A stretch of 64,000 nucleotides of DNA, from NCBI RefSeq assembly GCF_000021745.1, contig NC_011666.1:2118501-2182500 (forward strand), written 5' to 3'. The notes beneath the pieces were generated by a model. The model saw only the letters and a program-made list of their open reading frames with translations, was not told the origin of the DNA and made no database searches. The translations under genes were made by a program, and so were the position numbers. This document shows positions 1 through 64,000 of this stretch, one piece after another. How positions within the stretch are numbered: the stretch's first letter is position 1; every line of letters starts with the position of its first letter. The stretch is from Methylocella silvestris BL2. GTDB taxonomy: Bacteria; Pseudomonadota; Alphaproteobacteria; Rhizobiales; Beijerinckiaceae.

Positions 1-2
1 AG

Positions 3-1304
3 TTCTGCTCCATGGTCGTCAATTTCGACCTACCCTGGAACCCGCAGCGCATCGAACAGCGAATCGGTCGCTGCCATCGCTATGGCCAGCGTTACGATGT
101 CGTCGTCGTAAACTTCCTGAATAAGAACAATGCCGCTGACCAGCGGGTGTATGAGCTGCTCGCCGAAAAATTCAAGCTCTTCTCCGGCGTGTTTGGCGCT
201 AGCGACGAGGTGCTCGGTGCAATTGAGTCTGGCGTGGAATTCGAAAAGCGTATCGTATCGATCTACCAGAATTGCCGCTCGACAGGAGAAATCGAAACTG
301 AATTCGAGCGGCTTCGCGCCGAGATGGACACCAACATCACCGCGACGATGGAAGATACGCGCCGCAAGCTGCTGGAGCACTTCGACGCTGAGGTTCACGA
401 CCGCCTGAAAATCAATATGACGCAGAGCAAGGAGTATCTGGATCGGTACGCCCGCATGCTCTGGGCTCTGACGAAACACGAACTTGGCAAGCAGGCCAAG
501 TTCGATGACGACTATCTCACATTCATTCTGTCCGCCTGTCCGGCTGGCATCGACGTTCCGGTTGGAAGCTACTTCCTGTCTAAGCTCGGCATCGATGGGC
601 ATCGCTACCGGCTTGGTCATCCGCTGGCACAGCACCTCATTGGGGTGGCTGGCGCACGCAAGCTGAATGGAGCAGCGCTCGTCTTCGACTACACCGCGTG
701 GCCGCAGACCACTGTCGCAATCGCGCCCCTCGTCGGCAAAGGGGGAACGCTCGTCGTGCACAAGCTTTCGATCCGCGGCGCGGACGATCAGGATCACATC
801 ATCATCGCCGCCATGACAGATGATGGAACGGCCATAGATCCCGCAGCTGCGAAGCGTCTCTTCGAGTTGCCGGTACGCAAGAGCGCCGCCAATGACCTGC
901 AGATGCCGAACGCGGTGAAGGCCACGGTAAACAGCCAGCGCCAGTCGATCCTGGACGACATGGCCGCACGCCAGTCCAAATGGTTCGACGATGAAATCGA
1001 TAAGCTCGACAATTGGGCAGAGGACAAACGTGCCGGGCTGAAGGCCGACCTCAAGGACATCGACGAAGAGATCAAAGCGCTTAAGAAAGAGGTTCGCCAG
1101 ACCGGCAATCTCCCCGACAAGCTCGCCTTGCAGCGCAAGGCGCGCACGCTCGAAGCCAAGCGGGATGAAGCGTGGCGCGCATATGATGCGGCGGCAAAGG
1201 ACATAGAGGTTCAGAAAGACGGTCTTTTGGATCAGGTGGAAGAGCGGCTTGGGCAGGCAGTGTCTGATGAAGAGCTTTTCGCCATCAAGTTTCAAGTTCA
1301 GTGA
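3..1304 (+). CDS. SNF2-type helicase, C-terminal part (gene enters from left edge)
   Basis: The gene is cut by the window edge; the reading frame is open to position 3, so the visible ATG at 12 is internal. The first 30 residues are helicase motif VI of SNF2/RapA-like ATPases (RIEQRIGRCHRYGQ), followed by a long C-terminal domain and a strongly charged coiled coil at about residues 325-420. Such helicases often sit beside type III or DISARM-like restriction genes. The methylase starts 12 bases after the stop, so the two are probably co-transcribed. Its likely role is ATP-driven translocation on DNA in a defence system. The helicase class is clear; the exact family cannot be fixed without the N-terminus. 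Confidence 0.85.
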   Translation, partial: FCSMVVNFDLPWNPQRIEQRIGRCHRYGQRYDVVVVNFLNKNNAADQRVYELLAEKFKLFSGVFGASDEVLGAIESGVEFEKRIVSIYQNCRSTGEIETEFERLRAEMDTNITATMEDTRRKLLEHFDAEVHDRLKINMTQSKEYLDRYARMLWALTKHELGKQAKFDDDYLTFILSACPAGIDVPVGSYFLSKLGIDGHRYRLGHPLAQHLIGVAGARKLNGAALVFDYTAWPQTTVAIAPLVGKGGTLVVHKLSIRGADDQDHIIIAAMTDDGTAIDPAAAKRLFELPVRKSAANDLQMPNAVKATVNSQRQSILDDMAARQSKWFDDEIDKLDNWAEDKRAGLKADLKDIDEEIKALKKEVRQTGNLPDKLALQRKARTLEAKRDEAWRAYDAAAKDIEVQKDGLLDQVEERLGQAVSDEELFAIKFQVQ

Positions 1305-1315
1305 AGGGGCTAAAA

Positions 1316-3211
1316 ATGAACAAGCCGGAACATACTCAACCGGAGAAGATCGATTTGCGATCTATGGATGTTGCGGAGGAGAAGCGGGGCGAGTTGAAGC
1401 GTAGCTTGGGACAGGCGTTTCCGGACATCTTCGCCGAAGGTTCGATAGATTTTGATCAGCTCAAACGGGCTCTTGGCGAGTGGGTGGACCCCGGCAAGGA
1501 ACGGTTCGGTCTCAACTGGCCGGGTAAGGCCGAATGCATGAAGATTATTCAACAGCCAAGCCCCGCAACATTAAGGCCAGAGCGCGAAAAGTCAGCAAAC
1601 TTCGACGAGGCAGAGAACGTCTTCGTAGAGGGGGACAATCTTGAGGTCTTGAAACTGCTTCAGAAAGCTTATTTCGGTAAAGTAAAACTCATATATATCG
1701 ACCCGCCGTACAACACGGGTAATGAGTTTATCTATCCTGATAATTTTACCGAAACGCTGGAAACGTACCTGGCCTATACAGGACAAGTTGACGACGAAAG
1801 AAAGCGCTTTTCAACAAACACAGATCAGTCTGGCCGGTACCATTCTCGCTGGATGAATATGATGTTTCCGCGGCTTTATCTTGCCCGCAACTTGCTAAGA
1901 GATGATGGCGCCATATTCATTTCGATAGATGACAATGAAGTTCATAATCTCCGTGCCTTAATGGATCAAATCTTTGGCGAAGAGAATTTCGTGGCTACGA
2001 TCATTTGGCAGAAGGTTTACGCTCCAAAAAATAGCGCGAAATTCTTCTCCGATGATCACGACTATATCCTCGTTTACGCACGCAACTCGGATCAGTGGAA
2101 ACCCGAGCTGCTTGAAAGGACACCCGAGCAAGATGCTTTATACAAAAATCCGGATAAGGATCAACGCGGCCCTTGGATGTCCGACAACCTTACTGCGCGC
2201 AATTTTTATGGAGAGGGCTCTTACGAAGTCACTGGACCTTCCGGTAAGAAATTTACTCCAGGAAAAGGGCGATACTGGCCCGTTTCTCAATCAAAGTTCA
2301 ATGATTTGAACGCAGACGGGAGAATATGGTGGGGCGTTTCTGGAGACAGCATGCCGCGTTACAAACGGTATTTGTCCGAAGTGTCTGCTGGACGCGTTCC
2401 TCAAACGCTCTGGAAGTATGAAGAGGTTGGTCATACGCAAGACGCAAAGCGAGAGTTGAACAAATATGTGCCTTACGAGGAAACCGAGAATACGTTGAAC
2501 TCTGTAAAGCCGGTTAACCTCATCAGGCGCATGATCAAAATAGCCACGAAGAGCGACGGCGACATTGTGCTGGATTTTTTTGCTGGCAGCGGCACCACAG
2601 GACAGGCGGTTATAGAGCAGTCTTTGGACGACGGCATCAGACGACGGTTCATCATGGTGCAGCTACCGGAGGAACTGCCGAAGCCAGAAGCGAATTTTAA
2701 GACGATCTCCGATTTTGCCCGTGCGAGGGTAAAAAATGTAATTGCAGCGAGTCAGTCCGATTTATTGAAAAAGGACAGTCATGGTCGCGGATTTCGATCT
2801 TTTGCGCTTGATAGTTCCAATTTCAGGTCGTGGGATGGAGGCGTGTCGACTTCAAGCGATTTAGAATCGCAGCTGCAGCTGCATGTCGACCATCTTCGCG
2901 ATGCAGGAGAACCGGAGGATGTACTTTACGAATTGCTTCTGAAATCGGGCTTCCCGCTGGCGACCAAGGTTGTAAAGATCGACCTAAATGGTGCTGAGGT
3001 ATTTTCGATTGAAGAGGGAGCGCTGCTCATTTGCCTCTCTAAGGAGATTACGCCGGAGCTGATCGACGCGCTCGCTGAAGCGAACCCGCTTCAGGTTATA
3101 TGTTTAGACGAGGGCTTCAAGGGCAATGACCAACTGAAAACGAACGCGGTACAGACCTTCAAGGCCCGCGCTCAGGCCGAGGAATCCGAAATCGTCTTTA
3201 AGACGGTTTGA
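1316..3211 (+). CDS. mod: Type III restriction-modification methylase (Mod)
   Basis: A 631-residue DNA N6-adenine methyltransferase. Catalytic motif IV, DPPYNTG, is at residues 129-135 and the SAM-binding motif FFAGSGTTG lies downstream, which is the beta-class order of type III Mod subunits. The ATG at 1316 is preferred over the upstream GTG at 1301 because AAGGGG lies about six bases before it. By family, Mod recognises the site, methylates one strand and partners with Res. The coding sequence is visibly more AT-rich than its neighbours in the centre (about 1650-2800), the variable target-recognition part, which suggests exchange of that segment. Confidence 0.93.
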   Translation: MNKPEHTQPEKIDLRSMDVAEEKRGELKRSLGQAFPDIFAEGSIDFDQLKRALGEWVDPGKERFGLNWPGKAECMKIIQQPSPATLRPEREKSANFDEAENVFVEGDNLEVLKLLQKAYFGKVKLIYIDPPYNTGNEFIYPDNFTETLETYLAYTGQVDDERKRFSTNTDQSGRYHSRWMNMMFPRLYLARNLLRDDGAIFISIDDNEVHNLRALMDQIFGEENFVATIIWQKVYAPKNSAKFFSDDHDYILVYARNSDQWKPELLERTPEQDALYKNPDKDQRGPWMSDNLTARNFYGEGSYEVTGPSGKKFTPGKGRYWPVSQSKFNDLNADGRIWWGVSGDSMPRYKRYLSEVSAGRVPQTLWKYEEVGHTQDAKRELNKYVPYEETENTLNSVKPVNLIRRMIKIATKSDGDIVLDFFAGSGTTGQAVIEQSLDDGIRRRFIMVQLPEELPKPEANFKTISDFARARVKNVIAASQSDLLKKDSHGRGFRSFALDSSNFRSWDGGVSTSSDLESQLQLHVDHLRDAGEPEDVLYELLLKSGFPLATKVVKIDLNGAEVFSIEEGALLICLSKEITPELIDALAEANPLQVICLDEGFKGNDQLKTNAVQTFKARAQAEESEIVFKTV

Positions 3212-3224
3212 GGGGGACACGGTC

Positions 3225-3842
3225 ATGATCCCCGAACGTTTCGTCACTGAATATCCCGCAAGATGCGGCCAGCTGCTCGACATGCTGGAGCGTCCGGCGC
3301 GACATGCCGACCTGCTTGGGTCGTTTGCGCTTCTTGTCGCGTCTGCCGCATTCACGATTCCCTTTGGCCGCATGGTTGAAAAGGCACATCCTCTAGGACC
3401 GCCCGAGGACGCGCTCTACAAGGCCGTCGAAGGCCTGAAGAAACTGCCGTTCGCCGATAGTCCCTTCTGGGCCGGAGGAAAGCCAGGCTTCTTCCGTTAC
3501 GCCAAAATCGTAACAGACCCGGAAGACACAGTTGGTTGGTTGAACGAGAAGGGCGAGCATCCTCTGAAATCGACCGAGGCCAAGGACGCAAACATAGTGT
3601 TGCGAACCATTCGAAATGGGCTCGCACACGGTAATGTCGTTTATCTCGACAAGGACGGGTATGAGACGGCGGGAAAGCGCGTGGTCTATCTCGCGTTTCT
3701 CAGCAAGCACGAGAGCGGCGACGGGTTCCGCGTCGCGATCTTCGATGAGGAGTCTTTCCTCGCATTCCTGAAGGGATGGATCGGGAGGCTGCAAGGCTTC
3801 CCGCTGGAGCGCAAACTTGCGTTCGCGGAGGCAGCAGAATGA
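3225..3842 (+). CDS. HEPN-domain protein (pEK499_p136-like) inside the type III RM operon
   Basis: A 205-residue protein lying between mod and res and overlapping res by the ATGA at 3839-3842. Near the middle it has RNGLAH (R130 to H135), matching the R-x4-6-H catalytic motif of HEPN ribonucleases, followed by a beta-strand-rich tail. It resembles the HEPN pEK499_p136 family, recognised from memory and pattern rather than a search. HEPN proteins commonly act as RNases in toxin and abortive-infection systems. Position inside the operon suggests an accessory effector or a backup if restriction fails; that is inference. It could also be a non-catalytic helper. Confidence 0.65.
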   Translation: MIPERFVTEYPARCGQLLDMLERPARHADLLGSFALLVASAAFTIPFGRMVEKAHPLGPPEDALYKAVEGLKKLPFADSPFWAGGKPGFFRYAKIVTDPEDTVGWLNEKGEHPLKSTEAKDANIVLRTIRNGLAHGNVVYLDKDGYETAGKRVVYLAFLSKHESGDGFRVAIFDEESFLAFLKGWIGRLQGFPLERKLAFAEAAE

Positions 3843-6787
3843 AACTTAAATTCGATCCCTCACTTCAGTACCAGCAGGATGCCGTCAGCGCCGTCGTTGG
3901 GGCGTTCGAGGGGCAGCCCTTCGTGCAGACCGGGGCAATGGCGTTTCAGTCGCTTCAGATCGGCGGTCTGTTTCAGACGGAGCTGGGGCTGGGCAATCTC
4001 CTCAACATTGGCGATGAGCAAATTCTCGCAAACGTCCGGGCCGTTCAGGAAGCTAATGAGATCGAGAAGGTAATTGCCCTCAACGGGCGTGAGTTCTCAG
4101 TCGAGATGGAGACCGGCACCGGCAAGACCTACGTCTATCTTCGGACGATTTTTGAGCTGAACAAGACCTACGGCTTCAAGAAGTTTATCATCGTGGTTCC
4201 GAGTGTCGCCATTCGTGAGGGCGTGCTTAAGAGCATCGAGGTAACGAAGGAGCACTTCCACACGCTCTACGACAACGCGCCCTTCGATCACTTTGTCTAT
4301 GACTCAAAGCGTCTAGGCAAAGTGCGCCAGTTCGCGACCAGCAATCAGATTCAGATCATGGTCATCAACATCCAGTCCTTCCAGAAGGATGTTGCCGACA
4401 AGGACCTCTCGGAGATGACCGAGGATGAGCTGAAGAAGCTCAATGTCATCAACCGTGAGAATGATCGCATGTCGGGCCGCAGGCCTATCGAGTTCATTCA
4501 GGCGGCCAGCCCCGTTGTCATCATCGACGAACCCCAGAGCGTCGATACGACCGAGAAATCACGGCGGGCGATTGGCAACCTCAATCCAATGGCGACGCTG
4601 CGTTACAGCGCGACGCATCGCAATCCCTATAACCTCCTCTACAAGCTCGACCCGATCAAGGCTTACGACCTACGGCTCGTGAAGAGGATCGAAGTCGCAT
4701 CCGTCCGGTCGGATGACAATTTCAATGATGCATACGTGAAGCTGCTCAAGACAGACAACAAGACCGGCATCAAAGCGCAAATCGAGATTCACAGGGAAGG
4801 TGCCACTGGCCCCAAAGCGGCGAAGCTTTGGGTCAAGCAGGGCGATGACTTGTACGTGAAGTCGGACGAGCGCGACGCTTATCGCGACGGCTACATCGTG
4901 CAGAACATCGATTGCACTCCGGGCTCCGAATATATCGAGTTCAATCAAGGCCGCTTCCTTGAGCTGGGTCAGGAAGTCGGCGGGCTTGGCGAAGACATTA
5001 TGAAGGCTCAGGTCTATGAGACCGTCGAGCAGCATCTAAAGAAGGAGCGCGCCCTGAAGGGCAAGGGCATCAAGGTGCTCTCGCTGTTCTTCATCGACCG
5101 CGTCGCCAACTACCGCATCTACAATGAGGACGGGACGACCAGCCTTGGCAAGATCGGTCAGTGGTTTGAGGAGGCCTATCAGCAGCTCACGGCCAAGCCC
5201 ATCTACAAGGGCCTTATCCCATTCAGCGTTGCCGATGTTCACAACGGCTACTTCTCGCAGGACAAGCAGGGCCACGCCAAGGACACACGCGGGAACACCG
5301 CCGACGATGATGACACTTACAGCCTCATCATGCGCGACAAGGAGCGGCTTCTCGATCCTAACGTTGCACTGCGCTTCATCTTCTCCCACTCCGCCCTGCG
5401 CGAGGGCTGGGACAATCCAAATGTGTTCCAGATTTGCACCCTGAACGAGACGCAATCAGCCGAGCGCAAGCGGCAGGAAATCGGGCGCGGGTTGCGTCTG
5501 CCTGTCAATGAGACCGGCGAGCGCGTTCATGACGAAACGATCAATCGTCTGACCGTCATCGCCAACGAGTCATATGAGGATTTTGCGCGCACGCTTCAGA
5601 CCGAGTTTGAAGAGGATTTTGGCATCAAGTTCGGAAGGATCGAGAAGATCGCTTTCGCAAAGCTCGTGCGACGGGCTGCGGATGGAACCGATGTCGAACT
5701 CGGGCAGGACGAGTCCGTGAAGATTTGGCACGAGCTCGTTGCGAAGGGCTACCTAAATGGCGCGGGCGATATTCTGGAGAAGTTTGACCCGAAGAACCCC
5801 CATTTCAAACTGGAAATTTCAGACGCGTTCGCTGATCTCCGGGCGGAAATCATCGACGAGGTGAACCGCAAGCTCTTCAAGAACCGTATCGTCAATGTCC
5901 GCGATGAGCGCACCCTGAAATTCCGGAAAGAGGTGCATCTCAGCGCCGACTTCCAGGCTCTCTGGGATAAGATCAAACATCGCACGCGTTACCGCGTGAC
6001 TTTTGAAACCGCTGCACTGATCGACCGGGCGCTCTCGCGCATCAAGCAGATCGAACCGATCAAGGCAGCGCGCATCGAGACCACCGTCGTTGAGGTGGAT
6101 ATTACCGATGCCGGTGTCTCCGCCGACCGACAGATTTCGTCGCGAGTGAGGGACGTGCAGCAGGTAAAGGTCTTGCCGGACATTCTCGCCTTCCTGCAGA
6201 AGGAGACTGAGCTGACCCGCCACACGCTTGCCGAAATCCTCAAGCGCTCGGGGCGGCTCGGCGAGTTCAAGATTAATCCGCAGGCTTTCATGGCAGCCGC
6301 TGCGAAGGAAATATCGCGCGCGCTGCATGACCTGATGCTCGAAGGCATCAAATACGAGAAGGTCGCAGGCCAGCATTGGGAAATGAGCCGGATCGAGCAG
6401 GATGCCGAAGACGGCATCGTCCGGTATCTCGGCAATCTCTATGAGGTTCAAAACCGCGAGAAGTCGCTCTTCGATGCAATTGTTTATGAATCCGAGGTTG
6501 AGAAGCAATTCGCACGCGACCTCGACAGCAATGAGAACGTGAAGCTATTCGTCAAGCTGCCGTCGTGGTTCAAGATCGACACGCCCATCGGCACCTATAA
6601 TCCCGACTGGGCCTTTGTGACCGAGCGCGAGGAGAAGCTTTATTTCGTTCGTGAGACGAAGAGCACGCTCGACAGCGAGGAGCGGCGCACTAAGGAAAAC
6701 CAAAAGATCGCCTGTGGTCGCAAGCATTTCGATTCGCTTGGGGTAGACTATGCCGTGGTCACTTCGCTTGCAGACGTGGCGATGTGA
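3839..6787 (+). CDS. res: Type III restriction enzyme, Res (helicase-nuclease) subunit
   Basis: A 982-residue DEAD/DEAH-type protein. Walker A is METGTGKT at about residues 90-97, the Walker B region reads VVIIDEPQS, and motif VI reads RQEIGRGLRLP. The C-terminus carries a PD-(D/E)xK-type nuclease core, YNPDWAFV followed by FVRETKST. Length and domain order are those of type III Res subunits, which translocate or switch on DNA and cleave when two Mod-bound sites meet. The start is the ATG overlapping the previous stop, with GGAGG-rich sequence upstream; a longer in-frame start at 3776 would overlap the HEPN gene. All key motifs look intact. Confidence 0.93.
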   Translation: MKLKFDPSLQYQQDAVSAVVGAFEGQPFVQTGAMAFQSLQIGGLFQTELGLGNLLNIGDEQILANVRAVQEANEIEKVIALNGREFSVEMETGTGKTYVYLRTIFELNKTYGFKKFIIVVPSVAIREGVLKSIEVTKEHFHTLYDNAPFDHFVYDSKRLGKVRQFATSNQIQIMVINIQSFQKDVADKDLSEMTEDELKKLNVINRENDRMSGRRPIEFIQAASPVVIIDEPQSVDTTEKSRRAIGNLNPMATLRYSATHRNPYNLLYKLDPIKAYDLRLVKRIEVASVRSDDNFNDAYVKLLKTDNKTGIKAQIEIHREGATGPKAAKLWVKQGDDLYVKSDERDAYRDGYIVQNIDCTPGSEYIEFNQGRFLELGQEVGGLGEDIMKAQVYETVEQHLKKERALKGKGIKVLSLFFIDRVANYRIYNEDGTTSLGKIGQWFEEAYQQLTAKPIYKGLIPFSVADVHNGYFSQDKQGHAKDTRGNTADDDDTYSLIMRDKERLLDPNVALRFIFSHSALREGWDNPNVFQICTLNETQSAERKRQEIGRGLRLPVNETGERVHDETINRLTVIANESYEDFARTLQTEFEEDFGIKFGRIEKIAFAKLVRRAADGTDVELGQDESVKIWHELVAKGYLNGAGDILEKFDPKNPHFKLEISDAFADLRAEIIDEVNRKLFKNRIVNVRDERTLKFRKEVHLSADFQALWDKIKHRTRYRVTFETAALIDRALSRIKQIEPIKAARIETTVVEVDITDAGVSADRQISSRVRDVQQVKVLPDILAFLQKETELTRHTLAEILKRSGRLGEFKINPQAFMAAAAKEISRALHDLMLEGIKYEKVAGQHWEMSRIEQDAEDGIVRYLGNLYEVQNREKSLFDAIVYESEVEKQFARDLDSNENVKLFVKLPSWFKIDTPIGTYNPDWAFVTEREEKLYFVRETKSTLDSEERRTKENQKIACGRKHFDSLGVDYAVVTSLADVAM

Positions 6788-6808
6788 GGTCTGCCAAAGG
6801 GCCGGTTC

Positions 6809-7165
6809 TCAATCCACCGCTCCACGACACCATTTGACGCGCCCGCGCCGGAACCAGAAGTGCGACCCGCAGTCCTTCTTCCGCCAGACGGAAGGATGAA
6901 GACTAGCTGTGCCATCCTCGTGTTGCGTGAGTTTCCAGCACGGGCGCTCGTCGGGCAGTAAGTTCATTTGCAGCGTTCGGCGGCAGCCGCAGGGACAAAC
7001 CATTGCCGCTTGCTCCTGGAAGCCGTCTTCCTCGACCACATAGATGGTCTTGCGCTTGAGGCTTTTGGGCAGAGATTCCTCGACAATAAGGGTTCGATAG
7101 GGAGGATAGAGCCAGCGATAAACGCGCGCTCGGGTCCGCGATAATAGACCGTGAAACCAGTTCAC
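6809..7165 (-). CDS. DUF6527-like zinc-binding protein of the ubiquitin-like operon
   Basis: A 118-residue last gene of a minus-strand operon; its ATG overlaps the stop of the E1/JAB gene by four bases. The sequence has a cysteine/histidine-rich core (CPCGC near residue 58, then a C...H...C...H array and a C-terminal C), so it probably binds zinc. The pattern fits DUF6527, a family repeatedly found at the end of bacterial ubiquitin-like operons; I recognise it by pattern only. Function is unknown; a role in target choice or in helping E1/E2 is plausible. It converges on res, with only 21 bases between stops. Confidence 0.65.
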   Translation of the reverse strand: MNWFHGLLSRTRARVYRWLYPPYRTLIVEESLPKSLKRKTIYVVEEDGFQEQAAMVCPCGCRRTLQMNLLPDERPCWKLTQHEDGTASLHPSVWRKKDCGSHFWFRRGRVKWCRGAVD

Positions 7166-8577
7166 GACACCCGCCTTTCAGCGAGTTCCATTATCCCTAG
7201 AAGCGGGGATGTGTCGCCGATGCCAACAGCGCCGCCCAGAATTTCGCAGATGCCCTCTTCAGGATCGCAGATCAGCTCCATGCTGGCGAGACTGAACGTT
7301 ACGCTCGCATAGCTTGCGTTCGGCTCTTCGCGGAAGGGATGGAGACGGGCGAGGAACTCATCCACGGCAAGCGCGGATGCAAACATGTTCACGCTGATTA
7401 CCGCAGGGCGATGCGCCGCAACTCCCTTAATGTATCCGTCATCGACCTGGCGCTCATGGGCGCGCGGATCATTACGCCTTAGGCCCGACGCGGCGACCTC
7501 GCCCATCGTGAACAGACCCCGGCTCATAAGACTGGAGCGACCAGGGCGAAGGTAGTTGACGGTGCCGCAGACTTCGCGGATGCGACCTTTCCCAGCGCCG
7601 TCCCGGACCGCATCGAGGCGCACGCCAATATCGAAATATGGGATCGAGTAATATGAGGCGAGCGCGTTGAGGAGGTAGCGACCATCGACCGTGTCCATGC
7701 AGCCGAATATCACGTCGCACTGTGCGACTTCTCGAATGACATCGGGATGCCAGAGATTCTTGCGCACGCGAACGACGCGGGTTCCAAGGCCGATCCGCTC
7801 GGCAGCATCCGCGAGCACGTCGACTTTCGTCCGACTGTCACTCGCATCTTGCATTGTGGAGTTCAGGATACGGTTGACGTTGCGATCCTCCATGTAATCA
7901 TCGTCAACAATCACGATTTCAGCAGCGCCCAGCCTGACGAGCTGTTCAACAGTCGGGCTTCCGGTGCCGGAGGCCCCGACCACGGCAAACGAAAGGCGGC
8001 GGAGCCGCTGGATTGTTCCTTCGTCAAAGGCTTGCGCATGAGATGCGACGAAGTTCGGCAAGGCAACGCTTCCCGCGTCCGCATACCAAAAAAGAAGGTC
8101 GTCGCCTGCCACAGAGATACAGTCGATTGGCGCAAAGCTGCCGTCGTCCAACATGACGCGCCCGAACATCTGGCCGTAAGGCAACATGACTGCGCTGCCG
8201 TGAAAGACATTGGCCTCGACCCATCCACGGACCATCGGCAGGAGGCGTGCGTCGCCCGCGTCGTCGGTTGTGGAGAATGCGCCATAGCCGGTCGGATGAC
8301 TGTGAACTTTGACGACCGAAAGACGCTCGGCGGCAGCCCGATCCAGCATCGGCGCGATGTAATCTGGCGGCCATGTGACGCGCGACGGCGTCCGCTCGGA
8401 GCAGTCGTCGTAAGGAATACCGTGTATCTCTCGGACGACAAGGCGATGGCAGCGATCACCATCGCGGCGTCCGCACAGTAGAATGGCAACTGCCTCTTTG
8501 CCATCCCCCGGAAACAGGAAGCTCATCAGGTGCTCGTGCTGATCACCCGAGAGCGCAAGGGTTATGCGAGCGGACAT
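7162..8577 (-). CDS. JAB deubiquitinase-like / ThiF E1-like adenylyltransferase fusion
   Basis: A 471-residue two-domain protein. Residues 1-150 are a JAB/MPN peptidase with a complete JAMM zinc site: E28, then HSHP (H92, H94), S102 and D105. Residues 185-471 are a ThiF/E1 adenylation domain, with the glycine loop VGASGTGS at 200-207, the VDDD strand end near 225 and the N-R pair at 235-236. By family, the JAB part trims or removes ubiquitin-like proteins and the E1 part adenylates their C-terminal glycine. It overlaps the E2 gene by 16 bases and the DUF6527 gene by four, so expression is tightly coupled. I see no obvious canonical E1 catalytic cysteine; C337 or a serine near 348 are candidates. 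Confidence 0.9.
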   Translation of the reverse strand: MSARITLALSGDQHEHLMSFLFPGDGKEAVAILLCGRRDGDRCHRLVVREIHGIPYDDCSERTPSRVTWPPDYIAPMLDRAAAERLSVVKVHSHPTGYGAFSTTDDAGDARLLPMVRGWVEANVFHGSAVMLPYGQMFGRVMLDDGSFAPIDCISVAGDDLLFWYADAGSVALPNFVASHAQAFDEGTIQRLRRLSFAVVGASGTGSPTVEQLVRLGAAEIVIVDDDYMEDRNVNRILNSTMQDASDSRTKVDVLADAAERIGLGTRVVRVRKNLWHPDVIREVAQCDVIFGCMDTVDGRYLLNALASYYSIPYFDIGVRLDAVRDGAGKGRIREVCGTVNYLRPGRSSLMSRGLFTMGEVAASGLRRNDPRAHERQVDDGYIKGVAAHRPAVISVNMFASALAVDEFLARLHPFREEPNASYASVTFSLASMELICDPEEGICEILGGAVGIGDTSPLLGIMELAERRVS

Positions 8578-8975
8578 TTTTCAAACTCCCGCTCGAGCCA
8601 GTCTTCGATCAAGATGACGTGCGTACCGAGATGGTCGCGCCCGATCTTCCAGGGATTTTCGCCCGTGCGGTGGCGAGACCAGCGCTGGTAGGTCTTGCCG
8701 TCGAGCGCTTGCTGCGCTTCCGTCGCGCCAATCGGTTTGCCGTCGATCCGCGCGAGAGCCGGGAAGAAATACACCATGTTGAGTTCGGTGTTCGGATAGC
8801 CGGTCTCGATCCGGATCGCCGCGGTGACGCGCGTGTGGTTGTAACCGTGCGGCGTCGGAAGATCGTGGATCAGCACCCATTGGGAGCCATCCACGATCGT
8901 TTCCCACGACAGTCCGTACTCGTCCAGGAATTCGTGGTCGACAGGGAGCAAGTCGAACTGGCGACGGAGGGTCAT
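8562..8975 (-). CDS. E2-like (prokaryotic E2 family E) protein
   Basis: A 137-residue protein between the Ubl and E1/JAB genes. The central pattern YFFPALARIDG, WSRHR and a D-x-L-x-TH segment matches the prokaryotic E2 family E fold as I know it. The only cysteine is C134, four residues from the C-terminus, so the protein has no cysteine at the usual E2 catalytic position. Either C134 serves on a flexible tail, or the system uses a non-cysteine carrier or conjugates by another route. It starts three bases after the Ubl stop. The family call is moderately sure; the lack of an internal cysteine is seen directly. Confidence 0.75.
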   Translation of the reverse strand: MTLRRQFDLLPVDHEFLDEYGLSWETIVDGSQWVLIHDLPTPHGYNHTRVTAAIRIETGYPNTELNMVYFFPALARIDGKPIGATEAQQALDGKTYQRWSRHRTGENPWKIGRDHLGTHVILIEDWLEREFEKCPLA

Positions 8976-8978
8976 GAC

Positions 8979-9320
8979 TCAGCCCTCCGTCTGGTCGCGC
9001 GGCAGCGCCTTGAACTTCTCGACGCCCGGGTGACGCAGGTCGACCTTTTCGTCTAGACCGACCTTGCGAGGCTTCCCGCCGGCGAGCTTGACACGCAAGG
9101 TGTACTGCTCGGCAGGGATCAGGCCGGCGAGCGTCAGAATTGCGCGACCGGTGGGCTTGGGATCGTGGACAACGAACGCGTCGCCGTTCACGCGGATGCG
9201 GTAGCCCTTCGCCAAAGGCGGACGCTTTCCGAGCTTCGCGTATTCTTCGAGATCGGCAATTTCGTCGAGAACTTCCTCAACGCCGGAGTCCTCCTCCTTC
9301 ATATCAGTATGATCAGTCAT
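8979..9320 (-). CDS. Ubiquitin-like modifier (multiubiquitin-family, single beta-grasp)
   Basis: A 113-residue first gene of the operon. An acidic N-terminal tail (residues 1-30) is followed by one predicted beta-grasp domain of the multiubiquitin type (YRIRVNGDAFVV, then a YTLRVK strand). The chain ends in a single glycine, as expected for a modifier already in mature form. The ATG at 9320 is preceded by AAGGAGGG seven bases upstream; longer in-frame starts would run through the promoter. It would be the substrate adenylated by the E1 and trimmed or removed by the JAB domain. Only one Ubl unit is present, not a tandem chain. Confidence 0.8.
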   Translation of the reverse strand: MTDHTDMKEEDSGVEEVLDEIADLEEYAKLGKRPPLAKGYRIRVNGDAFVVHDPKPTGRAILTLAGLIPAEQYTLRVKLAGGKPRKVGLDEKVDLRHPGVEKFKALPRDQTEG

Positions 9321-9371
9321 CGATTTTCCCTCCTTGGGAAGCGGGCTGGCCACTGCGGCTGCCTCCACACC

Positions 9372-9446
9372 AATATGGCATAGCATGCTAAGAATATCAA
9401 GCAAGCTCTTTGCAAGCTTGACGCCGTTCGCGCCTCGCGCTAGAAT
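9372..9446. promoter_or_regulatory. Divergent promoters and palindromes between the Ubl operon and xre
   Basis: Rightward promoter: TTGACG (9418-9423), 17-base spacer, TAGAAT (9441-9446), feeding the XRE gene. Leftward promoter read on the minus strand: TTGATA (9400-9395), 17-base spacer, CATATT (9377-9372), feeding the Ubl gene. A perfect palindrome TAGCATGCTA (9381-9390) lies in the leftward spacer. An inverted repeat TCAAGC-N13-GCTTGA (9397-9421) covers both -35 regions. The arrangement suggests the XRE repressor binds here and controls both directions. Confidence 0.65.
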
Positions 9447-9482
9447 CGTAAATGGAACAATGCGTTGCAGGAGGATGCCGCT

Positions 9483-9878
9483 ATGCTCGCCCGCACTGAT
9501 GACAGGAGTACCGTGAAGCCCACCCTTGGACAGTACCTCGCCTCGATTCGCACCGACCGCAAAATGACCTTGCGCGAAGTCGAGGAGGCCACCGGCAAAC
9601 AAGTATCGAATGCGTATTTGAGCCAGATCGAAAATGACAAAATCCAGAAGCCGTCGCCCAACATTTTGCACGCACTGGCTGAGCTCTATGCCATCAACTT
9701 CGAGAAGCTGATGGAAATGGCCGGATACTTAACTTCGCCGACGACGCGCGCCGACACCGAAAGGCACGGGCGAATCGCGACTTTCGCCGAACACAATCTC
9801 ACAGCCGAGGAAGAGGCTGAAATGATGCAGTTCCTTCAATTCATGCGAAGTAGGAAACGACCGGGTGATAAGACCTGA
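9483..9878 (+). CDS. XRE-family transcriptional regulator
   Basis: A 131-residue protein with an N-terminal Cro/C1-type helix-turn-helix (about residues 12-70, including TLREVEEATG and SNAYLSQIEN). The start at 9483 is chosen over the in-frame ATG at 9465 because CAGGAGG sits eight bases upstream. It overlaps the ImmA/IrrE-like peptidase gene by 14 bases. In such pairs the peptidase cleaves the repressor on a stress or phage signal. Placed divergently from the Ubl operon with shared operator-like repeats, it is likely the operon's regulator. Confidence 0.9.
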   Translation: MLARTDDRSTVKPTLGQYLASIRTDRKMTLREVEEATGKQVSNAYLSQIENDKIQKPSPNILHALAELYAINFEKLMEMAGYLTSPTTRADTERHGRIATFAEHNLTAEEEAEMMQFLQFMRSRKRPGDKT

Positions 9879-10806
9879 CGACAGCAGCTTAGACCCGGAA
9901 GATCTTCGGGCGGTCGAGGAGCGCGCACGCAAGCTCCTGGACCGCGCCGACGCGTGGGACCGGTTTCCCGTTCCGCTTGAGGACATTCTGGCCGCTGCCC
10001 AAGTGCGGGTTGCCCCGACGAGTATGTTCGATGCCGCCTCGATCATCGCTTATCTGAAGGGTAAGACTGCTGACGCGGGCGCGCGCATCAAGTCGGCAGT
10101 CGCTAAAGTTTTCGGCCTGTACGATGCCGGAGAAGGCCTCATCCACATCGATGACAAGGTAGTGAAATCGAAGCAGACCTTTCTTACGCTGCACGAGACC
10201 GCGCACCATGATCTGCCAACCCACCGCAAGCTCTTTCGCTTCTTTCAAGATTGCGAGAAGACCCTGGCTCCCGACATCGCCGACCAATTCGAGCGCGAGG
10301 CAAATAACTTTGCCCGCTTCGCTCTGTTCAAAGGCGACGCCTTTGCGCGACATGCCGCGGACTGCGCATTCGAGATCAAAACGCCAATGACGCTTGCGAA
10401 GAAATTCGGAGCGTCGGTCTACGCCTCGGCACGCGAATTCGCCCGAACCAATCACCGGGCCTGTGTCGTCTATATCTTGGAGCCGATTGAGCTCGTTGCC
10501 GGTCACGGCGCTAGCGCCAAAGTCCGCCGCATCGAACCTTCCCCTTCATACATAGCCCAGTTCGGACGGCCTTCGGATACGGTCGTTACTTTGAATCATA
10601 TCCTTGGCCCGGTCCTGCCAATCGGGCGCAAGATGACGCGCCCGGTCTCAGTGTCGATCAAGGACAAAAATGGGGCGCCGCACGAAAGCGTAGCTGAGCC
10701 CTTCGACACGCAGCACAACGTGCTGATCCTCCTCTATCCAGTGAAGGCGCTGAGTGGTTCGACCATCATCTTGCCGCCGGGCTTCAAAAAGGTGGCCGCT
10801 GTTTGA
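9865..10806 (+). CDS. ImmA/IrrE-family metallopeptidase
   Basis: A 313-residue protein starting at a GTG inside the end of the XRE gene. The zinc motif HETAHH is at residues 110-115 (HExxH), with a second conserved acidic/helical segment (FEREANNFARFALF) following, as in ImmA and IrrE peptidases. Family members cleave a partner XRE repressor, so this probably senses a signal and releases the Ubl operon from repression. The C-terminal ~150 residues form an extra domain that I do not recognise and that could be the sensor. Confidence 0.85.
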   Translation: MIRPDDSSLDPEDLRAVEERARKLLDRADAWDRFPVPLEDILAAAQVRVAPTSMFDAASIIAYLKGKTADAGARIKSAVAKVFGLYDAGEGLIHIDDKVVKSKQTFLTLHETAHHDLPTHRKLFRFFQDCEKTLAPDIADQFEREANNFARFALFKGDAFARHAADCAFEIKTPMTLAKKFGASVYASAREFARTNHRACVVYILEPIELVAGHGASAKVRRIEPSPSYIAQFGRPSDTVVTLNHILGPVLPIGRKMTRPVSVSIKDKNGAPHESVAEPFDTQHNVLILLYPVKALSGSTIILPPGFKKVAAV

Positions 10807-10815
10807 CCGGCACCG

Positions 10816-10998
10816 TCAGCGCGGCCTGAACTCAGGCCGCGCGAGAGCGATACGAATATTCTGCAGATTGTAATGAGCGGTGCGAAGCTCCGGCGAATTT
10901 TCCCTGAGGCGCGGCAGTTCGGCTGCGATCACTTGCAGCAGGATTTGCAGCTCGCTTCTCGTGCATCGCGCCAGTTCGGTTTGGGACATCACTCTCAT
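10816..10998 (-). CDS. Small hypothetical protein
   Basis: A 60-residue, mostly helical basic protein. The ATG at 10998 has GGAGG six bases upstream and is preferred over the in-frame ATG at 11010. It lies in converging orientation after the ImmA/IrrE-like gene. No domain recognised; similar short proteins occur in alphaproteobacterial mobile elements. No gene is seen between 10999 and 11304. Confidence 0.45.
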   Translation of the reverse strand: MRVMSQTELARCTRSELQILLQVIAAELPRLRENSPELRTAHYNLQNIRIALARPEFRPR

Positions 10999-11304
10999 CT
11001 TTTCCTCCATCGGTTCCGGCTGCGGACATCGCGGCCTTGTGCGGAGGGCAGGAGCGCTTCGGCGGGCTATGCACCGGGACGGCTGAAACGTGAGAGGAGG
11101 AGTGCTGCTTGCAGCACTTGCATTGACTTGAGGCGAAGCAGCTATCGCTTACGTACAGATAAAGGACGGGATGGCTGAAAGACGGACCGAGGAGGAAACA
11201 AAGTGTCACAACCGGATTGGGAAGAGGCGCGAAGCGAGGCAATGAATGAAGTATCTTCGCGAATGAACATGGATCGGACTGCGCGCGTCAGGTTATGATT
11301 GCGA

Positions 11305-12012
11305 ATGGAATCGCAACGCTTGAGTGATTTGCAGAAGTTTTATTCGATCATCGCTCGTCTTGAGAAAGGTCTCGGAGGAGCGCGAACGCTTGGAAGCGCT
11401 TCGGGCAGGCTCACCTGGCCAAAGCGAGGCGTTTATTTTTTCATGGAGGATGGCGAGGTTCGTTCCGAGTCAGGAAGCGGCCCGCGCATCGTGAGGGTCG
11501 GGACGCATGCGCTGAAGACCGCGTCGGGAACAAGACTTTGGACCCGCCTGTCGCAGCATCGCGGACGCCTGGGCAGTGGCGGCGGCAATCATCGCGGTTC
11601 GATATTCCGACTCATAGTGGGGACGGCACTCATGGCGCGGCACGGCCATGAGTATCCGACGTGGGGCAGCGGACAGTCGGCAAGTGCCGATATACGGGCT
11701 GGCGAGGTGGAGCTGGAGCGCGAAGTAACGCGCTTCATCGGCGCGATGCCGTTTGTCTGGATCGAGGTCGACGACGAGCCCGGTGCAGACAGCATGCGCG
11801 GCTACATCGAGCGCAATGCAATTGCGCTTCTCAGCAACTTCGGCAGGACGCCGGTTGATGCGCCATCCGAGGGATGGCTTGGCCATGACTGCAACAGGGA
11901 GAGGATCAGGAAGTCAGGTCTGTGGAATTCCAATCACGTCGATGAGGTCTACGACCCGGCGTTTCTCGAATGCCTTGAGCGGCATGTGCTGGCGATGGAG
12001 GCGGTCGCTTGA
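11305..12012 (+). CDS. GIY-YIG-like protein, first gene of a three-gene operon
   Basis: A 235-residue protein. Residues 35-60 read RGVYFFMEDGEVRS and then RIVRVGTH, resembling the two strands (GIY and YIG) of GIY-YIG nucleases, followed by a helix containing RLSQHRG. This would make it a DNA-cutting or DNA-repair type enzyme, but the match is by eye and the second motif is VGT rather than YIG. The ATG at 11305 is used; the upstream in-frame codon at 11299 is TTG. The stop overlaps the start of the next gene by four bases, so all three genes are probably one functional unit. Confidence 0.55.
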   Translation: MESQRLSDLQKFYSIIARLEKGLGGARTLGSASGRLTWPKRGVYFFMEDGEVRSESGSGPRIVRVGTHALKTASGTRLWTRLSQHRGRLGSGGGNHRGSIFRLIVGTALMARHGHEYPTWGSGQSASADIRAGEVELEREVTRFIGAMPFVWIEVDDEPGADSMRGYIERNAIALLSNFGRTPVDAPSEGWLGHDCNRERIRKSGLWNSNHVDEVYDPAFLECLERHVLAMEAVA

Positions 12013-12671
12013 TTGTCGTCATTCAGTGCGCTGCAAAAAAGCGTGACGACGCGGGTCATCTCAGGACGAAGGATGGAAGGCGGGTTCTGTTTGTCGCCGA
12101 TCCTGATAGAGCTCCGCCCAAGGCGGGCTACGTCTACGCACGGCCCGACGACATCGCCGATGACGGCAAGGCGTGGCGTGATATTTTGCAAGGCTACAAC
12201 AGCCAACCCGGAAACAATCCGCTCGGGCTTCTTCGCGCGTTCGAATTATATGCGAACGATGCTTATCGCCATCTCGCGGACCGGGTCGGCTTGGACAAGA
12301 TGTTCATTCTCTCGGCTGGCTGGGGACTGATCAACGCGGCCTTTCTCACCCCCTGTTACGACATCACGTTCAGCGCTCAGGCCGAGCCGTACAAGCGCAG
12401 GCGAAAGACCGATCACTACCGTGATCTGCGCATGTTGCCGAGGGAGACAAACGAGCCAATCGTGTTCTTCGGCGGCAAGGATTATCTGCCGCTCTTTCGC
12501 GAACTGACCGACGGCGCCTGGTCGCCGCGAACCGTGTTCTTCAATTCCGCGACCGTGCCGCAGATACAAGGAGGCTCCGCCGTCCGGTTTCAAACCACGA
12601 CCCGCACGAACTGGCACTATGAATGTGTGAATGCGTTCTTACGCGGCGAAATCGGAAGCGAGCTATCGTGA
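12009..12671 (+). CDS. DUF6884 / YaaA-like protein
   Basis: A 220-residue protein beginning at a TTG that overlaps the upstream stop (TTGA). The N-terminal strand VVIQCAAKK, the central motif LSAGWGLI and a Tyr-rich core fit the DUF6884 family, distantly like the peroxide-stress protein YaaA. Biochemical role is not established for this family. It sits between a GIY-YIG-like protein and a GNAT-like protein with four- and one-base overlaps, so a DNA-related or base-modification role in a shared pathway is possible but unproven. Confidence 0.55.
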   Translation: MIVVIQCAAKKRDDAGHLRTKDGRRVLFVADPDRAPPKAGYVYARPDDIADDGKAWRDILQGYNSQPGNNPLGLLRAFELYANDAYRHLADRVGLDKMFILSAGWGLINAAFLTPCYDITFSAQAEPYKRRRKTDHYRDLRMLPRETNEPIVFFGGKDYLPLFRELTDGAWSPRTVFFNSATVPQIQGGSAVRFQTTTRTNWHYECVNAFLRGEIGSELS

Positions 12672-13156
12672 TGAAGCCAATTGCCGGAGAGCCGGGAAGT
12701 TTTTCGGACATCGACCGCACTGCGTTTATCGCACTCGTTAAAGCGGGCGGCGAAGTCAGCGATGTTGTGCTGGCGCGGAACGTCAAGAACGCGAAAGCGC
12801 TCGTGCTTCTGCGCGGCAAAGAAGGCATCAAGGGTGTGGCCGCTCTCAAAAAGCCGCTTGCAAGCTATCGCAGGCGCATCAGCGGGAAGTCGGAATTCCA
12901 TGTCGATGCTTCGAGCTTCCCTTACGAGCTCGGCTACATTTACATCGTCCCCGAGGCACGGGGGCAGCATCTGTCAGGTCCACTCGTCAATGCGGCGATA
13001 GACGCGGCGGCGGGCGCTGGAATTTTTGCAACGGCGCGGGTCGATAACGCCCGCATGCATGCCTCGCTCGTGAAGGCCGGTTTCGAGGCCCAGGGCAAGC
13101 CGTACGGCGGACGAGGCGGCAAACGCCAAATCCAAATCTTCATCAGACCTGGATAA
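12671..13156 (+). CDS. GNAT-like acyltransferase
   Basis: A 161-residue protein whose ATG overlaps the preceding TGA by one base. The pattern ELGYIYIVPEARGQHLSGPL matches the acetyl-CoA-binding segment of GNAT enzymes, where V-x-P-x-x-R/Q-G-x-G/H sits at the end of beta-4. The C-terminal part (VDNARMHASLVKAGF) is the usual GNAT helix before the last strands. Substrate unknown. In this operon it might modify a protein or nucleotide product of the DUF6884-like partner. Confidence 0.65.
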   Translation: MKPIAGEPGSFSDIDRTAFIALVKAGGEVSDVVLARNVKNAKALVLLRGKEGIKGVAALKKPLASYRRRISGKSEFHVDASSFPYELGYIYIVPEARGQHLSGPLVNAAIDAAAGAGIFATARVDNARMHASLVKAGFEAQGKPYGGRGGKRQIQIFIRPG

Positions 13157-13183
13157 ACCCGCGCCCGCTGAAATGTTCTCCCG

Positions 13184-13648
13184 TCAGTGCAATGTCGTGC
13201 CCACTTCATCGTCCTGTTCCAGCAGTGGCTGGCCGAAGCGCAGCACTGACAGAACCTCCTCCCAGAACAGCTTCCAGTCAGTTCCCTCTGCCGCGGCGAT
13301 GTAAAGCGACGCTATCGCTTCCGAGATGAGCACGTTGCCGGTCTCCCTCGCTATGAGGTTCGCAGTTGTCTCCGCGTCGCGGCAATCAGTCTCGAAGGCC
13401 TCATACTGGCGTATGATCGCCACTGCACATTCACGCGCCTGCCATAGAGGGATGCGGCAGACCTCGTGCATGAAGCGCAGCAGCAGTGCGGCCTTATCCC
13501 AGCCGCACGCTCCCTTGGGGATGTACTCGCACGCATAATCCTTACGGTCGGCGAGAGCCTGCTTGCGCTCCGCCCGTGATGCGTTTTTGAGGTCGCCGGT
13601 CAATGCTCCATAGCGCCTGAAGGCTTTCATGTGGATGGTCATGTCCAT
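13184..13648 (-). CDS. Hypothetical protein
   Basis: A 154-residue soluble, helix-rich protein with several cysteines and aromatic residues. The ATG at 13648 has AAAGGAGCG at good distance and is preferred over the upstream in-frame start at 13675. It converges with the GNAT-like gene. I do not recognise a family. Its place between two mobile-element-type blocks suggests accessory status. Confidence 0.55.
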   Translation of the reverse strand: MDMTIHMKAFRRYGALTGDLKNASRAERKQALADRKDYACEYIPKGACGWDKAALLLRFMHEVCRIPLWQARECAVAIIRQYEAFETDCRDAETTANLIARETGNVLISEAIASLYIAAAEGTDWKLFWEEVLSVLRFGQPLLEQDDEVGTTLH

Positions 13649-14099
13649 GGGGCGCTCCTTTCTTGCGAGAAGCACTACGCGAAGCGATTTCTGAATTCCT
13701 GGTCAGAAGCTGGTCAGAGATTGGCATGGCGCGTACGCCCCTGCCGTACCGGGCTCTATTCGCTCACCTTGCGGCGCGCTCACCGAACCCGCGCAGATCC
13801 CGCTACGCAGGAAGCGCGGTTTCGGCCATTCGGTGACGATCCCTCGCGCGAAGTTTTACCGGCAGCCCTTGGCTGACTTTCCTCGCAGGTAAAAGGGGTC
13901 AGGGATGGCGCTGCCCTCCCTCCCTTTGGCACGCCTTCTTTGGACAGGCAGCGCCGCGTCCGGCGCGGGGCAAGAGAAGAGCCCCGCTCCGTCCGGCAAC
14001 CCGGCCTGCCACGAACTCATACCGACCCAACCCTCCCGCTCTCGGCGAGTGCCAACCGGTTGCATGGCAACCCGGCTTTTTGAGTGAGGAGGAAGGAAG
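13649..14099. other. Gene-free interval before ardC
   Basis: No convincing gene in this 451-base stretch. It is rich in GC blocks (13900-14050) and ends with a strong ribosome-binding site, GAGGAGGAAGG, directly before ardC. Promoters for ardC and for the minus-strand gene at 13648 should lie here, but I cannot mark them securely. Confidence 0.5.
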
Positions 14100-14999
14100 A
14101 TGAGAAGCGACGTTTATCAGCGTGTCACGGATCAGATTATTGCAGAGCTTGAGAAGGGCGTGAGGCCTTGGCTGAAGCCTTGGAATGCGGAGCAAGCGGC
14201 AGGAAGGATCACCCGTCCGCTGCGCGGTAATCTCATTCCCTATCAGGGCATAAACGTCATCATGCTCTGGGCGGAAGCGATGGAAAAGGGCTTTGCGGCA
14301 CCGATCTGGATGACCTTCAAGCAGGCTCTGGAACTGGACGCTCATGTCCGCAAGGGCGAAAAGGGAAGCCTTGTCGTGTTTGCTTCAAGCATGACGCGCA
14401 CCGAGACCGTCGAAGCGACCGGCGAAGAGGAGGAGCGCAACATTCCCTTCATGAAGGGCTACACCGTGTTCAACGTCGAGCAGGTGGACGGACTTCCTGC
14501 GCACTACTACGCGACAGCGGAGGCGCGCCTTGATCCAGTGAAGTGCAATGCGGCAGCGGAAACGTTCTTCGCAAACACCGCCGCCCAAATCCGGCATGGC
14601 GGCAACATGGCCTATTACAGCACGGGACCCGATCACGTGCAGATGCCGCCTTTTGAAACCTTCCGCGATGCAGAGAGCTATTACGCGACGCTCGCACACG
14701 AGGTGACGCACTGGACGAAGCATCCGAAGCGGCTCGACCGTGACTTCGGGCGCAAGCGGTTCGGCGATGAAGGCTATGCGATGGAGGAGCTGGTCGCGGA
14801 GCTTGGCGCGGCTTTCCTGTCTGCCGATCTCGATCTCACCCCGGAGGTTCGCCCCGATCATGCTTCCTATATCGAGAATTGGCTGAAGGTGCTGAAGGAG
14901 GACCGGCGCGCCATCTTTGCGGCAGCTTCGCACGCACAGCGCGCGGCGGACTTTCTGAACGGGTTTCAGAAGTCAGACATACAGGCGCATGCCGCCTGA
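14100..14999 (+). CDS. ardC: ArdC-family antirestriction protein
   Basis: A 299-residue protein. The N-terminal half (about 1-130) matches the ArdC ssDNA-binding domain (DVYQRVTDQIIAELEKGV, GYTVFNVEQVDGL). The C-terminal half is a zincin peptidase with HEVTH at 200-204 and a downstream EELVAELGAAF acting as the third ligand region. ArdC-type proteins protect incoming ssDNA against host restriction during conjugation. This gene is a typical leading-region gene of conjugative or mobilisable elements and supports calling the block mobile. Confidence 0.93.
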   Translation: MRSDVYQRVTDQIIAELEKGVRPWLKPWNAEQAAGRITRPLRGNLIPYQGINVIMLWAEAMEKGFAAPIWMTFKQALELDAHVRKGEKGSLVVFASSMTRTETVEATGEEEERNIPFMKGYTVFNVEQVDGLPAHYYATAEARLDPVKCNAAAETFFANTAAQIRHGGNMAYYSTGPDHVQMPPFETFRDAESYYATLAHEVTHWTKHPKRLDRDFGRKRFGDEGYAMEELVAELGAAFLSADLDLTPEVRPDHASYIENWLKVLKEDRRAIFAAASHAQRAADFLNGFQKSDIQAHAA

Positions 15000-15056
15000 C
15001 ATGCAGCGCCAGAATTGGCTATTCTTGATCGTGCAGATCAGCGGGAGGTACAGGCC

Positions 15057-15365
15057 ATGACTGAAGATGAGGAACTGGAGGCAGAGCGTCTTTCGAAGCT
15101 CGCCGAGCTTCGAAAGCAGGATCGGGAACGCGGCGAAAAGCAGCCGCTGGAATTTCGGTACGGGCCGGAGAGCTTCGGCTGTCACGAAGCTCTTCATGTC
15201 ACGAATTTGATCCTCGATCTTATCGAGCGAGAGCTGACGAACCACGGCGCAATCGTTCAGAATGCCGAGTGGTACGCCAATGTTCGCAGGGCGCAGGATG
15301 AGCTTGCCGCGCTGTATCAGAAGATTGGCGCGGCGCAGATGGCGGGGGCGGATCAGCGGCATTGA
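15057..15365 (+). CDS. Small hypothetical protein after ardC
   Basis: A 102-residue, charged, helical protein. The ATG at 15057 has GGGAGGT about nine bases upstream, unlike the longer in-frame start at 15015. It follows ardC in the same direction with a 57-base gap and may share its transcript. No recognised domain. Confidence 0.6.
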   Translation: MTEDEELEAERLSKLAELRKQDRERGEKQPLEFRYGPESFGCHEALHVTNLILDLIERELTNHGAIVQNAEWYANVRRAQDELAALYQKIGAAQMAGADQRH

Positions 15366-15520
15366 GGCGCGCGTGAGCGTCAGACGAAGTCTTTTACAGA
15401 ACAGCATCACCATCTGATTGGCGTTTTCGAAAACAATTAGCGCGTGTACTAAAGCTGTCTGATCGTATATATTTACGACGCTAAACTTTAGTCCATAACG
15501 ATTTTACTTATGAGCTTTTA

Positions 15521-16681
15521 TTGGGAACGATTTTCAGGGCGATAACATTTACGCTGATACTTCTGTCATTTTATCCAACGAATAGGGCCGTTGCAGCGGC
15601 CCAAGACAGCCAGATCAGTCAACCACAGCCATCGAAATTTTGGTCGGAGGGCGACAAAGCGCCCAACGAGGTGAAAGGGGCGGAGGTTTCGAGAGATCAG
15701 CTGATTTCGGACTTCATGCGAACCGCCTTCAGCAATTCTTTATGGCTTGAGAACAGCGGCACTCCTTCCGCGGCACTGGCTCCGTTCAAAGGCTATGTTG
15801 CCGGTCTGAAAAAGGCACCCTCGGACAAACATTCCTGGCTTCAAGACTTTATCAGTCGCAGAGACGGCATTCCTCCTCACGACCGTATCGCGAAATGGAC
15901 GCATCCGGTCTCTGTTGGAATCGGATGGCCTTCGTAAGGGTCTTCCACGACGCCTCCTACGTCACCCGAGCTGGTAGCATTCGCGGCGGAAACCGTGAAG
16001 GACACACTCTCAGAGATCGGGGGGGCTGTATCGGAGTCAGTCACCTTTGTACCGCCAGGCGATCCGAGGGAAGTGACGAAGGATTACGCCAAAATCAGGA
16101 TCGTTTTCCTTCCTGAAACCGGACTGCACAATCATTTCAAGTTTCGAGACTACCAAACCGGGATGGCGTCTGAAGACTGGTATACCCAGCTTAGCCAAGC
16201 GTACGTAGCCGCAATTCCTTTCACACCGACATCACCCACGCAAGTCGACGGCTTCCTGCTTTCCAACGCTGACAATAGCTTGGGCCTCGCGGTATGCAGG
16301 ATTGTCGCGGGCCTTCCGCGCAAGGTCCAAAAAGCTTTGATCAACGAATGTCTCGTCAGGGCAATGGGATTGACGGAGTTGTTGCCCGACAAGCCGCAAA
16401 GCACCCTAGGTCCTTGGAACCGTCCCTACGACGCGACCGAAATGACTCCGCTTGCCGATGGCGACAAATCGTTCTGGAGCCTCGGCACACAAGCCGAAAA
16501 GGAAAAATATTTCAGGGAACTGCCAATCGTCCAGGCTGCTCGCGCCCCTGACGTTACGGATTACGACAAAAGGTTGCTCTCAATCTTATACTGCCCAGAC
16601 ATCAAGCCTGGAATGGATAAGTACCAAGCTATTATTGCGTTACTGAGAAACAATACGTGTTTTAAAAAATCAAATTTTTAG
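15521..16681 (+). pseudogene. DUF2927-like secreted protein interrupted by one in-frame stop
   Basis: Two open stretches in the same frame (15521-15937 and 15938-16681) are split only by TAA at 15935-15937. The first half starts with a hydrophobic signal peptide ending in AVAAA and continues to the PVSVGIGWPS region. The second half has a C-terminal LLSILYCPDIKPGM motif, as in DUF2927 proteins. Without the stop it would encode about 386 residues. The start is a TTG with a weak ribosome site, so the true start is uncertain. It lies ten bases before the RTX gene and may once have been its partner. A sequencing error or recoding at the TAA are alternatives. Confidence 0.6.
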
Positions 16682-16690
16682 GAGACAGCA

Positions 16691-19600
16691 ATGTCTGGAA
16701 TTACTTTTATTGTCGAAGGCGCCACTGGATTAGACGAGCAAGACGTAAAGAACTCTTTCGAAAACCTTCGCAACGCCTCTGGTGATTTTGATCAAGATAT
16801 TCTCTACATTGCCTCTAAAACACGCGTTCTCATCATTATCGCGAACGATACCGTTAGCGGAACATCAGCCACGTATCCTGTCACTTCGGGCGACACGGCG
16901 TACTATGGCACCTATGACTACGTGATCCGAATTCCGAAGCAGGGCTTCGATGGCGATACATACAATCACGTTGGAACAGACAAGTGGTCATTGGAACGCT
17001 TATACGCCCATGAAGTAGCGCACGTCATGCAAGCCATAGGTGACAACGCACCATCGACGCAAGCGGAGCGGGAAGAACAAGCGACGAAATATTCAAATCA
17101 TATTATGAGCACAGCTCATCCCGAGGAGAGCCCGCAGACCCATTACTATAATACGGAGGGCGATACCGGCAGCGGCCTCAATCAAAACTCGGGAAGCGGG
17201 GACTCTCCGCACATTCTGGACGACAGCAGCCCACTAAGTGAGAATTTGCCAGGGGCTCCCCTGCCAAGTCAGCTAGCTGCGATTCAACCGGCATTTGGAG
17301 ATGCAATTAACGCCTCCAGTCCCCTTGTAATCGACCTTTCCTCGGGTCACTCCGGCGTGACTCTGACCACGTGGAGCGCTAGTACTACCGAGACGTATTT
17401 TGATCTGGACGACAATGGCTTTGCCGTTCAGACCGCTTGGGTTAGCGGCGATACCGGGCTTCTGGCGCGCGACTTAAACGAAAACGGAATTATTGACTCC
17501 TCGGCAGAACTGTTCGGGTCTCCGACCGTTGATGGCTTCGCGAAATTGGCGATGCTCGATTCAAACCATGACCTCCGCATTGATAGCAATGATGACGCTT
17601 GGGACTCCCTGGTTGTCTGGAATGATGACGGAGACGCGGTCACGCAGAGCGGCGAACTTCATTCGCTCGCATCACTCAACATCGCAAACATCGATCTTGC
17701 CGGAGTCGCTTCCTCAACGAGTACGATCTCCGGAAACTCGATCAGCCACGTTAGTAAGATCACCTTCACGAGCGGTGCAACGGCAGCGATCGACGACGCC
17801 TGGTTCGTACATGACAATACGAACTCCTTCTATACAGGCGAGTACACCCTTGATGTCGACACACTATTTCTTCCGAGAGTGCGCGGTTACGGTACCTTGC
17901 CTGATCTGACTATAGCGATGAGCCTGGATTCCGATCTTAAGGACTTGGTCTTGGGTTTCGCAGGTACCGATCTGTCCGAATTCGCAGATGCCAAAACTGC
18001 AATTACGGACATCCTCTATAAATGGGCTGGCGTGGAAGGCGTCGATCCCGACAGCAGAGGCATTTGGGTTGATGCCCAGCATCTAGCTTTCCTTGAACAG
18101 TTCATCGGAAGTGACTTCCTTCAAATCACAACCCACTCTGCAGACCCGCAGCCATGGGCTGGGGCACTGATCGAGGACGCCTATCAGGCGGCCTTCGCGA
18201 TGTTGTCGGCGGACATATTGGTCCAGACGGGTTTTGGTCAGCTGTTTGACACCGCCATTACGTACAACCCTTCGTCTGGCACTCGTACCGGTGACACTGA
18301 TCTATCTGAGGACGCAATCGATGATCTCGTCAGCATCGCTCCTTCGTCTGGACCTGAGAATGAGGCGTTCTGGGTGTCGGTCGCGTGGGCGCTGGATGTT
18401 ACGAAGGGCATTTCGAATCTGAGTTACGACGAGACGACATGGCTCTCCGACGCAATCACGGCGTCCAATGCATTGTCGGACTGGGCAACGGTCTTACACA
18501 GCTACGACCCGTCCGCCGGCACCGCCTCGCAAAACGGCACAAATGGAGCTGAAACCCTTTATGGAGACGTGACCGCGGATACCATCCATGGCTTCAACGG
18601 CGCTGACACCATCTACGGAGACTACGGCAACGACATCCTCTACGGCGACGACGGCAACGATGTCATCTATGGGGATGAAGGCGCTGATGTGCTTTATGGA
18701 GGAGCCGGTAACGATCATCTTTATGGAGGCGACGGCAACGATACGATCCATGGCGAGTACGGTAACGACACCCTGGACGGCGGAGCTGGCGGGAACTTCC
18801 TGAGCGCTCTAACGGGCGATGACACCTTCGTTTATGGAGGAGGTCACGATGTGATTAGCGATACCGGCGGTTCGGATCAGTTGCTTCTGCCATCAGGGAT
18901 CGTCTTAGGCGACCTGACTTTCCAGAGAGTTTCGACGGAAGGCAGCCTTTCGTATTTCGACGACCTCCTCATCAACATTGATGGTGCCGGTACAATCGAG
19001 ATCAAGGCACATTTCCAAAGTTCCTCGTTCCGTATTGAGACGCTGGTGTTCTCCGACACCAGCACGCTGGATTTAACGACCCTTGCAAATCCAGATGTGT
19101 ACCTAACGGCGGGAAATGACACGTTTACCAGCGGCGCGACTGGCGCCTTCGCTATCTACGGAGGCGATGGTGATGACTATATGTCCGATTATCAAAATGC
19201 TGCTCACACCTTCGACGGTGGCAACGGCAATGATGCGATGTACGGAGGAGCTGGCAACGATACTTACATCGCGAGCACCGGCTTCGATACAATCAGCGAA
19301 AATGCAGGGACAGACACAATCGTCGTCCCAGCCGCATTCACGATTGATGACGTGACCTTCTACCGAATCCTAAATGGAAGCGGCCCAACCGATAACCTTG
19401 GCATCTCGATCAATGGCCTCGGCGAAATCGCCGTGATCGCGCAATTTTCGAGTGCGCTGGTTGAGTACATGCACTTTGACAACGATAACAGCACAATATC
19501 ACTGTCAGGCCTCTCCATCACAACGGTTGGAACGGCAGGGAATGATAACCTGAGTCCTCCTAGCACTCATGCGGGAGCCAACGATATTCTAGACGGGAGA

Positions 19601-20611
19601 GAGGGCGACGATTACGTCAATGGAGGCAGTGGCGACGACACGTACATATTCTCTGCGGGCCACGACACAATCACTGAGAGCAGCGGGGATGACACGATCC
19701 TTGTCCGAAGTAGCTATGCGCCGGGTGACATCTCCATTTCATTTGTCCCGTATTACTACGACACCACTGGGATGCGCTTAGAAGATACGGACGGAAACTC
19801 GATTACCGTTTACAGGCAAGGATACAGCTCGGGATACGTCGTTGAGCACGTCGCTTTTGCCGACACGACCGTCTGGAATCTGAGCTCGATGGAAATCGAA
19901 ACCCACGGCACGAGCAGTGCCGACTATCTCTACGGCCATGATGTCGGCGACGCGAGCAGTGCCGATACGATCTACGGCTATGCGGGAAATGACACCATCG
20001 ACGCGGGTGATGGCAACGATCTGGTCTATGCAGGCGATGGCGCTGACTACGTCTACGCGAGCAACGGGAACGATACAGTGTATGGCGGCAACGATGCCGA
20101 TGAGTTGCACGGCAAGTTCCATAGCGTGCTGTATGGCGAGGCTGGCAACGATGATCTATACGCAAACCCGTATTCGAACGAAGCTGCTGGCACTCTCGTG
20201 ACGCTGTTTGGCGGCGATGGAGCCGATACCCTTCATGGCGGCAACTACGGCGAAACTGTCATGCATGGTGGGAACGGCGTTGATACCATGATCAGTGCCT
20301 ATGGCACGGACACCTTCGCGTTTGATGCAGCGAGCGCTTTCAATGCGGTGGACGTTATCCAGCAGTTCAACACGTCTGAACACGACAAAATCGACATATC
20401 GGACGTTCTTGACGGTCACTATGATCCGCTTACGGACGCGATCACCGATTTCGTTCAGATCACGACCAGCGGCAGCAACTCAGAGCTATTTGTCGATACG
20501 ACTGGCAGCGCAACCTTCGGATCATCCCAGCATATTGCCACCATTCAATATATTACCGGACTGACTGACGAGGCGGCGCTCGTGACAGCCGGAACGCTCA
20601 TAGCCGCGTAG
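16691..20611 (+). CDS. Large RTX (haemolysin-type calcium-binding) protein with HExxH motif
   Basis: A 1306-residue protein with AGGAGA seven bases before its ATG. Residues 107-111 read HEVAH followed by VMQ, a zincin-like zinc motif in the N-terminal domain. The middle (about 255-340) has the DLNENGIIDSSAELFG and related D/N-rich segments typical of large RTX exoproteins. Glycine/aspartate nonapeptides (GNDTLDGGAG type) are clustered at about 615-710, 820-860 and 1075-1185. RTX proteins leave the cell through a type I secretion system using an uncleaved C-terminal signal; no such system is encoded here. A secreted, calcium-folded protease is the best guess. Confidence 0.85.
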   Translation: MSGITFIVEGATGLDEQDVKNSFENLRNASGDFDQDILYIASKTRVLIIIANDTVSGTSATYPVTSGDTAYYGTYDYVIRIPKQGFDGDTYNHVGTDKWSLERLYAHEVAHVMQAIGDNAPSTQAEREEQATKYSNHIMSTAHPEESPQTHYYNTEGDTGSGLNQNSGSGDSPHILDDSSPLSENLPGAPLPSQLAAIQPAFGDAINASSPLVIDLSSGHSGVTLTTWSASTTETYFDLDDNGFAVQTAWVSGDTGLLARDLNENGIIDSSAELFGSPTVDGFAKLAMLDSNHDLRIDSNDDAWDSLVVWNDDGDAVTQSGELHSLASLNIANIDLAGVASSTSTISGNSISHVSKITFTSGATAAIDDAWFVHDNTNSFYTGEYTLDVDTLFLPRVRGYGTLPDLTIAMSLDSDLKDLVLGFAGTDLSEFADAKTAITDILYKWAGVEGVDPDSRGIWVDAQHLAFLEQFIGSDFLQITTHSADPQPWAGALIEDAYQAAFAMLSADILVQTGFGQLFDTAITYNPSSGTRTGDTDLSEDAIDDLVSIAPSSGPENEAFWVSVAWALDVTKGISNLSYDETTWLSDAITASNALSDWATVLHSYDPSAGTASQNGTNGAETLYGDVTADTIHGFNGADTIYGDYGNDILYGDDGNDVIYGDEGADVLYGGAGNDHLYGGDGNDTIHGEYGNDTLDGGAGGNFLSALTGDDTFVYGGGHDVISDTGGSDQLLLPSGIVLGDLTFQRVSTEGSLSYFDDLLINIDGAGTIEIKAHFQSSSFRIETLVFSDTSTLDLTTLANPDVYLTAGNDTFTSGATGAFAIYGGDGDDYMSDYQNAAHTFDGGNGNDAMYGGAGNDTYIASTGFDTISENAGTDTIVVPAAFTIDDVTFYRILNGSGPTDNLGISINGLGEIAVIAQFSSALVEYMHFDNDNSTISLSGLSITTVGTAGNDNLSPPSTHAGANDILDGREGDDYVNGGSGDDTYIFSAGHDTITESSGDDTILVRSSYAPGDISISFVPYYYDTTGMRLEDTDGNSITVYRQGYSSGYVVEHVAFADTTVWNLSSMEIETHGTSSADYLYGHDVGDASSADTIYGYAGNDTIDAGDGNDLVYAGDGADYVYASNGNDTVYGGNDADELHGKFHSVLYGEAGNDDLYANPYSNEAAGTLVTLFGGDGADTLHGGNYGETVMHGGNGVDTMISAYGTDTFAFDAASAFNAVDVIQQFNTSEHDKIDISDVLDGHYDPLTDAITDFVQITTSGSNSELFVDTTGSATFGSSQHIATIQYITGLTDEAALVTAGTLIAA

Positions 20612-21003
20612 CGTTGACCGGCGAATTTGGAACAGGGGATCGTGCTGTAATAGGCGCGATCTTTTGTCTATTGGCGCTGGCAAGTGGCGCTCAACAACAA
20701 GCCTCGTCTTCCCGCTGGCGGTAGCCGTAAATGCGGGAGTGGTCGCGCGATCCTTCACTGCTTGTACGGCTGTCGTGCCAAGCTCCTTTGCCTTCTGGAT
20801 GCTCTCGACTCTGACGCCATTCCTGACAGGGCGCGCTTACGTTTCAATGCCATGCCCTCCGGGTTCTAATACGGTGTCCCCACCTTCCGTGCTTCGCGTG
20901 TGCAGGCGGGAGATGCCCCTCCATTTCAAAAGCTTTGATCCGTGCGCTTTGCCGCCCTGTCTCAGGTGTGGCGTGTCGAAAACATCTAGCAAAGGAGCAC
21001 ATC
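20612..21003. other. Gene-free interval after the RTX gene
   Basis: About 390 bases with no convincing coding region; small open frames here lack ribosome sites and protein-like composition. It ends with AAAGGAG before the ATG at 21004. Confidence 0.5.
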
Positions 21004-21243
21004 ATGGCACGCAGCAACAACTACAAGGCAGGCAGCAAGGCCCGCGAAACTAAAGCCCCGGCATTCATCGCCTGGCACGTCGCGGAAAAGACCGACAGCA
21101 AGTCCTTCTGGACGCGCATCGGCGCAGCCTGGGATCACGAAGACGGCAAGGGTCTCACCTTGCAGCTCGATCTGGTTCCGGTCTCCGGCGGACGCATCGT
21201 CCTCCGCACTCCTTCCGAGGCAACCGAGGAGAGGGGCGCGTAA
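21004..21243 (+). CDS. Small conserved mobile-element protein
   Basis: A 79-residue protein; AAAGGAG lies six bases before the ATG. The core SFWTRIGAAWDHEDGKG and the LDLVP / GRIVLR ending match a short protein commonly seen near transfer genes in alphaproteobacteria. Function unknown. It starts a three-gene run ending at 21803. Confidence 0.7.
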   Translation: MARSNNYKAGSKARETKAPAFIAWHVAEKTDSKSFWTRIGAAWDHEDGKGLTLQLDLVPVSGGRIVLRTPSEATEERGA

Positions 21244-21273
21244 GCGCCTCTCTTCCCCTCAGGAGGAAACAGC

Positions 21274-21447
21274 ATGAAGCGCTATGTCGTAAAATTCGTG
21301 GAGATTCGTAAGTACGAGATGCTTGTCCATGCCTTCGATCAGGAAAGCGCTATCCAGCGCGCGATCCGCGGACCGGAATTCCCGATGTGGATCGACACCG
21401 AGCTCAATAACTTCGAGGCGGAAGAGATCGACGGAGGCGCAGAATGA
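21274..21447 (+). CDS. Small hypothetical protein
   Basis: A 57-residue frame that is easy to miss: ATG at 21274 with AGGAGG six bases upstream, ending at TGA 21445-21447. The next gene's ATG overlaps that stop. The product is a short alpha/beta protein starting MKRYVVKFVEIRKYEM. The good ribosome site and ATGA coupling support it as real. Confidence 0.65.
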   Translation: MKRYVVKFVEIRKYEMLVHAFDQESAIQRAIRGPEFPMWIDTELNNFEAEEIDGGAE

Positions 21448-21803
21448 GCGAGGAAACAGCCCCTCGAAAGCTCACTGAGGAAGACCGTATTCGCGGATTT
21501 CAGCGGGCGACCTGTGGCATGGCCGGGGCCAGCGAGAGGTGGAAGGAACGCGCCGCCAAAGGCATGACGGATGCCGAGCTTGCTGATGCACTCGCATTCG
21601 AGATTGGCATCATGGGCGGCAGCGGCGGCCCTGACATGCTATCGCTTTGGTATCAAGCGGCAGGTCTGAAAATCTGGATCAGCTGGGAAATCCAGAACAC
21701 CCACATAGCCAAGCCTACCTTCGCGGGCAAGTCGACCATCGCGATGGCGCGCATGGTGTACGGGGTCAAAGACCCTGCGGACGTTCAACTCGCGCTTCTT
21801 TAG
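21444..21803 (+). CDS. Hypothetical protein
   Basis: A 119-residue protein translationally coupled to the small gene before it. The second half has a glycine-rich turn and a helix that might bind a ligand, but no family is recognised. It converges on the minus-strand transfer operon. Confidence 0.6.
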   Translation: MSEETAPRKLTEEDRIRGFQRATCGMAGASERWKERAAKGMTDAELADALAFEIGIMGGSGGPDMLSLWYQAAGLKIWISWEIQNTHIAKPTFAGKSTIAMARMVYGVKDPADVQLALL

Positions 21804-21841
21804 CAGCGGGCGCTACCGGTAATTCGGCAGCGCCCTTTTCT

Positions 21842-22054
21842 CTATCTGGCCCAGCCGGTTCCCACGCAAGCGAAGCATGTTTTCCAAACGGTCTTTCTGA
21901 TCTGTCGGCGACCGCCGCAGGTTGGGCACATAAGCTTCTGGCTAAATGTGCACGCTGCGCATGGCACCAGTTCCTCTGAAAGAACCTTGCCGCTGGCGCA
22001 GCCATAGGCTGGGCAGCATTTCGTACGTTTTGCGCTGAACATTTCGATCTCCAT
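21842..22054 (-). CDS. Small DnaJ-type zinc-finger protein
   Basis: A 70-residue cysteine-rich protein. Pairs of cysteines (CAAC, CPTCGG, CFACVGTG) resemble the CxxCxGxG zinc repeats of DnaJ. GGAGAAC lies nine bases before the ATG. It is the last member of the minus-strand block that includes a J-domain membrane protein, which makes a chaperone-like link tempting but unproven. Confidence 0.55.
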   Translation of the reverse strand: MEIEMFSAKRTKCCPAYGCASGKVLSEELVPCAACTFSQKLMCPTCGGRRQIRKTVWKTCFACVGTGWAR

Positions 22055-22133
22055 CGGCGAGAAGTTCTCCGTCCGATGTAGCCCTGGATGGTCGCGGGGT
22101 GTTGGTCACAAGCTGGCCAATCATGACAACGGC

Positions 22134-22433
22134 CTATTTGATCCCCAAGTCGTCAGCAGCGGAGCGGTAGGAGAAGATGGTAAGTTCGTTCGACTGGTTG
22201 ATCCGGACGGGCTCGCCATTCTCGTTGACGAGCGTCAGGTAAATGGTCGCAAACTTTGCGCGGTAGTCTGTCTCGTATTGCTTCAGTTCACGAGCGGCTT
22301 CCAGCAGCGCCTCGCGCAGCTCAGGGATCGTCATCGGGACGTTGTCCTGCCCGCGCAATTTGATCTTGAGCGCGACGTTTTCGTCCTTCGGAGCGGCGGC
22401 CTTGCGGCCACCGCGGTTGGTACGTAATCCCAT
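22134..22433 (-). CDS. Hypothetical protein
   Basis: A 99-residue protein with a basic N-terminus and a central ELREALLEAARELKQYE helix. TGGAG lies just before the ATG at 22433. It fits into the minus-strand operon headed by the coupling protein. No domain recognised. Confidence 0.6.
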   Translation of the reverse strand: MGLRTNRGGRKAAAPKDENVALKIKLRGQDNVPMTIPELREALLEAARELKQYETDYRAKFATIYLTLVNENGEPVRINQSNELTIFSYRSAADDLGIK

Positions 22434-22467
22434 ATCTCCAGTATGGCAGACATCTCTCGGCAGGTTA

Positions 22468-23070
22468 CTAGCGTATGCGTGTCAGCAGGCGCGGAGCCTT
22501 GCTCCCCGGCAGAGTTGGCCGCGCAGTCATGGCAAGCGCCTTTGGCTTTGCCCCGCCTTTCGCCGCCTCAGCCGCGTCGATAGCGTGCATCGTGGAGAGT
22601 GGTCCTTCCGCGCCGCAGCCAGGCTCGCACTTGTAGAGCCGACGGCCTCCAACCTCGCGCAGAGGCCGCCAGCGGCAGTTGATCTGGCCGCAGCCGCAAC
22701 GGACGAAGTCGCCGTTGCCGCAGCAAGGGCATCGCCACCCGGCAAACGAGAATGCCTCGATGTCGAAGTTGCGTAGCGCCGAGGCGCTCGCCGTCATCGA
22801 AGCGGATGGCGAGGCCGACGAGGTCCGCTTTTCAATGGCCGTAACTTTGAACGTTTCGGCAGCGCTCGCCCTGCCGAACTCGACATCGAAATGCTCTGCC
22901 GTCTTTGCGCAGACAAAGCCGATCCGGCAGGATTCGAGTTTACCAGTCGCTCTGCGGAATTCGGCCATCTTGCGCTCGAATTCCGCACGCGAGGCAATCG
23001 CCTTCGCTGGAGCTTTCGCAGGCATGGAATGGGCCTTCGTGGTGGTGAGCCAGTTTTTCATCACTTCCAT
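22468..23070 (-). CDS. Zinc-ribbon protein
   Basis: A 200-residue protein overlapping the J-domain gene by ten bases. The centre holds two zinc-ribbon-like cysteine groups, WRCPCCGNGDFVRCGCGQ and then C..C / CEPGCG, similar in pattern to the metal-binding ribbon of TerY-C type proteins. The N-terminal third is charged and helical. Molecular role unknown; it could bind nucleic acid or the J-domain partner. Confidence 0.6.
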   Translation of the reverse strand: MEVMKNWLTTTKAHSMPAKAPAKAIASRAEFERKMAEFRRATGKLESCRIGFVCAKTAEHFDVEFGRASAAETFKVTAIEKRTSSASPSASMTASASALRNFDIEAFSFAGWRCPCCGNGDFVRCGCGQINCRWRPLREVGGRRLYKCEPGCGAEGPLSTMHAIDAAEAAKGGAKPKALAMTARPTLPGSKAPRLLTRIR

Positions 23071-23837
23071 CCTTTCCGGGACTTGATGGTTTCGCGCGCT
23101 TCGTTGATCTGCGAGGCGAATACGTTCGGCCCGTGGAGGTCGGGATGAAGCGCCTTCATCAGTTCATGGAAGCGGGTCTTGAGCTCGGCCTGCGTGAACG
23201 CGCCGTCCTCGGATAGTCCGATAGTGCGGCATGCAGCCGCGAATTTATCTACAGGTGTAGGCTCCGGAGTCCCCGCCTTGTCGTCCGCTGCATCTGTGTT
23301 TTCGGTCGCATCGGTCTCGGAGTCGGTGCCACCTTCGAACTGCCGAAGAAAGTCGTCAAAGCTCACGTACTCGTCGCGAACCTCATCATAGAGACGGCGA
23401 AGCTCGGCACGTTGCCTTCTGCGCTCAAGCGCCGGAGCGAGATATTGGGCGTGAGCCCAGCTTGCCGCGAAACGGAAAGGGGCGAGCGGAAGCTTGAGTG
23501 CTGACACCAGAAAAGGAATGCCGTGGCTGATCGCCATGGTGAGCAGCCATTCCGTTTGTGCGACAGCAAAGTGTGCTGTCCTTTCCACCGCCGAAAATGC
23601 GAGAGTGATGAGGCGCGCGGCGATCAGGACGACCGCCGTAAACACGCCGTACGCGATTGCGACGAAGAGAAGGAACGCGAGCACGCGGACCATCATGTTC
23701 TCTGGAACCGGAACACGAACGTCGAGCCATGTGAGAACTTCGCCCGCAGCGCCGAGACTCACAAAAGCGCCCACGAACACGACCCACCAGCCGCCCGCTT
23801 CATTCCCCGTCTCTGAGCCAATTCTGATACCTGCCAC
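23061..23837 (-). CDS. Membrane-anchored J-domain protein
   Basis: A 258-residue protein. Two or three hydrophobic segments fill about residues 15-110. The C-terminal 60 residues form a J domain with the HPD motif (MKALHPDLHG), the signature that stimulates Hsp70 ATPases. It lies nine bases after the coupling-protein gene and overlaps the zinc-ribbon gene, so it belongs to the same operon. A role in assembling or unfolding transfer substrates at the membrane is an inference. Confidence 0.75.
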   Translation of the reverse strand: MAGIRIGSETGNEAGGWWVVFVGAFVSLGAAGEVLTWLDVRVPVPENMMVRVLAFLLFVAIAYGVFTAVVLIAARLITLAFSAVERTAHFAVAQTEWLLTMAISHGIPFLVSALKLPLAPFRFAASWAHAQYLAPALERRRQRAELRRLYDEVRDEYVSFDDFLRQFEGGTDSETDATENTDAADDKAGTPEPTPVDKFAAACRTIGLSEDGAFTQAELKTRFHELMKALHPDLHGPNVFASQINEARETIKSRKGWK

Positions 23838-23846
23838 TTCTTCCTC

Positions 23847-25601
23847 CTATTGGCCGTAGCCAAGATTGAATGCAATCCGGGAGCAGCCTGGCTGCCCCTC
23901 GTAATCGCGCATCGGATATTCAAGCGCGCCGTGCGTTGTCAGGTACGTGCAGCCGCCGTATTGGGAGTGCACCCAAGGCACCAGCGAGATACCGAGGCCT
24001 GAAGCGTTGGCGAGCCAGAAACACAGGACCGCCATCACCACAGGAGAAGGTCCCGCGATCCATGCGCAGAAGCGCAGGCCGAGGCCTTGCAGGGTCCGGA
24101 ATGGCGAGCGCGTATCGAGAGCAGGTGTTCCCGACTGATAGGGATTTCGGTTGAAGTGCCCCCGCAGCGCAGGCCGCTGCCAATACTCGGTTTTGCGGAG
24201 CAGGATCGGCTTCAGATTGTCGACGAAGACAATCTGCATTTTGCTCTCGATGTGCATGACCTCTTCGACCGTCGCGAGACGGCGCTGTGTTTGCGAGATC
24301 GACTCGCCGCCAGGCGAGCGGGTTACGACTTCGATCGTTCCGTCGCCGCAGAGCTCTGAAATGTACTGCGCGGTTTCGAGATCGCCCGCGCCGATGAACT
24401 GCCTAAGCCCTGCGTTTGAGATGAAGGTCTGCCAGTTCTGGCCATAGAGCTGCTTCAGCTGCCCGAGGTTCTGAATGACCGGCCAGAGCCAGACGCGATA
24501 TTTGCGCAGTGTCGCAAGACCGCCAGCGATGCGATCCATGCGCTTCAGCGCAGGAAACTCATCCATCACGAACAGGACGCGGCCTTTAGAGAGCGGTGCC
24601 TTCTGCATCGTCCAGAGTGCGCAGCCGACAATCAGCCGCGCATACGCCGCGTGGGTTTCGAGATATTCGAGCGGCATCACGACCGAGACGACACAGCCGT
24701 TCAGCGCCGTGCCGTTCCTGAAGCCTTTCAGCTCAGAAAGCTCGACGGTCGATGTCGCGAGCGCGCGCTGCATCACAGGGTCTTCGATGAAGTTCGTGTC
24801 CTGCTTCATCGTCGAAAGGATCGCCGAGAATTCCTCGGTCGCCTGCGTTTCACGCCGCTCAAGCGCGACCGCTTCGCGGGCGATGATGCCGCCAGCAGCC
24901 TCATTGGCCTGCATGTCTTTCAGAAGCCGTTCCCAGTTTTCGGAGTCGGCGGAGATGTATTTGCGTAGGGTAAGAAGCGTCTGCCGCTCAGCTGGCTCCG
25001 TCGTGATGATGTGCATGAGGAAAGCGCGGATGCCGCTTCGCGCCTCTTCCTTGAAATAAGCCGACGAGCCGTTCTCGTTTCCCGTGCGGGTTACGATCAT
25101 GTCGGCGATGAGCTCGGCGTCGCTCGAAAACGTCTCGCTCGCAGGATCGAGAATGCTGAGTGGGTTGATGCTGTGCGAAGGCAGCGACCAAGGAGCAGCC
25201 GTCAGCATTCCCCATGGATTGAGGCAGTGAAACGCGTAGCCTTTTTCACTCCACGCACGGGAGGCGATGGCGGTGTTCTCACCGCCTGGATCGATCAGGA
25301 ATATCCAAGGATGCTGGAGAAGATTTGGGACGATGGCGGACGTGCCCTTGCCGGAGCCGGTTGGGGCGACGGTCAGGATATGGCCGGAGCCGCGGTAATA
25401 GACCGGGAGAAGACCCGTCCAGTCGCCGAGCAGCAGGCCGTCCTTGTGGAACATTCCCTTCTTGCTCGCGACCCAAGGAGCGAGCCAATCGGCGGAGCCG
25501 AAGGTGGTTGGGCGTTCTTTCGTCCGCCAGCCCCAAATCGCCGCGCCGAAGACACCGGCTGCGATATATGCAAGAGTGCTCGTATCCATAGGCCGGACCA
25601 T
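23847..25601 (-). CDS. traG: Type IV coupling protein (VirD4/TraG family)
   Basis: A 584-residue membrane ATPase. After an N-terminal transmembrane segment (about 8-25), the Walker A loop APTGSGKGTS is at about 79-88 and the Walker B region is VLFVMDEFPAL. The protein has the TraG/VirD4 arrangement, in which the ATPase brings relaxase-bound DNA to a secretion channel. The start at 25601 is chosen because the longer frame (to 25682) would overlap the divergent gene at 25646. No channel genes (VirB-like) occur in the window, so transfer would need another element's apparatus. Confidence 0.9.
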   Translation of the reverse strand: MVRPMDTSTLAYIAAGVFGAAIWGWRTKERPTTFGSADWLAPWVASKKGMFHKDGLLLGDWTGLLPVYYRGSGHILTVAPTGSGKGTSAIVPNLLQHPWIFLIDPGGENTAIASRAWSEKGYAFHCLNPWGMLTAAPWSLPSHSINPLSILDPASETFSSDAELIADMIVTRTGNENGSSAYFKEEARSGIRAFLMHIITTEPAERQTLLTLRKYISADSENWERLLKDMQANEAAGGIIAREAVALERRETQATEEFSAILSTMKQDTNFIEDPVMQRALATSTVELSELKGFRNGTALNGCVVSVVMPLEYLETHAAYARLIVGCALWTMQKAPLSKGRVLFVMDEFPALKRMDRIAGGLATLRKYRVWLWPVIQNLGQLKQLYGQNWQTFISNAGLRQFIGAGDLETAQYISELCGDGTIEVVTRSPGGESISQTQRRLATVEEVMHIESKMQIVFVDNLKPILLRKTEYWQRPALRGHFNRNPYQSGTPALDTRSPFRTLQGLGLRFCAWIAGPSPVVMAVLCFWLANASGLGISLVPWVHSQYGGCTYLTTHGALEYPMRDYEGQPGCSRIAFNLGYGQ

Positions 25602-25645
25602 GACTGCAAGCACCGCGAACGTCTTGGCCAAGGATTGGTCAGATA

Positions 25646-26464
25646 ATGAGTGAAGCAACGACGGGTATAAAGAGGCGCGCACCGAGGAAGACCCAGTTCG
25701 ACATAGCTGAACGGGAGCGGCTTCGCTCGGCGCTACTTGGGTACTCGCAGAAACACGGCATCGGCGTTCCCACCCTTCAGGTACGGATCGCGGATGCGAC
25801 GGACAGATCGCCCGATCTCCTGCCGCTCAAGACCCTGCAGCGATTCCTGACCGGCATCGGCAGGACGAACGATGCCTTCCTGATCCCATGCTTTCAATTT
25901 GCGAAGTCGCTGCCCACGCAGAGCGAGACCGCGGACATCGCGAGAGAGCTTGGGAGTTTTTTCGGTCTCGCGGGATTGCAGACCAATGCGGACCAGAGCG
26001 GGACATCGATGGTTGCGGCGGAACAATTCGCCGGTCGCTATGCCGTGACGACGAGGCCGCCGAGGCCTAAGAAAGTGCGTGTCTTCGACATCGATGATGA
26101 TGGCACGCTAAGCCTTTCCTACTCGCATTGTGAGTTTGAAAGCACTGGCCCAGGCAGTCAGCTGAAAGTACGCGAGCAAGTTTTCAATCCAGCGATGGTG
26201 GCTGCGACCGCACCCGCGGGAGACGCGGTTGTGCGGCACTACTTCGAAGGCGTGGTGCTGGTGTTCGACCCTCTCGTGTTCATTGTATCGAGGAACGTCC
26301 TGACGCGTCTGCCGAAGGCGTATTGGCTTCGTGAATTTGGAAACGGCCTATTGATGGGATGCGGGATGGAGGCGTCGTTCCTGAATGATATGGATGAGCC
26401 GAGGCCATATTCTGACCCCGTGGATTTTGCATTTGAACGGGTGCCACACGAGGAGCGATCCTGA
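25646..26464 (+). CDS. Hypothetical protein, possibly with a helical DNA-binding N-terminus
   Basis: A 272-residue protein divergent from the coupling protein, 44 bases away. The basic N-terminal region (residues 1-75, with LQRFLTGIGRTNDAFL) could be a regulator-like helical domain; the rest is a mixed alpha/beta domain without known signature. It overlaps the ankyrin-repeat gene by one base (TGATG). Shared control region with the transfer operon suggests a regulator or an immunity/exclusion factor; this is inference. Confidence 0.6.
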   Translation: MSEATTGIKRRAPRKTQFDIAERERLRSALLGYSQKHGIGVPTLQVRIADATDRSPDLLPLKTLQRFLTGIGRTNDAFLIPCFQFAKSLPTQSETADIARELGSFFGLAGLQTNADQSGTSMVAAEQFAGRYAVTTRPPRPKKVRVFDIDDDGTLSLSYSHCEFESTGPGSQLKVREQVFNPAMVAATAPAGDAVVRHYFEGVVLVFDPLVFIVSRNVLTRLPKAYWLREFGNGLLMGCGMEASFLNDMDEPRPYSDPVDFAFERVPHEERS

Positions 26465-26811
26465 TGGCAAAACCGGTACGCAAACCAAAGGCCGGAGACA
26501 GCGCCGGGACGGCGCGGCTCAATTCGGATTTGTTGCAGGCGAGCTACCTTGGCGATCTCGCAGGCGTGCAGCAGGCAATCGGTGACGGCGCAGATGTCGA
26601 TTGCGTTCATGAGCAGACAGGATTGAGCGCGCTGCATATCGCCGTAGGCACCAATAATTTTTTTCTGACACGTTATCTCATCGATGCAGGAGCCCGTATC
26701 GGACCCGACCGGACTGGAAGATGGCCAACGATCATCGCCGCGGAATGCAGAGTAGATGAGAAACTCGCGGACTACATCGTTGAGGTGGAAGCAAAACTAC
26801 TGGATCGTTAA
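26464..26811 (+). CDS. Ankyrin-repeat protein
   Basis: A 115-residue protein coupled to the gene before it. Residues 30-95 carry two to three ankyrin repeats (the TGLSALHIAVGTNNFFLTRY segment and LIDAGARIGPDRTGRWP). Ankyrin repeats bind other proteins, often as antidotes or adaptors. A two-gene toxin/antidote or sensor/adaptor unit with its upstream neighbour is possible. Confidence 0.75.
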   Translation: MAKPVRKPKAGDSAGTARLNSDLLQASYLGDLAGVQQAIGDGADVDCVHEQTGLSALHIAVGTNNFFLTRYLIDAGARIGPDRTGRWPTIIAAECRVDEKLADYIVEVEAKLLDR

Positions 26812-27133
26812 GTGGCCAGAATTTGACCAGCGTATAAAACTCTGATAATTTCATGAACTTATTGCAGATCGCGTGCGTTCACATTGATGGATGCCTTCTT
26901 CATGCGATTGTAGTTCTCTCCAGGTAAGCTCAAAAGAAAGTCGTTAGTGCGGATTACAAGATGTGCGCGGAGAGTCCGCGCCGATCTTGGCAGGGGGCTT
27001 CTTGAAGCCAGCCCCCGTTGCATCCCCCGCATAATCGGCAGTTCCCAGGCATCGAGCCCGTGTCTGCCGAATGCAGCGTTTCGCCGCTGCACAACGACCA
27101 ATGAAGCGCGTCATTGGATGCGCGGGAGCGGGC
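26812..27133 (+). other. Candidate origin of transfer (oriT) region
   Basis: No gene found in this 322-base stretch directly before mobC and the relaxase. It holds two strong hairpins: GCGCGGA-GAG-TCCGCGC (26965-26971 with 26975-26981) and GGGGGCT-N10-AGCCCCC (26993-26999 with 27010-27016). Stem-loops beside a relaxase gene are typical of oriT. They could also be transcription terminators. Confidence 0.4.
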
Positions 27134-27487
27134 ATGTCGCGGAGCGGCTCGGATACCAGACAGCGTCAGTTGACGCTCTCTGCACGATTCAATGCCTCGG
27201 AGGCCGACGCGATCCGGCTTATGGCCGATCACGCCGGCACGAGCGTAGCTTCGCTGATACGCTCGGCGACATTGAACGTTCCTCTCACCCGCGCGACGCG
27301 CCGCCCGACGGTGAACCATCAGGCGGCTGCCCGTATTCTCGGCGAACTCGGTCGGATCGCGGACACGTTGCGTGCGGCATCCGCCGCAGGCCGTATCGAT
27401 CCGAACGAGCCTCACGTCGCTGCCGCCTTCCGTGATCTCGCCGAAATGCGCACGGTCTGCTTTCTGGCCATGGAGCGCGAGCCATGA
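27134..27487 (+). CDS. MobC-like relaxosome accessory protein
   Basis: A 117-residue protein with a ribbon-helix-helix-type N-terminus (RQLTLSARFNASEADAIRL then HAGTSVASLIRSATL), the fold used by plasmid MobC-type proteins to bind oriT. It overlaps the relaxase gene by four bases. An in-frame start at 27071 is possible. Family members melt or bend oriT so the relaxase can nick. Confidence 0.75.
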   Translation: MSRSGSDTRQRQLTLSARFNASEADAIRLMADHAGTSVASLIRSATLNVPLTRATRRPTVNHQAAARILGELGRIADTLRAASAAGRIDPNEPHVAAAFRDLAEMRTVCFLAMEREP

Positions 27488-28926
27488 TCCTGAAAGGCAA
27501 CCAGCGCGCAGGCGGTGCTGATCTCGCGACCCACCTCATGAATGAGCACGACAACGATCTTGTCGAGGTGGCCGAGATCAGGGGTACGGTGGCGCAGGAT
27601 TTGCACGGAGCGTTCGGAGAGCACGAGGCTATTGCCGCGGGGACGCGATGCAAAAAGCCTCTCTATAGTCTCTCCATCAATCCGTCCGAGCCGATCTCCC
27701 GCGACCAGTACCAGACCGCCATAGACCGCATCGAGCAGCGCCTCGGGCTCTCGGGCCAGGCTCGTGCGGTGGTGTTTCATGTCAAGCACGGGCGCGAGCA
27801 TTGCCACGTCGTATGGTCACGGGTCGACTCCGTGAATATGCGGGCTGTGCATATTTCCCACGACCGTATGAAGCTGCGCACGCTGTCCCAGGAGCTTGCA
27901 CATGAGTTCGGCCTGTCCTTGCCAGATGGCCTTGCGCAGGGACGCGATACGGATCGCGAGCGCAAGAAGGATATGAGCCTTGGCGAGAAGGCTCAGGCCG
28001 AAGCTACGGGGATCACTCCCCGCGAGCGCAGCGCCGAGATCACGGATGCATTCCGCCGCTCCGACAGTGCGGAGGCGTTCCGGGCCGCGCTGAAAGAGAA
28101 AGGCTATATCCTCGCACGGGGCGACAAACGCGGGTTTGTCGTCGTCGATAGGTTCGGCAAGGTTCACAGCCTTGCCCGCCAGATCGACGGGGTGCGGACG
28201 CGCGAGCTGAATGACAAGCTCGCGCCGCTAGCGCAGGAGCAGCTTCCATCGGTCGATCAGGCGACCGACGCCATGCGAGCCCGCGGAGCGGAGGCGAAAG
28301 AGCGCGTCGATGCGCGCGTCTCCCGCCGCATGGCGGAGCTATCCGGGAAGCTGGATACCCGGCAGGCGACACGGCGGGGGAAGCTCGATTGCCGCAAGCA
28401 GGAAATGGACATCGTTCACGGTAGCGAACGCATGTCCCTTCATGCCGCGCACAAGTCGGAAGCGGGCAAGCCGTTCGCTCGTGTGGCCGGTGCCATATTC
28501 GCGCTGTTCGAAAGGGTTCCAGGCTTGCGGTCCGTCATCGCGCCTCTGCGGCGCAACCCAAATATCAATCCTGCCGAGCGCCACCGCATCGAGCGGGAGG
28601 CACTCGACCGCCGTCATCAGCGCGAGCACTTCATGCTGGGACGGCGCTACAAGGCTCTGGACCGGCTGGACCTGAAAGAGCGTCGCTCGCTTGAAATCAC
28701 GGTCCGTCGCCAGATTCAGGAGACTGAAGGACTGCGGGCCGATGCCGCGCAGCTCCGTCAGGATCAGATCGAGGTCAACAAAATCGATATTACTGTCGAC
28801 GCTTCCCTTGCCAAAGCCGAAGGAAAGCGCGGGTGGAAGGCTCGGCAGGCGAAGCTGGACGACGGCAAAGGGCAGAAGCAAAATCGCCCGCGCGGTTATC
28901 GGCAGTCCCGTGATGATCTAAGCTAA
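27484..28926 (+). CDS. MobP-type relaxase (VirD2-like)
   Basis: A 480-residue DNA-nicking enzyme. The three-histidine metal motif is FHVKHGREHCHVVWSR (H99, H102, H106, H108), typical of MobP/VirD2-like relaxases. A tyrosine at Y61 (PLYSLSINPSE) is a candidate nucleophile. The basic, helical C-terminal half may bind the coupling protein. With mobC, ardC and the coupling protein, this gives a near-complete mobilisation set. The gene looks full-length. Confidence 0.9.
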   Translation: MILKGNQRAGGADLATHLMNEHDNDLVEVAEIRGTVAQDLHGAFGEHEAIAAGTRCKKPLYSLSINPSEPISRDQYQTAIDRIEQRLGLSGQARAVVFHVKHGREHCHVVWSRVDSVNMRAVHISHDRMKLRTLSQELAHEFGLSLPDGLAQGRDTDRERKKDMSLGEKAQAEATGITPRERSAEITDAFRRSDSAEAFRAALKEKGYILARGDKRGFVVVDRFGKVHSLARQIDGVRTRELNDKLAPLAQEQLPSVDQATDAMRARGAEAKERVDARVSRRMAELSGKLDTRQATRRGKLDCRKQEMDIVHGSERMSLHAAHKSEAGKPFARVAGAIFALFERVPGLRSVIAPLRRNPNINPAERHRIEREALDRRHQREHFMLGRRYKALDRLDLKERRSLEITVRRQIQETEGLRADAAQLRQDQIEVNKIDITVDASLAKAEGKRGWKARQAKLDDGKGQKQNRPRGYRQSRDDLS

Positions 28927-29009
28927 GACGCTGATCTCAATGTAAAATTTTGCGCGCGGTTTATAAGTCGTTTATTTTGCTAAGTTTGGCTACGTGAAAG
29001 CTGGCCTCT

Positions 29010-29031
29010 TCAAACCTTGATTATGGTTTGA
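29010..29031. promoter_or_regulatory. Inverted repeat, likely AbiEi operator
   Basis: TCAAACC (29010-29016) and GGTTTGA (29025-29031) form a perfect inverted repeat with an 8-base spacer, 22 bases before the abiEi start and directly before TATGCT (29035-29040), a possible -10 box. AbiEi-type antitoxins are known to repress their own promoter through inverted repeats. Confidence 0.5.
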
Positions 29032-29052
29032 GATTATGCTATTTTACTAAGT

Positions 29053-29904
29053 ATGACTGAGCAAAAGCACAGCAAGCTAAACCAGTTAGAACGAACCCTC
29101 CCTGAAGGGCTTCTCGTTGACTCAGGCTGGATGGAGCGCAACGGTTACTCAACCAGCCTGCGCAGCCAATATGTTTCCGCAGGCTGGCTGACCCAGCCAG
29201 CACGCGGCACCTACAAGCGGCCACTCGGCGATTTAACGTGGCAGAAGGTTGTCGTCTCTTTACAAACGCTGCTCGAACAATCGTTGGTCGTAGGTGGGCG
29301 CACCGCGCTCGAACTGCACGGGTTCTCGCATTATTTATCTGCCAGCGGCCCGTCTACTGTACATCTTTACGGGCGCGATCCCCCGCCGAATTGGCTCGCC
29401 AAGCTGCCCTTGAAAGAGCGATTTCGGTTTCACCGATCTCAGACACTCTTTAAGTCGGACCCCGTCACGAAGGGGCTTACGAATTTTGCTTGGGATGTAC
29501 CTGCGAACGCAGGGACGATGGCCGATGGATTGAAGGCGGGAGAGCTGAGGCAAGTCTGGGGACAGTCGGATTGGCCGCTCACACTCTCTACTCCCGAGCG
29601 CGCGCTTCTTGAACTGCTGGATGAACTGCCCACGCACGAAAGCTTTCATCAAGTTGATATGCTCGTCGAAGGCCTGCGCATCCTGAGTCCAAAGCGGCTC
29701 CAGAAGCTACTCATCGATTGCCGCAGCGTGAAGGTCAAGCGACTCTTCTTCTGGTTCGCCGAGCGTCATCAGCATACTTGGCTAAAACAAATGGACCCCG
29801 CTGCCGTCGATCTAGGAAGTGGGAAGCGTATGCTCGTCAAAGGCGGCAAGTTTGATCCAAAATACCTCATAACAATCCCAGAGGACCTCGGTGCCCCTGT
29901 CTGA
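29053..29904 (+). CDS. abiEi: AbiEi-family antitoxin / transcriptional regulator
   Basis: A 283-residue protein whose N-terminus (about 20-75) fits the winged-helix domain of AbiEi antitoxins (WMERNGYSTSLRSQYVSAGW). It overlaps the toxin gene by 14 bases. In the type IV toxin-antitoxin system AbiE, the antitoxin represses the operon and blocks the toxin's effect without direct binding. Identity is supported mainly by the downstream AbiEii match. Confidence 0.8.
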   Translation: MTEQKHSKLNQLERTLPEGLLVDSGWMERNGYSTSLRSQYVSAGWLTQPARGTYKRPLGDLTWQKVVVSLQTLLEQSLVVGGRTALELHGFSHYLSASGPSTVHLYGRDPPPNWLAKLPLKERFRFHRSQTLFKSDPVTKGLTNFAWDVPANAGTMADGLKAGELRQVWGQSDWPLTLSTPERALLELLDELPTHESFHQVDMLVEGLRILSPKRLQKLLIDCRSVKVKRLFFWFAERHQHTWLKQMDPAAVDLGSGKRMLVKGGKFDPKYLITIPEDLGAPV

Positions 29905-30814
29905 ACGCTATCAGCGCCAAGTCGCTTTACTGGTCGAAGTCATTCCGTTCGTTGCAGCGGAAAAAGATTTCGCCCTGAAAGGCGGTACTGCGATCAACCT
30001 CTTCGTTCGAGATATGCCTCGTCTGTCGGTGGATATTGACCTGACCTACCTGCCGGTAGCTCCGAGGCCTGAGTCCTTAGCTGCGATTGATGCGGGGATG
30101 AAGCGCATGGCCGACGCAATCCGAGCGGGTTTGCGGGGAGCACGTGTAACCCAGGTGTTGAACGCCCGCGAGCAGATCGTAACCAAGCTCACGGTCCAGA
30201 GGCCGGATGCGCAGATCAAGATCGAGGTGACGCCCGTTCTACGCGGCTGCGTTTTCGAACCCACGATGCGTTCGGTTTCCGATAGCGTTGAGGAGCAGTT
30301 TGGCTTTGCGCAAACGCAGGTCGTGTCGTTTGCCGACTTGTACGCCGGTAAGATTATGGCCGCTCTCGACCGGCAGCATCCGCGTGACCTGTTTGATGTC
30401 CGCGACCTGCTGGCAAATGAAGGCATCGACGACAATCTTCGAAGCGCATTCATCGTCTATCTTATCAGTCACGACAGGCCGATCTCAGAAGTCCTCATCC
30501 CGCGACAGAAAGACATTGCGCAAGAATTTGCACAAGGCTTCGAGGGAATGACAACTAAGCCTGTGGCGCTGGACGAGTTACTCGCGGCGCGAGAGGCACT
30601 CATAGCTACAATGGCAGGCGGAATGCCAAAAGCTCACAAAGAGTTTCTCCTGGCCTTCAAACGCGGTGAGCCCGACTGGAATTTGCTGAGCATTCCAGGC
30701 GCGTCAGAATTGCCCGCCGTTAAATGGAAGCAATTCAATCTCGACAAACTCTCGGCAGACGCTCGTGCCCGGCTAGTTGCACAGCTCGCCGAAACATTGG
30801 CCGCGAAAGAATAG
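29891..30814 (+). CDS. abiEii: AbiEii-family nucleotidyltransferase toxin
   Basis: A 307-residue protein starting at a GTG inside the end of abiEi. The nucleotidyltransferase motif reads LKGGTAINLF followed by RLSVDIDLTYLP, with the conserved DxD pair; a later DLYAGKIMAALDRQHPRDLFD segment is also characteristic of the family. AbiEii toxins block growth on phage infection, some by modifying tRNA. All visible key residues are present. Confidence 0.9.
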   Translation: MPLSERYQRQVALLVEVIPFVAAEKDFALKGGTAINLFVRDMPRLSVDIDLTYLPVAPRPESLAAIDAGMKRMADAIRAGLRGARVTQVLNAREQIVTKLTVQRPDAQIKIEVTPVLRGCVFEPTMRSVSDSVEEQFGFAQTQVVSFADLYAGKIMAALDRQHPRDLFDVRDLLANEGIDDNLRSAFIVYLISHDRPISEVLIPRQKDIAQEFAQGFEGMTTKPVALDELLAAREALIATMAGGMPKAHKEFLLAFKRGEPDWNLLSIPGASELPAVKWKQFNLDKLSADARARLVAQLAETLAAKE

Positions 30815-30847
30815 CCAATGATGATCGGATCATGGGTGCGGTGGTAG

Positions 30848-31591
30848 ATGTTTACACGTGAATTCCTTCAAGCGGTAAGCGACTGGCAGCGTGGCGGCGA
30901 TGCGCGCCAGACAAAGAAAAGAGGCGAGCGCTTGAAAGAGCTTGCCGAAGGCATTGATAGCCGTTTTCGAAGCTGCGGCCTCATCACCTATCGGCAAGTT
31001 GCACTGGACAAGGGCGGCGTCTGGAAACTCATTGCGGAGCGAAGTCTGCCTGAAAAAATCTCCGCCTGGACGCTCGCGCCATCCATAGCAAAGACGTTCA
31101 AGGGCGGCGTTCCCCCTGAAGGCTGGCAGGGCACGATCTTTGAGATCATGCCGGAGCCGGAAGCTGTAATTCTCAATCTTCACGCCCTCTATCAGTCCCC
31201 TGATTTTTGCGGGGCGCTAGAACGTGAAAGCAGCGCAATTGACGGGTTCTGGGATGGGGCCGGTCGATACCGCAACACGCAGGCCGAAGTCGTCCTCGGC
31301 ATCGACAATCTTGACCGCGCCAGTGTCTACGCTCTCGGCGGCTACTCCAGTGACCGTGACACGCTCATCCGCATGATGTTCGATCAGGAGCCGACACAGG
31401 AGTTGATCGCGTGGTTCGAAACCCAGCAGAAAAAAGCGGGCTTCGAACTAGGTGCGTTCTGGCTGGACGGCGAACCTCTGCAACGCGTCCTTGCGCGGAT
31501 GGAGCCTCACATCGCCCGGCTGAAGCCTATAAAGGCGGCACAGGACGAAGCAAAAAAGGCCGTTGCATCTGGGGCCGATGAAAATTCATAG
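30848..31591 (+). CDS. Hypothetical protein linked to abiE
   Basis: A 247-residue protein following abiEii in the same direction after 33 bases. The N-terminus is charged and helical. I recognise no catalytic motif. Because it lies on the same strand close behind the toxin, it may belong to the operon. Its stop falls at the start of direct repeat A. Confidence 0.6.
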   Translation: MFTREFLQAVSDWQRGGDARQTKKRGERLKELAEGIDSRFRSCGLITYRQVALDKGGVWKLIAERSLPEKISAWTLAPSIAKTFKGGVPPEGWQGTIFEIMPEPEAVILNLHALYQSPDFCGALERESSAIDGFWDGAGRYRNTQAEVVLGIDNLDRASVYALGGYSSDRDTLIRMMFDQEPTQELIAWFETQQKKAGFELGAFWLDGEPLQRVLARMEPHIARLKPIKAAQDEAKKAVASGADENS

Positions 31592-31713
31592 CGCAATTAT
31601 AATGACATACGAGTTCTCAGTTTCATCCTGTCGGGCGCGCCAATAAAGTCCTGATTTAGGGCAGCCCCAAAAAAAATCGAGTGATCCTTCGCTCACCACC
31701 GGCACGGGCCATC
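31591..31713. repeat. Direct repeat A (about 120 bp), pair with 33764-33883
   Basis: From GCGCAA at 31591 through GGGCCATC at 31713, this matches the segment at 33764-33883 in the same orientation at roughly three-quarters identity by eye. It includes a hairpin-like TTTAGGG (31655-31661) followed by CCCAAAA (31666-31672). No gene lies between 31592 and 31789. Confidence 0.65.
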
Positions 31714-31789
31714 TATGGAGGGTGTTTGGGGCGAGGAATGTGCCTCTCGCCCGCCGGCGGGACCGAGCAAAAGAACGCCTTCGCTGTGG

Positions 31790-32677
31790 CTACGAATAGC
31801 GCATCGCGTCGAGGTCGGCGATCAGCTTTGGGCCGGTCGGACACCAGCCGAGCTTCGCCTGCGTTTGCGCGCTGGAGGCAGGCATGTCCATACCGACGAA
31901 CATACCCAACCATCCGAAATGCTCGGCGGCTTTTTCTGGCGAAACGCTGACTGCCGGAAGTTTCAGGCCGCGAGCGAGCGCTTCCGCAATCGCGCGAGCT
32001 TCGACGCCTTCTTCACCCACCGCATGGTAACGCGCACCGACTTCCTTCTTCTCGATTGCAAGGAGGTAAAGGCGCGCGACATCGCTCAAATGACCCGCAG
32101 GCCAACGGTTGCGTCCTTGACCCACATACGCCGATACGCCTTTTTCCCGCGCGATCGCGACGAGCGGCGAGATCAGTCCTTGCTTGACTGTGTTGTGAAC
32201 CTGCGGCAGCCGCATGACCGAAACATTGACGCCCGCATCCAGCAGTTCGTTCCCAGCCAGTTCCGAAGCGATGCGCGGATTGGGATGGCTGGCGTCAAAG
32301 ACATCCTCGGTCGCCAGTTGACCGTGCGTACCGCCGCCCATACCGGTGCCGGAGGTGATGAGCAGGGGCCGGTCAGAACCCTTCAGCGCGGAGCCAAGCG
32401 CACCGATGACGCGGCGATCCTTTTCGCAATTCTCCACGAATTTCGAGAAATCGTGATCGAACGCGGCATGAATCACGGCATCGGCTTTTGCCGCGCCGCT
32501 GCGGATACTGTCCAAATCCTCCAGCGTAGCGCGGTGAACCTCGGCGCCCGCCGCCGCGAGCGACTTGGCGCCGTCGTCGGACCTGGTCATGCCGATCACC
32601 TGGTGGCCCGCCTTGATGAGCTCCGGCAAGACTGCAGAACCGATGAAGCCTGTGGCTCCAGTCAGGAAGATACGCAT
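31790..32677 (-). CDS. NAD(P)-dependent epimerase/SDR oxidoreductase
   Basis: A 295-residue extended SDR-like protein. The N-terminal Rossmann motif is FLTGATGFIGSAV (residues 4-16). The usual catalytic YxxxK is not obvious; the region after ITSGTGMGGG lacks a clear tyrosine, so it may be an atypical SDR of the NmrA/epimerase kind. The ATG at 32677 is used because AAGGAG lies seven bases upstream, while the ATG at 32683 is too close to it. It is divergent from an XRE-type regulator at 32779 that likely controls it. Confidence 0.85.
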   Translation of the reverse strand: MRIFLTGATGFIGSAVLPELIKAGHQVIGMTRSDDGAKSLAAAGAEVHRATLEDLDSIRSGAAKADAVIHAAFDHDFSKFVENCEKDRRVIGALGSALKGSDRPLLITSGTGMGGGTHGQLATEDVFDASHPNPRIASELAGNELLDAGVNVSVMRLPQVHNTVKQGLISPLVAIAREKGVSAYVGQGRNRWPAGHLSDVARLYLLAIEKKEVGARYHAVGEEGVEARAIAEALARGLKLPAVSVSPEKAAEHFGWLGMFVGMDMPASSAQTQAKLGWCPTGPKLIADLDAMRYS

Positions 32678-32778
32678 GCTCATTCTCCTTTTTGAATTCT
32701 ATTTCCTCCGGTATGGGTCAATATGATATCCTGTTAAAGTAGTGATATTATCCTATTATAATTACTAATAGGCTCGCC
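32678..32778. promoter_or_regulatory. Control region between SDR and HTH regulator genes
   Basis: An AT-rich 101-base region. TAGTGAT (32740-32746) and ATTACTA (32761-32767) form an imperfect inverted repeat. It is the only space for both divergent promoters, so the regulator probably binds here. Confidence 0.4.
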
Positions 32779-33612
32779 ATGCCCTCAGGGACCGCCAATA
32801 CCCTCGCCGCCTTCTTGAAGGATCGCCGCACCCGGCTCGATCCCGCCGCATTCGGATTCTCGGGGCGCAGGCGAACTCCAGGCTTGCGGCGGGAAGAGGT
32901 CGCGCAACGCTCCAATATCAGTTCGACCTGGTACACGTGGCTGGAGCAAGGACGTGGCGGCGCGCCTTCCGCAGATGTGCTGAATCGTATTGCGACCGGC
33001 CTCATGTTGACCGAGATCGAGCGCGAACATCTTTTTATTCTGGCGTTGGGACGACCTCCGGAGATGCGTTACAAGCCCACGCTGGGCGTGACGCCGCGTC
33101 TCCAGCGTTTGCTGGACTGCTTCGATGCATGCCCAGCCTTTATCAAAACCGCGACATGGGATGTCGTCGCTTGGAACCGCGCCGCTACGATCGTGCTGAC
33201 GGACTACGGCAAGCTACCCGTGCACCAGCGCAACATCCTGCGTCTCGTCTTTTGCAATCCCGCCATGCGCGCCAAGCAGCACGACTGGGAAGGCATGGCG
33301 CGATTTTTAGTCGGCGCGTTTCGGGTTGACGCCGCTCGCGCTGGCGCGGTCGCGGAAGTGACAGAGCTTGTGGACGAGCTTTGTCTAAAGAGCCCAGAAT
33401 TTGCAAAATTCTGGAAAGAAAACGACGTCTACGCTCCCAGCGATGGCGTCAAACAACTGCAGCATCCGGAACTCGGCGCATTTGCAATGGAGTATTCTGC
33501 CTTCGCCGTCGATGGACGGCCCGATCTCGGGCTGCTGGTCTACAATCCACTGGATGATCAGGTCAAAGATCGCATTCGCGTGCTTGTTAAGCGATTGACC
33601 AAACGCGCTTAG
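32779..33612 (+). CDS. Helix-turn-helix regulator with MmyB-like C-terminal domain
   Basis: A 277-residue protein. The N-terminal XRE-type HTH includes RTPGLRREEVAQRSNISSTWYTWLEQGRG, shown here only by its key residues LRREEVA and W-x-x-LE. The C-terminal 170 residues match the MmyB-like ligand-binding domain (WDVVAWNRAA, LRLVFCNP). Such regulators usually control an adjacent divergent oxidoreductase or SDR gene, as here. The ribosome site is weak. Confidence 0.88.
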   Translation: MPSGTANTLAAFLKDRRTRLDPAAFGFSGRRRTPGLRREEVAQRSNISSTWYTWLEQGRGGAPSADVLNRIATGLMLTEIEREHLFILALGRPPEMRYKPTLGVTPRLQRLLDCFDACPAFIKTATWDVVAWNRAATIVLTDYGKLPVHQRNILRLVFCNPAMRAKQHDWEGMARFLVGAFRVDAARAGAVAEVTELVDELCLKSPEFAKFWKENDVYAPSDGVKQLQHPELGAFAMEYSAFAVDGRPDLGLLVYNPLDDQVKDRIRVLVKRLTKRA

Positions 33613-33763
33613 TTCCTATTGGAAAGCGAGTTATTCTGCGGAGCCAGCGGAAATCTGCTTCATAGATGGCGCTTCCGCCGCGATAACTGATCAGGTAAAC
33701 GCGGTTGCGTGGCTGAATTCAGTCTTGGTTTTCGCCGTCAGTGCAATCGACCACAAAAAAATG

Positions 33764-33883
33764 GCGCAAACAATCACATAAGAGCGCCCGGTTTCATCCT
33801 GTCGGGCACGTCAATAAAACCGGTGGTTTAGGGCAACCCCTAAAAAATTGACTGATCTCCACTCACTACCAGCACGGGCCATC
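33764..33883. repeat. Direct repeat B, pair with 31591-31713
   Basis: Same orientation as repeat A. It contains a perfect hairpin TTTAGGG-CAAC-CCCTAAA (33827-33844). Outside the repeat, no gene is seen from 33613 to 34036. The repeat pair encloses exactly the SDR/HTH module. Confidence 0.65.
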
Positions 33884-34036
33884 GTCCGCCACATCTCGTG
33901 GGGCGGCGGCGCATCGGAGCGAAAGGGACTGGGCTTCCCGGAGAATATTTTCTGGTCCGTTTCATGAGGTCACCAACAACCGAGCCCTGCCTTGTCGGAG
34001 GCCTTTTCGCGCACGTCTCTCCGCCGCGACGCCCGT

Positions 34037-34657
34037 CTATGCGTGTCCGGGGTTTGGCGCCGGCTCCGACGCCGGAGGGATCAGCAGTGTGGACAGCATC
34101 ACACGCTTGAACCGGTCGATGGCCTTGGAACTACGTTCGACCTTCATCCTCAGCATGGCTCCATGCCAGGACGAGAGCAGCACATCTGCTAGTTCATCCG
34201 GGTCAAGATCAGCCCGCACGCTCCCCGCCGCTTGCGCCGCCCGGATACCGGCGGAGAAATGCTGGGTCAGACTGGCGAAGATTTGCTCAAGCCGGCCACG
34301 GATGAGATCGCTGTGTTCGGCCGCCTCCAGGCTCATGTTGCTGATCATGCATCCGTGTCGCCAGCCCGCGCCTGCCAGGGCGTCGGTGATGACGTCGAAA
34401 TAAGCCGTCAAACGGTCCATGGCGGTCCGGGTGTCGTCACCCAGGGTCGCCGCGATGATGGCTTCGGTGCGCTCGAAATAGCGGTCGAGTACGGCGACGG
34501 CGAACGCCTCCTTCGATCCGAAATGGTTGATGAAGGAGCCCTGAGGCGCGTTCGCCTCGGCGCATATTTCACGTACGCCGACCCCGAAGAAGCCGCGCTG
34601 GTGCAGCGTCATGACGCCGGATTCGATGAAGCGTTCTCGAAGAGAGTGCCTGCCCAT
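34037..34657 (-). CDS. TetR/AcrR-family regulator
   Basis: A 206-residue protein. The HTH is at about residues 8-55 (QRGFFGVGVREICAEANAP, then GSFINHFGSKEAF). The C-terminal region is a helical ligand-binding domain. It is divergent from the DUF1330-like gene, and a palindrome lies between them, so it probably represses both. The ligand is unknown. Confidence 0.9.
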   Translation of the reverse strand: MGRHSLRERFIESGVMTLHQRGFFGVGVREICAEANAPQGSFINHFGSKEAFAVAVLDRYFERTEAIIAATLGDDTRTAMDRLTAYFDVITDALAGAGWRHGCMISNMSLEAAEHSDLIRGRLEQIFASLTQHFSAGIRAAQAAGSVRADLDPDELADVLLSSWHGAMLRMKVERSSKAIDRFKRVMLSTLLIPPASEPAPNPGHA

Positions 34658-34665
34658 TTATCTAT

Positions 34666-34681
34666 ATACGTACGAACGTAT
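34666..34681. promoter_or_regulatory. Palindromic TetR operator with divergent promoter boxes
   Basis: ATACGT-ACGA-ACGTAT is a perfect inverted repeat. On the minus strand it lies between TTGTCA and TATATA (18-base spacer), the likely tetR promoter. On the plus strand TTGACA (34686-34691) follows it, the likely -35 box for the next gene. Confidence 0.7.
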
Positions 34682-34769
34682 TTCTTTGACAAGCCCTATC
34701 GCTTAGAGTTTATTCGAGCACTCGATGGGACGGCGCGTCGCCCACAGACGAACGAGGAGAGCGGATTTC

Positions 34770-35204
34770 ATGACAAGCCTTGATGTGACGCGTGACGGAC
34801 TCGAAGCGGCCCGTTCGGCTCTTGCAGGCAAAGGGGCGGTCCAGATGGTGAACCTGCTCCGCTACCGCGCCATCGCTGACTATGGCGCTGGAGGCGAATA
34901 TTCGCCCTGCTCTGGCCAGGAGGCGTATTTTCAGCGCTACCTGCCCGCCTTCGCCAAAGTCGCGTCGGCCGTCGTTCCGGGAGAGACCTTTTCGGTCTGG
35001 TGGGTCGGCGGTGTCCTTGCGACGCTGGTCCCGCCTACGGGCGAGACCTGGCACGCCATCGCCCTTGTGGAATATCCCAGCTTTGAGGTGCTGAGGCGAA
35101 TTATCGATAGCCCCGAATATAAATCCGACGCCGCCCCGCACCGACGCGCCGCCCTTGAGGACTGGCGCTTCATTGCTGCCCAAAAGATGAACCTTCCCGG
35201 ATGA
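34770..35204 (+). CDS. DUF1330-like protein
   Basis: A 144-residue ferredoxin-like-fold protein of the DUF1330 type: the strand VQMVNLLRYRA, then an ALVEYPSFEVLRRIIDSPEY helix. The start at 34770 has GAGGAGAG upstream; the frame continues back to 34725 without better support. Function of the family is unclear; small-molecule binding or stress response is often suggested. Regulation by the divergent TetR is likely. Confidence 0.7.
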   Translation: MTSLDVTRDGLEAARSALAGKGAVQMVNLLRYRAIADYGAGGEYSPCSGQEAYFQRYLPAFAKVASAVVPGETFSVWWVGGVLATLVPPTGETWHAIALVEYPSFEVLRRIIDSPEYKSDAAPHRRAALEDWRFIAAQKMNLPG

Positions 35205-35553
35205 TCGCCTGTCCGGCATGGTCCGACAAATGATCATGCGCCGGGAGGCAGCCCGAGCTTGGGCCTGCCTGGAAGGCGTAGTTGGCTCAGTTCGGCGCTC
35301 TGTCCTGGGGCGATGCGTCGCTCCCGATATAAGAGGCGATCATCGGCGCCTGCTGGCGCCGGCACAGCGGCTGGCCGCCAGGGCCGAATGAACAGCTGGC
35401 GCCAGCACATCCGCCCTAACGAAAGCGCAACGCCGGGTAGATTGAGCGCTTTCGAAAACATAAGAATATTAAAGGCGCAGCTTAAAGACTTAAGAACTCA
35501 GTCGTTTTATCACTCTGATCCATTGATCGCGATCTGGCGTCAGGAGTTCAGCG
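35205..35553. other. Gene-free interval
   Basis: About 350 bases with no convincing gene. It contains short GGCGCC-type inverted sequences around 35345-35410 of unclear meaning. Confidence 0.5.
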
Positions 35554-35895
35554 ATGAAAGCTCTGCAAGAATGCTCTCGTGCCCGCTCGGTTTGTTTTGA
35601 ATCGCATGAGACAGGCGGCGGCATCGAAGGAAGGCCGATATTTGACGGCGCCAATCGGATCGGAAGTCTCAAACGTCTTCTTATCGATACGGAAACGGGC
35701 GGCCCGATCGTCGCGGACGTCGTGCTGCGGAGCTGTTCCGGCTTGGAGGCGCGTTCTCTAAAGATTGCCTGGAAACAGCTTTCCTATGACGCCAGCTTAC
35801 GCGGCTTTCGCTTGGCCGATCAGACGTCGCCTGCAATGGCGAGCGCGGCGGCGACGCTTCCCAGGACGTCGATCTCGGCGCGCGGCCTTCATTGA
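35554..35895 (+). CDS. PRC-barrel-like protein, possibly damaged at the C-terminus
   Basis: A 113-residue protein. The pattern GRPIFDGANRIGSLKRLLID followed by GPIVADVVL and WKQLSYDASLRGF matches PRC-barrel domains. The last 20 residues lose the pattern and run into IS-like sequence, so the end may be frameshifted. PRC-barrel proteins bind RNA or partner proteins; here the role is unknown. Confidence 0.5.
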   Translation: MKALQECSRARSVCFESHETGGGIEGRPIFDGANRIGSLKRLLIDTETGGPIVADVVLRSCSGLEARSLKIAWKQLSYDASLRGFRLADQTSPAMASAAATLPRTSISARGLH

Positions 35896-36014
35896 TAATC
35901 GGAATTGGCGATTTCCACTGAGAATTGGCCCGATAGTGGAGGCGGCCCCAGGCGGCGGACGGTTTGGATTTGACGGATTGACCAAGAAGCCGGGCTTTCA
36001 AAGGATGAAAGCCC

Positions 36015-36290
36015 ATGGCAAAGCGCCGATCCCCTGACGTCGACCTCAAGCGGCAGGTCGCGCAGGAATATCTCGCCGGCGAGACGCTTTATGATCATGC
36101 GAAGCGACGCGACATCTTGCGCAAGCTGATCCGCGTCTGGGTTGAGATAGATTACTGGCGCTCTCGACGCGGACGCCCGCGCCACGGATTTGATCCCGGC
36201 ATATGAGCCGCCATCGGCGCGCTTGAACGACCCGTCGGAGAGCCGCCGCCGAGAAAGCGGCCGCATCCGCAATCGCTGCGTCCCGTTCGC
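36015..36290 (+). mobile_element. Degenerate IS3-like transposase remnant
   Basis: The first frame reads MAKRRSPDVDLKRQVAQEYL, then GETLYDHAKRRD, like the OrfA start of IS3-type or related transposases. After about 150 bases a second frame continues with TGALDADARATDLIPAYE, also typical, so at least one frameshift has occurred. The stretch from 35896 to 36544 holds no intact gene. Confidence 0.6.
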
Positions 36291-36544
36291 GTCTCGCTTT
36301 GCGAGCGACTTCGACTCTTCAAGCGCGATCTGCCCGGGTTCCGCTCGGCGCGTCCGCCCAGGCTCTGTCGGACGGTGGGGTCTATCTTTCCGATATAGCT
36401 ATACCCCGTTTTGTTGCGTCATGGATCACCGATAGCCAGCAATTCTCTATCGCCTTGAGATGCTCGGCGCTCTGCTTGGAAGGCGTGGCGACGTAGAGAA
36501 AATTAGCATCCCGTTGCGCGAGTTCCGTGCGCCTCTGCGTTGGA

Positions 36545-37528
36545 TCACTGCGGATTTTCTTTTGTCCAAAGGTTCGGCGGCAGAAAATTCTGCCGGCTGC
36601 TGAGCTCACTGCATATGGGCGCCACGCGCTTGTCCGGCCAAGGGTTCATGCCATCCCTCAACCACCGTACAGTGTCGAGCCAAAATCCTGCCGCGTGTCG
36701 ATTATGAAATAGACCAAAGTGTCCGATCGCGTCGAAACCGAGATCGGCAGGCTCCAGAAGCACCTCTATTCGCGTGGCGCCGCGGTAGTATTCCAGAGTT
36801 CTCCCAATCGCCGGGACGGTTCCCAATTCATCATCGGACACTGCGATGGCCAGGATCGGCGCAGAGACTGCGGCAAAACGCTGGAGAACCTCCTTTCTTC
36901 CCGGTCGAGGGTGGCTCAGCTCCATGCGCGCGCGCCGGAAGCTCCACTCATTGGCGACTCCGGCGGGAAGATCCTCCAGCCAGCCCAGCCGCTTGCCGGG
37001 AAAGTAGCCCCAGAGCGCGGTGAATGCGGGCATGATCACATGCCATTTGAGGAACAGACGGGCGCGGCGGCTTCGCTCATAGTCGCGCCAATAGGCATAT
37101 TGCGCTCCGACCGTGAGCATTCGGGAGATCGCCGGCGCATTTTCCGAAAGGCCGGGCAGGAACCCGCCGACGCTGTGACCGACCACGAATAAGGGAGCGT
37201 CCGGATCGCGAGCCTTGGCGAAGCGCAGCGCCGCGTCGAAATCCAGCTCCCCCCAATCCCGCCACCGATAACCGCAACCGCGCAGCCGCGCGGGCCGCGA
37301 CTGTCCTATGCCGCGATAGTCATATGTCAGGACGCTGAAACCGTGTCCTGCGAGAAATGCCGCGTAAGAGTGATAGTAGCGGGCCAGCACGCCCGTCGCC
37401 GGATTGATGATGACCGTGCCGGTTCCCCCCGGCCCGGCTTTGGTCCAGAGATGGCCTCCGAGCGTCACGTCATCCCGGCAAGGGATCGCGATAGCTTGCG
37501 CCTCCGGCGCCACTAGATTCCCCGACAC
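36545..37528 (-). CDS. Alpha/beta hydrolase (COG4757-like)
   Basis: A 327-residue hydrolase. The nucleophile elbow is GHSVGG, the oxyanion region INPATGV and the YDYRGIGQSRP segment matches the COG4757/serine aminopeptidase S33-like group; a late HFGLFH region contains the likely catalytic histidine. The start is uncertain between TTG 37531 and GTG 37528, both after a GGGGG run. Substrate unknown, probably an ester or amide. It is divergent from a TetR regulator with an 86-base gap. Confidence 0.85.
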   Translation of the reverse strand: MSGNLVAPEAQAIAIPCRDDVTLGGHLWTKAGPGGTGTVIINPATGVLARYYHSYAAFLAGHGFSVLTYDYRGIGQSRPARLRGCGYRWRDWGELDFDAALRFAKARDPDAPLFVVGHSVGGFLPGLSENAPAISRMLTVGAQYAYWRDYERSRRARLFLKWHVIMPAFTALWGYFPGKRLGWLEDLPAGVANEWSFRRARMELSHPRPGRKEVLQRFAAVSAPILAIAVSDDELGTVPAIGRTLEYYRGATRIEVLLEPADLGFDAIGHFGLFHNRHAAGFWLDTVRWLRDGMNPWPDKRVAPICSELSSRQNFLPPNLWTKENPQ

Positions 37529-37614
37529 CAAGCCCCCGTCCTCGCATCAGCATTGAACGCTAATCTAGGGGAAGGCGGATGGCGCTTACACTCACTAGTC
37601 GGTATACATTGTTC

Positions 37615-38199
37615 ATGGCCTCGACGAACCCCTCGACACGCGACCGCATCATCGCCGCGGCGTCCAAGCTGTTCTACAGTGAGGGCATCCGAAGCGTGAG
37701 CGTCGACGCCGTGGCGGAAAAGGCCGCCGTCACCAAGCGCACGCTCTACTATCATTTCAGCAGCAAGGACGAACTCATCGCCGCCTATCTCGAAGCGCGA
37801 GACCAGCCCAATCTCGCCCTGTTCAAGCGCTGGTTCGCCGAAACGGAGGGAGGGCTGGCGGACAAGATTCGAGGCGTCTTCCGCAACCTCGCGAAATCCG
37901 CCCGTCATCCAAAATGGAAGGGATGCGGGTTCCTCCGCACCGCCGCGGAACTCGCCAATATGCCGGGCCATCCGGCGATCAAAGTCGGCGCCGCGCACAA
38001 GAAGGGCTTCGAGAATTGGCTGCGCCTAACTTTCGAGGCGGAAAGCATCGCGGGCGCCCCGGCTCTGGCCCGACAGATGGTCCTGCTGCTCGATGGATCG
38101 TTCGCCGTCGTGCTGCTGCATCGCGATCCATCCTACATGGAAGCTGCCGGCGACGCCGCCTTCGCGCTCGTTAACGCGGCTGTTGGCGGCGGCCGGTAA
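37615..38199 (+). CDS. TetR/AcrR-family regulator
   Basis: A 194-residue protein. The HTH lies at about residues 10-55 (FYSEGIRSVSVDAVAEKAAV, then TKRTLYYHFSSKDEL). The C-terminal half is a helical ligand pocket. The ATG at 37615 is preferred over 37579 because AT-rich promoter-like sequence (GTCGGTATACATTG) precedes it. It probably controls the divergent hydrolase. Confidence 0.9.
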   Translation: MASTNPSTRDRIIAAASKLFYSEGIRSVSVDAVAEKAAVTKRTLYYHFSSKDELIAAYLEARDQPNLALFKRWFAETEGGLADKIRGVFRNLAKSARHPKWKGCGFLRTAAELANMPGHPAIKVGAAHKKGFENWLRLTFEAESIAGAPALARQMVLLLDGSFAVVLLHRDPSYMEAAGDAAFALVNAAVGGGR

Positions 38200-38564
38200 C
38201 AGAGCGGCTACGAAATGACGGGATCATCTGAGGAGACCGGGTCCGGGAGCAAATTCGGGAAATGCGTGGCTCGTTCGGCATCAGCGGCGCGATCACAGAC
38301 CATTCAAAATCCGTCAGATCAAAGGGGGCCGCCAAAACCTCCATGACCTGAAGGTTGAATCACGCCCCAAGCGATTCGGTAATCCCATAGCTCTATGACC
38401 TAATTGTTTGGTCCGGGGGGGGGGGTCATGACGCTAAGCTAAGCCAGATGGCGGAGGAGGCGTTATGGCAGGCATTCTTCATGGCAGCCCCTCTGCAGCC
38501 TTTCCAACGACGCTTCGCATCGCTGGAACCTTGGGCTGCTCCGCCCGAACAACGCCGCGAGTTC
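38200..38564. other. Gene-free interval with G homopolymer
   Basis: No convincing gene. A run of 11 G residues lies at 38415-38425, which is unusual for this otherwise mixed sequence and could also be a place for sequencing-length errors. Confidence 0.5.
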
Positions 38565-38870
38565 GAGCCGAACTCCAAGCGTCGAAAGCTGCGGCGAGCG
38601 TCCTCGCCAAGCGGCATGGCTGAGCCGGACGACGGGTGAACAAATGGCGCTCGGGATCTGGGACAGCCGACGGGCCAATGGACCGTGGGACTGTCGCAGC
38701 ATCGGTCTGACTCCGAACGAGGAAGCCATGATCGTCGCCTTTTGTCAGCGACGCTCCTGCCGCTCGACGACGTCACGGGTGCCTTCGCGACAGCATCCCG
38801 AAGCTGACGCGATCGAGCCGGCGCCGCTGCCTCGTACGCCATGGCGTTTTCCGCCTGCCGGCCGCCTTGG
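38565..38870 (+). mobile_element. Degenerate IS481-like transposase fragment
   Basis: Three frames together resemble the N-terminal part of IS481-family transposases: VRAELQASKAAASVLAKRHG, then VNKWRSGSGTADGP, then LTPNEEAMIVAFCQRR and further pieces. Several stops and frameshifts show it is dead. It runs directly into the truncated alcohol dehydrogenase. Confidence 0.6.
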
Positions 38871-39485
38871 GTTGTGCCGATTCCCGACGATCTCGATGCG
38901 AAGGAAGCGGGACCTTTGTTGTGCGGCGGCGTTACCGTCTTCACGCCGCTTAAGGTTTTTGACATCCGGCCGACAAATCGGGTTGGCGTCGTGGGCATCG
39001 GCGGCCTTGGCCATATGGCGCTGAAATTCGCAAAAGCCTGGGGCTGGGAGGTGACCGCATTCACCTCGACGGACTCGAAAGCCGCCGAGGCGCGGGCATT
39101 TGGGGCGCATGACGTGGTCAACTCCCGCAACGGCGACGATCTGAGAAAGATCGCAGGCACATTGGATCTGTTACTCGTCACGGTTAATGTACCGCTGGAC
39201 TGGCCCGCAATGATGGCGACGCTGCGACCGAAGGGACGTCTCCACGTCGTCGGCGCGGTGCTGGAGCCGATACCTGTCGCGGCGTTTCCAATCATCATGG
39301 GACAGAACAGCTTTTCGGGTTCTCCAAACGGCTCGCCAACAACGACCGCCGACATGCTGAAGTTTGCCGCGCGCCACAAGATCGCGCCGCAGATGGAGCA
39401 CTTCCCGATGTCGAAGGTGAACGACGCGATCCAGCGTCTGCTGGACGGCAAGGCGCGCTACAGGATCGTGCTCGATGTCACATAG
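38860..39485 (+). pseudogene. Zinc-type alcohol dehydrogenase, N-terminal part lost
   Basis: About 208 residues of a medium-chain NAD(P)-dependent alcohol dehydrogenase of the YahK/AdhA kind. The Rossmann motif VGVVGIGGLGHMALKFAKAW is intact, but the N-terminal catalytic zinc domain (about 130 residues) is missing; its place is taken by IS481-like debris. The downstream frame up to the stop at 39485 is clean. It can hardly be an active enzyme. It may be a recent casualty of the insertion. Confidence 0.75.
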
Positions 39486-39577
39486 CCGTTAGAAACTAGG
39501 TCGCCGCGACGACGGCCGCGGCGACTTGAGGGGCTCGCAGATGCAGGTCCCGGATTTTGAAGCACATTGCAACAGTT

Positions 39578-40807
39578 CTATCGATGGCCGCCATAACCAT
39601 CGAGGCGATTCTTGGCGAGCCATTGTGAAAAGATGTCGGCGATCTGCAGATTGTTCGCATCGGAAAACGAGAAATGCGTGTTGCCGCGAATCCCGATATC
39701 CGGCAGGTGGAGTATCGAGGCGTTGCCGCCGTGTTTGTTGATCGCCGCCACCATTTGCTGCGCCATCTTGAAGCGGTTCAGCCAGAGCTGCACGCGCGGA
39801 TAGGGGCTTGACTGCGCGGAAAGCCCGTCGCCGAACTGCATCCGGATCGGGATTTTCGTGAGCTTGAGAAAATCCGACAACGGCACGGGGTTCGGGCTCA
39901 GCAAGGTCGGCCCGCTGCCGAGCGCGGGCGGAAGCTCATTGGATGGAAAAGCGTAGTCCGGGTTTCCGCCACCGGGCTCGTAGGCATAGATCGCCTTGAC
40001 GTTCGGGCTCTTCATCGCCGTAAGCCAGCCAAGGACGCCGCTGGCGGAGTGGATGATCAGGATGCACGGTCCTATCTCTTCGAGAAGCGCCGCCACTCCA
40101 TCGGTGATGACGTTTCTGTCTTGCGGCCCTGTGTCCGGCGTCGCCCAACGGAAGAATTGGTTGAGCGCGGGCGAGTTGATTCCCTGTTTTGCCTGCGGGA
40201 ATTGACTGTTCGGAAAAAACTTCGGCCAGACGCCGAGTCGCCACGCAACAAAAAGATCTTGTTCTCCGGGCGTTGGCGTCAGAGTGGTTCCTACCGTGGT
40301 GTTGCCTGCGCGAGCGCGTCGCGGCTGATCGATGATGTAGACGCCAAAATTGCGGCGTAGAAAAATCGATTGATATCCCTCGCGCCCATCGGGCGTCGTC
40401 TCAAAGCTCTTGCCGCTCTGACCGCCGCCCGGCCAAAACACCAGTGGAAGAGAACGCGGATTTTGCGGGATTTGAAACTGCGCGTAAGCATGATCGCCGT
40501 GAAGAGTCTGGCCGGGGCCGCCCGTCACCGTCGGATCGAACACGCCTGGCGTCTGGAGCACAGAACCGCCTGCCATGAAGCTGCCCTGCCGAGCGATGAC
40601 GAGGGGACCGTTGCCTGCGGGATGATTGGCCGAGGAATTATCGAAATCTTGCGCCTGCGCTTGCTTGCTTTCCATGCTCAAAACAGGCAGCGAGGCGAGA
40701 GCGGCGCCAGCTTTGGCGAAAAATCTGCGCCGGGTGTCGTTTATGCTACCTCCGCCGGCCCCTCCCATTTGCGACACGACGGACTCGAATGCTTCTTTGA
40801 TTTTCAT
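39578..40807 (-). CDS. Exported alpha/beta hydrolase with Tat-type signal
   Basis: A 409-residue protein. A twin-arginine motif RRRFFAKAGA near residue 27 is followed by a hydrophobic stretch, so export by the Tat pathway is likely. The nucleophile region reads ILIIHSASGVLGW, and a C-terminal GNTHF segment may hold the histidine. The ATG at 40807 begins MKIKEAFESV; a longer frame to 40921 is less likely. Substrate unknown; an esterase is plausible. Confidence 0.75.
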   Translation of the reverse strand: MKIKEAFESVVSQMGGAGGGSINDTRRRFFAKAGAALASLPVLSMESKQAQAQDFDNSSANHPAGNGPLVIARQGSFMAGGSVLQTPGVFDPTVTGGPGQTLHGDHAYAQFQIPQNPRSLPLVFWPGGGQSGKSFETTPDGREGYQSIFLRRNFGVYIIDQPRRARAGNTTVGTTLTPTPGEQDLFVAWRLGVWPKFFPNSQFPQAKQGINSPALNQFFRWATPDTGPQDRNVITDGVAALLEEIGPCILIIHSASGVLGWLTAMKSPNVKAIYAYEPGGGNPDYAFPSNELPPALGSGPTLLSPNPVPLSDFLKLTKIPIRMQFGDGLSAQSSPYPRVQLWLNRFKMAQQMVAAINKHGGNASILHLPDIGIRGNTHFSFSDANNLQIADIFSQWLAKNRLDGYGGHR

Positions 40808-41332
40808 TGTGTAGGTCCTGCCTGGTTGAATCGCTGCTTCGAAAGATGGTACCAACCCTGGATTGATCGCTGCTGTTTCGCCGGGCATCAAGCTGCCTTT
40901 TTCACCCCGCTCGCCCGGCATCGGACCGCTAAACTTGCTTGCAGGTCTTCCATGAAATTCCGCTCATACAATAAAATTGCTCCGAGCCGACGCTGGCCGG
41001 CCGCGAAGCACAGTCGCCGGAATCAATCCGCGCGCGCGGATCCCGAAAGAGGAAAATGCCGCCTTCATCGAGGCGATGCGGACGAAAGTGGCGAGGGAAA
41101 ATCTCGAGACGGAGATTACGAGTCTGCGCAGGGCGATTTCAGCACGCGCGACGTCTTGAATGGCCCCGCGACTTTCCGGGCGAGGGCAATGTGTGGCAGC
41201 CCGTATTCTCAATTGCGGACGGCGCTGCTACATTGTTACAGATATGGGACGGAATCCGTTTGCCTGCATTCCCACGCGCCTCCGCTTCCCTGCCTGCCGA
41301 TTTGGAGGCGGTGCGGTCCGCTGCAGGTCGGG
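40808..41332. other. Gene-free interval
   Basis: About 525 bases without a convincing gene. Short frames on both strands lack ribosome sites. The promoter for the Tat-dependent hydrolase should lie just after 40807. Confidence 0.5.
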
Positions 41333-41839
41333 TCATCCGATCGGCGTGTAGTTGCAAGTGAAATTGAAAGGCTTGTAACTGCTCGCCTTCGCCAGATTCA
41401 AGAAATATCCACATCGGCTCATCATTGCCGTGACGTCGACCGCCTTCTCGACTTCGAAAGCATTATCCTTGTGAGGCGAGGCCCAACCTTGTATCCGGCT
41501 CAGGGCTTTGTTGGCCGCGGCCTTCGCATCAGACGCGACAAGCAGCATGTTCTTATGCAGTTCGGTAAATTCCTTCGGGTCATATCCGCCCATATTGACG
41601 AAAAACAATTTCGTTGCATCGTCAGGCGGCCCTTCGGTTGTGACAGCCACGTCGTATCCATCAGCCTGCTCGACTTCACCCCAGCAGTCCAGATGCAAGC
41701 TCTTCGGATCGCCCCACCACTGCTTGCGTAGGTCGTCACGGCAATCCTCTGGCGCCTCTCCAATCGAGAACCGGATGTCGTGCAACTCCACATTCGAGTT
41801 TCCACAGTCGCCGCCGATATAAAACATGAACAGCTTCAT
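41333..41839 (-). CDS. DUF1543-family protein
   Basis: A 168-residue protein. The start MKLFMFYIGGDC and later HLDCWGEVEQADGYDV, FFVNMGGYDP and EFTELHKN match DUF1543, a small family of unknown function. The ATG at 41839 has GGAG six bases upstream; the much longer open frame beyond it is an overlap artefact. No operon partner is evident, and the 239 bases up to the MocR gene hold no gene. Confidence 0.8.
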   Translation of the reverse strand: MKLFMFYIGGDCGNSNVELHDIRFSIGEAPEDCRDDLRKQWWGDPKSLHLDCWGEVEQADGYDVAVTTEGPPDDATKLFFVNMGGYDPKEFTELHKNMLLVASDAKAAANKALSRIQGWASPHKDNAFEVEKAVDVTAMMSRCGYFLNLAKASSYKPFNFTCNYTPIG

Positions 41840-42078
41840 GACATCTCCGAGGATTTTATGAGCATGGTCCTGACGCGCCGATTTGGGCCTGCGCCGAGCC
41901 ACAGCGGAATCGGTCGGGCTCTCGTGACAGCGCTGACGGTTGGAGCGCTCGATTTTGCCGATCTTGGCTTCGAGGTCCCGCCTGGTAAAGATCGCGCCAT
42001 CGATGAGACGCGGCGCGACAGACGCCGAGCTTCTCCAGCGTAAGGCGCGCCACAGATGCGATGGCGCGACCAGCCGCC

Positions 42079-43464
42079 TCACAGAAATTGCAGCGCATGC
42101 GCCGGCGATTGCGCCAGCGCATGCGCGATATATTCCAGCGCTGAGCGGATCTCTTCGCGTCCGGTCGGACCGCCGATGCAGATGCGGATCGCCTCGATCG
42201 GATCGCCGCCGACGGTGAAGGCGTCGCTGGCGACGACGCCGATCCGGGTCGATCCCATGTGGCCGATGAAGGCCGAACGGGTCCAGGGTTTTGGCAGCTC
42301 CATCCAGAGATTGAAGCTGAGGCGATCGGAGCGGAAGCTGCCCTTTGGCAGAATGTCGGCGGCGAGTTGCTGACGCGCCGCGGTCTCGGCGCGGATGAAC
42401 CGCAAAATGGTGTCGGCGGCGCCGTCCTCGATCCAACGCGTGGCGATGGCCGCCGTCAGCGGCGAGGCCATGACATTGGCCGCCCGCATGGCGGCGGCGA
42501 AAGGCCAGCCGGAGCGCGCGTCGGGCGCGACAACATAGGCGGCGCGCAGGCCCGCGCCTATGCATTTGGCAAGGCCCGCCACATGCCAGGTGAGGTCGGG
42601 CGCAATGGCCGCAAACGGCGGCTGGCCTTGCGTGGGAATGAAGCCATAGGCGTCGTCCTCGACAATCGGGACATTGTAGCGCCGCGCAACCGCGGCGATC
42701 GCGACGCGCCGCGTCGCGGGGATGGTGAGCGTCGTCGGATTGTGCAGCGTCGGATTGAGATAGATCGCCTTCGGCTTCAGCGTCTCGCAGGAGGATTTGA
42801 AGGCGTCAGGGTCGACGCCGTCCGCGTCCATCGGCAGGCCGACCAGTTTGAGGCGCAGCTGCGCGGCGATGGCGCGCATGCCGGGATAGGTCAATTCCTC
42901 GCACAGGACGACGTCGCCGGGGGCCGCCAGAATGCTGAAGATTCCAAGCAGGGCCGGATGCGCGCCCGGCGTCACGAACAGACGATCCTGCGAGGGAACG
43001 AGCGAGCGCCGGCCGAGCCAGGCGGAGGCGGCGTCCTTGTCCGCCGGAGAGCCGCCGAAGGCCTGATAACGTAGCAGCGAAACGAGATCGCGGCTGACCT
43101 CCGCCACGCCATCCTGCATCCGCGCAATCAGGGCCGGATCGTCCGGTTCGGGAGGCAAATTCATCGACAGATCGACGAAGTCGCTGCGCGCAGGCCTTGG
43201 AGGCGGCGGCGCCTGACGCGGCGGCGCGCAGACGAAGGTGCCGCGGCCGACGCGCGATTCAACAAGACCGCGCTTTTTCGCCTCGACATAGCCGCGCGCG
43301 ACTGTGGTGAAGTCAACCCCGAGCCGGGCGGCGAGCTGGCGCTGCGGCGGCAGACGATCGCCAATCGAGAGCCGGCCGCTGCGGAGGTCCTCGGCGATGA
43401 GATCGGCGATGGCGAGATAACGCGGCTTGTCGCTGCCGGTGAGGTCGGGGGTCCAGTCAGGCAT
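42079..43464 (-). CDS. MocR-type regulator (GntR HTH plus aminotransferase-like domain)
   Basis: A 461-residue protein. The winged helix at about residues 15-80 (LRSGRLSIGDRLPPQRQLAA, then FTTVARGYVEAKKRGLVESR) is of GntR type. The rest is a class I aminotransferase-like domain with a PLP-type lysine region (HVAGLAKCIGAGLR). MocR regulators bind direct repeats and respond to PLP or an amino compound. It is divergent from the Nit1 cluster, and phased repeats lie between, so it is the likely local regulator. Confidence 0.9.
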   Translation of the reverse strand: MPDWTPDLTGSDKPRYLAIADLIAEDLRSGRLSIGDRLPPQRQLAARLGVDFTTVARGYVEAKKRGLVESRVGRGTFVCAPPRQAPPPPRPARSDFVDLSMNLPPEPDDPALIARMQDGVAEVSRDLVSLLRYQAFGGSPADKDAASAWLGRRSLVPSQDRLFVTPGAHPALLGIFSILAAPGDVVLCEELTYPGMRAIAAQLRLKLVGLPMDADGVDPDAFKSSCETLKPKAIYLNPTLHNPTTLTIPATRRVAIAAVARRYNVPIVEDDAYGFIPTQGQPPFAAIAPDLTWHVAGLAKCIGAGLRAAYVVAPDARSGWPFAAAMRAANVMASPLTAAIATRWIEDGAADTILRFIRAETAARQQLAADILPKGSFRSDRLSFNLWMELPKPWTRSAFIGHMGSTRIGVVASDAFTVGGDPIEAIRICIGGPTGREEIRSALEYIAHALAQSPAHALQFL

Positions 43465-43712
43465 GGGTTAAGCCTCGGGGCGCGACGGATTGGGGCGCGT
43501 AAATTGACTGCATATTGTTGCATCCGCTTGGGCGTGTCGGCAAGGATTAATTTTACGAGCAGGCTTGGCGAGTAGTTTTTGGCGACCGCATTGGCGCGGG
43601 CCCTGGCGAGGCTTGATGCGGGCGAGATAGGCGGATGGGGCGCCGCCGATTTGAGCGCAATGCCCTGAATCGGATTGACCGCGCTCAAATGACTGGCAGG
43701 AGCAAAGCTATA

Positions 43713-43744
43713 TTGAATGTATAATTGAATGTATTTTGAATGCC
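43713..43744. repeat. Three phased direct repeats TTGAATG
   Basis: TTGAATGTA (43713-43721), TTGAATGTA (43725-43733) and TTGAATGCC (43736-43744) start 12 and 11 bases apart, about one DNA turn. They sit about 30 bases before the sigma-54 promoter and in the region shared with the MocR gene. They are good candidates for an activator site. Confidence 0.6.
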
Positions 43745-43773
43745 TTTATACGCACACGTAAAAAACAATCAAT

Positions 43774-43789
43774 TGGCATATTGATTGCA
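43774..43789 (+). promoter_or_regulatory. Sigma-54 promoter for the Nit1 cluster
   Basis: TGGCATATTGATTGCA matches the -24/-12 consensus TGGCAYR-N4-TTGCW. GG (43775-43776) and GC (43787-43788) have the required ten bases between them. The ATG of the first gene is 53 bases downstream with AAGGAGAAC. Sigma-54 use would place the cluster under nitrogen control. Confidence 0.75.
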
Positions 43790-43841
43790 ACTCTCTTGGC
43801 GTCCGCCCGCTTCAGCGGCCATTCAAGCCAAGGAGAACATT

Positions 43842-44324
43842 ATGCCTGCCGTCGTCAAGCCAGCCAATCAAAAGGGCGACTTTCTCGTCGACTATGAGGA
43901 AAAGAAATTCGAAGACGTGAAAGCCCAGCCCGGCGAGAAGGCCCTCGTCACCTTTCATACCGTCGCCTTCGAAGGCTCGATCGGCTTCGTCAATCTGCTC
44001 CAGACCTCGCGGCTCATCCAGAAAGGTTTTGAGACCTCCGTGCTGCTGTATGGGCCGGGCGTGACGCTCGCCCTCCAGCGCGGCTTTCCAAAACTCGGCG
44101 ACGAGGCGTTTCCGGGCCATCTCAACTTCAACAACCGCATCGAGAAGATCATCGCCGACGGTGGCAAGGTCTATGCCTGCCGCTTCGCGCTACAGGCGCT
44201 TTACGGCCACGGCGAGGGGGCCCTGATCCCCGGCGTCATCCCGATCAGCCCGCTCGACGTGCTCGACCTCGTTCTCCTGCATCGCCGGGACAACGCCTTC
44301 ATTCTCGAAACCTGGACGCTCTGA
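43842..44324 (+). CDS. MSMEG_0572/Sll0783-family nitrogen-starvation protein
   Basis: A 160-residue first gene of the Nit1 cluster, with AAGGAGAAC before the ATG at 43842; the frame's earlier start at 43785 overlaps the promoter. Sequences such as [20 protein letters not shown] and SVLLYGPGV fit this DsrE-like family known from nitrogen-starved cyanobacteria and mycobacteria. The exact activity is unknown. It precedes the nitrilase by 32 bases. Confidence 0.85.
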
Positions 44325-44356
44325 CCTTGGCCGCGCCGCTTTCGAAGGGAGCCGTG

Positions 44357-45385
44357 ATGGCTGAAACAAGACGCGTTCGCGCCGCGGCGGTGCAGATCGC
44401 TCCCGATCTCGACAGCCTCGCCGGGACGATGGAGCGCGTTCTCGCCGCCATCGCCGAGGCTGCGGGAAAAGGCGCGGAGCTCGTGGTTTTCCCCGAGACT
44501 TTCGCGCCCTGGTATCCTTATTTCTCCTTCGTGCACCCGCCGGTCCTGACCGGAGCGGAGCATATTCGGCTCTATGAGAACGCGGTTGTCGCGCCCGGCC
44601 CGGCGACGGAGGCGGTCGCCGCCGCGGCTCGAAAATTCGGCGTCGTCGTCGTCCTCGGCGTTAACGAGCGCGACCATGGAACGCTCTACAATACGCAGCT
44701 CGTCTTCGACGCTGATGGCGCGCTCAAACTCAAACGCCGCAAGATCACGCCGACCTATCATGAGCGGATGATCTGGGGGCAGGGCGATGGCTCGGGCCTC
44801 AAGGTGGTCGAGACGCGCGTTGGCCGCGTCGGGGCGCTGGCCTGCTGGGAACATTACAACCCCCTCGCCCGCTACGCCCTGATGGCGCAGCATGAGGAGA
44901 TCCACATTGCCCAGTTTCCGGGCTCGCTGGTCGGCCCGATCTTCGCCGATCAGATCGAGGTGACGATCCGCCATCACGCGCTGGAATCCGGCTGTTTCGT
45001 CGTCAATTCCACAGGCTGGCTGACCGAGGAGCAGATCGCGCGCATCTGCCCCGAGGAGCCTTTGCGCAAGGCGCTGCGGGGCGGCTGCATGACGGCGATC
45101 ATCTCGCCGGAAGGCAAGCATATCGTCCCGCCGCTGACCTCCGGCGAGGGCATTCTGATCGCCGATCTCGACATGAGCCTTATCACCAAACGCAAGCGGA
45201 TGATGGACAGCGTCGGCCATTACGCGCGGCCCGAATTGCTCAGCCTTAATCTCGACAACCGCGAGGCGCCGCCGTTGCGCGCCGCTTCTCCCTTTGCCTC
45301 ATTTCCGGCGGAGAGTTTTTCCGATGAAACCCTTGCAGCATCCCATCGAATTAGAGCCCTTGAAGACGGAACGCTTGATCAATGA
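44357..45385 (+). CDS. Nit6803-type nitrilase
   Basis: A 342-residue carbon-nitrogen hydrolase. The catalytic triad is visible: E47 ([10 protein letters not shown]), K129 ([10 protein letters not shown]) and C163 ([10 protein letters not shown]). It belongs by context and motifs to the Nit1-cluster nitrilases, which hydrolyse nitriles to acids and ammonia. The ATG at 44357 follows a weak GGGAG. It overlaps the radical SAM gene by 62 bases. Confidence 0.92.
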
Positions 45386-46472
45386 GCTACAGTCCTTGGG
45401 GGTGCGGCTCATCGATCCGGACGCCGGCGCGAGCGGGCGGCGCGGCGGCGCTGGCCCGTCCGATCACAAGGCGCTGACCATCGACGGCCTGACGATCATG
45501 GCGCCGGTGCACACCGCGCCCGCCTCGGGCAGCCCCTATCTCGTCGAAAAGCCCGACGCCTCTGGCCGTAGCCGCATCCTGCGCGACGGCCTTCCGCTGG
45601 GCGTTGTCTCCTTCCCGGCGCAGCCCAAATTCTACGGGCTCACGACGGCGGACGGCGTCCCCTATTCGAAGATCGCGACGCTGCACGGGCGCGACGTGCT
45701 GGCGACGACGGTGCTGCAGAGCTGCGTGCGCTACAAAAGCCGCGCCAAGACGTGCCAGTTCTGCGCCATCGGCGAGTCGCTCGCGGCCGGCCGGACGATC
45801 GAGCGCAAGACCCCGGCGCAGCTCGCCGAAGTGGCGAAAGCGGCGGTCGAACTCGACGGCGTCAGGCATATGGTGATGACCACCGGCACGCCTCCCGGCA
45901 AGGATCGCGGCGCCGCCATCCTCGCCGAGAGCGCCGCCGCCGTGAAGGCCGCCGTTGATTTGCCGATCCAGGTTCAGTGCGAGCCGCCGGACGACGACGC
46001 CTGGTTTGGCCGCCTGCGCGAGGCCGGCGCCGATGCGCTCGGCATGCATCTTGAGGCGGTCACCGACGAGGTGCGCGCGCGCATCATGCCAGGAAAAGCA
46101 CAGGTTCCCGTGGAGCGCTATTTTTCCGCCTTCCGGGCCGCCGTCCCTGTGTTCGGCCGCGGACAGGTCTCGACCTATATTCTCGCCGGCCTTGGCGACG
46201 CGCGCGACGACATCCTCGATATCTGCCGGCGCCTGATCGATATCGGCGTCTATCCCTTCGTCGTGCCCTTCACGCCCATTTCCGGCACGCCGCTCGAAAA
46301 TCACCCGACGCCTTCCCCCGCCTTTATGGACGACCTTCTAGCGCCGCTTGCTTTGATGTTGAGCGAGGGCGGCCTTGCCTCCTCCGACGTCAAGGCGGGC
46401 TGCGCCAAATGCGGCGCCTGCTCCGCGCTCTCCGCTTTCGAGCGCCGCGCCAATACGGGAGGCCGGGCATGA
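45324..46472 (+). CDS. Radical SAM protein, MSMEG_0568 family
   Basis: A 382-residue protein. The cluster-binding cysteines are C134, C144 and C147 ([15 protein letters not shown]), spaced CX9CX2C rather than CX3CX2C. The C-terminal CAKCGAC may bind a second cluster or zinc. The start at 45324 implies a 62-base overlap with the nitrilase; later starts near 45375 are possible. It overlaps the GNAT gene by four bases. In the Nit1 cluster it probably makes or alters an unknown nitrogenous metabolite. Confidence 0.88.
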
Positions 46473-47008
46473 TCTTCGAGCCTTTCAAAAACTTCGCGGC
46501 GACCGCATTCCAGATCAAATACGCCACGGAGCCGTGGGAGCGCCGCGGCGCAGGCGCGCTACGGCGCGCCGTGTTCTGCGACGAGCAGCAGATCTTTTCG
46601 GGCGACGACCGCGACGCCATCGACGATGTCGCAACCCCGATCGTCGCGCTTTCGATGCTTGGCGTCGCCGCCGACGCCGTGGTCGGCGTCGTGCGCATCC
46701 ATGAGACCGCGCCCGGCCTCTGGCAGGGCTCGCGCCTTGCGGTGGCCGCCGACTATCGCAAAGTCGGCGCGCTCGGCGCCGCGCTGATCAAGCTCGCCGT
46801 CGCTTCGGCGCACGGACGCGGCGCGACCCGCTTTATCGCCCAGGTGCAAAGCCAGAACGCGCTCCTGTTCCGCAGAATGCATTGGCGGACTCTCGATGAA
46901 ATCGAGTTGCACGGCCGGGCGCATCATCTGATGGAGGCCGATCTTTCCTTCTATCCGCCCTTCGGCGCGCCCGAACAGGGTTTTATCGCGCTGCGGAGGG
47001 CGGCATGA
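46469..47008 (+). CDS. GNAT acetyltransferase, MSMEG_0567 family
   Basis: A 179-residue protein whose ATG overlaps the radical SAM stop. It has the GNAT pattern [20 protein letters not shown] for acetyl-CoA binding. It is a constant member of the Nit1 cluster. It overlaps the next gene by four bases. Substrate unknown, presumably the cluster's small molecule. Confidence 0.88.
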
Positions 47009-47976
47009 GCATCGATCTTTTCGCTCTCGCATGCGCGCTTCGCGCCGCGCCGGGTCTCGCGGCCAAGACCGACATCGGGCATGCGACAGCGCGGCTCGGT
47101 CTCTCCGGCGCCTTACCCATCCCGACCGGCGATGATTGCGCGGCAATTCCCGACGGCGATGGATGGCTGCTCTTCGCCATCGAAGGTTTTATCAATGAAT
47201 TCGTCGCCGCCGACCCCTGGTTCGCCGGCTGGTGCGGCGTCATGGTCAATCTCTCCGACATTGCGGCGATGGGCGGGCGCCCGATCGCGCTGGTCGACGC
47301 GCTCTGGGCCGACGGCGAGGCCGGCGCCGATCCCCTTCTCGCCGGCCTTCGCGCCGCCTCCGAGCGGTTCGGCTCGCCGCTGGTCGGCGGTCACACCAAC
47401 CTTCGCGCCGGCCATGGCCAGTTGTCCGTCGCAGCCCTCGGCCGCGCCAGGCGCCTCTTGACCAGTTTCGACGCGCAGCCCGGGGATCGTCTCATCGCCG
47501 CGATCGACTTGCGCGGGCGCTACCGTGACCCCTTCCCCAATTGGGACGCGGCGACCAGCGCGCCCGCCGAGCGGCTGCGCGGCGATCTTGAGCTGTTGCC
47601 TCAGATCGCTGAGGCCGGCCTGTCGCGCGCCGCCAAGGACATTAGCCAGGCCGGGCTCGTCGGCACGGCCGCCATGCTGGCGGAATGCTCCGGCGTCTCC
47701 ATCACGATCGACGTCGACGCCGCGCCACGGCCCAGCGGCGTTCCGCTCGAGCGCTGGCTGACGAGCTTTCCGAGCTTTGGCTATCTCATCGCTGCGGCCC
47801 CCGCAGCCGCGCCCGCAATCATTGCGCGCTTTTCCGCGCGCGGCATCGCCGCCGCCGAGATCGGGGAAGTGGCGGCAGGCGGGCGCGTCGCCATTACCGA
47901 CGGCGTTTCATGCGAGACGATCTTCGACCATTCGAGCCGGCCGCTCCTCGGCTGCGGGCCACGGAGAGTTGCATGA
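47005..47976 (+). CDS. AIR-synthase-like protein, Sll0787 family
   Basis: A 323-residue member of the PurM/AIR-synthase superfamily. The N-terminal IPTGDDCAAIPDGDG and central VNLSDIAAMGGRPIALVDA match the ATP-binding and metal-binding elements. Such enzymes activate an amide or acid using ATP. It is a standard Nit1-cluster gene, overlapping its neighbours by four bases on each side. Confidence 0.9.
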   Translation: MSIDLFALACALRAAPGLAAKTDIGHATARLGLSGALPIPTGDDCAAIPDGDGWLLFAIEGFINEFVAADPWFAGWCGVMVNLSDIAAMGGRPIALVDALWADGEAGADPLLAGLRAASERFGSPLVGGHTNLRAGHGQLSVAALGRARRLLTSFDAQPGDRLIAAIDLRGRYRDPFPNWDAATSAPAERLRGDLELLPQIAEAGLSRAAKDISQAGLVGTAAMLAECSGVSITIDVDAAPRPSGVPLERWLTSFPSFGYLIAAAPAAAPAIIARFSARGIAAAEIGEVAAGGRVAITDGVSCETIFDHSSRPLLGCGPRRVA

Positions 47977-49118
47977 GGATCGCCATTCTCGCCCATTCCA
48001 CCAATCCGCGCGGCGGCGTCGTCCATGCGCTGGCGCTCGGCGATGCGCTGACGCGGCTTGGCCATGGGGCGGTCGTCCACGCGCCGGACGCGGCGGGCGC
48101 GGGCTTCTTCCGCAAGACGCTGTGCGACACGATTCTGGTTCCGGCGACGCCTTCCGGCCCCGGAGTGACCGGATTGGTCGAACGCCGCGTCGCCGATTAT
48201 GTCCGCCATTTCGAGGCGCCGGCGCATCGCCGCTTCGACGTCTACCATGCGCAGGACGGAATTTCCGGCAATGCGCTCGCGACGCTGAAGCAGCGCGGGC
48301 TGATCCGCGATTTCATCCGGACTGTTCACCACATTGATGATTTCGCCGACCCGAGATTGCGCGCCCTACAGAAGCGCTCCATCACACAGGCAGGGCGCCA
48401 TCTCGTCGTCAGCCACGCCTGGCGCAACGCGCTTGCCCATGACTTCGGGGTTGAGGCGGCGATCGTCGGCAATGGCGTCGACAGGCGCTGCTTTTCGCCA
48501 GCTCGAGACGGGAGCGAATCCGCGCTGCGCGAAAACCTCGGCCTTGGCGCGGGGCCGGTTTTTCTCTCCATCGGCGGCGTCGAGGCGCGCAAGAATTCGC
48601 TATGCATGCTCAGGGCCTTTGCCCGCCTCCAGAGGCGGCTGCCTTCGGCGCAGCTCGTCATCGCCGGCGGCGCCTCGCTGCTCGACCATGACGCCTATCA
48701 GCGGCAATTTTCTGACGCGCTGACGGAGCTTCGCCTGCCGCCCGGCGCCGTGATCCGCACCGGGCCGCTGGCGCAGGCCGTCATGCCGGCGCTCTACAGG
48801 CTGGCGGATGGGTTGGTGTTTGCCTCGCTCAAAGAGGGCTTCGGTCTGGCAGTGCTGGAAGCCATGGCGTGTGGCGTTCCGGTCATCGTCTCCGAGATCG
48901 CGCCCTTCACCGAATATCTTGGGCCTGACGACGCCGCCTGGTGCGATCCGCTCGATGTTGACTCCATCGCGCGCGCTATGACGGCGGCATTGCGCCCTCA
49001 GCTTCGCGCTCAACTCATAGAGAATGGATTCGCTGCGGCCGCGCGGCATGATTGGGACGCGACGGCGCAAGCGCATCTTGCCAGCTATGAAAGCCTGAAG
49101 GAAACCGCCGATGCCTGA
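47973..49118 (+). CDS. Glycosyltransferase, MSMEG_0565 family
   Basis: A 381-residue GT4-type glycosyltransferase. The N-terminal HSTNPRGGVVHAL and the C-terminal EGFGLAVLEAMACGVPVIVS (E-x7-E motif) are clear. The start at 47973 overlaps the previous stop; the longer frame to 47685 is an artefact. In the Nit1 cluster it likely adds a sugar to the pathway product. Confidence 0.9.
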   Translation: MRIAILAHSTNPRGGVVHALALGDALTRLGHGAVVHAPDAAGAGFFRKTLCDTILVPATPSGPGVTGLVERRVADYVRHFEAPAHRRFDVYHAQDGISGNALATLKQRGLIRDFIRTVHHIDDFADPRLRALQKRSITQAGRHLVVSHAWRNALAHDFGVEAAIVGNGVDRRCFSPARDGSESALRENLGLGAGPVFLSIGGVEARKNSLCMLRAFARLQRRLPSAQLVIAGGASLLDHDAYQRQFSDALTELRLPPGAVIRTGPLAQAVMPALYRLADGLVFASLKEGFGLAVLEAMACGVPVIVSEIAPFTEYLGPDDAAWCDPLDVDSIARAMTAALRPQLRAQLIENGFAAAARHDWDATAQAHLASYESLKETADA

Positions 49119-49398
49119 GATGCGCTTTCTGATCCGCTGGCCCGACGGCTCGCCGGAGAGCTGTTATTCGCCATCGCTCGTCGTCAAGGACTATCTGACG
49201 CCGGGCGCCAGCTACACGCTCGACCAGTTCGTCGCCCTCAGCCGCGCGGCGCTGACTACAGCCAGCGCGCGCGTCGAGGCGCGCTACGGGCGCCCCTGCT
49301 CATTGGCGCAGGGGCAGCTCGCCAGCATCGAGGCTAAAGCCCGGCGCTTTGCCGAAATCTCCGACCCGCGCGTCACGGTCGACGCCTTTGAAGAATGA
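49111..49398 (+). CDS. MSMEG_0570-family nitrogen-starvation protein
   Basis: A 95-residue protein overlapping the glycosyltransferase by eight bases. The opening [20 protein letters not shown] and the following strand fit this small Nit1-cluster family. It may act as a subunit or scaffold. It overlaps the flavoprotein gene by four bases. Confidence 0.85.
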
Positions 49399-50699
49399 AC
49401 GAAGAGATGAACGCCATGACAAATTCAGCCACAATTCCCCATATTCCCGTCGCCGTCGTCGGCGGCGGACAAGCCGGCCTCTCAATCAGCTATGAGCTCA
49501 AGCGCCGCTGCGTCGAGCATCTTGTGTTCGAGAAGAACACGGCGATGCACGTCTGGAGCACGCGGCGCTGGGACAATTTCTGCCTGGTCACGCCGAACTG
49601 GCAATGTCAGTTGCCGGGCTATCCTTACAGCGGATCGGACCCAGACGGCTTCATGAAGAAGGACGAGATCATCGCCTACCTTGAAGGATTCCTGAAAGCG
49701 GTTGATCCGCCGCTGCGCGAGGGCGTTGCGGTGCGCCGCGTCGCCGTTCGGCCAGAAGGCGGGTTTTCTGTCGAGACCAACGCAGGAAGCTACACCGCCG
49801 GACAGATCGTCGTCGCTTCGGGCGGCTATCATTTGCCGATCGTGCCGCGTATGGCCGAGCGGCTGCCGAAGGAGATTCATCAAATTCATTCCGAACAGTA
49901 CCGCAACGCGGCTTCGCTGCCGGAGGGCGCAGTGCTCGTGGTCGGTTCCGGCCAGTCGGGCGCCCAGATCGCCGAGGATTTGCATCTGGCCGGCCGCAAG
50001 GTTCATCTCGCCGTGGGCGCCGCGCCGCGCTGCGCCCGTTTCTATCGCGGCCGCGACGTCGTGACCTGGCTCGCCGATATGGGCTACTATGACATGCCAG
50101 TCGACCGTCATCCGCTGCGCGAAGGCGTCCGCGACAACACCAACCATTATGTCACCGGACGCGACGGTGGGCGCGACATTGATCTGCGCCGGTTCGCCCT
50201 GGAAGGCATGCAGCTTTATGGCGCGCTGGACGACATCGACGGCGACGTGCTGACCTTCAGACCCACTCTGACGACGGCGCTGGACGACGCCGACAAAATC
50301 TACAACGGCATCAACGCATCGATCGACAAATATATCGACGAGAACGGCATAGAAGCGCCGCCGCCCTCCGTCTATGTTCCGCCGTGGGCGCCGCAGGAAG
50401 ACCCACTGTCGCTGAGCCTCGACGAGACCGGCGTTACGACGATCATCTGGTGCATCGGCTTCCAGCCGGATTTTCGCTGGCTCGACGCGCCCGTTTTCAA
50501 CGGCGGGGGCCATCCGCAACATCGCCGCGGCGTCACGCGCCAGGCGGGGGTCTATTTCCTTGGCCTGCCCTGGCTCCACACCTGGGGATCCGGACGGTTC
50601 AGCAGCGTCGCGCGCGACGCCTCTTTCCTTGCCGACCGTATCGAAGAACAGTTGGCTGGCGCGGCGGACGCGACCGAAACCGCGGAGAGTCTCTCGTGA
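49395..50699 (+). CDS. Flavin-dependent oxidoreductase, MSMEG_0569 family
   Basis: A 434-residue protein with an N-terminal FAD motif [17 protein letters not shown] and a second Rossmann motif [17 protein letters not shown] near 180, typical of two-nucleotide-binding flavoprotein monooxygenases. A start at 49407 with GAAGAG before it is also possible. It oxidises the Nit1-pathway metabolite, substrate unknown. Confidence 0.9.
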
Positions 50700-51565
50700 A
50701 TATGGCTTTTTCGTCCCTCACCCTTCCTTCGCGGCAGGCGTTCGTATCGCGCGACGTGGTTCGCCTCGGCATGCCTCATCTCAGCCTCGGCGGCCTGTCC
50801 GAGACCTGGCTCCTGAAGGAGCTTGGCGACCGGCACTGGATGCTGCTCGCCAAACTGGCGGGGCGCGAAATCCCCGATTTCCGGGACGAGAGCGGCGCGC
50901 GCGTCTATGCCGCCTTCGCCGCCGTATCGATCCGCGAAGCCTCGCTCGCTTCCTTCGTGGAGCACGACGAACTCGTCATCGAGTCAGAGATCACTCGGAT
51001 CTCCGGCGCGCAATTCGCCAGCTTGCATCGCCTCAGCCGACGCGGACGACCCGCGGGCGTCATCGAACTCGTGTCGGTCTTCGTGAAGCGCCGCGTCGCT
51101 GGGCGCAATCGCTCGATCATGCGCACCGCGCTCGATTGCTTTCCGCCGCCGGAGGCTGCGGGGCCATCGTTCACGGCGGCTGCGACGGCCGCGCGCATTC
51201 GCGCCGGCGCGTTCGAACAACATTTCGGCTTCTCCCGCTCGGACTCGCGGGAGATCGGCCGCCTGCTCATCAACCCCTGCCCGTCGCAGGATTTCAACGG
51301 CGCCGATTTCCTCTACTTCACCTCGTTCCAGTCCTTCGTCGACAGAACGGAATGGGAGCTGCTGGCGCCCGAACGCGGCCTCTCAACGCAGGCGCGCGAC
51401 ATTGTCTATCGCGGCAATATCGAGCCGGGCGATAAAATTGTCGTCATGCTGTCCGCCATCCGGCAAGGCGAGGGGACGTTGGCCCATTGGAGCCAGATCA
51501 CACGAGACTCCGATGGCGCGCATCTCGCCGACATCTTCACCTTGAAGCGAGCCGGCAGGCGATGA
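50696..51565 (+). CDS. Pnap_2097/LnmK-like hotdog-type protein
   Basis: A 289-residue protein. The GTG at 50696 overlaps the previous stop and has GGAGAG six bases before it; ATG 50702 is the alternative. The opening [19 protein letters not shown] fits the Pnap_2097 family, related to LnmK acyltransferase/decarboxylases. It is the last gene in the run and is not part of every Nit1 cluster, so it may tailor the product with an acyl group. Confidence 0.65.
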
Positions 51566-51716
51566 ACGATCCGCTCTCCCGGCGCTTCCGACCGAATCCT
51601 CGCATTTGACGTGCGATGCGCGCCCGAACTTTGCGCGTCCTCTCGCAGCCGATTAGACGGCGCCCTGCCCAGAAATTCGGCCGGGGCGTTGCCGGGGTTC
51701 GGCCACGCGCTCCAGC

Positions 51717-52973
51717 TTAGAGCTGCACCTGCAGGCCGAGCGTCACCCGCGTGCCGCTATGCGTGTTGCTCGCCGAATTCAGCGCGCAATCCAGCGTAAC
51801 GACCAGATCATGCGGCTTGATCACATAGTTTACGCCGAAATCGATCTGCGACTGCCATGTCTCGAGAACGGTGGCGTCAAAGTGCTGGTAACGGGCGTAG
51901 GGCTGAAACTGTCCCTGAACGATCCCATAGCCGAACGTATAGGGAATAAGGTAGGCGGCGCTCGCGAGATAGCCGTTGCCCTGCGTGACACCGCCGATAT
52001 TCGCGGTGAGGCCGGCGTTATTGTAGTTAGGCGGAACGTCAACGATGCCGCCAGTGTTGTAATTATAATAGGCGCCTTCCAGCGTGATCACGCCATAGTC
52101 GCCAAGCTTCTTCTCCATCAGGCCGTCGACGTTCCAGGCTCCATAATTTGCGGAGTTGAAGCTGGTCCCGACCCCATCCTGCTGGAACATGCCGGCGACG
52201 CCGATCGAGAGGACGTCGACCTTGCCATAGTAGGTGCTGGCTTCGTAATAGGCGGGGTCGGGTTCCGGGTCCCAGAAATTATACACGACGCGGCCGGCGA
52301 AAAGCGGATTATGCGCCTGATTCGATGGACCAAAGAAGCCGAAGGTCGTGGGATCGACGCCGGGGCCTGGCACGCCATTGTAGGTTGCAAGATTATGGCC
52401 CGCGAAGACGCCAACGGAATAGACCAGCTTTTTGTCGAACAGTTTGCCCCACACGGTTCCGCCGAGATCGCGCCCATAGAAGCGCGAGGGATATTGCGAT
52501 ACGACGCCCGGGTAATACCACTCGCTTAGATAATAGGGGCCGTCGAGATTGGCTCGATCGCTTGGCGGCAGCATCTGGCCGACCCAGACGTTGACTTCGT
52601 TCATCGGCTCGAACTGCACATAGGCGTCGAGCACTCCGATCGGCCCGTTGCCATAGGAGCGTTCCGTATTGAACGTCGCCTTGATATATTCATTCAGCGT
52701 CGCGCCGGTGTAAATTCGGAAGCTGTCGAGATTATATTGCGCCGTCGTTCCGTTGCCGTAGCCGCCAGGCGCAAAGGATGAAACCGAGCCGAAGCTCGTC
52801 CTGAGGCCGGCGCCGATCGTGAACGATCTGCCGTCGCCGAGATCGATGGTCTCTCCCGCCTCCGCCTTCGTAAGATCTATGGCGCTGAACCCGAGCGCGA
52901 CGCAAAGCGCGAGGGCGCCTGCCGTGGACGCGTTCGGGCGCCGCGTCTTACCCGATACTGAACGGTCTTTCAT
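51717..52973 (-). CDS. Outer-membrane porin
   Basis: A 418-residue protein with an N-terminal signal peptide (TAGALALCVALGFSAI, cleavage near AEAGE) followed by alternating beta strands rich in glycine, tyrosine and asparagine, as in porins. It ends in LGLQVQL. GGGAG lies before the ATG. It converges on the Nit1 cluster and could admit the cluster's substrate or urea; specificity unknown. Confidence 0.8.
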   Translation of the reverse strand: MKDRSVSGKTRRPNASTAGALALCVALGFSAIDLTKAEAGETIDLGDGRSFTIGAGLRTSFGSVSSFAPGGYGNGTTAQYNLDSFRIYTGATLNEYIKATFNTERSYGNGPIGVLDAYVQFEPMNEVNVWVGQMLPPSDRANLDGPYYLSEWYYPGVVSQYPSRFYGRDLGGTVWGKLFDKKLVYSVGVFAGHNLATYNGVPGPGVDPTTFGFFGPSNQAHNPLFAGRVVYNFWDPEPDPAYYEASTYYGKVDVLSIGVAGMFQQDGVGTSFNSANYGAWNVDGLMEKKLGDYGVITLEGAYYNYNTGGIVDVPPNYNNAGLTANIGGVTQGNGYLASAAYLIPYTFGYGIVQGQFQPYARYQHFDATVLETWQSQIDFGVNYVIKPHDLVVTLDCALNSASNTHSGTRVTLGLQVQL

Positions 52974-53342
52974 TGTCTAAACTCCCATTCGTCCAAGCTC
53001 GGATCGGGCGAAGCCACTTCTTTGCAGGGAACTCTTCTTGATTGTGAGCCTAGATCAACCTGAAATTTCCAAGAATACGTGGAAGCGCGTATGAAGATAT
53101 TTCGCAACAGGCGTAAAGAATATTCTTCCGGCTCCCATTTTCAATAACGAGTTACATTTATACAACAAATGCCAAGACAAGCGCGCCGCTTCGCGTCGCT
53201 TTTTGTTTTCTCTTCATGGACAGGCGGGCGGCGTCTTGGCCCCCAAATTGCTTACTTCAGTCACGGACGCCTCGCTGCGCCAGAGCCGGTAAGGCCAGGC
53301 TCGCGACGCACGCCGCCACGCAATACGAAAGGTGGCCATGAA
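52974..53342. other. Divergent intergenic region, porin and sensor-transporter
   Basis: 369 bases with no gene. It must hold both promoters. I looked for a second sigma-54 signature here and found none with correct spacing. Confidence 0.5.
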
Positions 53343-56300
53343 TTGATCCCGGGGAGCGCGACGCAGAGCATTGGCGCGCAGAAGCGGCGTTACAATCAAT
53401 GGGTCGCCAATGAGACCCTTGAGGACTATGCGCTGCGCTTCACTGCGACGCGCGCGCGTCGCAGCGCATTCAGCGTCGCCAACACGGCGATCGGCGGCGT
53501 ATCCTTCCTCGCCTGCGAGGCGATCGGCGGATCGATCACTCTGGCTTATGGGTTTTCCAACGCGGTCGCCGCCATCGTCGCCGCCGGCATATTGATGTTT
53601 CTTTGTGGCGCCCCAATCGCCTACTATGCCGTCCGCTATGGCGTCGACATCGACCTGCTGACGCGCGGCGCGGGCTTTGGCTATCTCGGCTCGACGCTGA
53701 CCTCGCTGATCTACGCCTCTTTCACCTTCATCCTGTTCGCCATCGAGGCGAGCATCATGTCGTTCGCCCTCAATATGGCGTTCGGCATTCCCTTGCCGAT
53801 CGCCCATCTTGTCAGCGCGCTGATCGTCATCCCCATCGCCGCTTATGGCATACGCCGCATCAGCCGCATGCAGCTCGCGACGCAGCCGATCTGGCTCATT
53901 CTTCAATTCGTTCCGTTGCTTTATTTCGCCCTCAGTCAGTCGGACAAGCTACAGCAGTGGAGCGCTTTTTCCGGCGAAAGCGGCTCGCCGGACGGCTCGA
54001 TCAGCCCCTTGCTGTTCGCCGGCGCCGTCGCAACGCTGCTCTCTCTACTGCCCCAGATCGGCGAACAGGTCGACTATCTCCGCTTTCTGCCCGCGCGCAA
54101 GGAAATCGGCGCCCTGCGCTGGTGGAGCGCCATGCTTGGCGCCGGCCCGGGCTGGGTCGTCATCGGCGCGTTCAAACTCCTCGCGGGCTCCTTCCTGGCC
54201 TATGCCGCGCTCGCCCATGGCGTGCCGGCGGAGCGCGCCGCCGAGCCGGCCGAGCTCTACCGCCTCGTCTTCGTCGACGTCTTCCACTCCCCAGCCGTGG
54301 CGCTGATCGCGATGGGCGTCTTCGTCGCCGTGTGCCAGACCAAGATCAACGTCACCAACGCCTATGCCGGCTCGATCGCCTGGTCAAATTTCTTTGCAAG
54401 GATAACGCACAGCCATCCGGGCCGCGTCGTCTGGCTCGTTTTCAACGTGTTGCTCGCCCTCCTGTTGATGGAGATCGGCGTCTTCCGCGCCATTCACAGC
54501 ATTTTGGGGATCTACGCCAATTTCGCGGTCGGATGGATCGGCGCGTTGACGGCCGATCTTGTCGTCAACAAGCCGCTCGGGCTCAGCCCGCCCCATGTCG
54601 AATTCAAGCGCGCCCATCTTTATGACGTCAACCCGGTCGGCGTGGGCGCCATGGCGCTGTCGATCTTCCTCTCGACCCTGGTCTTTCTCGGCGCCTTCGG
54701 CGAGGAGCTGCGGCCGGTCAGCGCAATCATCGGCCTCGTCGTCGCTTTCGCCGCAGCTCCGCTGATCGCCGTCGCGACGCGCGGCAGATACGCCATCGCG
54801 CGGACGGACGCCGATCTGCCCGCGCATCGCGGCGCCTTCCTCTGCTCGATATGCGAGAATGATTTCGAGCGCGCCGACATGGCCTTCTGCCCGGCCTATG
54901 GCGCCCCGATCTGTTCGCTCTGCTGCACGCTCGAGGCGCGATGCCATGACATGTGCAAGCCTGGCAAGCGGCTCGAAGATCAAATCTCCGCGGCGATCAA
55001 TGTCGCCCTGCCCCGCCGCATTGCCGCATTCTTCAGAACGCGGCTCGGCCGTTTTTTGGGCGTCCTCGTCGTCTTCGCCCTTGTCGTCGCTTATCTCCTC
55101 GCGCAGATCTATGTTGCTTATGGCTCGCTCGCCCCCACAGCGCGGCCGATCGTCGGCACGACGCTCTGGATTGTATTTTGGGCGCTCATCATCCTGCTTG
55201 GTCTCGCTTCATGGTTTATCGTCCTTGCGCATGACAGCCGGCGCACCGCGGAAAAGGAGGCGGAACGCCAGGCCCTCATCTTGACGCAGGAAATCGAGGC
55301 GCATAAGGCGACTCAGCACGCCATGCAAAAGGCCAAGGAATCGGCCGAGGCCGCCAATCTCGCCAAGAGCCGCTACATCGTCGGGCTCAGCCATGAGATC
55401 CGCACGCCGCTGAACTCGATCTTTGGCTACGCTCAGCTGATGGAGGGCGCGCCGATCGAAAGCAACGCCGACGGCGTGCGCATCATCCGCCGCAACGCCG
55501 AGCATCTTGCGAGCCTTCTCGATGGTCTGCTCGACATCTCACGCATCGAGACAGGCGTCACGCGTCTTTCGTGGGAAAAAGTGCGCCTGCCTGAATTTCT
55601 CGATCAGATCGTCGAGATGTTCCGGCCGCAGGCGGAAGCGCAAGGGCTGACTTTTATTTATGAGCGGCCGGAAACTCTGCCTTCCGTCGTCAATACCGAC
55701 CCGAAGCGGCTGCGGCAGATCCTGATCAATCTGCTGTCGAACGCCATCAAATATACGCCCTCGGGAAACGCTGCGCTCAAGATCCGCTACCGCGGTCAGG
55801 TCGCCGAAATCGAAGTCAGCGATACAGGCCTTGGCATTCGCGCCGACGACCTTGAAACCATCTTCGAGCCGTTCGAGCGCGGTCGCATGCCTCAGGCGCG
55901 CGCGCTGCCGGGCACCGGCCTTGGCCTCACGATCGTGCGGCTGCTGACGCAGGTGATGGGCGCCGAGATTACGGTCCAAAGCACACCAGACTCGGGCAGC
56001 AAATTCCTGCTGCGCATTCTCCTCTCTGAAGTCGCCCAGCCGGACGAGCGGTCGCCACGCGCGGCGCAGATCCGCGGCTATGCCGGACCGCGCCTCCAAA
56101 TCCTGATCGCCGACGATGACGGCGGCCATATCGATTTCTTGACCCGAATTCTGCGCCCGTTCGGATTCAACCTTACCGCCGCCAAGGACGGCGCAGCGGC
56201 GCTCGAACTTGCCGCGAGCGCCCGCCCCGACGTCGCCATTCTCGACATCTCCATGCCGGCTCTCGACGGCTGGAGCGCGGCCGAAGCGCTGCGCCGCGCT

Positions 56301-56708
56301 TTTCCGGATATGATGATTGTCATTATCTCAGCCGACGTCCACGACATGCGAAGCGCGGGCCGGGCCGGCGGCGCGCATGACGCCTTTCTCGTCAAGCCGC
56401 TCGACGTGCAGCAGCTGCTCGATCTTCTGCAGAGGAAATTCGCGCTTGAATGGATTTGCGGCGCGGAAAAATCCAGCGCGGCGCCCTCAGCCCCGCCCGC
56501 GCCGCCTGCAGGCCTCACGCCGCGCCGCGAGGAATTGCTGCAGCTCGGCCGTATCGGCTATGTGCGCGGCATTGAAACCAAGCTGTCGGAATGGGAGACA
56601 GAGGAGCCGGACGCCGCGAGCTACATCGCGGTTCTGCGCGCTATGGTGAAACGATTTGATTTCAACAAATATATGGACGTCCTGAAAGCGGAGCGGCGCG
56701 ATGGGTGA
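53343..56708 (+). CDS. NCS1-family transporter fused to histidine kinase and receiver
   Basis: A 1121-residue hybrid protein. Residues 1-430 are an NCS1 (cytosine/purine/allantoin) permease-like domain with YNQWVANETLEDYALRFT and LLTRGAGFGYLGSTLTSLIY. A cysteine-rich segment (CSICEND, C...C.LCC) follows, then two membrane spans. The kinase has the H-box LSHEIRTPLNSIFGY (H684), N-box NLLSNAIKYT and G-boxes DTGLGI and GTGLGLTIVR. The receiver has the acceptor D968 (AILDISMPALDGW). TTG 53343 with AAAGGTGG is the likeliest start. It probably senses a nitrogen compound through the permease domain. Confidence 0.9.
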   Translation: MIPGSATQSIGAQKRRYNQWVANETLEDYALRFTATRARRSAFSVANTAIGGVSFLACEAIGGSITLAYGFSNAVAAIVAAGILMFLCGAPIAYYAVRYGVDIDLLTRGAGFGYLGSTLTSLIYASFTFILFAIEASIMSFALNMAFGIPLPIAHLVSALIVIPIAAYGIRRISRMQLATQPIWLILQFVPLLYFALSQSDKLQQWSAFSGESGSPDGSISPLLFAGAVATLLSLLPQIGEQVDYLRFLPARKEIGALRWWSAMLGAGPGWVVIGAFKLLAGSFLAYAALAHGVPAERAAEPAELYRLVFVDVFHSPAVALIAMGVFVAVCQTKINVTNAYAGSIAWSNFFARITHSHPGRVVWLVFNVLLALLLMEIGVFRAIHSILGIYANFAVGWIGALTADLVVNKPLGLSPPHVEFKRAHLYDVNPVGVGAMALSIFLSTLVFLGAFGEELRPVSAIIGLVVAFAAAPLIAVATRGRYAIARTDADLPAHRGAFLCSICENDFERADMAFCPAYGAPICSLCCTLEARCHDMCKPGKRLEDQISAAINVALPRRIAAFFRTRLGRFLGVLVVFALVVAYLLAQIYVAYGSLAPTARPIVGTTLWIVFWALIILLGLASWFIVLAHDSRRTAEKEAERQALILTQEIEAHKATQHAMQKAKESAEAANLAKSRYIVGLSHEIRTPLNSIFGYAQLMEGAPIESNADGVRIIRRNAEHLASLLDGLLDISRIETGVTRLSWEKVRLPEFLDQIVEMFRPQAEAQGLTFIYERPETLPSVVNTDPKRLRQILINLLSNAIKYTPSGNAALKIRYRGQVAEIEVSDTGLGIRADDLETIFEPFERGRMPQARALPGTGLGLTIVRLLTQVMGAEITVQSTPDSGSKFLLRILLSEVAQPDERSPRAAQIRGYAGPRLQILIADDDGGHIDFLTRILRPFGFNLTAAKDGAAALELAASARPDVAILDISMPALDGWSAAEALRRAFPDMMIVIISADVHDMRSAGRAGGAHDAFLVKPLDVQQLLDLLQRKFALEWICGAEKSSAAPSAPPAPPAGLTPRREELLQLGRIGYVRGIETKLSEWETEEPDAASYIAVLRAMVKRFDFNKYMDVLKAERRDG

Positions 56709-57621
56709 AACGTTAAAACGTCGCGACAAAATTCTTACCATTGACGATACGCCAGAAACGCTCGCCTTTCTGACCGAGGCGCTGGAGCGCGAGGGTCTCA
56801 CGGTCTTTGCCGCCATCGACGGGCAGAGCGCGCTCAATTCGCTGGCCGAAATCACGCCGGATCTTATCCTGCTCGACGCCCGCATGCCGAGCATGGACGG
56901 ATTTCAGCTTTGCCGGCGGATCAAGCAGGAGCCGCATTTCTCGCATGTGCCGATCATCTTCATGACCGGCCTCACCGAGACCGAGCATGTGATCGAGGGA
57001 CTTGCCGCGGGCGGCGTCGATTATGTGACAAAACCGATCGTCATCGGCGAGCTCGTCGCGCGCATCAAGGTTCATCTCGCCAACGCTCGTATCGCTTATG
57101 GGGCGAGGAGCGCGCTCGACGCCACCGGCCGCTGCCTGATGGCGACGAACGAAAGCGGCGAATTATTGTGGTGCACGCCGCAAGCCGAGCGGCTCTTATC
57201 GGCCGAAATAGGCGAGGCCGGCTGGATCGACGCCGGCAATTTGCGCCGCCTCAGCCTGTTGCGTCAAGACATCGGCCTTGGGCCCAAATGCGCGGTGCTG
57301 CAATTCGGCTCGCGCCGCATCGAATGCCAGTTTTTGAGCCGCACCGGGCCCGACGAATTCCTCTACCGGCTGAAGGAAGCCGATAGCGAGGCTGGCGATG
57401 GCGCGCAGCGCCTCAAGGAGGCGATGACGCTCACCTCGCGCGAAGCCGAAGTGCTGGTGTGGCTCGCGGCGGGAAAATCCAACCGTGACATCAGCGCTAT
57501 TCTGAGCATCAGCCCGCGAACCGTGAACAAGCATCTCGAACAGATTTTCCGAAAGCTCGGCGTCGAGAACCGGGCCGCCGCTGCGGTCATGGCCGTGCAG
57601 ACTCTTTCCGCGCGGCTTTAG
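56701..57621 (+). CDS. Response regulator with LuxR-type HTH
   Basis: A 306-residue protein overlapping the sensor gene by eight bases. The receiver has phospho-acceptor D59 (DLILLDARMPSMDGF). The middle (about 135-230) is PAS-like. The C-terminal LuxR-type HTH reads TLTSREAEVLVWLAAGKSNR, then RTVNKHLEQIFRKLGVENR. It is the partner of the hybrid kinase. Neighbouring transport genes are candidate targets. Confidence 0.92.
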   Translation: MGETLKRRDKILTIDDTPETLAFLTEALEREGLTVFAAIDGQSALNSLAEITPDLILLDARMPSMDGFQLCRRIKQEPHFSHVPIIFMTGLTETEHVIEGLAAGGVDYVTKPIVIGELVARIKVHLANARIAYGARSALDATGRCLMATNESGELLWCTPQAERLLSAEIGEAGWIDAGNLRRLSLLRQDIGLGPKCAVLQFGSRRIECQFLSRTGPDEFLYRLKEADSEAGDGAQRLKEAMTLTSREAEVLVWLAAGKSNRDISAILSISPRTVNKHLEQIFRKLGVENRAAAAVMAVQTLSARL

Positions 57622-57636
57622 ATGCAATGACGCCCG

Positions 57637-58350
57637 TCAGATATTGACGAGATGGGCGACGTCCGCCGCGCTTTCGGCGCGCGTGCTGCCTTGCCGGATC
57701 AAGCGACCGCGCTGCATCACGGTGTAGCTGTCGGCGAAGGACCAGGCGAAATCAAGATATTGCTCGACGATGACGATTGTCACCTTAAGCTCGGTTCGCA
57801 CGCGCCGCAGCGCGTCCTCGATCTGCTGCACCACATTCGGCTGAATGCCCTCTGTCGGTTCGTCGAGCAAGAGAAGGCTCGGCTGGCCGCAGAGCGCGCG
57901 GCCCATGGCGAGCTGCTGCTGCTCGCCGCCGCTCAAGACGCCCGCCTTGCGCGCCTTGATCTGTTTCAGCTTGGGAAACAGTTCGTAGATATGCTCCGGG
58001 ATGCCGCCGATGGCGTGGCCGCGTCCCGCCAGCGCCGAGAGCCCCGTCTCGAGATTTTCCTCGACGGTCAGATGCGGAAAGACATGGCGGCCCTGGGGCA
58101 CGAAGCCGATCCCCGCCCGCGACCGTTCGAATGATTGGAAGCTCGAGACGTCCTTGCCCTTGAACCAGATGGAGCCGCTCTTGAGGCGCATCGCGCCGAT
58201 GATGGTCTTCAAGAGCGTGGTCTTGCCGACGCCGTTGCGGCCGATGAGAGCGACGGCGCCGCCCTCTTCGATTTCAAGATCGATGTCCCAAAGCACCTGG
58301 CTCTGGCCATAGGCGACCGAGACCTTGTCGAGTTTGAGAAGGGCGCTCAA
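57637..58350 (-). CDS. urtE: Urea ABC transporter ATPase UrtE
   Basis: A 237-residue ATPase of the branched-chain amino acid/urea transporter class. Walker A is GRNGVGKTT, the signature LSGGEQQQLAMGRAL and Walker B LLLLDEPTEGIQPN. It overlaps urtD by four bases. Last gene of the urt operon, as usual. Confidence 0.95.
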   Translation of the reverse strand: MSALLKLDKVSVAYGQSQVLWDIDLEIEEGGAVALIGRNGVGKTTLLKTIIGAMRLKSGSIWFKGKDVSSFQSFERSRAGIGFVPQGRHVFPHLTVEENLETGLSALAGRGHAIGGIPEHIYELFPKLKQIKARKAGVLSGGEQQQLAMGRALCGQPSLLLLDEPTEGIQPNVVQQIEDALRRVRTELKVTIVIVEQYLDFAWSFADSYTVMQRGRLIRQGSTRAESAADVAHLVNI

Positions 58351-59123
58351 TCGGCCGCCCTCCCGAGATAGACGGCGGCGACATCCGGATCCTTGCGGAT
58401 CTCGGCGACGCTGCCTTCCTTGAGGAACTGGCCCTGGTGCATCACAGTCACCCTCCCGTTCAGTTGCTCGATAAAGCTCATGTCATGGTCGATCACCAGC
58501 ACTGCATGCTGGCCGCCAAGGCCGCGGATGAGGTCCGCCGTCTTGCTGGTTTCCTTCGGCCCCATGCCTGCCGTAGGCTCGTCGAGGAGCAGAAGCTCGG
58601 CGTCGGTGGCGACCACCATGCCGATTTCGAGCCATTGCTTTTCGCCATGGGCGAGTTCCCCCGCCAAAATATGGCTTCGATCCGTGAGGCCGACCGTCTC
58701 GAGAATTTTTTCGATCTTTTCCTTTTCTTCGGGCGCCTGGCGCAGGCCGAAGGAGCGCCGCCAACTGCGGTCCTTTTGTCCGGCAATCATTAGATTGTCG
58801 AGAACGGTCAGAGTCGGCAGCACGCCCGGCGTCTGAAATTTGCGGCATACGCCGCGCCGCACGATCTCGAATTCCGGCAGGTAGGTGATCTCCTCACCTT
58901 TGAAGACGACGCGCCCGTTGGTCGCCCGAACACGGCCGATGATGGTGTCGCAGAGGGTCGATTTGCCGGCTCCGTTGGGGCCGATGACGACGCGCAGCGA
59001 TCCCTTGTCGATCGTCAGGCTGAAGCCGTTCAGGGCCTTGAAGCCATCGAAATCGACGGTGACGCCGTCGACGGCAAGCAGCAGATTGGGCTCGGTCAGT
59101 TGTTCGTGGAGCGCTTGCGGCAT
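58347..59123 (-). CDS. urtD: Urea ABC transporter ATPase UrtD
   Basis: A 258-residue ATPase with Walker A GPNGAGKST, a shorter signature region ELAHGEKQWLEIGM as in UrtD, and Walker B LLLLDEPTAGMGP. Together with UrtE it powers urea uptake. Three bases separate it from urtC. Confidence 0.95.
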   Translation of the reverse strand: MPQALHEQLTEPNLLLAVDGVTVDFDGFKALNGFSLTIDKGSLRVVIGPNGAGKSTLCDTIIGRVRATNGRVVFKGEEITYLPEFEIVRRGVCRKFQTPGVLPTLTVLDNLMIAGQKDRSWRRSFGLRQAPEEKEKIEKILETVGLTDRSHILAGELAHGEKQWLEIGMVVATDAELLLLDEPTAGMGPKETSKTADLIRGLGGQHAVLVIDHDMSFIEQLNGRVTVMHQGQFLKEGSVAEIRKDPDVAAVYLGRAAD

Positions 59124-59126
59124 GAC

Positions 59127-60212
59127 TTATCCCTCCGCTCGCACGATCGGCGCCGCGCCCGCCGGCGCGGGGCCTGACCGCTTCGTCAGGCGAGACACAA
59201 GATTCACGCCAAGGCCGGCGAGCCCCTCCGGCAGGAAGGTGACGACGAGAACGAAAGCGAGGCCGAGAGCATAGAGCCACAGGCTCGGGAGCGCCGAGCT
59301 GATCTGGTCGCGCGCGAAATTGACGATCAGCGTTCCTGCGATGGCGCCCCATAGGCTCTTGCGGCCGCCGATGGCGACCCAGATCACCATTTCAATCGAG
59401 GGCACGACGCCGACGAGGGCCGGCGAAACGACGCCGGCATGCAGCGTAAACAGCGCGCCGGCGACGCCGGCGAACGCCGCCGCGATGGTGAAAGCGATGA
59501 CCTTATAGGGCGCGGGATCATAGCCAAGGAAGCGCACGCGATTCTCGCCGTCGCGCGTCGCGCGCAGCAATTTACCGTAGCGCGTCGCGAGCAGCCAATA
59601 GGTGATCGCGAAGGCCGCGACGACAAGCGCGACCGTGACCCAGTAGAGCGTGTAGATCGTGCCGATGGCGCCGAGATCGAAGCCAAACAGGGTCTTGAAA
59701 TCGGTGAGGCCATTGAAGCCGCCGGTGTACTGCTGCTGGCTGACGAGCAGCGTCGCGAAACACAGCGCCAGGGCTTGGGTGATCAACGCGAAATAAACGC
59801 CGCCGACGCGGCGGCGAAACACGAGCCATGAAAACACCGCGCCGACCGCGGCCGGGACGAGAATAACGCCGAGCGTCGCCAGCAAAGGGTGGCTGAAGAT
59901 CGTCCACCACCACGGCAGCGCGTCGAGACCGCTCCAGGTCATGAAATCGGGGATCTCGCCCTCGCCGAGGGTGGCTTGCTTCAGATTCATTGCGATGACA
60001 TAGCCGCCAAGGCCGAAAAAGACGCCCTGGCCGAGGCTCAGAATACCCGCCTCGCCCCACAGCAGCACGAGGCCGATGGCCAGAATGGACATTGCGAGAA
60101 AACGTCCGAGCAGAGTCAGCGTATAGGCGGAAACGAGCCAGGGAGCGAGCGCGGCGATAATCACCACAACGATCGCGATGGTCCATCTGGAGCGCAGGAA
60201 TCGAGCGTTCAT
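59127..60212 (-). CDS. urtC: Urea ABC transporter permease UrtC
   Basis: A 361-residue, highly hydrophobic LivM-like permease with about ten membrane segments. The conserved RVGGVYFALITQALAL and the ATRDGENRVRFLGYDP region are typical of UrtC. It lies 29 bases after urtB. Confidence 0.95.
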   Translation of the reverse strand: MNARFLRSRWTIAIVVVIIAALAPWLVSAYTLTLLGRFLAMSILAIGLVLLWGEAGILSLGQGVFFGLGGYVIAMNLKQATLGEGEIPDFMTWSGLDALPWWWTIFSHPLLATLGVILVPAAVGAVFSWLVFRRRVGGVYFALITQALALCFATLLVSQQQYTGGFNGLTDFKTLFGFDLGAIGTIYTLYWVTVALVVAAFAITYWLLATRYGKLLRATRDGENRVRFLGYDPAPYKVIAFTIAAAFAGVAGALFTLHAGVVSPALVGVVPSIEMVIWVAIGGRKSLWGAIAGTLIVNFARDQISSALPSLWLYALGLAFVLVVTFLPEGLAGLGVNLVSRLTKRSGPAPAGAAPIVRAEG

Positions 60213-60241
60213 GATCGGTTGTCCCCGTTTGCGCGGCGGCG

Positions 60242-61147
60242 TCAGTCCAGCGCCCGCGAGCGAACGGCGATAACGCCCTGCGGTCGGAACTGGATAAAGG
60301 CGATGACGAACAGAAGGAGGAGCACCTGCGACATGCTAACGTCGACGAAGATCTGGACGAGCGCCGAGAACAGACCGACCATGACCGAGGCGATGGTGGT
60401 GCCGACAAGGCTGCCGAGACCGCCGAGGATGACGACGAGGAAGGCCGGGATGATGTAGGTCTGGCCGACATTCGGCGTCACTGGTCCGAGCAGAGCAAGC
60501 ACGACGCCGGCCAGGCCCGCGATGCCAGCGCCCAGACAAAACACGGCGAGATCGACCTGGCGCACATTAATGCCCGAAGCCCCCGCCATGAAGCGGTCCT
60601 GGTTGACGGCGCGCACGAGCAGGCCGATCCGCGTCTTCGCCATCAGGAGGCCGAGCCCCGCGAGCACGACAATCGCGACGGCGAGAATGAAGATGCGCGT
60701 CGCTGGAAGATTGAGCCCGGCGAGCAGCCCGCTCTCGACGCGGAAGGAATGGTTCAGCCATTCAGGCGCGGTGACGCCGACGCCAATCGCCCCGAAGATA
60801 TTGCGCGCCGCCTGTTGCAGAATGAGGCTGACGCCCCAGGTCGCGAGCAGCGTGTCGAGCGGGCGCGACGAGAGGCGGCGGATCACCGTCGATTCGATCA
60901 CCGCGCCGACCAGCGCCGCCCCAATAAAAGCAACAGGCATCGCCACGAGAATGCCGAACGGGCCGGGAACGACCAGCAGCGTCAAATAGGCGAGATAGCC
61001 GCCGAGCATCAACATCTCGCCATGCGCCATGTTGATCACGCGCATCAGACCAAAGCTCAGCGCTAGGCCGAGGGCCGCCAGCACGAAAAGCGAGGCAACG
61101 CTGAAGCCGTTGAAAATCTGGCCGACGAAAAGCGTGTAGGTTCCCAT
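60242..61147 (-). CDS. urtB: Urea ABC transporter permease UrtB
   Basis: A 301-residue LivH-like permease. The start MGTYTLFVGQIFNGFSVAS at 61147 has AAGGCGG five bases upstream; the longer frame begins at a TTG. The motif MRVINMAHGEMLMLGGY is characteristic. It forms the channel with UrtC. Confidence 0.95.
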   Translation of the reverse strand: MGTYTLFVGQIFNGFSVASLFVLAALGLALSFGLMRVINMAHGEMLMLGGYLAYLTLLVVPGPFGILVAMPVAFIGAALVGAVIESTVIRRLSSRPLDTLLATWGVSLILQQAARNIFGAIGVGVTAPEWLNHSFRVESGLLAGLNLPATRIFILAVAIVVLAGLGLLMAKTRIGLLVRAVNQDRFMAGASGINVRQVDLAVFCLGAGIAGLAGVVLALLGPVTPNVGQTYIIPAFLVVILGGLGSLVGTTIASVMVGLFSALVQIFVDVSMSQVLLLLFVIAFIQFRPQGVIAVRSRALD

Positions 61148-61205
61148 GGGGTCCGCCTTCAAACGAAAGCGCCGCGCGGGTCTCGCGCGGTGCGACGCAC
61201 TTCAG

Positions 61206-62390
61206 TCAGAGCTCGCACTTCTTTCCGGGGAAGGCGACGGGATCGTAAGGGTCCGGCGGAATAACGTCCTTCGACTCCCAGAGGATCTTGAACTGTCCCT
61301 TCGAGTCGAGCTCGCCCACATAGGCCTTCTGGTAGAGACTTTGGTTCGGCGCGAATTTGACGGCGCCCATCGGCGTCGCCAGCTCGAGGCCGACCGCCGC
61401 CTTGCGCACTTTGTCAACATCGAAGGCGCCGGCCTTCTCGACGGCGGCCTTCCAGGCGTAGACGTCGACATAGCCATGCACCATCGGGTCGGTGACCGCT
61501 GCGCCAGCGCCGAACTTAGTCTGATAATCGGCGACGAATTTCTTGTTCGCCGGGGTGTCGATGCTCTGGAAGTAATTCCAGCCCGCGTAGCTGCCCTCGA
61601 CGAGCGAGGCGCCCATCGCCTGCGCTTCCTGCTCGCCGATCGAGAAGGACATCACCGGCAGCTTGATGCCGGCGGCCGACATCTGTTTGAAGAAGGAGAC
61701 GTTGGAATCCCCGTTCAGGGTGCTGTAGATGACGTCCGGCTTGGCCGCCTGAATCTTGGCGATGACCGCGCTGAAATCGGAGCCGCCGAGCGGGACATAT
61801 TCCTCGCCAGCCGTCGTCAGCTTGTCGAGCGCGATATGTTTTTTCAAGATGAGATTGGCGGTGCGTGGAAAGACGTAGTCGGAGCCGACGAGGAAGAAGG
61901 ATTTATAGCCCTTCGTCTTGCCCCAGTCATAGGCCGGCACAATCTGCTGGTTCGGCTGCGCGCCGGAATACATGATGGCCGGCGAGCATTCGTTGCCCTC
62001 GAACTGTACCGGATACCAAAGCAGGCTCTTCAGCTTCTGGAACACAGGCAGCATCGCCTTGCGGCTCGCCGAGGTCCAGCCGCCGAACACGGTGACGACG
62101 CCATTGTCCTGCACGAGCTTGGTGGCTTTCTGGGCGAAGATCGCGGGATCGGAGGCCCCGTCCTCGACGATCGGCTCGATCTGCTTGCCGAGCACGCCGC
62201 CGGCCGCGTTGATTTCGTCGATAGCCATCATCTCGGCGTTCTTCACCGTGACTTCGCTGATGGCCATTGTGCCGCTGAGGGATTGGAGCACGCCGACCTT
62301 GACCGTTTCGGCGAAGGCGGGCGAGCTCAGCACGGTCGCGGCGAGCAGGGCGATAGACAATTGTGCGGCAGGCCGCTGCGTCGGCTTCAT
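61206..62390 (-). CDS. urtA: Urea ABC transporter substrate-binding protein UrtA
   Basis: A 394-residue periplasmic protein with signal peptide (LSIALLAATVLSSPAFA). The mature part has KVGVLQSLSGTMAISE, GGWTSASRKAMLPVF and YPVQFEGNECSP, closely matching UrtA. The ATG at 62390 has GAGG six bases upstream; the longer frame to 62540 overlaps intergenic sequence. It follows ureG after 161 bases. Confidence 0.94.
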   Translation of the reverse strand: MKPTQRPAAQLSIALLAATVLSSPAFAETVKVGVLQSLSGTMAISEVTVKNAEMMAIDEINAAGGVLGKQIEPIVEDGASDPAIFAQKATKLVQDNGVVTVFGGWTSASRKAMLPVFQKLKSLLWYPVQFEGNECSPAIMYSGAQPNQQIVPAYDWGKTKGYKSFFLVGSDYVFPRTANLILKKHIALDKLTTAGEEYVPLGGSDFSAVIAKIQAAKPDVIYSTLNGDSNVSFFKQMSAAGIKLPVMSFSIGEQEAQAMGASLVEGSYAGWNYFQSIDTPANKKFVADYQTKFGAGAAVTDPMVHGYVDVYAWKAAVEKAGAFDVDKVRKAAVGLELATPMGAVKFAPNQSLYQKAYVGELDSKGQFKILWESKDVIPPDPYDPVAFPGKKCEL

Positions 62391-62551
62391 CAAGATCCTC
62401 ATAGGTTGTGCGACAAAGGCCAAAGCCTGGACCCAAGCCCGAGGCCAGGCGAAGGAACACGGACCAAGGCTCGAGCGGCACAACACTAGGCGGATCCGGA
62501 CCGCTCCGGTATGGGGCATTCGACGTATCTGCGATGCCACATCAGCGGCAG

Positions 62552-63172
62552 TCAGACGCCTGATAGGCCGCCCTGCCTTTCGATGAAGGCGACGATCTCG
62601 GCTACGCCCAGATTCGTCTTCAGATTGGTGAAAAGGAAGGGCTTCTCGCCGCGCATTTTGCGCGAGTCGCGGTCCATCACTTCGAGCGAAGCTTCGACGA
62701 GGGGGGCAAGATCGATCTTGTTGATGACGAGCAGGTCGCTGCGGGTGATGCCCGGGCCGCCCTTTCGCGGGATCTTGTCGCCGGCCGAAACATCGATGAC
62801 ATAAATGGTGAGGTCGGCGAGTTCGGGGCTGAACGTCGCCGCGAGATTGTCGCCCCCGCTTTCGATGAAGACGAGGTCGAGGCCGGGAAAGCGCGCGTTC
62901 ATCGCGTCGACCGCGGCGAGATTAATCGAGGCGTCCTCGCGGATCGCCGTGTGCGGACAGCCGCCGGTCTCCACGCCCATGATCCGTTCGGGCGCAAGCG
63001 CCGCCGAGCGGGTGAGAAATTCGGCGTCCTCCTTGGTGTAGATGTCATTGGTAATCGCAGCGATATTCCAGCGTTCGCGCATAGCCTTGCACAGCCGGTC
63101 GGTCAGCGCGGTCTTGCCCGATCCGACGGGGCCGCCGATGCCGATGCGGAATGGGCCGTTGGTCTCGCTCAT
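62552..63172 (-). CDS. ureG: Urease accessory GTPase UreG
   Basis: A 206-residue GTPase. The P-loop [13 protein letters not shown] is at about 11-23, the metal-binding CPH motif lies in [13 protein letters not shown], and NKIDLAP is the guanine-specificity region. It delivers nickel to urease with UreE and UreF. It overlaps ureF by four bases. Confidence 0.97.
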
Positions 63173-63852
63173 GACCGGAAAAGCCTTGTGTATTGCGTTT
63201 CATGACGCATGGAGAAAAGATCGATCGCGACCGCACTCGAACCTGCGTCCTCAATCGTCGAGGAGATTGCGCGCGCGACGACGACGGCAATTTTTGGATG
63301 CAGCGCGGCGAGGGCGCGCTGACCGTCGGTCTGGCCGAGCGGAATTAGCCTCACGCCAGCCGAGACGAGATTTGCCGCGATGCTATGCGCCAGCGCCACG
63401 AGCATTGCGCGCAGCGGCGTCCGCGTGGCGCAGGCTGCGCCGACCGCGATCGCATAGGCCAAGCCCTCAGGATGATCGCCCCGGACTGCGGCGTAAGCCC
63501 CGTCAGGCCAAGCGGCCGAGGTGGTTGCGGCGAAAGCCATGCCCTGCTGGAGCGATTCAAGGGCGAATTCGCTGGTTGGACGCAGAGCAAGAGCAAGCTC
63601 GGCGGCGGCCGCAAGTTCGTCGCGACGCCCGGCAACCACGGCGCGCCAGGCCGCCGCCGCGAGCACAAGATCGGACCATCCGCCGCCGATCTCGAGTACG
63701 GCGCCGACATAATCGCCAAGATCGTCGCGCGATAAAACCTCGCCCTGTTCGACCGCCCATTCAAGGCCATGGCTATAGCTGTAGGCGCCGACGGGATAGG
63801 ATGGCGACAACCAGGCCAAAAGGAGCGGCAGCCACTCGCCCTCATCCGTCAT
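63169..63852 (-). CDS. ureF: Urease accessory protein UreF
   Basis: A 227-residue helical protein. The opening [20 protein letters not shown] is diagnostic for UreF. The ATG at 63852 lies inside the histidine-rich end of ureE; longer frames would read the His tail in another frame. UreF acts in GTP-gated nickel insertion into urease. Confidence 0.95.
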
Positions 63853-64000
63853 GGGCATGCGCATGGCGGTCACCGTGACTATGATGATCGTCACCTCCGT
63901 GCGCGTGACCGTGCCGTGGAACTCGGCCATAGGCGCCCTGCTCCGGCGAAAACGGACGCAGGGTCTTGCGGCAGTCGGCGCCGAGGCCGTTCAGCATGTC
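63842..64000 (-). CDS. ureE: Urease accessory nickel chaperone UreE, C-terminal end only
   Basis: The final 52 residues are visible; the gene runs off the right edge. The last 23 residues hold nine histidines, the nickel-binding tail typical of UreE. The stop (63842-63844) overlaps the ureF start by 11 bases. This frame is absent as a complete ORF because its start lies outside the window. Confidence 0.9.
   Translation of the reverse strand, partial: DMLNGLGADCRKTLRPFSPEQGAYGRVPRHGHAHGGDDHHSHGDRHAHAHDG

Follow-up and report, generated by a model that had tools for sequence, protein, structure and literature searches.

The Methylocella silvestris BL2 locus described here is very probably a bacterial ubiquitination-like (Bub) operon under the control of a CapH and CapP switch, a reading to which we assign a probability of about 0.88. 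It lies in a 64,000-nucleotide stretch of contig NC_011666.1 (the window, whose positions are used throughout), where four minus-strand genes encoding BubA, BubB, BubCD and a DUF6527 protein, in that order, stand opposite a divergent capH-capP pair. The idea that a protease and repressor switch controls a bacterial ubiquitination-like operon, first put forward in a sequence-only reading of the window, is well supported by Pfam, PADLOC and PDB matches and by published loci. The novelty which that reading implied is absent: because the combination of Bub with CapH/CapP has already been published, the locus adds a member to a known kind, and is a good fresh example of a known system type and not a new one. 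As a compact six-gene example with a single ubiquitin-like protein (Ubl), and with a BubA that needs no maturation, it lends itself to reconstitution of the pathway together with its switch.

A four-gene ubiquitin-like conjugation operon

All six genes are open reading frames at the positions given below, and the four operon proteins all score above their Pfam family cut-offs. Pfam and matches to solved Bub proteins bear out the original description of a minus-strand Ubl, E2-like protein, JAB-E1 fusion and DUF6527 protein. The genes had also been described as four overlapping ones, which is true of two of the three junctions (BubB and BubCD share 16 nucleotides, BubCD and DUF6527 share 4), whereas a gap of 3 nucleotides lies between BubA and BubB.

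BubA (8979-9320, minus strand; 113 amino acids) has a 39-residue N-terminal extension followed by a single ubiquitin-like domain, which Pfam Multi_ubiq spans over residues 40-106 (1.5e-19; 70.3 bits against a cut-off of 24.5). The protein ends in DQTEG, and a C-terminal TEG is present in 20 of 20 aligned BubA rows, in keeping with the mature, glycine-ended Ubl that had been proposed. A PDB sequence search matches it to Citrobacter BubA (9ea8_B) with an E-value of 1.9e-6. BubB (8562-8975, minus strand; 137 amino acids) matches Pfam Prok-E2_E at 1.1e-45 (154.9 bits) and Citrobacter BubB in the PDB at 9.1e-30. HMM and sequence searches gave no sign that the 113-residue protein lacks a beta-grasp fold or the 137-residue protein an E2 fold, and both match solved Bub proteins. 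A conserved cysteine is absent from BubB: no cysteine column is common to more than 5 of 20 aligned rows, and its sole cysteine, C134, occurs in 5 of the 20. BubB proteins are not known to need a catalytic cysteine, and Bub chemistry probably proceeds without forming a thioester at an E2 cysteine. Residues that are conserved in BubB include S100, H102, T104 and T118.

BubCD (7162-8577, minus strand; 471 amino acids) is a JAB (JAMM) peptidase fused to an E1/ThiF adenylation domain, as judged by Pfam (Prok-JAB 1e-6, ThiF 1.1e-24), and Citrobacter BubCD in the PDB matches its residues 7-467 with an E-value of 1e-94. Its JAMM site, H92-x-H94-x7-S102-x2-D105, is intact, as had been claimed for the fusion; each of these four residues is kept in 95% or more of 20 aligned rows, and D105 aligns with the residue altered in the PDB sequence including 'BubCD D104A'. 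The E1-JAMM fusion may differ between Bub operons. A search of a phage collection found no BubCD relatives at an E-value of 1e-10.

The architecture of BubCD and BubB bears on two other readings. In type II CBASS, an E1-E2 fusion (Cap2) stands beside a CD-NTase, and a type II CBASS-like or 6A-MBL-like module of this sort, in which an E1-E2 fusion and a JAB protein tag a partner enzyme, might be suspected from the weak matches of BubCD to PADLOC E1-E2 models (best 3.6e-9) and to the NCBIfam 6A-MBL model cap2_3 (1.2e-5). These matches cover the ThiF part only. JAB is the fusion partner of the E1, a gene of its own encodes the Prok-E2_E protein, and the operon carries a Ubl of its own; the families listed for the ten ORFs of the window that were scanned include no cyclase model. 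We rejected this reading on the extent of the matches and the gene arrangement, and regard it as scarcely credible. That this is a Bil (BilABCD) operon working through E1/E2 thioesters is likewise very improbable, even though such an operon would bring together the same functions (Ubl, E1, E2 and JAB), and BubA matches Methylobacterium BilA (8u38_A, 6.6e-9) better than it does Citrobacter BubA. It was rejected because the E1 and JAB domains are fused and the E2 has no conserved cysteine, the catalytic cysteine of BilB being placed in a CEHH motif in the available text of PMC11354881. PDB entries named for Bub are found among the matches listed for BubCD (E <= 0.01) and BubB (E <= 1), and none named for Bil.

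The last gene of the Bub operon encodes the DUF6527 protein (6809-7165, minus strand; 118 amino acids; Pfam DUF6527 1.4e-23, 82.9 bits against a cut-off of 23.6). Residues C57, C59, C61, C99 and H102 are invariant in a 19-row alignment and likely form a metal site, judging from this pattern. An AF2 model of the protein (pLDDT 85.8) matches no PDB fold at E <= 0.001 (best 0.43), the best E-value in a sequence search is 0.45, and a literature search on DUF6527 found no papers. The gene is found in 18 of 18 related loci (genome_contigs) and is annotated on the Citrobacter plasmid too, but is not exclusive to Bub, as three genomes of the same order (G147, G171 and G281) carry DUF6527 without a Prok-E2_E match.

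The divergent regulator pair

CapH and CapP are regulators reportedly treated in Lau 2022. The divergent XRE and ImmA/IrrE pair that had been described as facing the operon is in place, as two open reading frames that overlap by 14 nucleotides and match the capH and capP models. The CapH-like XRE/HTH repressor (9483-9878, plus strand) lies in a frame open from TTG 9465 (9465-9878), with ATG 9483, which follows AGGAGG, as the likelier start; it matches Pfam HTH_3 at 1.3e-9 and PADLOC capH at 3.7e-7 (cut-off not given), with HTH_VI scoring better at 5.2e-9. No cleavage site was identified in CapH. The CapP-like ImmA/IrrE peptidase (9865-10806, plus strand; 313 amino acids) carries HETAH and EREANNFA motifs whose residues are invariant in 5 aligned rows. 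Its sequence places it in a distant, diverged branch of CapP peptidases: it fits the PADLOC capP model (1.2e-12) over positions 6-162 of 242, and its Pfam Peptidase_M78 match (0.0098, 16.1 bits) falls under the cut-off of 22. An AF2 model from the 5-row alignment has a pLDDT of 40. Other Bub-linked peptidases fit the capP model far better (3.1e-40 in L031 and 3.1e-60 in L035).

According to the available parts of the published accounts, CapP is activated by single-stranded DNA (ssDNA) and cleaves CapH (PMC13373217), ssDNA-triggered cleavage and a structural likeness of CapP to PprI have been described (PMC10904395), and of 544 Bub operons counted, 219 come with either CapW or CapH+CapP, a joint figure for both (EMBO J 2026, PMC13373217). 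By homology, the CapH+CapP-type pair found here likely switches the operon on upon DNA damage.

A predicted operator between the two promoters

A consensus scan of the intergenic region finds one sigma-70-like site in each direction (2 observed, where shuffled sequence gave 0.1 on average): a predicted Bub operon promoter at 9372-9400 (minus strand; TTGATA-17-CATATT) and a predicted capH-capP promoter at 9418-9446 (plus strand; TTGACG-17-TAGAAT), the latter with a -10 region conserved in a six-locus alignment. Inverted-repeat elements, conserved in relatives, span both, so that, as far as a consensus scan can show, both promoters do overlap inverted repeats, as claimed. Mean majority identity in the six-locus alignment reaches 0.844 for the stretch 9377-9424 and is lower in the intergenic sequence to either side (0.619 and 0.753), and the best 48-column conserved block was unmatched in 10,000 column shuffles. 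Within this block we predict a two-part CapH operator at 9382-9421, which reads TCAAGCnnGC-N8/9-GCTTGAnAnnCTTAGCnnGCT on the Bub strand and is invariant among four divergent loci. Its conservation may be due in part to the promoter rather than to an operator.

The operator pattern was derived from six loci, with four others held out. Three of the held-out loci with a divergent HTH and peptidase (L064, L067 and L066) match the pattern in the gap between capH and bubA with 0, 0 and 1 mismatches, whereas the fourth (L070) has 4 mismatches and a score no better than the best chance match in many other loci, so that position in the gap is the sole support for that match; for L067 and L070, the label CapH-like comes from annotation alone. 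The M. silvestris genome contains one exact match to the operator core, the next best having 2 mismatches, and with up to 3 mismatches there are 38 matches, compared with 91 for a reversed control pattern. When 1 mismatch is allowed, 22 of 397 genomes match the core, and the count for the reversed control is larger, so only exact core matches are informative. Three of the four exact cores in the survey are at Bub cassettes (G000, G158 and G311); the fourth (G329) is inside an ORF and has no outer half, and no capH homologue was found in the 7.9 kb readable there, nor near a core with 1 mismatch in G353. Co-occurrence alone links this element to CapH, and the predicted operator allows control by CapH to be tested directly.

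Cassette borders and distribution

Nucleotide homology with five relatives is confined to the six-gene cassette and ends sharply at both outer genes, which supports the description of the locus as a self-contained island. BubB, BubCD and DUF6527 keep the same order in all 18 related loci (genome_contigs), with BubA upstream as a separate gene in 14 and as a fusion with the E2 in the other 4. Of 397 genomes sampled from the order, 16 have Prok-E2_E, this one among them, and the sample's 19 further genomes of the same family have none. Type III restriction-modification genes adjoin the cassette, and conjugation genes are nearby.

These features also inform the question of what the operon is for. 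Under the same switch, the Ubl/E2/E1-JAB set could serve a host DNA-damage or housekeeping stress response (repair or proteostasis) and not phage defence; phage protection by Bub operons has not been demonstrated, according to the available text of a recent survey (EMBO J 2026, PMC13373217). The patchy distribution of Prok-E2_E, the sharp homology ends of the cassette and its setting beside restriction-modification and near conjugation genes, which is usual for defence cargo, all count against a host stress response, and we consider it possible but rather unlikely.

Proposed mechanism

Building on the gene identities, operon order, active-site residues, intergenic conservation and cassette-like homology ends observed directly, we propose that CapH, by homology, would occupy the two-part operator between the divergent promoters, keeping its own genes as well as the Bub operon silent. 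Damaged or invading DNA would expose ssDNA and activate CapP, which would then cleave CapH and release both promoters. BubC would adenylate the free glycine end of BubA, and BubB would transfer BubA to target proteins by a chemistry other than an E2 cysteine thioester. As BubA already ends in glycine, JAMM maturation is not needed, and the BubD JAMM domain may instead strip BubA from targets or free stalled conjugates. The DUF6527 protein would act as a small accessory protein, probably metal-binding. The physiological purpose of the pathway would be immunity or a general DNA-damage response.

Possible exchange of regulator partners

In 22 of the 29 loci examined, the Bub operon stands opposite a divergent ORF with an HExxH motif, whose partner genes differ between loci. 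These include a CapH repressor, an HTH-peptidase fusion, a small HTH protein, and a small ORF with an HTH-peptidase fusion, while in five loci, L031 and L032 among them, the partners are a sigma-factor-like protein and a small ORF. We tentatively suggest that the ImmA/IrrE-type peptidase is the constant regulator and its partner is exchanged, and that the sigma-linked loci represent an activator-type switch in which the CapP-like peptidase destroys the inhibitor of a dedicated sigma factor and not a repressor, although we would not favor this idea as it stands. None of the papers listed in literature searches describes, by title or abstract opening, a link between ImmA/IrrE and sigma factors, the main search being loosely targeted. 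If true, the sigma-linked arrangement would be a new route from ssDNA sensing to activation of a protein-tagging pathway, and the pattern of a peptidase with exchanged partners could shed new light on the coupling of protein tagging to DNA damage in bacteria.

Comparison with known systems

The closest parallel is the Citrobacter Bub operon, reportedly the subject of Gong 2025 and Ye 2026 and represented by PDB structures 9ea4, 9ea5, 9ea8, 9eae and 9eav. Both operons have a Ubl, an E2-like protein, a JAB-E1 fusion and DUF6527, and BubCD is 37.0% identical to the Citrobacter freundii plasmid copy (tblastn). On that plasmid, one 362-amino-acid 'multiubiquitin' gene directly precedes the JAB-E1 gene and a separate E2 is not annotated, so that Ubl and E2 are probably fused there; in Methylocella, BubA is a separate, single-Ubl, glycine-ended protein. 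The regulators differ as well, the divergent CapH/CapP pair contrasting with plasmid genes that lie upstream on the same strand and encode a 368-amino-acid hypothetical protein and a winged-HTH protein, which are probably CapK+CapS.

The regulator pair resembles the CapH+CapP of CBASS and other defence operons in placing an HTH repressor and an HExxH peptidase next to the operon that they control, as described in the available parts of PMC13373217 and PMC10904395. BilABCD is similar in being a complete bacterial Ubl/E1/E2/JAB conjugation set; as far as the available descriptions go, its E1 (BilD) and JAB (BilC) are separate and its E2 uses a cysteine, neither of which is seen in the Methylocella locus. 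The DdrO repressor of Deinococcus has many targets. The PprI(IrrE)-DdrO pair resembles CapH and CapP in that ssDNA activates an HExxH peptidase, which then cleaves the transcriptional repressor (available text of PMC10904395), but whereas DdrO is described there as acting at the RDRM sites of the damage response, the Methylocella genome holds a single exact operator core.

Gene content of the locus

The locus at 6809-10806 of the window has four genes on the minus strand and, divergent from them, two on the plus strand. In transcription order, the former encode the ubiquitin-like protein (Ubl) BubA (8979-9320, 113 aa), the E2-like BubB (8562-8975, 137 aa), the JAB-E1 fusion BubCD (7162-8577, 471 aa), and a DUF6527 protein (6809-7165, 118 aa). 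The latter encode the helix-turn-helix (HTH) repressor CapH (9483-9878, from an ATG at 9483 in a frame open from a TTG at 9465) and the HExxH peptidase CapP (9865-10806, 313 aa). The sequence-only reading had described the four Bub genes as overlapping, which holds at two of three junctions (16 nt for BubB/BubCD, 4 nt for BubCD/DUF6527) but not between BubA and BubB, where there is a 3-nt gap; CapH and CapP overlap by 14 nt.

Profile searches bore out the proposed Ubl, E2-like and DUF6527 assignments and the JAB-E1 fusion, with all Pfam matches above curated cut-offs: BubA matches Multi_ubiq (1.5e-19), BubB Prok-E2_E (1.1e-45), BubCD both ThiF (1.1e-24) and Prok-JAB (1e-6), and the 118-aa protein DUF6527 (1.4e-23). 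Sequence comparison with the PDB gave 'Citrobacter BubCD' as a match for BubCD (1e-94, residues 7-467) and 'Citrobacter BubB' as a match for BubB (9.1e-30). For BubA it gave 'Citrobacter BubA' (1.9e-6) as well as, at 6e-9 to 8e-7, further multi-ubiquitin proteins that include a BilA.

The divergent genes had been taken for an XRE and ImmA/IrrE pair. This is supported by PADLOC matches to capH (3.7e-7, with HTH_VI scoring better at 5.2e-9) and capP (1.2e-12), and by a HETAH motif that, together with an EREANNFA stretch, is invariant in five aligned full-length CapP rows, but the Pfam Peptidase_M78 match reaches 16.1 bits, below the cut-off of 22. The AF2 model of CapP is of no use (pLDDT 40), so that only profile and motif matches place the protein.

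Conservation of the Bub proteins

A BubCD scan of genome contigs recovered 18 loci, with best-segment identities from 90% to 42% and record titles naming Alphaproteobacteria, other Proteobacteria, Firmicutes, Bacteroidota, and a Chloroflexi MAG. BubB, BubCD and DUF6527 are present in all 18; BubA is a separate gene in 14, and in the other four (L027, L028, L029, L033) the Ubl precedes the E2 in a single fused protein. With the window and locus L007 these loci form a 20-row alignment, in which row counts overstate independence because of near-duplicates (L024/L026, L027/L028). TEG is the exact C-terminus of the Ubl in 11 rows, two extra residues follow in five, and the Ubl is E2-fused in four; the window BubA therefore belongs to the type that needs no maturation, in agreement with the mature, glycine-ended Ubl first proposed. 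In the four fusions the TEG runs straight into the E2 part, and conjugation would first require cleavage, for which the JAMM domain is a possible candidate. The JAMM site, read earlier as intact, is so: H92, H94, S102 and D105 of BubCD are kept in at least 95% of rows. No cysteine column of BubB is common to more than 5 of 20 rows.

Residues C57, C59, C61, C99 and H102 of DUF6527 are kept in 19 of 19 rows. Its AF2 model is confident (pLDDT 85.8) and found no PDB match at E <= 0.001; the protein is possibly an undescribed small metal-binding fold. Prok-E2_E occurs in 16 of 397 genomes sampled in the order, the window's own included, and is absent from all 19 other genomes of the same family in that sample. 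Among 398 genomes drawn from the phylum, 19 have a DUF6527 match; the family is not confined to Bub, since three genomes of the order (G147, G171, G281) have it with no Prok-E2_E match.

Predicted promoters and operator

The capH-bubA gap contains two consensus-like sigma-70 sites, one on the plus strand facing capH (9418-9446) and one on the minus strand facing the Bub operon (9400-9372), compared with a mean of 0.1 in shuffles. In an alignment of the gap from six loci (the window, L018-L021, and L007), the letters invariant among the four most different (the window, L020, L021, L007) are TCAAGCnnGC, 8 or 9 bases, and GCTTGAnAnnCTTAGCnnGCT. This conserved element shares positions with the two -35 hexamers and with the spacer of the Bub promoter; the sequence-only reading had placed inverted repeats across both promoters. 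Mean majority identity is 0.844 across 9377-9424 versus 0.619 and 0.753 on the two sides, and the best 48-column block was reached by none of 10,000 column shuffles, although the block also holds promoter elements, which may account for part of this conservation in place of the operator.

The 21-base core has one exact match in this genome, the next best having two mismatches; at up to three mismatches it has 38 matches, fewer than the 91 of a reversed control. It was then sought in every locus collected, including four plasmid loci outside the operator derivation that carry a divergent HTH and peptidase pair (L064 and L066 by capH/capP models, L067 and L070 by annotation). In the capH-bubA gap of each, the core occurs with no mismatches (L064, L067), one (L066), or four (L070); the last counts by position only, because the best chance match in loci lacking a CapH homologue has three to five. 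In loci that lack a CapH homologue the core never comes closer than three mismatches, once fragments retrieved with the pattern are excluded. Four exact cores occur across the 397 genomes sampled in the order: the Bub cassettes of G000, G158 and G311 account for three, and the fourth falls within a G329 ORF, near which no capH homologue was found in 7.9 kb; at one mismatch the reversed control outnumbers the core. The operator is therefore well predicted from sequence, and its co-occurrence with CapH suggests that CapH may bind it.

Divergent peptidases with exchanged partners

A script search for a divergent HExxH ORF within 1.9 kb of bubA covered 29 loci, namely all 18 genome-contig loci and 11 of 94 matched plasmid records. 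Of the 18 genome-contig loci 16 had such an ORF, and of the 11 plasmid loci 7 did, giving 22 of 29 once the 1140-aa helicase of L072 is left out, compared with 2 of 29 within the same distance downstream. None was found within that range in L029, L030 (which has a peptidase-like ORF without HExxH), L068, L071, L073 or L074. Among plasmid loci, 6 of 7 with BubCD identity of at least 44% (L064-L070) have one, whereas none of the four that do not exceed 39% (L071-L074) is counted as having one; since similarity to the window BubCD was the selection criterion, the pattern describes one branch of Bub only. Models or annotation assign the peptidases of L020, L022, L023, L025, L027, L031, L035, L064, L066, L067, L069 and L070 to the ImmA/IrrE or capP kind, phmmer to the window CapP places those of L018, L019, L021, L032 and L034 (weakly in the last two), and the remainder are classed by motif.

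The partner varies. It is CapH-like in the window, L007, L018-L021, L064 and L066, and by annotation in L067 and L070. An HTH-peptidase fusion occurs in L025, L026 and, by likeness, L024, with which we group L065 (annotated XRE, carrying HELGH). Other arrangements are a small HTH with a short peptidase (L027, L028, L033), a small ORF with an HTH-peptidase (L023), and two hypothetical proteins with a peptidase (L069). In five loci the module divergent from the Bub operon consists of a putative sigma-70-like protein, a small ORF and an HExxH peptidase of the CapP/IrrE type (L022:4222-6044; L031:4215-6189; L032:4355-6206; L034:3455-5301; L035:4268-5974). The sigma-70-like reading is a weak one: the L031 protein matches Sigma70_r2 (4.6e-4) and r4 (0.013), both below cut-off, that of L035 matches r3 only (0.041) with other HTH models equal or better, that of L022 has no match to sigma models, and those of L032 and L034 were read by eye; identity to the L031 protein is 12% for L022 and 18% for L035. 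The capP matches of L031 (3.1e-40) and L035 (3.1e-60) are better than that of the window CapP. It is possible that this module is an activator-type switch.

Cassette ends and neighborhood

A blastn comparison using the window's first 25 kb showed one homology block with each of the full-set loci L018, L019, L020, L021 and L064, its left end at 6820-6828 and its right end at 10751-10898; the six genes therefore appear to move as one unit, beside unrelated neighbors. The cassette block is the sole region common to L018 and L019, and blocks are shorter in L007, where the locus ends early, and L022, which lacks CapH/CapP.

A type III restriction-modification pair (1301-6787; PADLOC methylase 1.2e-187, restriction enzyme 1.5e-298) is convergent with the DUF6527 gene, preceded by an ORF matching DrmD and other helicase models (12-1304), probably cut by the window edge. 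At a distance on the capP side lie genes for an ArdC-like protein (14100-14999), a 1306-aa protein with RTX-type calcium-binding nonapeptide repeats (16691-20611; PF00353, nine stretches), a T4SS coupling protein (23847-25682), a relaxase (27484-28926), and an AbiE toxin-antitoxin pair (29053-30814). Given the ArdC-like, coupling protein, relaxase and AbiE genes, spanning 14100-30814, the cassette could be part of an integrated conjugative element. On a Methylocystis rosea plasmid (L064), the same cassette lies among genes annotated AbiV, AbiJ-NTD4 and AbiE (L064:3410-3976, 9409-12032).

Discussion

Most likely, CapH would repress both promoters until CapP, activated by single-stranded DNA that arises through damage or invasion, cleaves it; the Bub proteins would thereupon tag targets with BubA, a modification that the JAMM domain of BubCD would reverse. 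The sequence analysis establishes which genes are present and in what order, their active-site residues, the conservation of the intergenic element and the ends of the cassette, while operator binding and cleavage of CapH, ssDNA sensing, conjugation and phage defence are proposed.

The ubiquitination-like operon with a repressor/peptidase switch is real and was read correctly in its main lines, but the combination is not new, being already in print (PMC13373217, PMC10904395). Bub is defined as bacterial ubiquitination-like in an EMBO J 2026 paper (PMC13373217), which cites the earlier identification of hundreds of Bub operons (Gong 2025, Ye 2026), and PMC10904395 describes the same CapP/CapH logic along with the related PprI/DdrO pair. 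The exchange of switch partners lies outside the original finding; IrrE and ImmA do not occur in the PMC13373217 text, and 'sigma factor' appears, in the passages found, for the anti-sigma likeness of CapK/CapS. The Methylocella locus is a further example of a known system.
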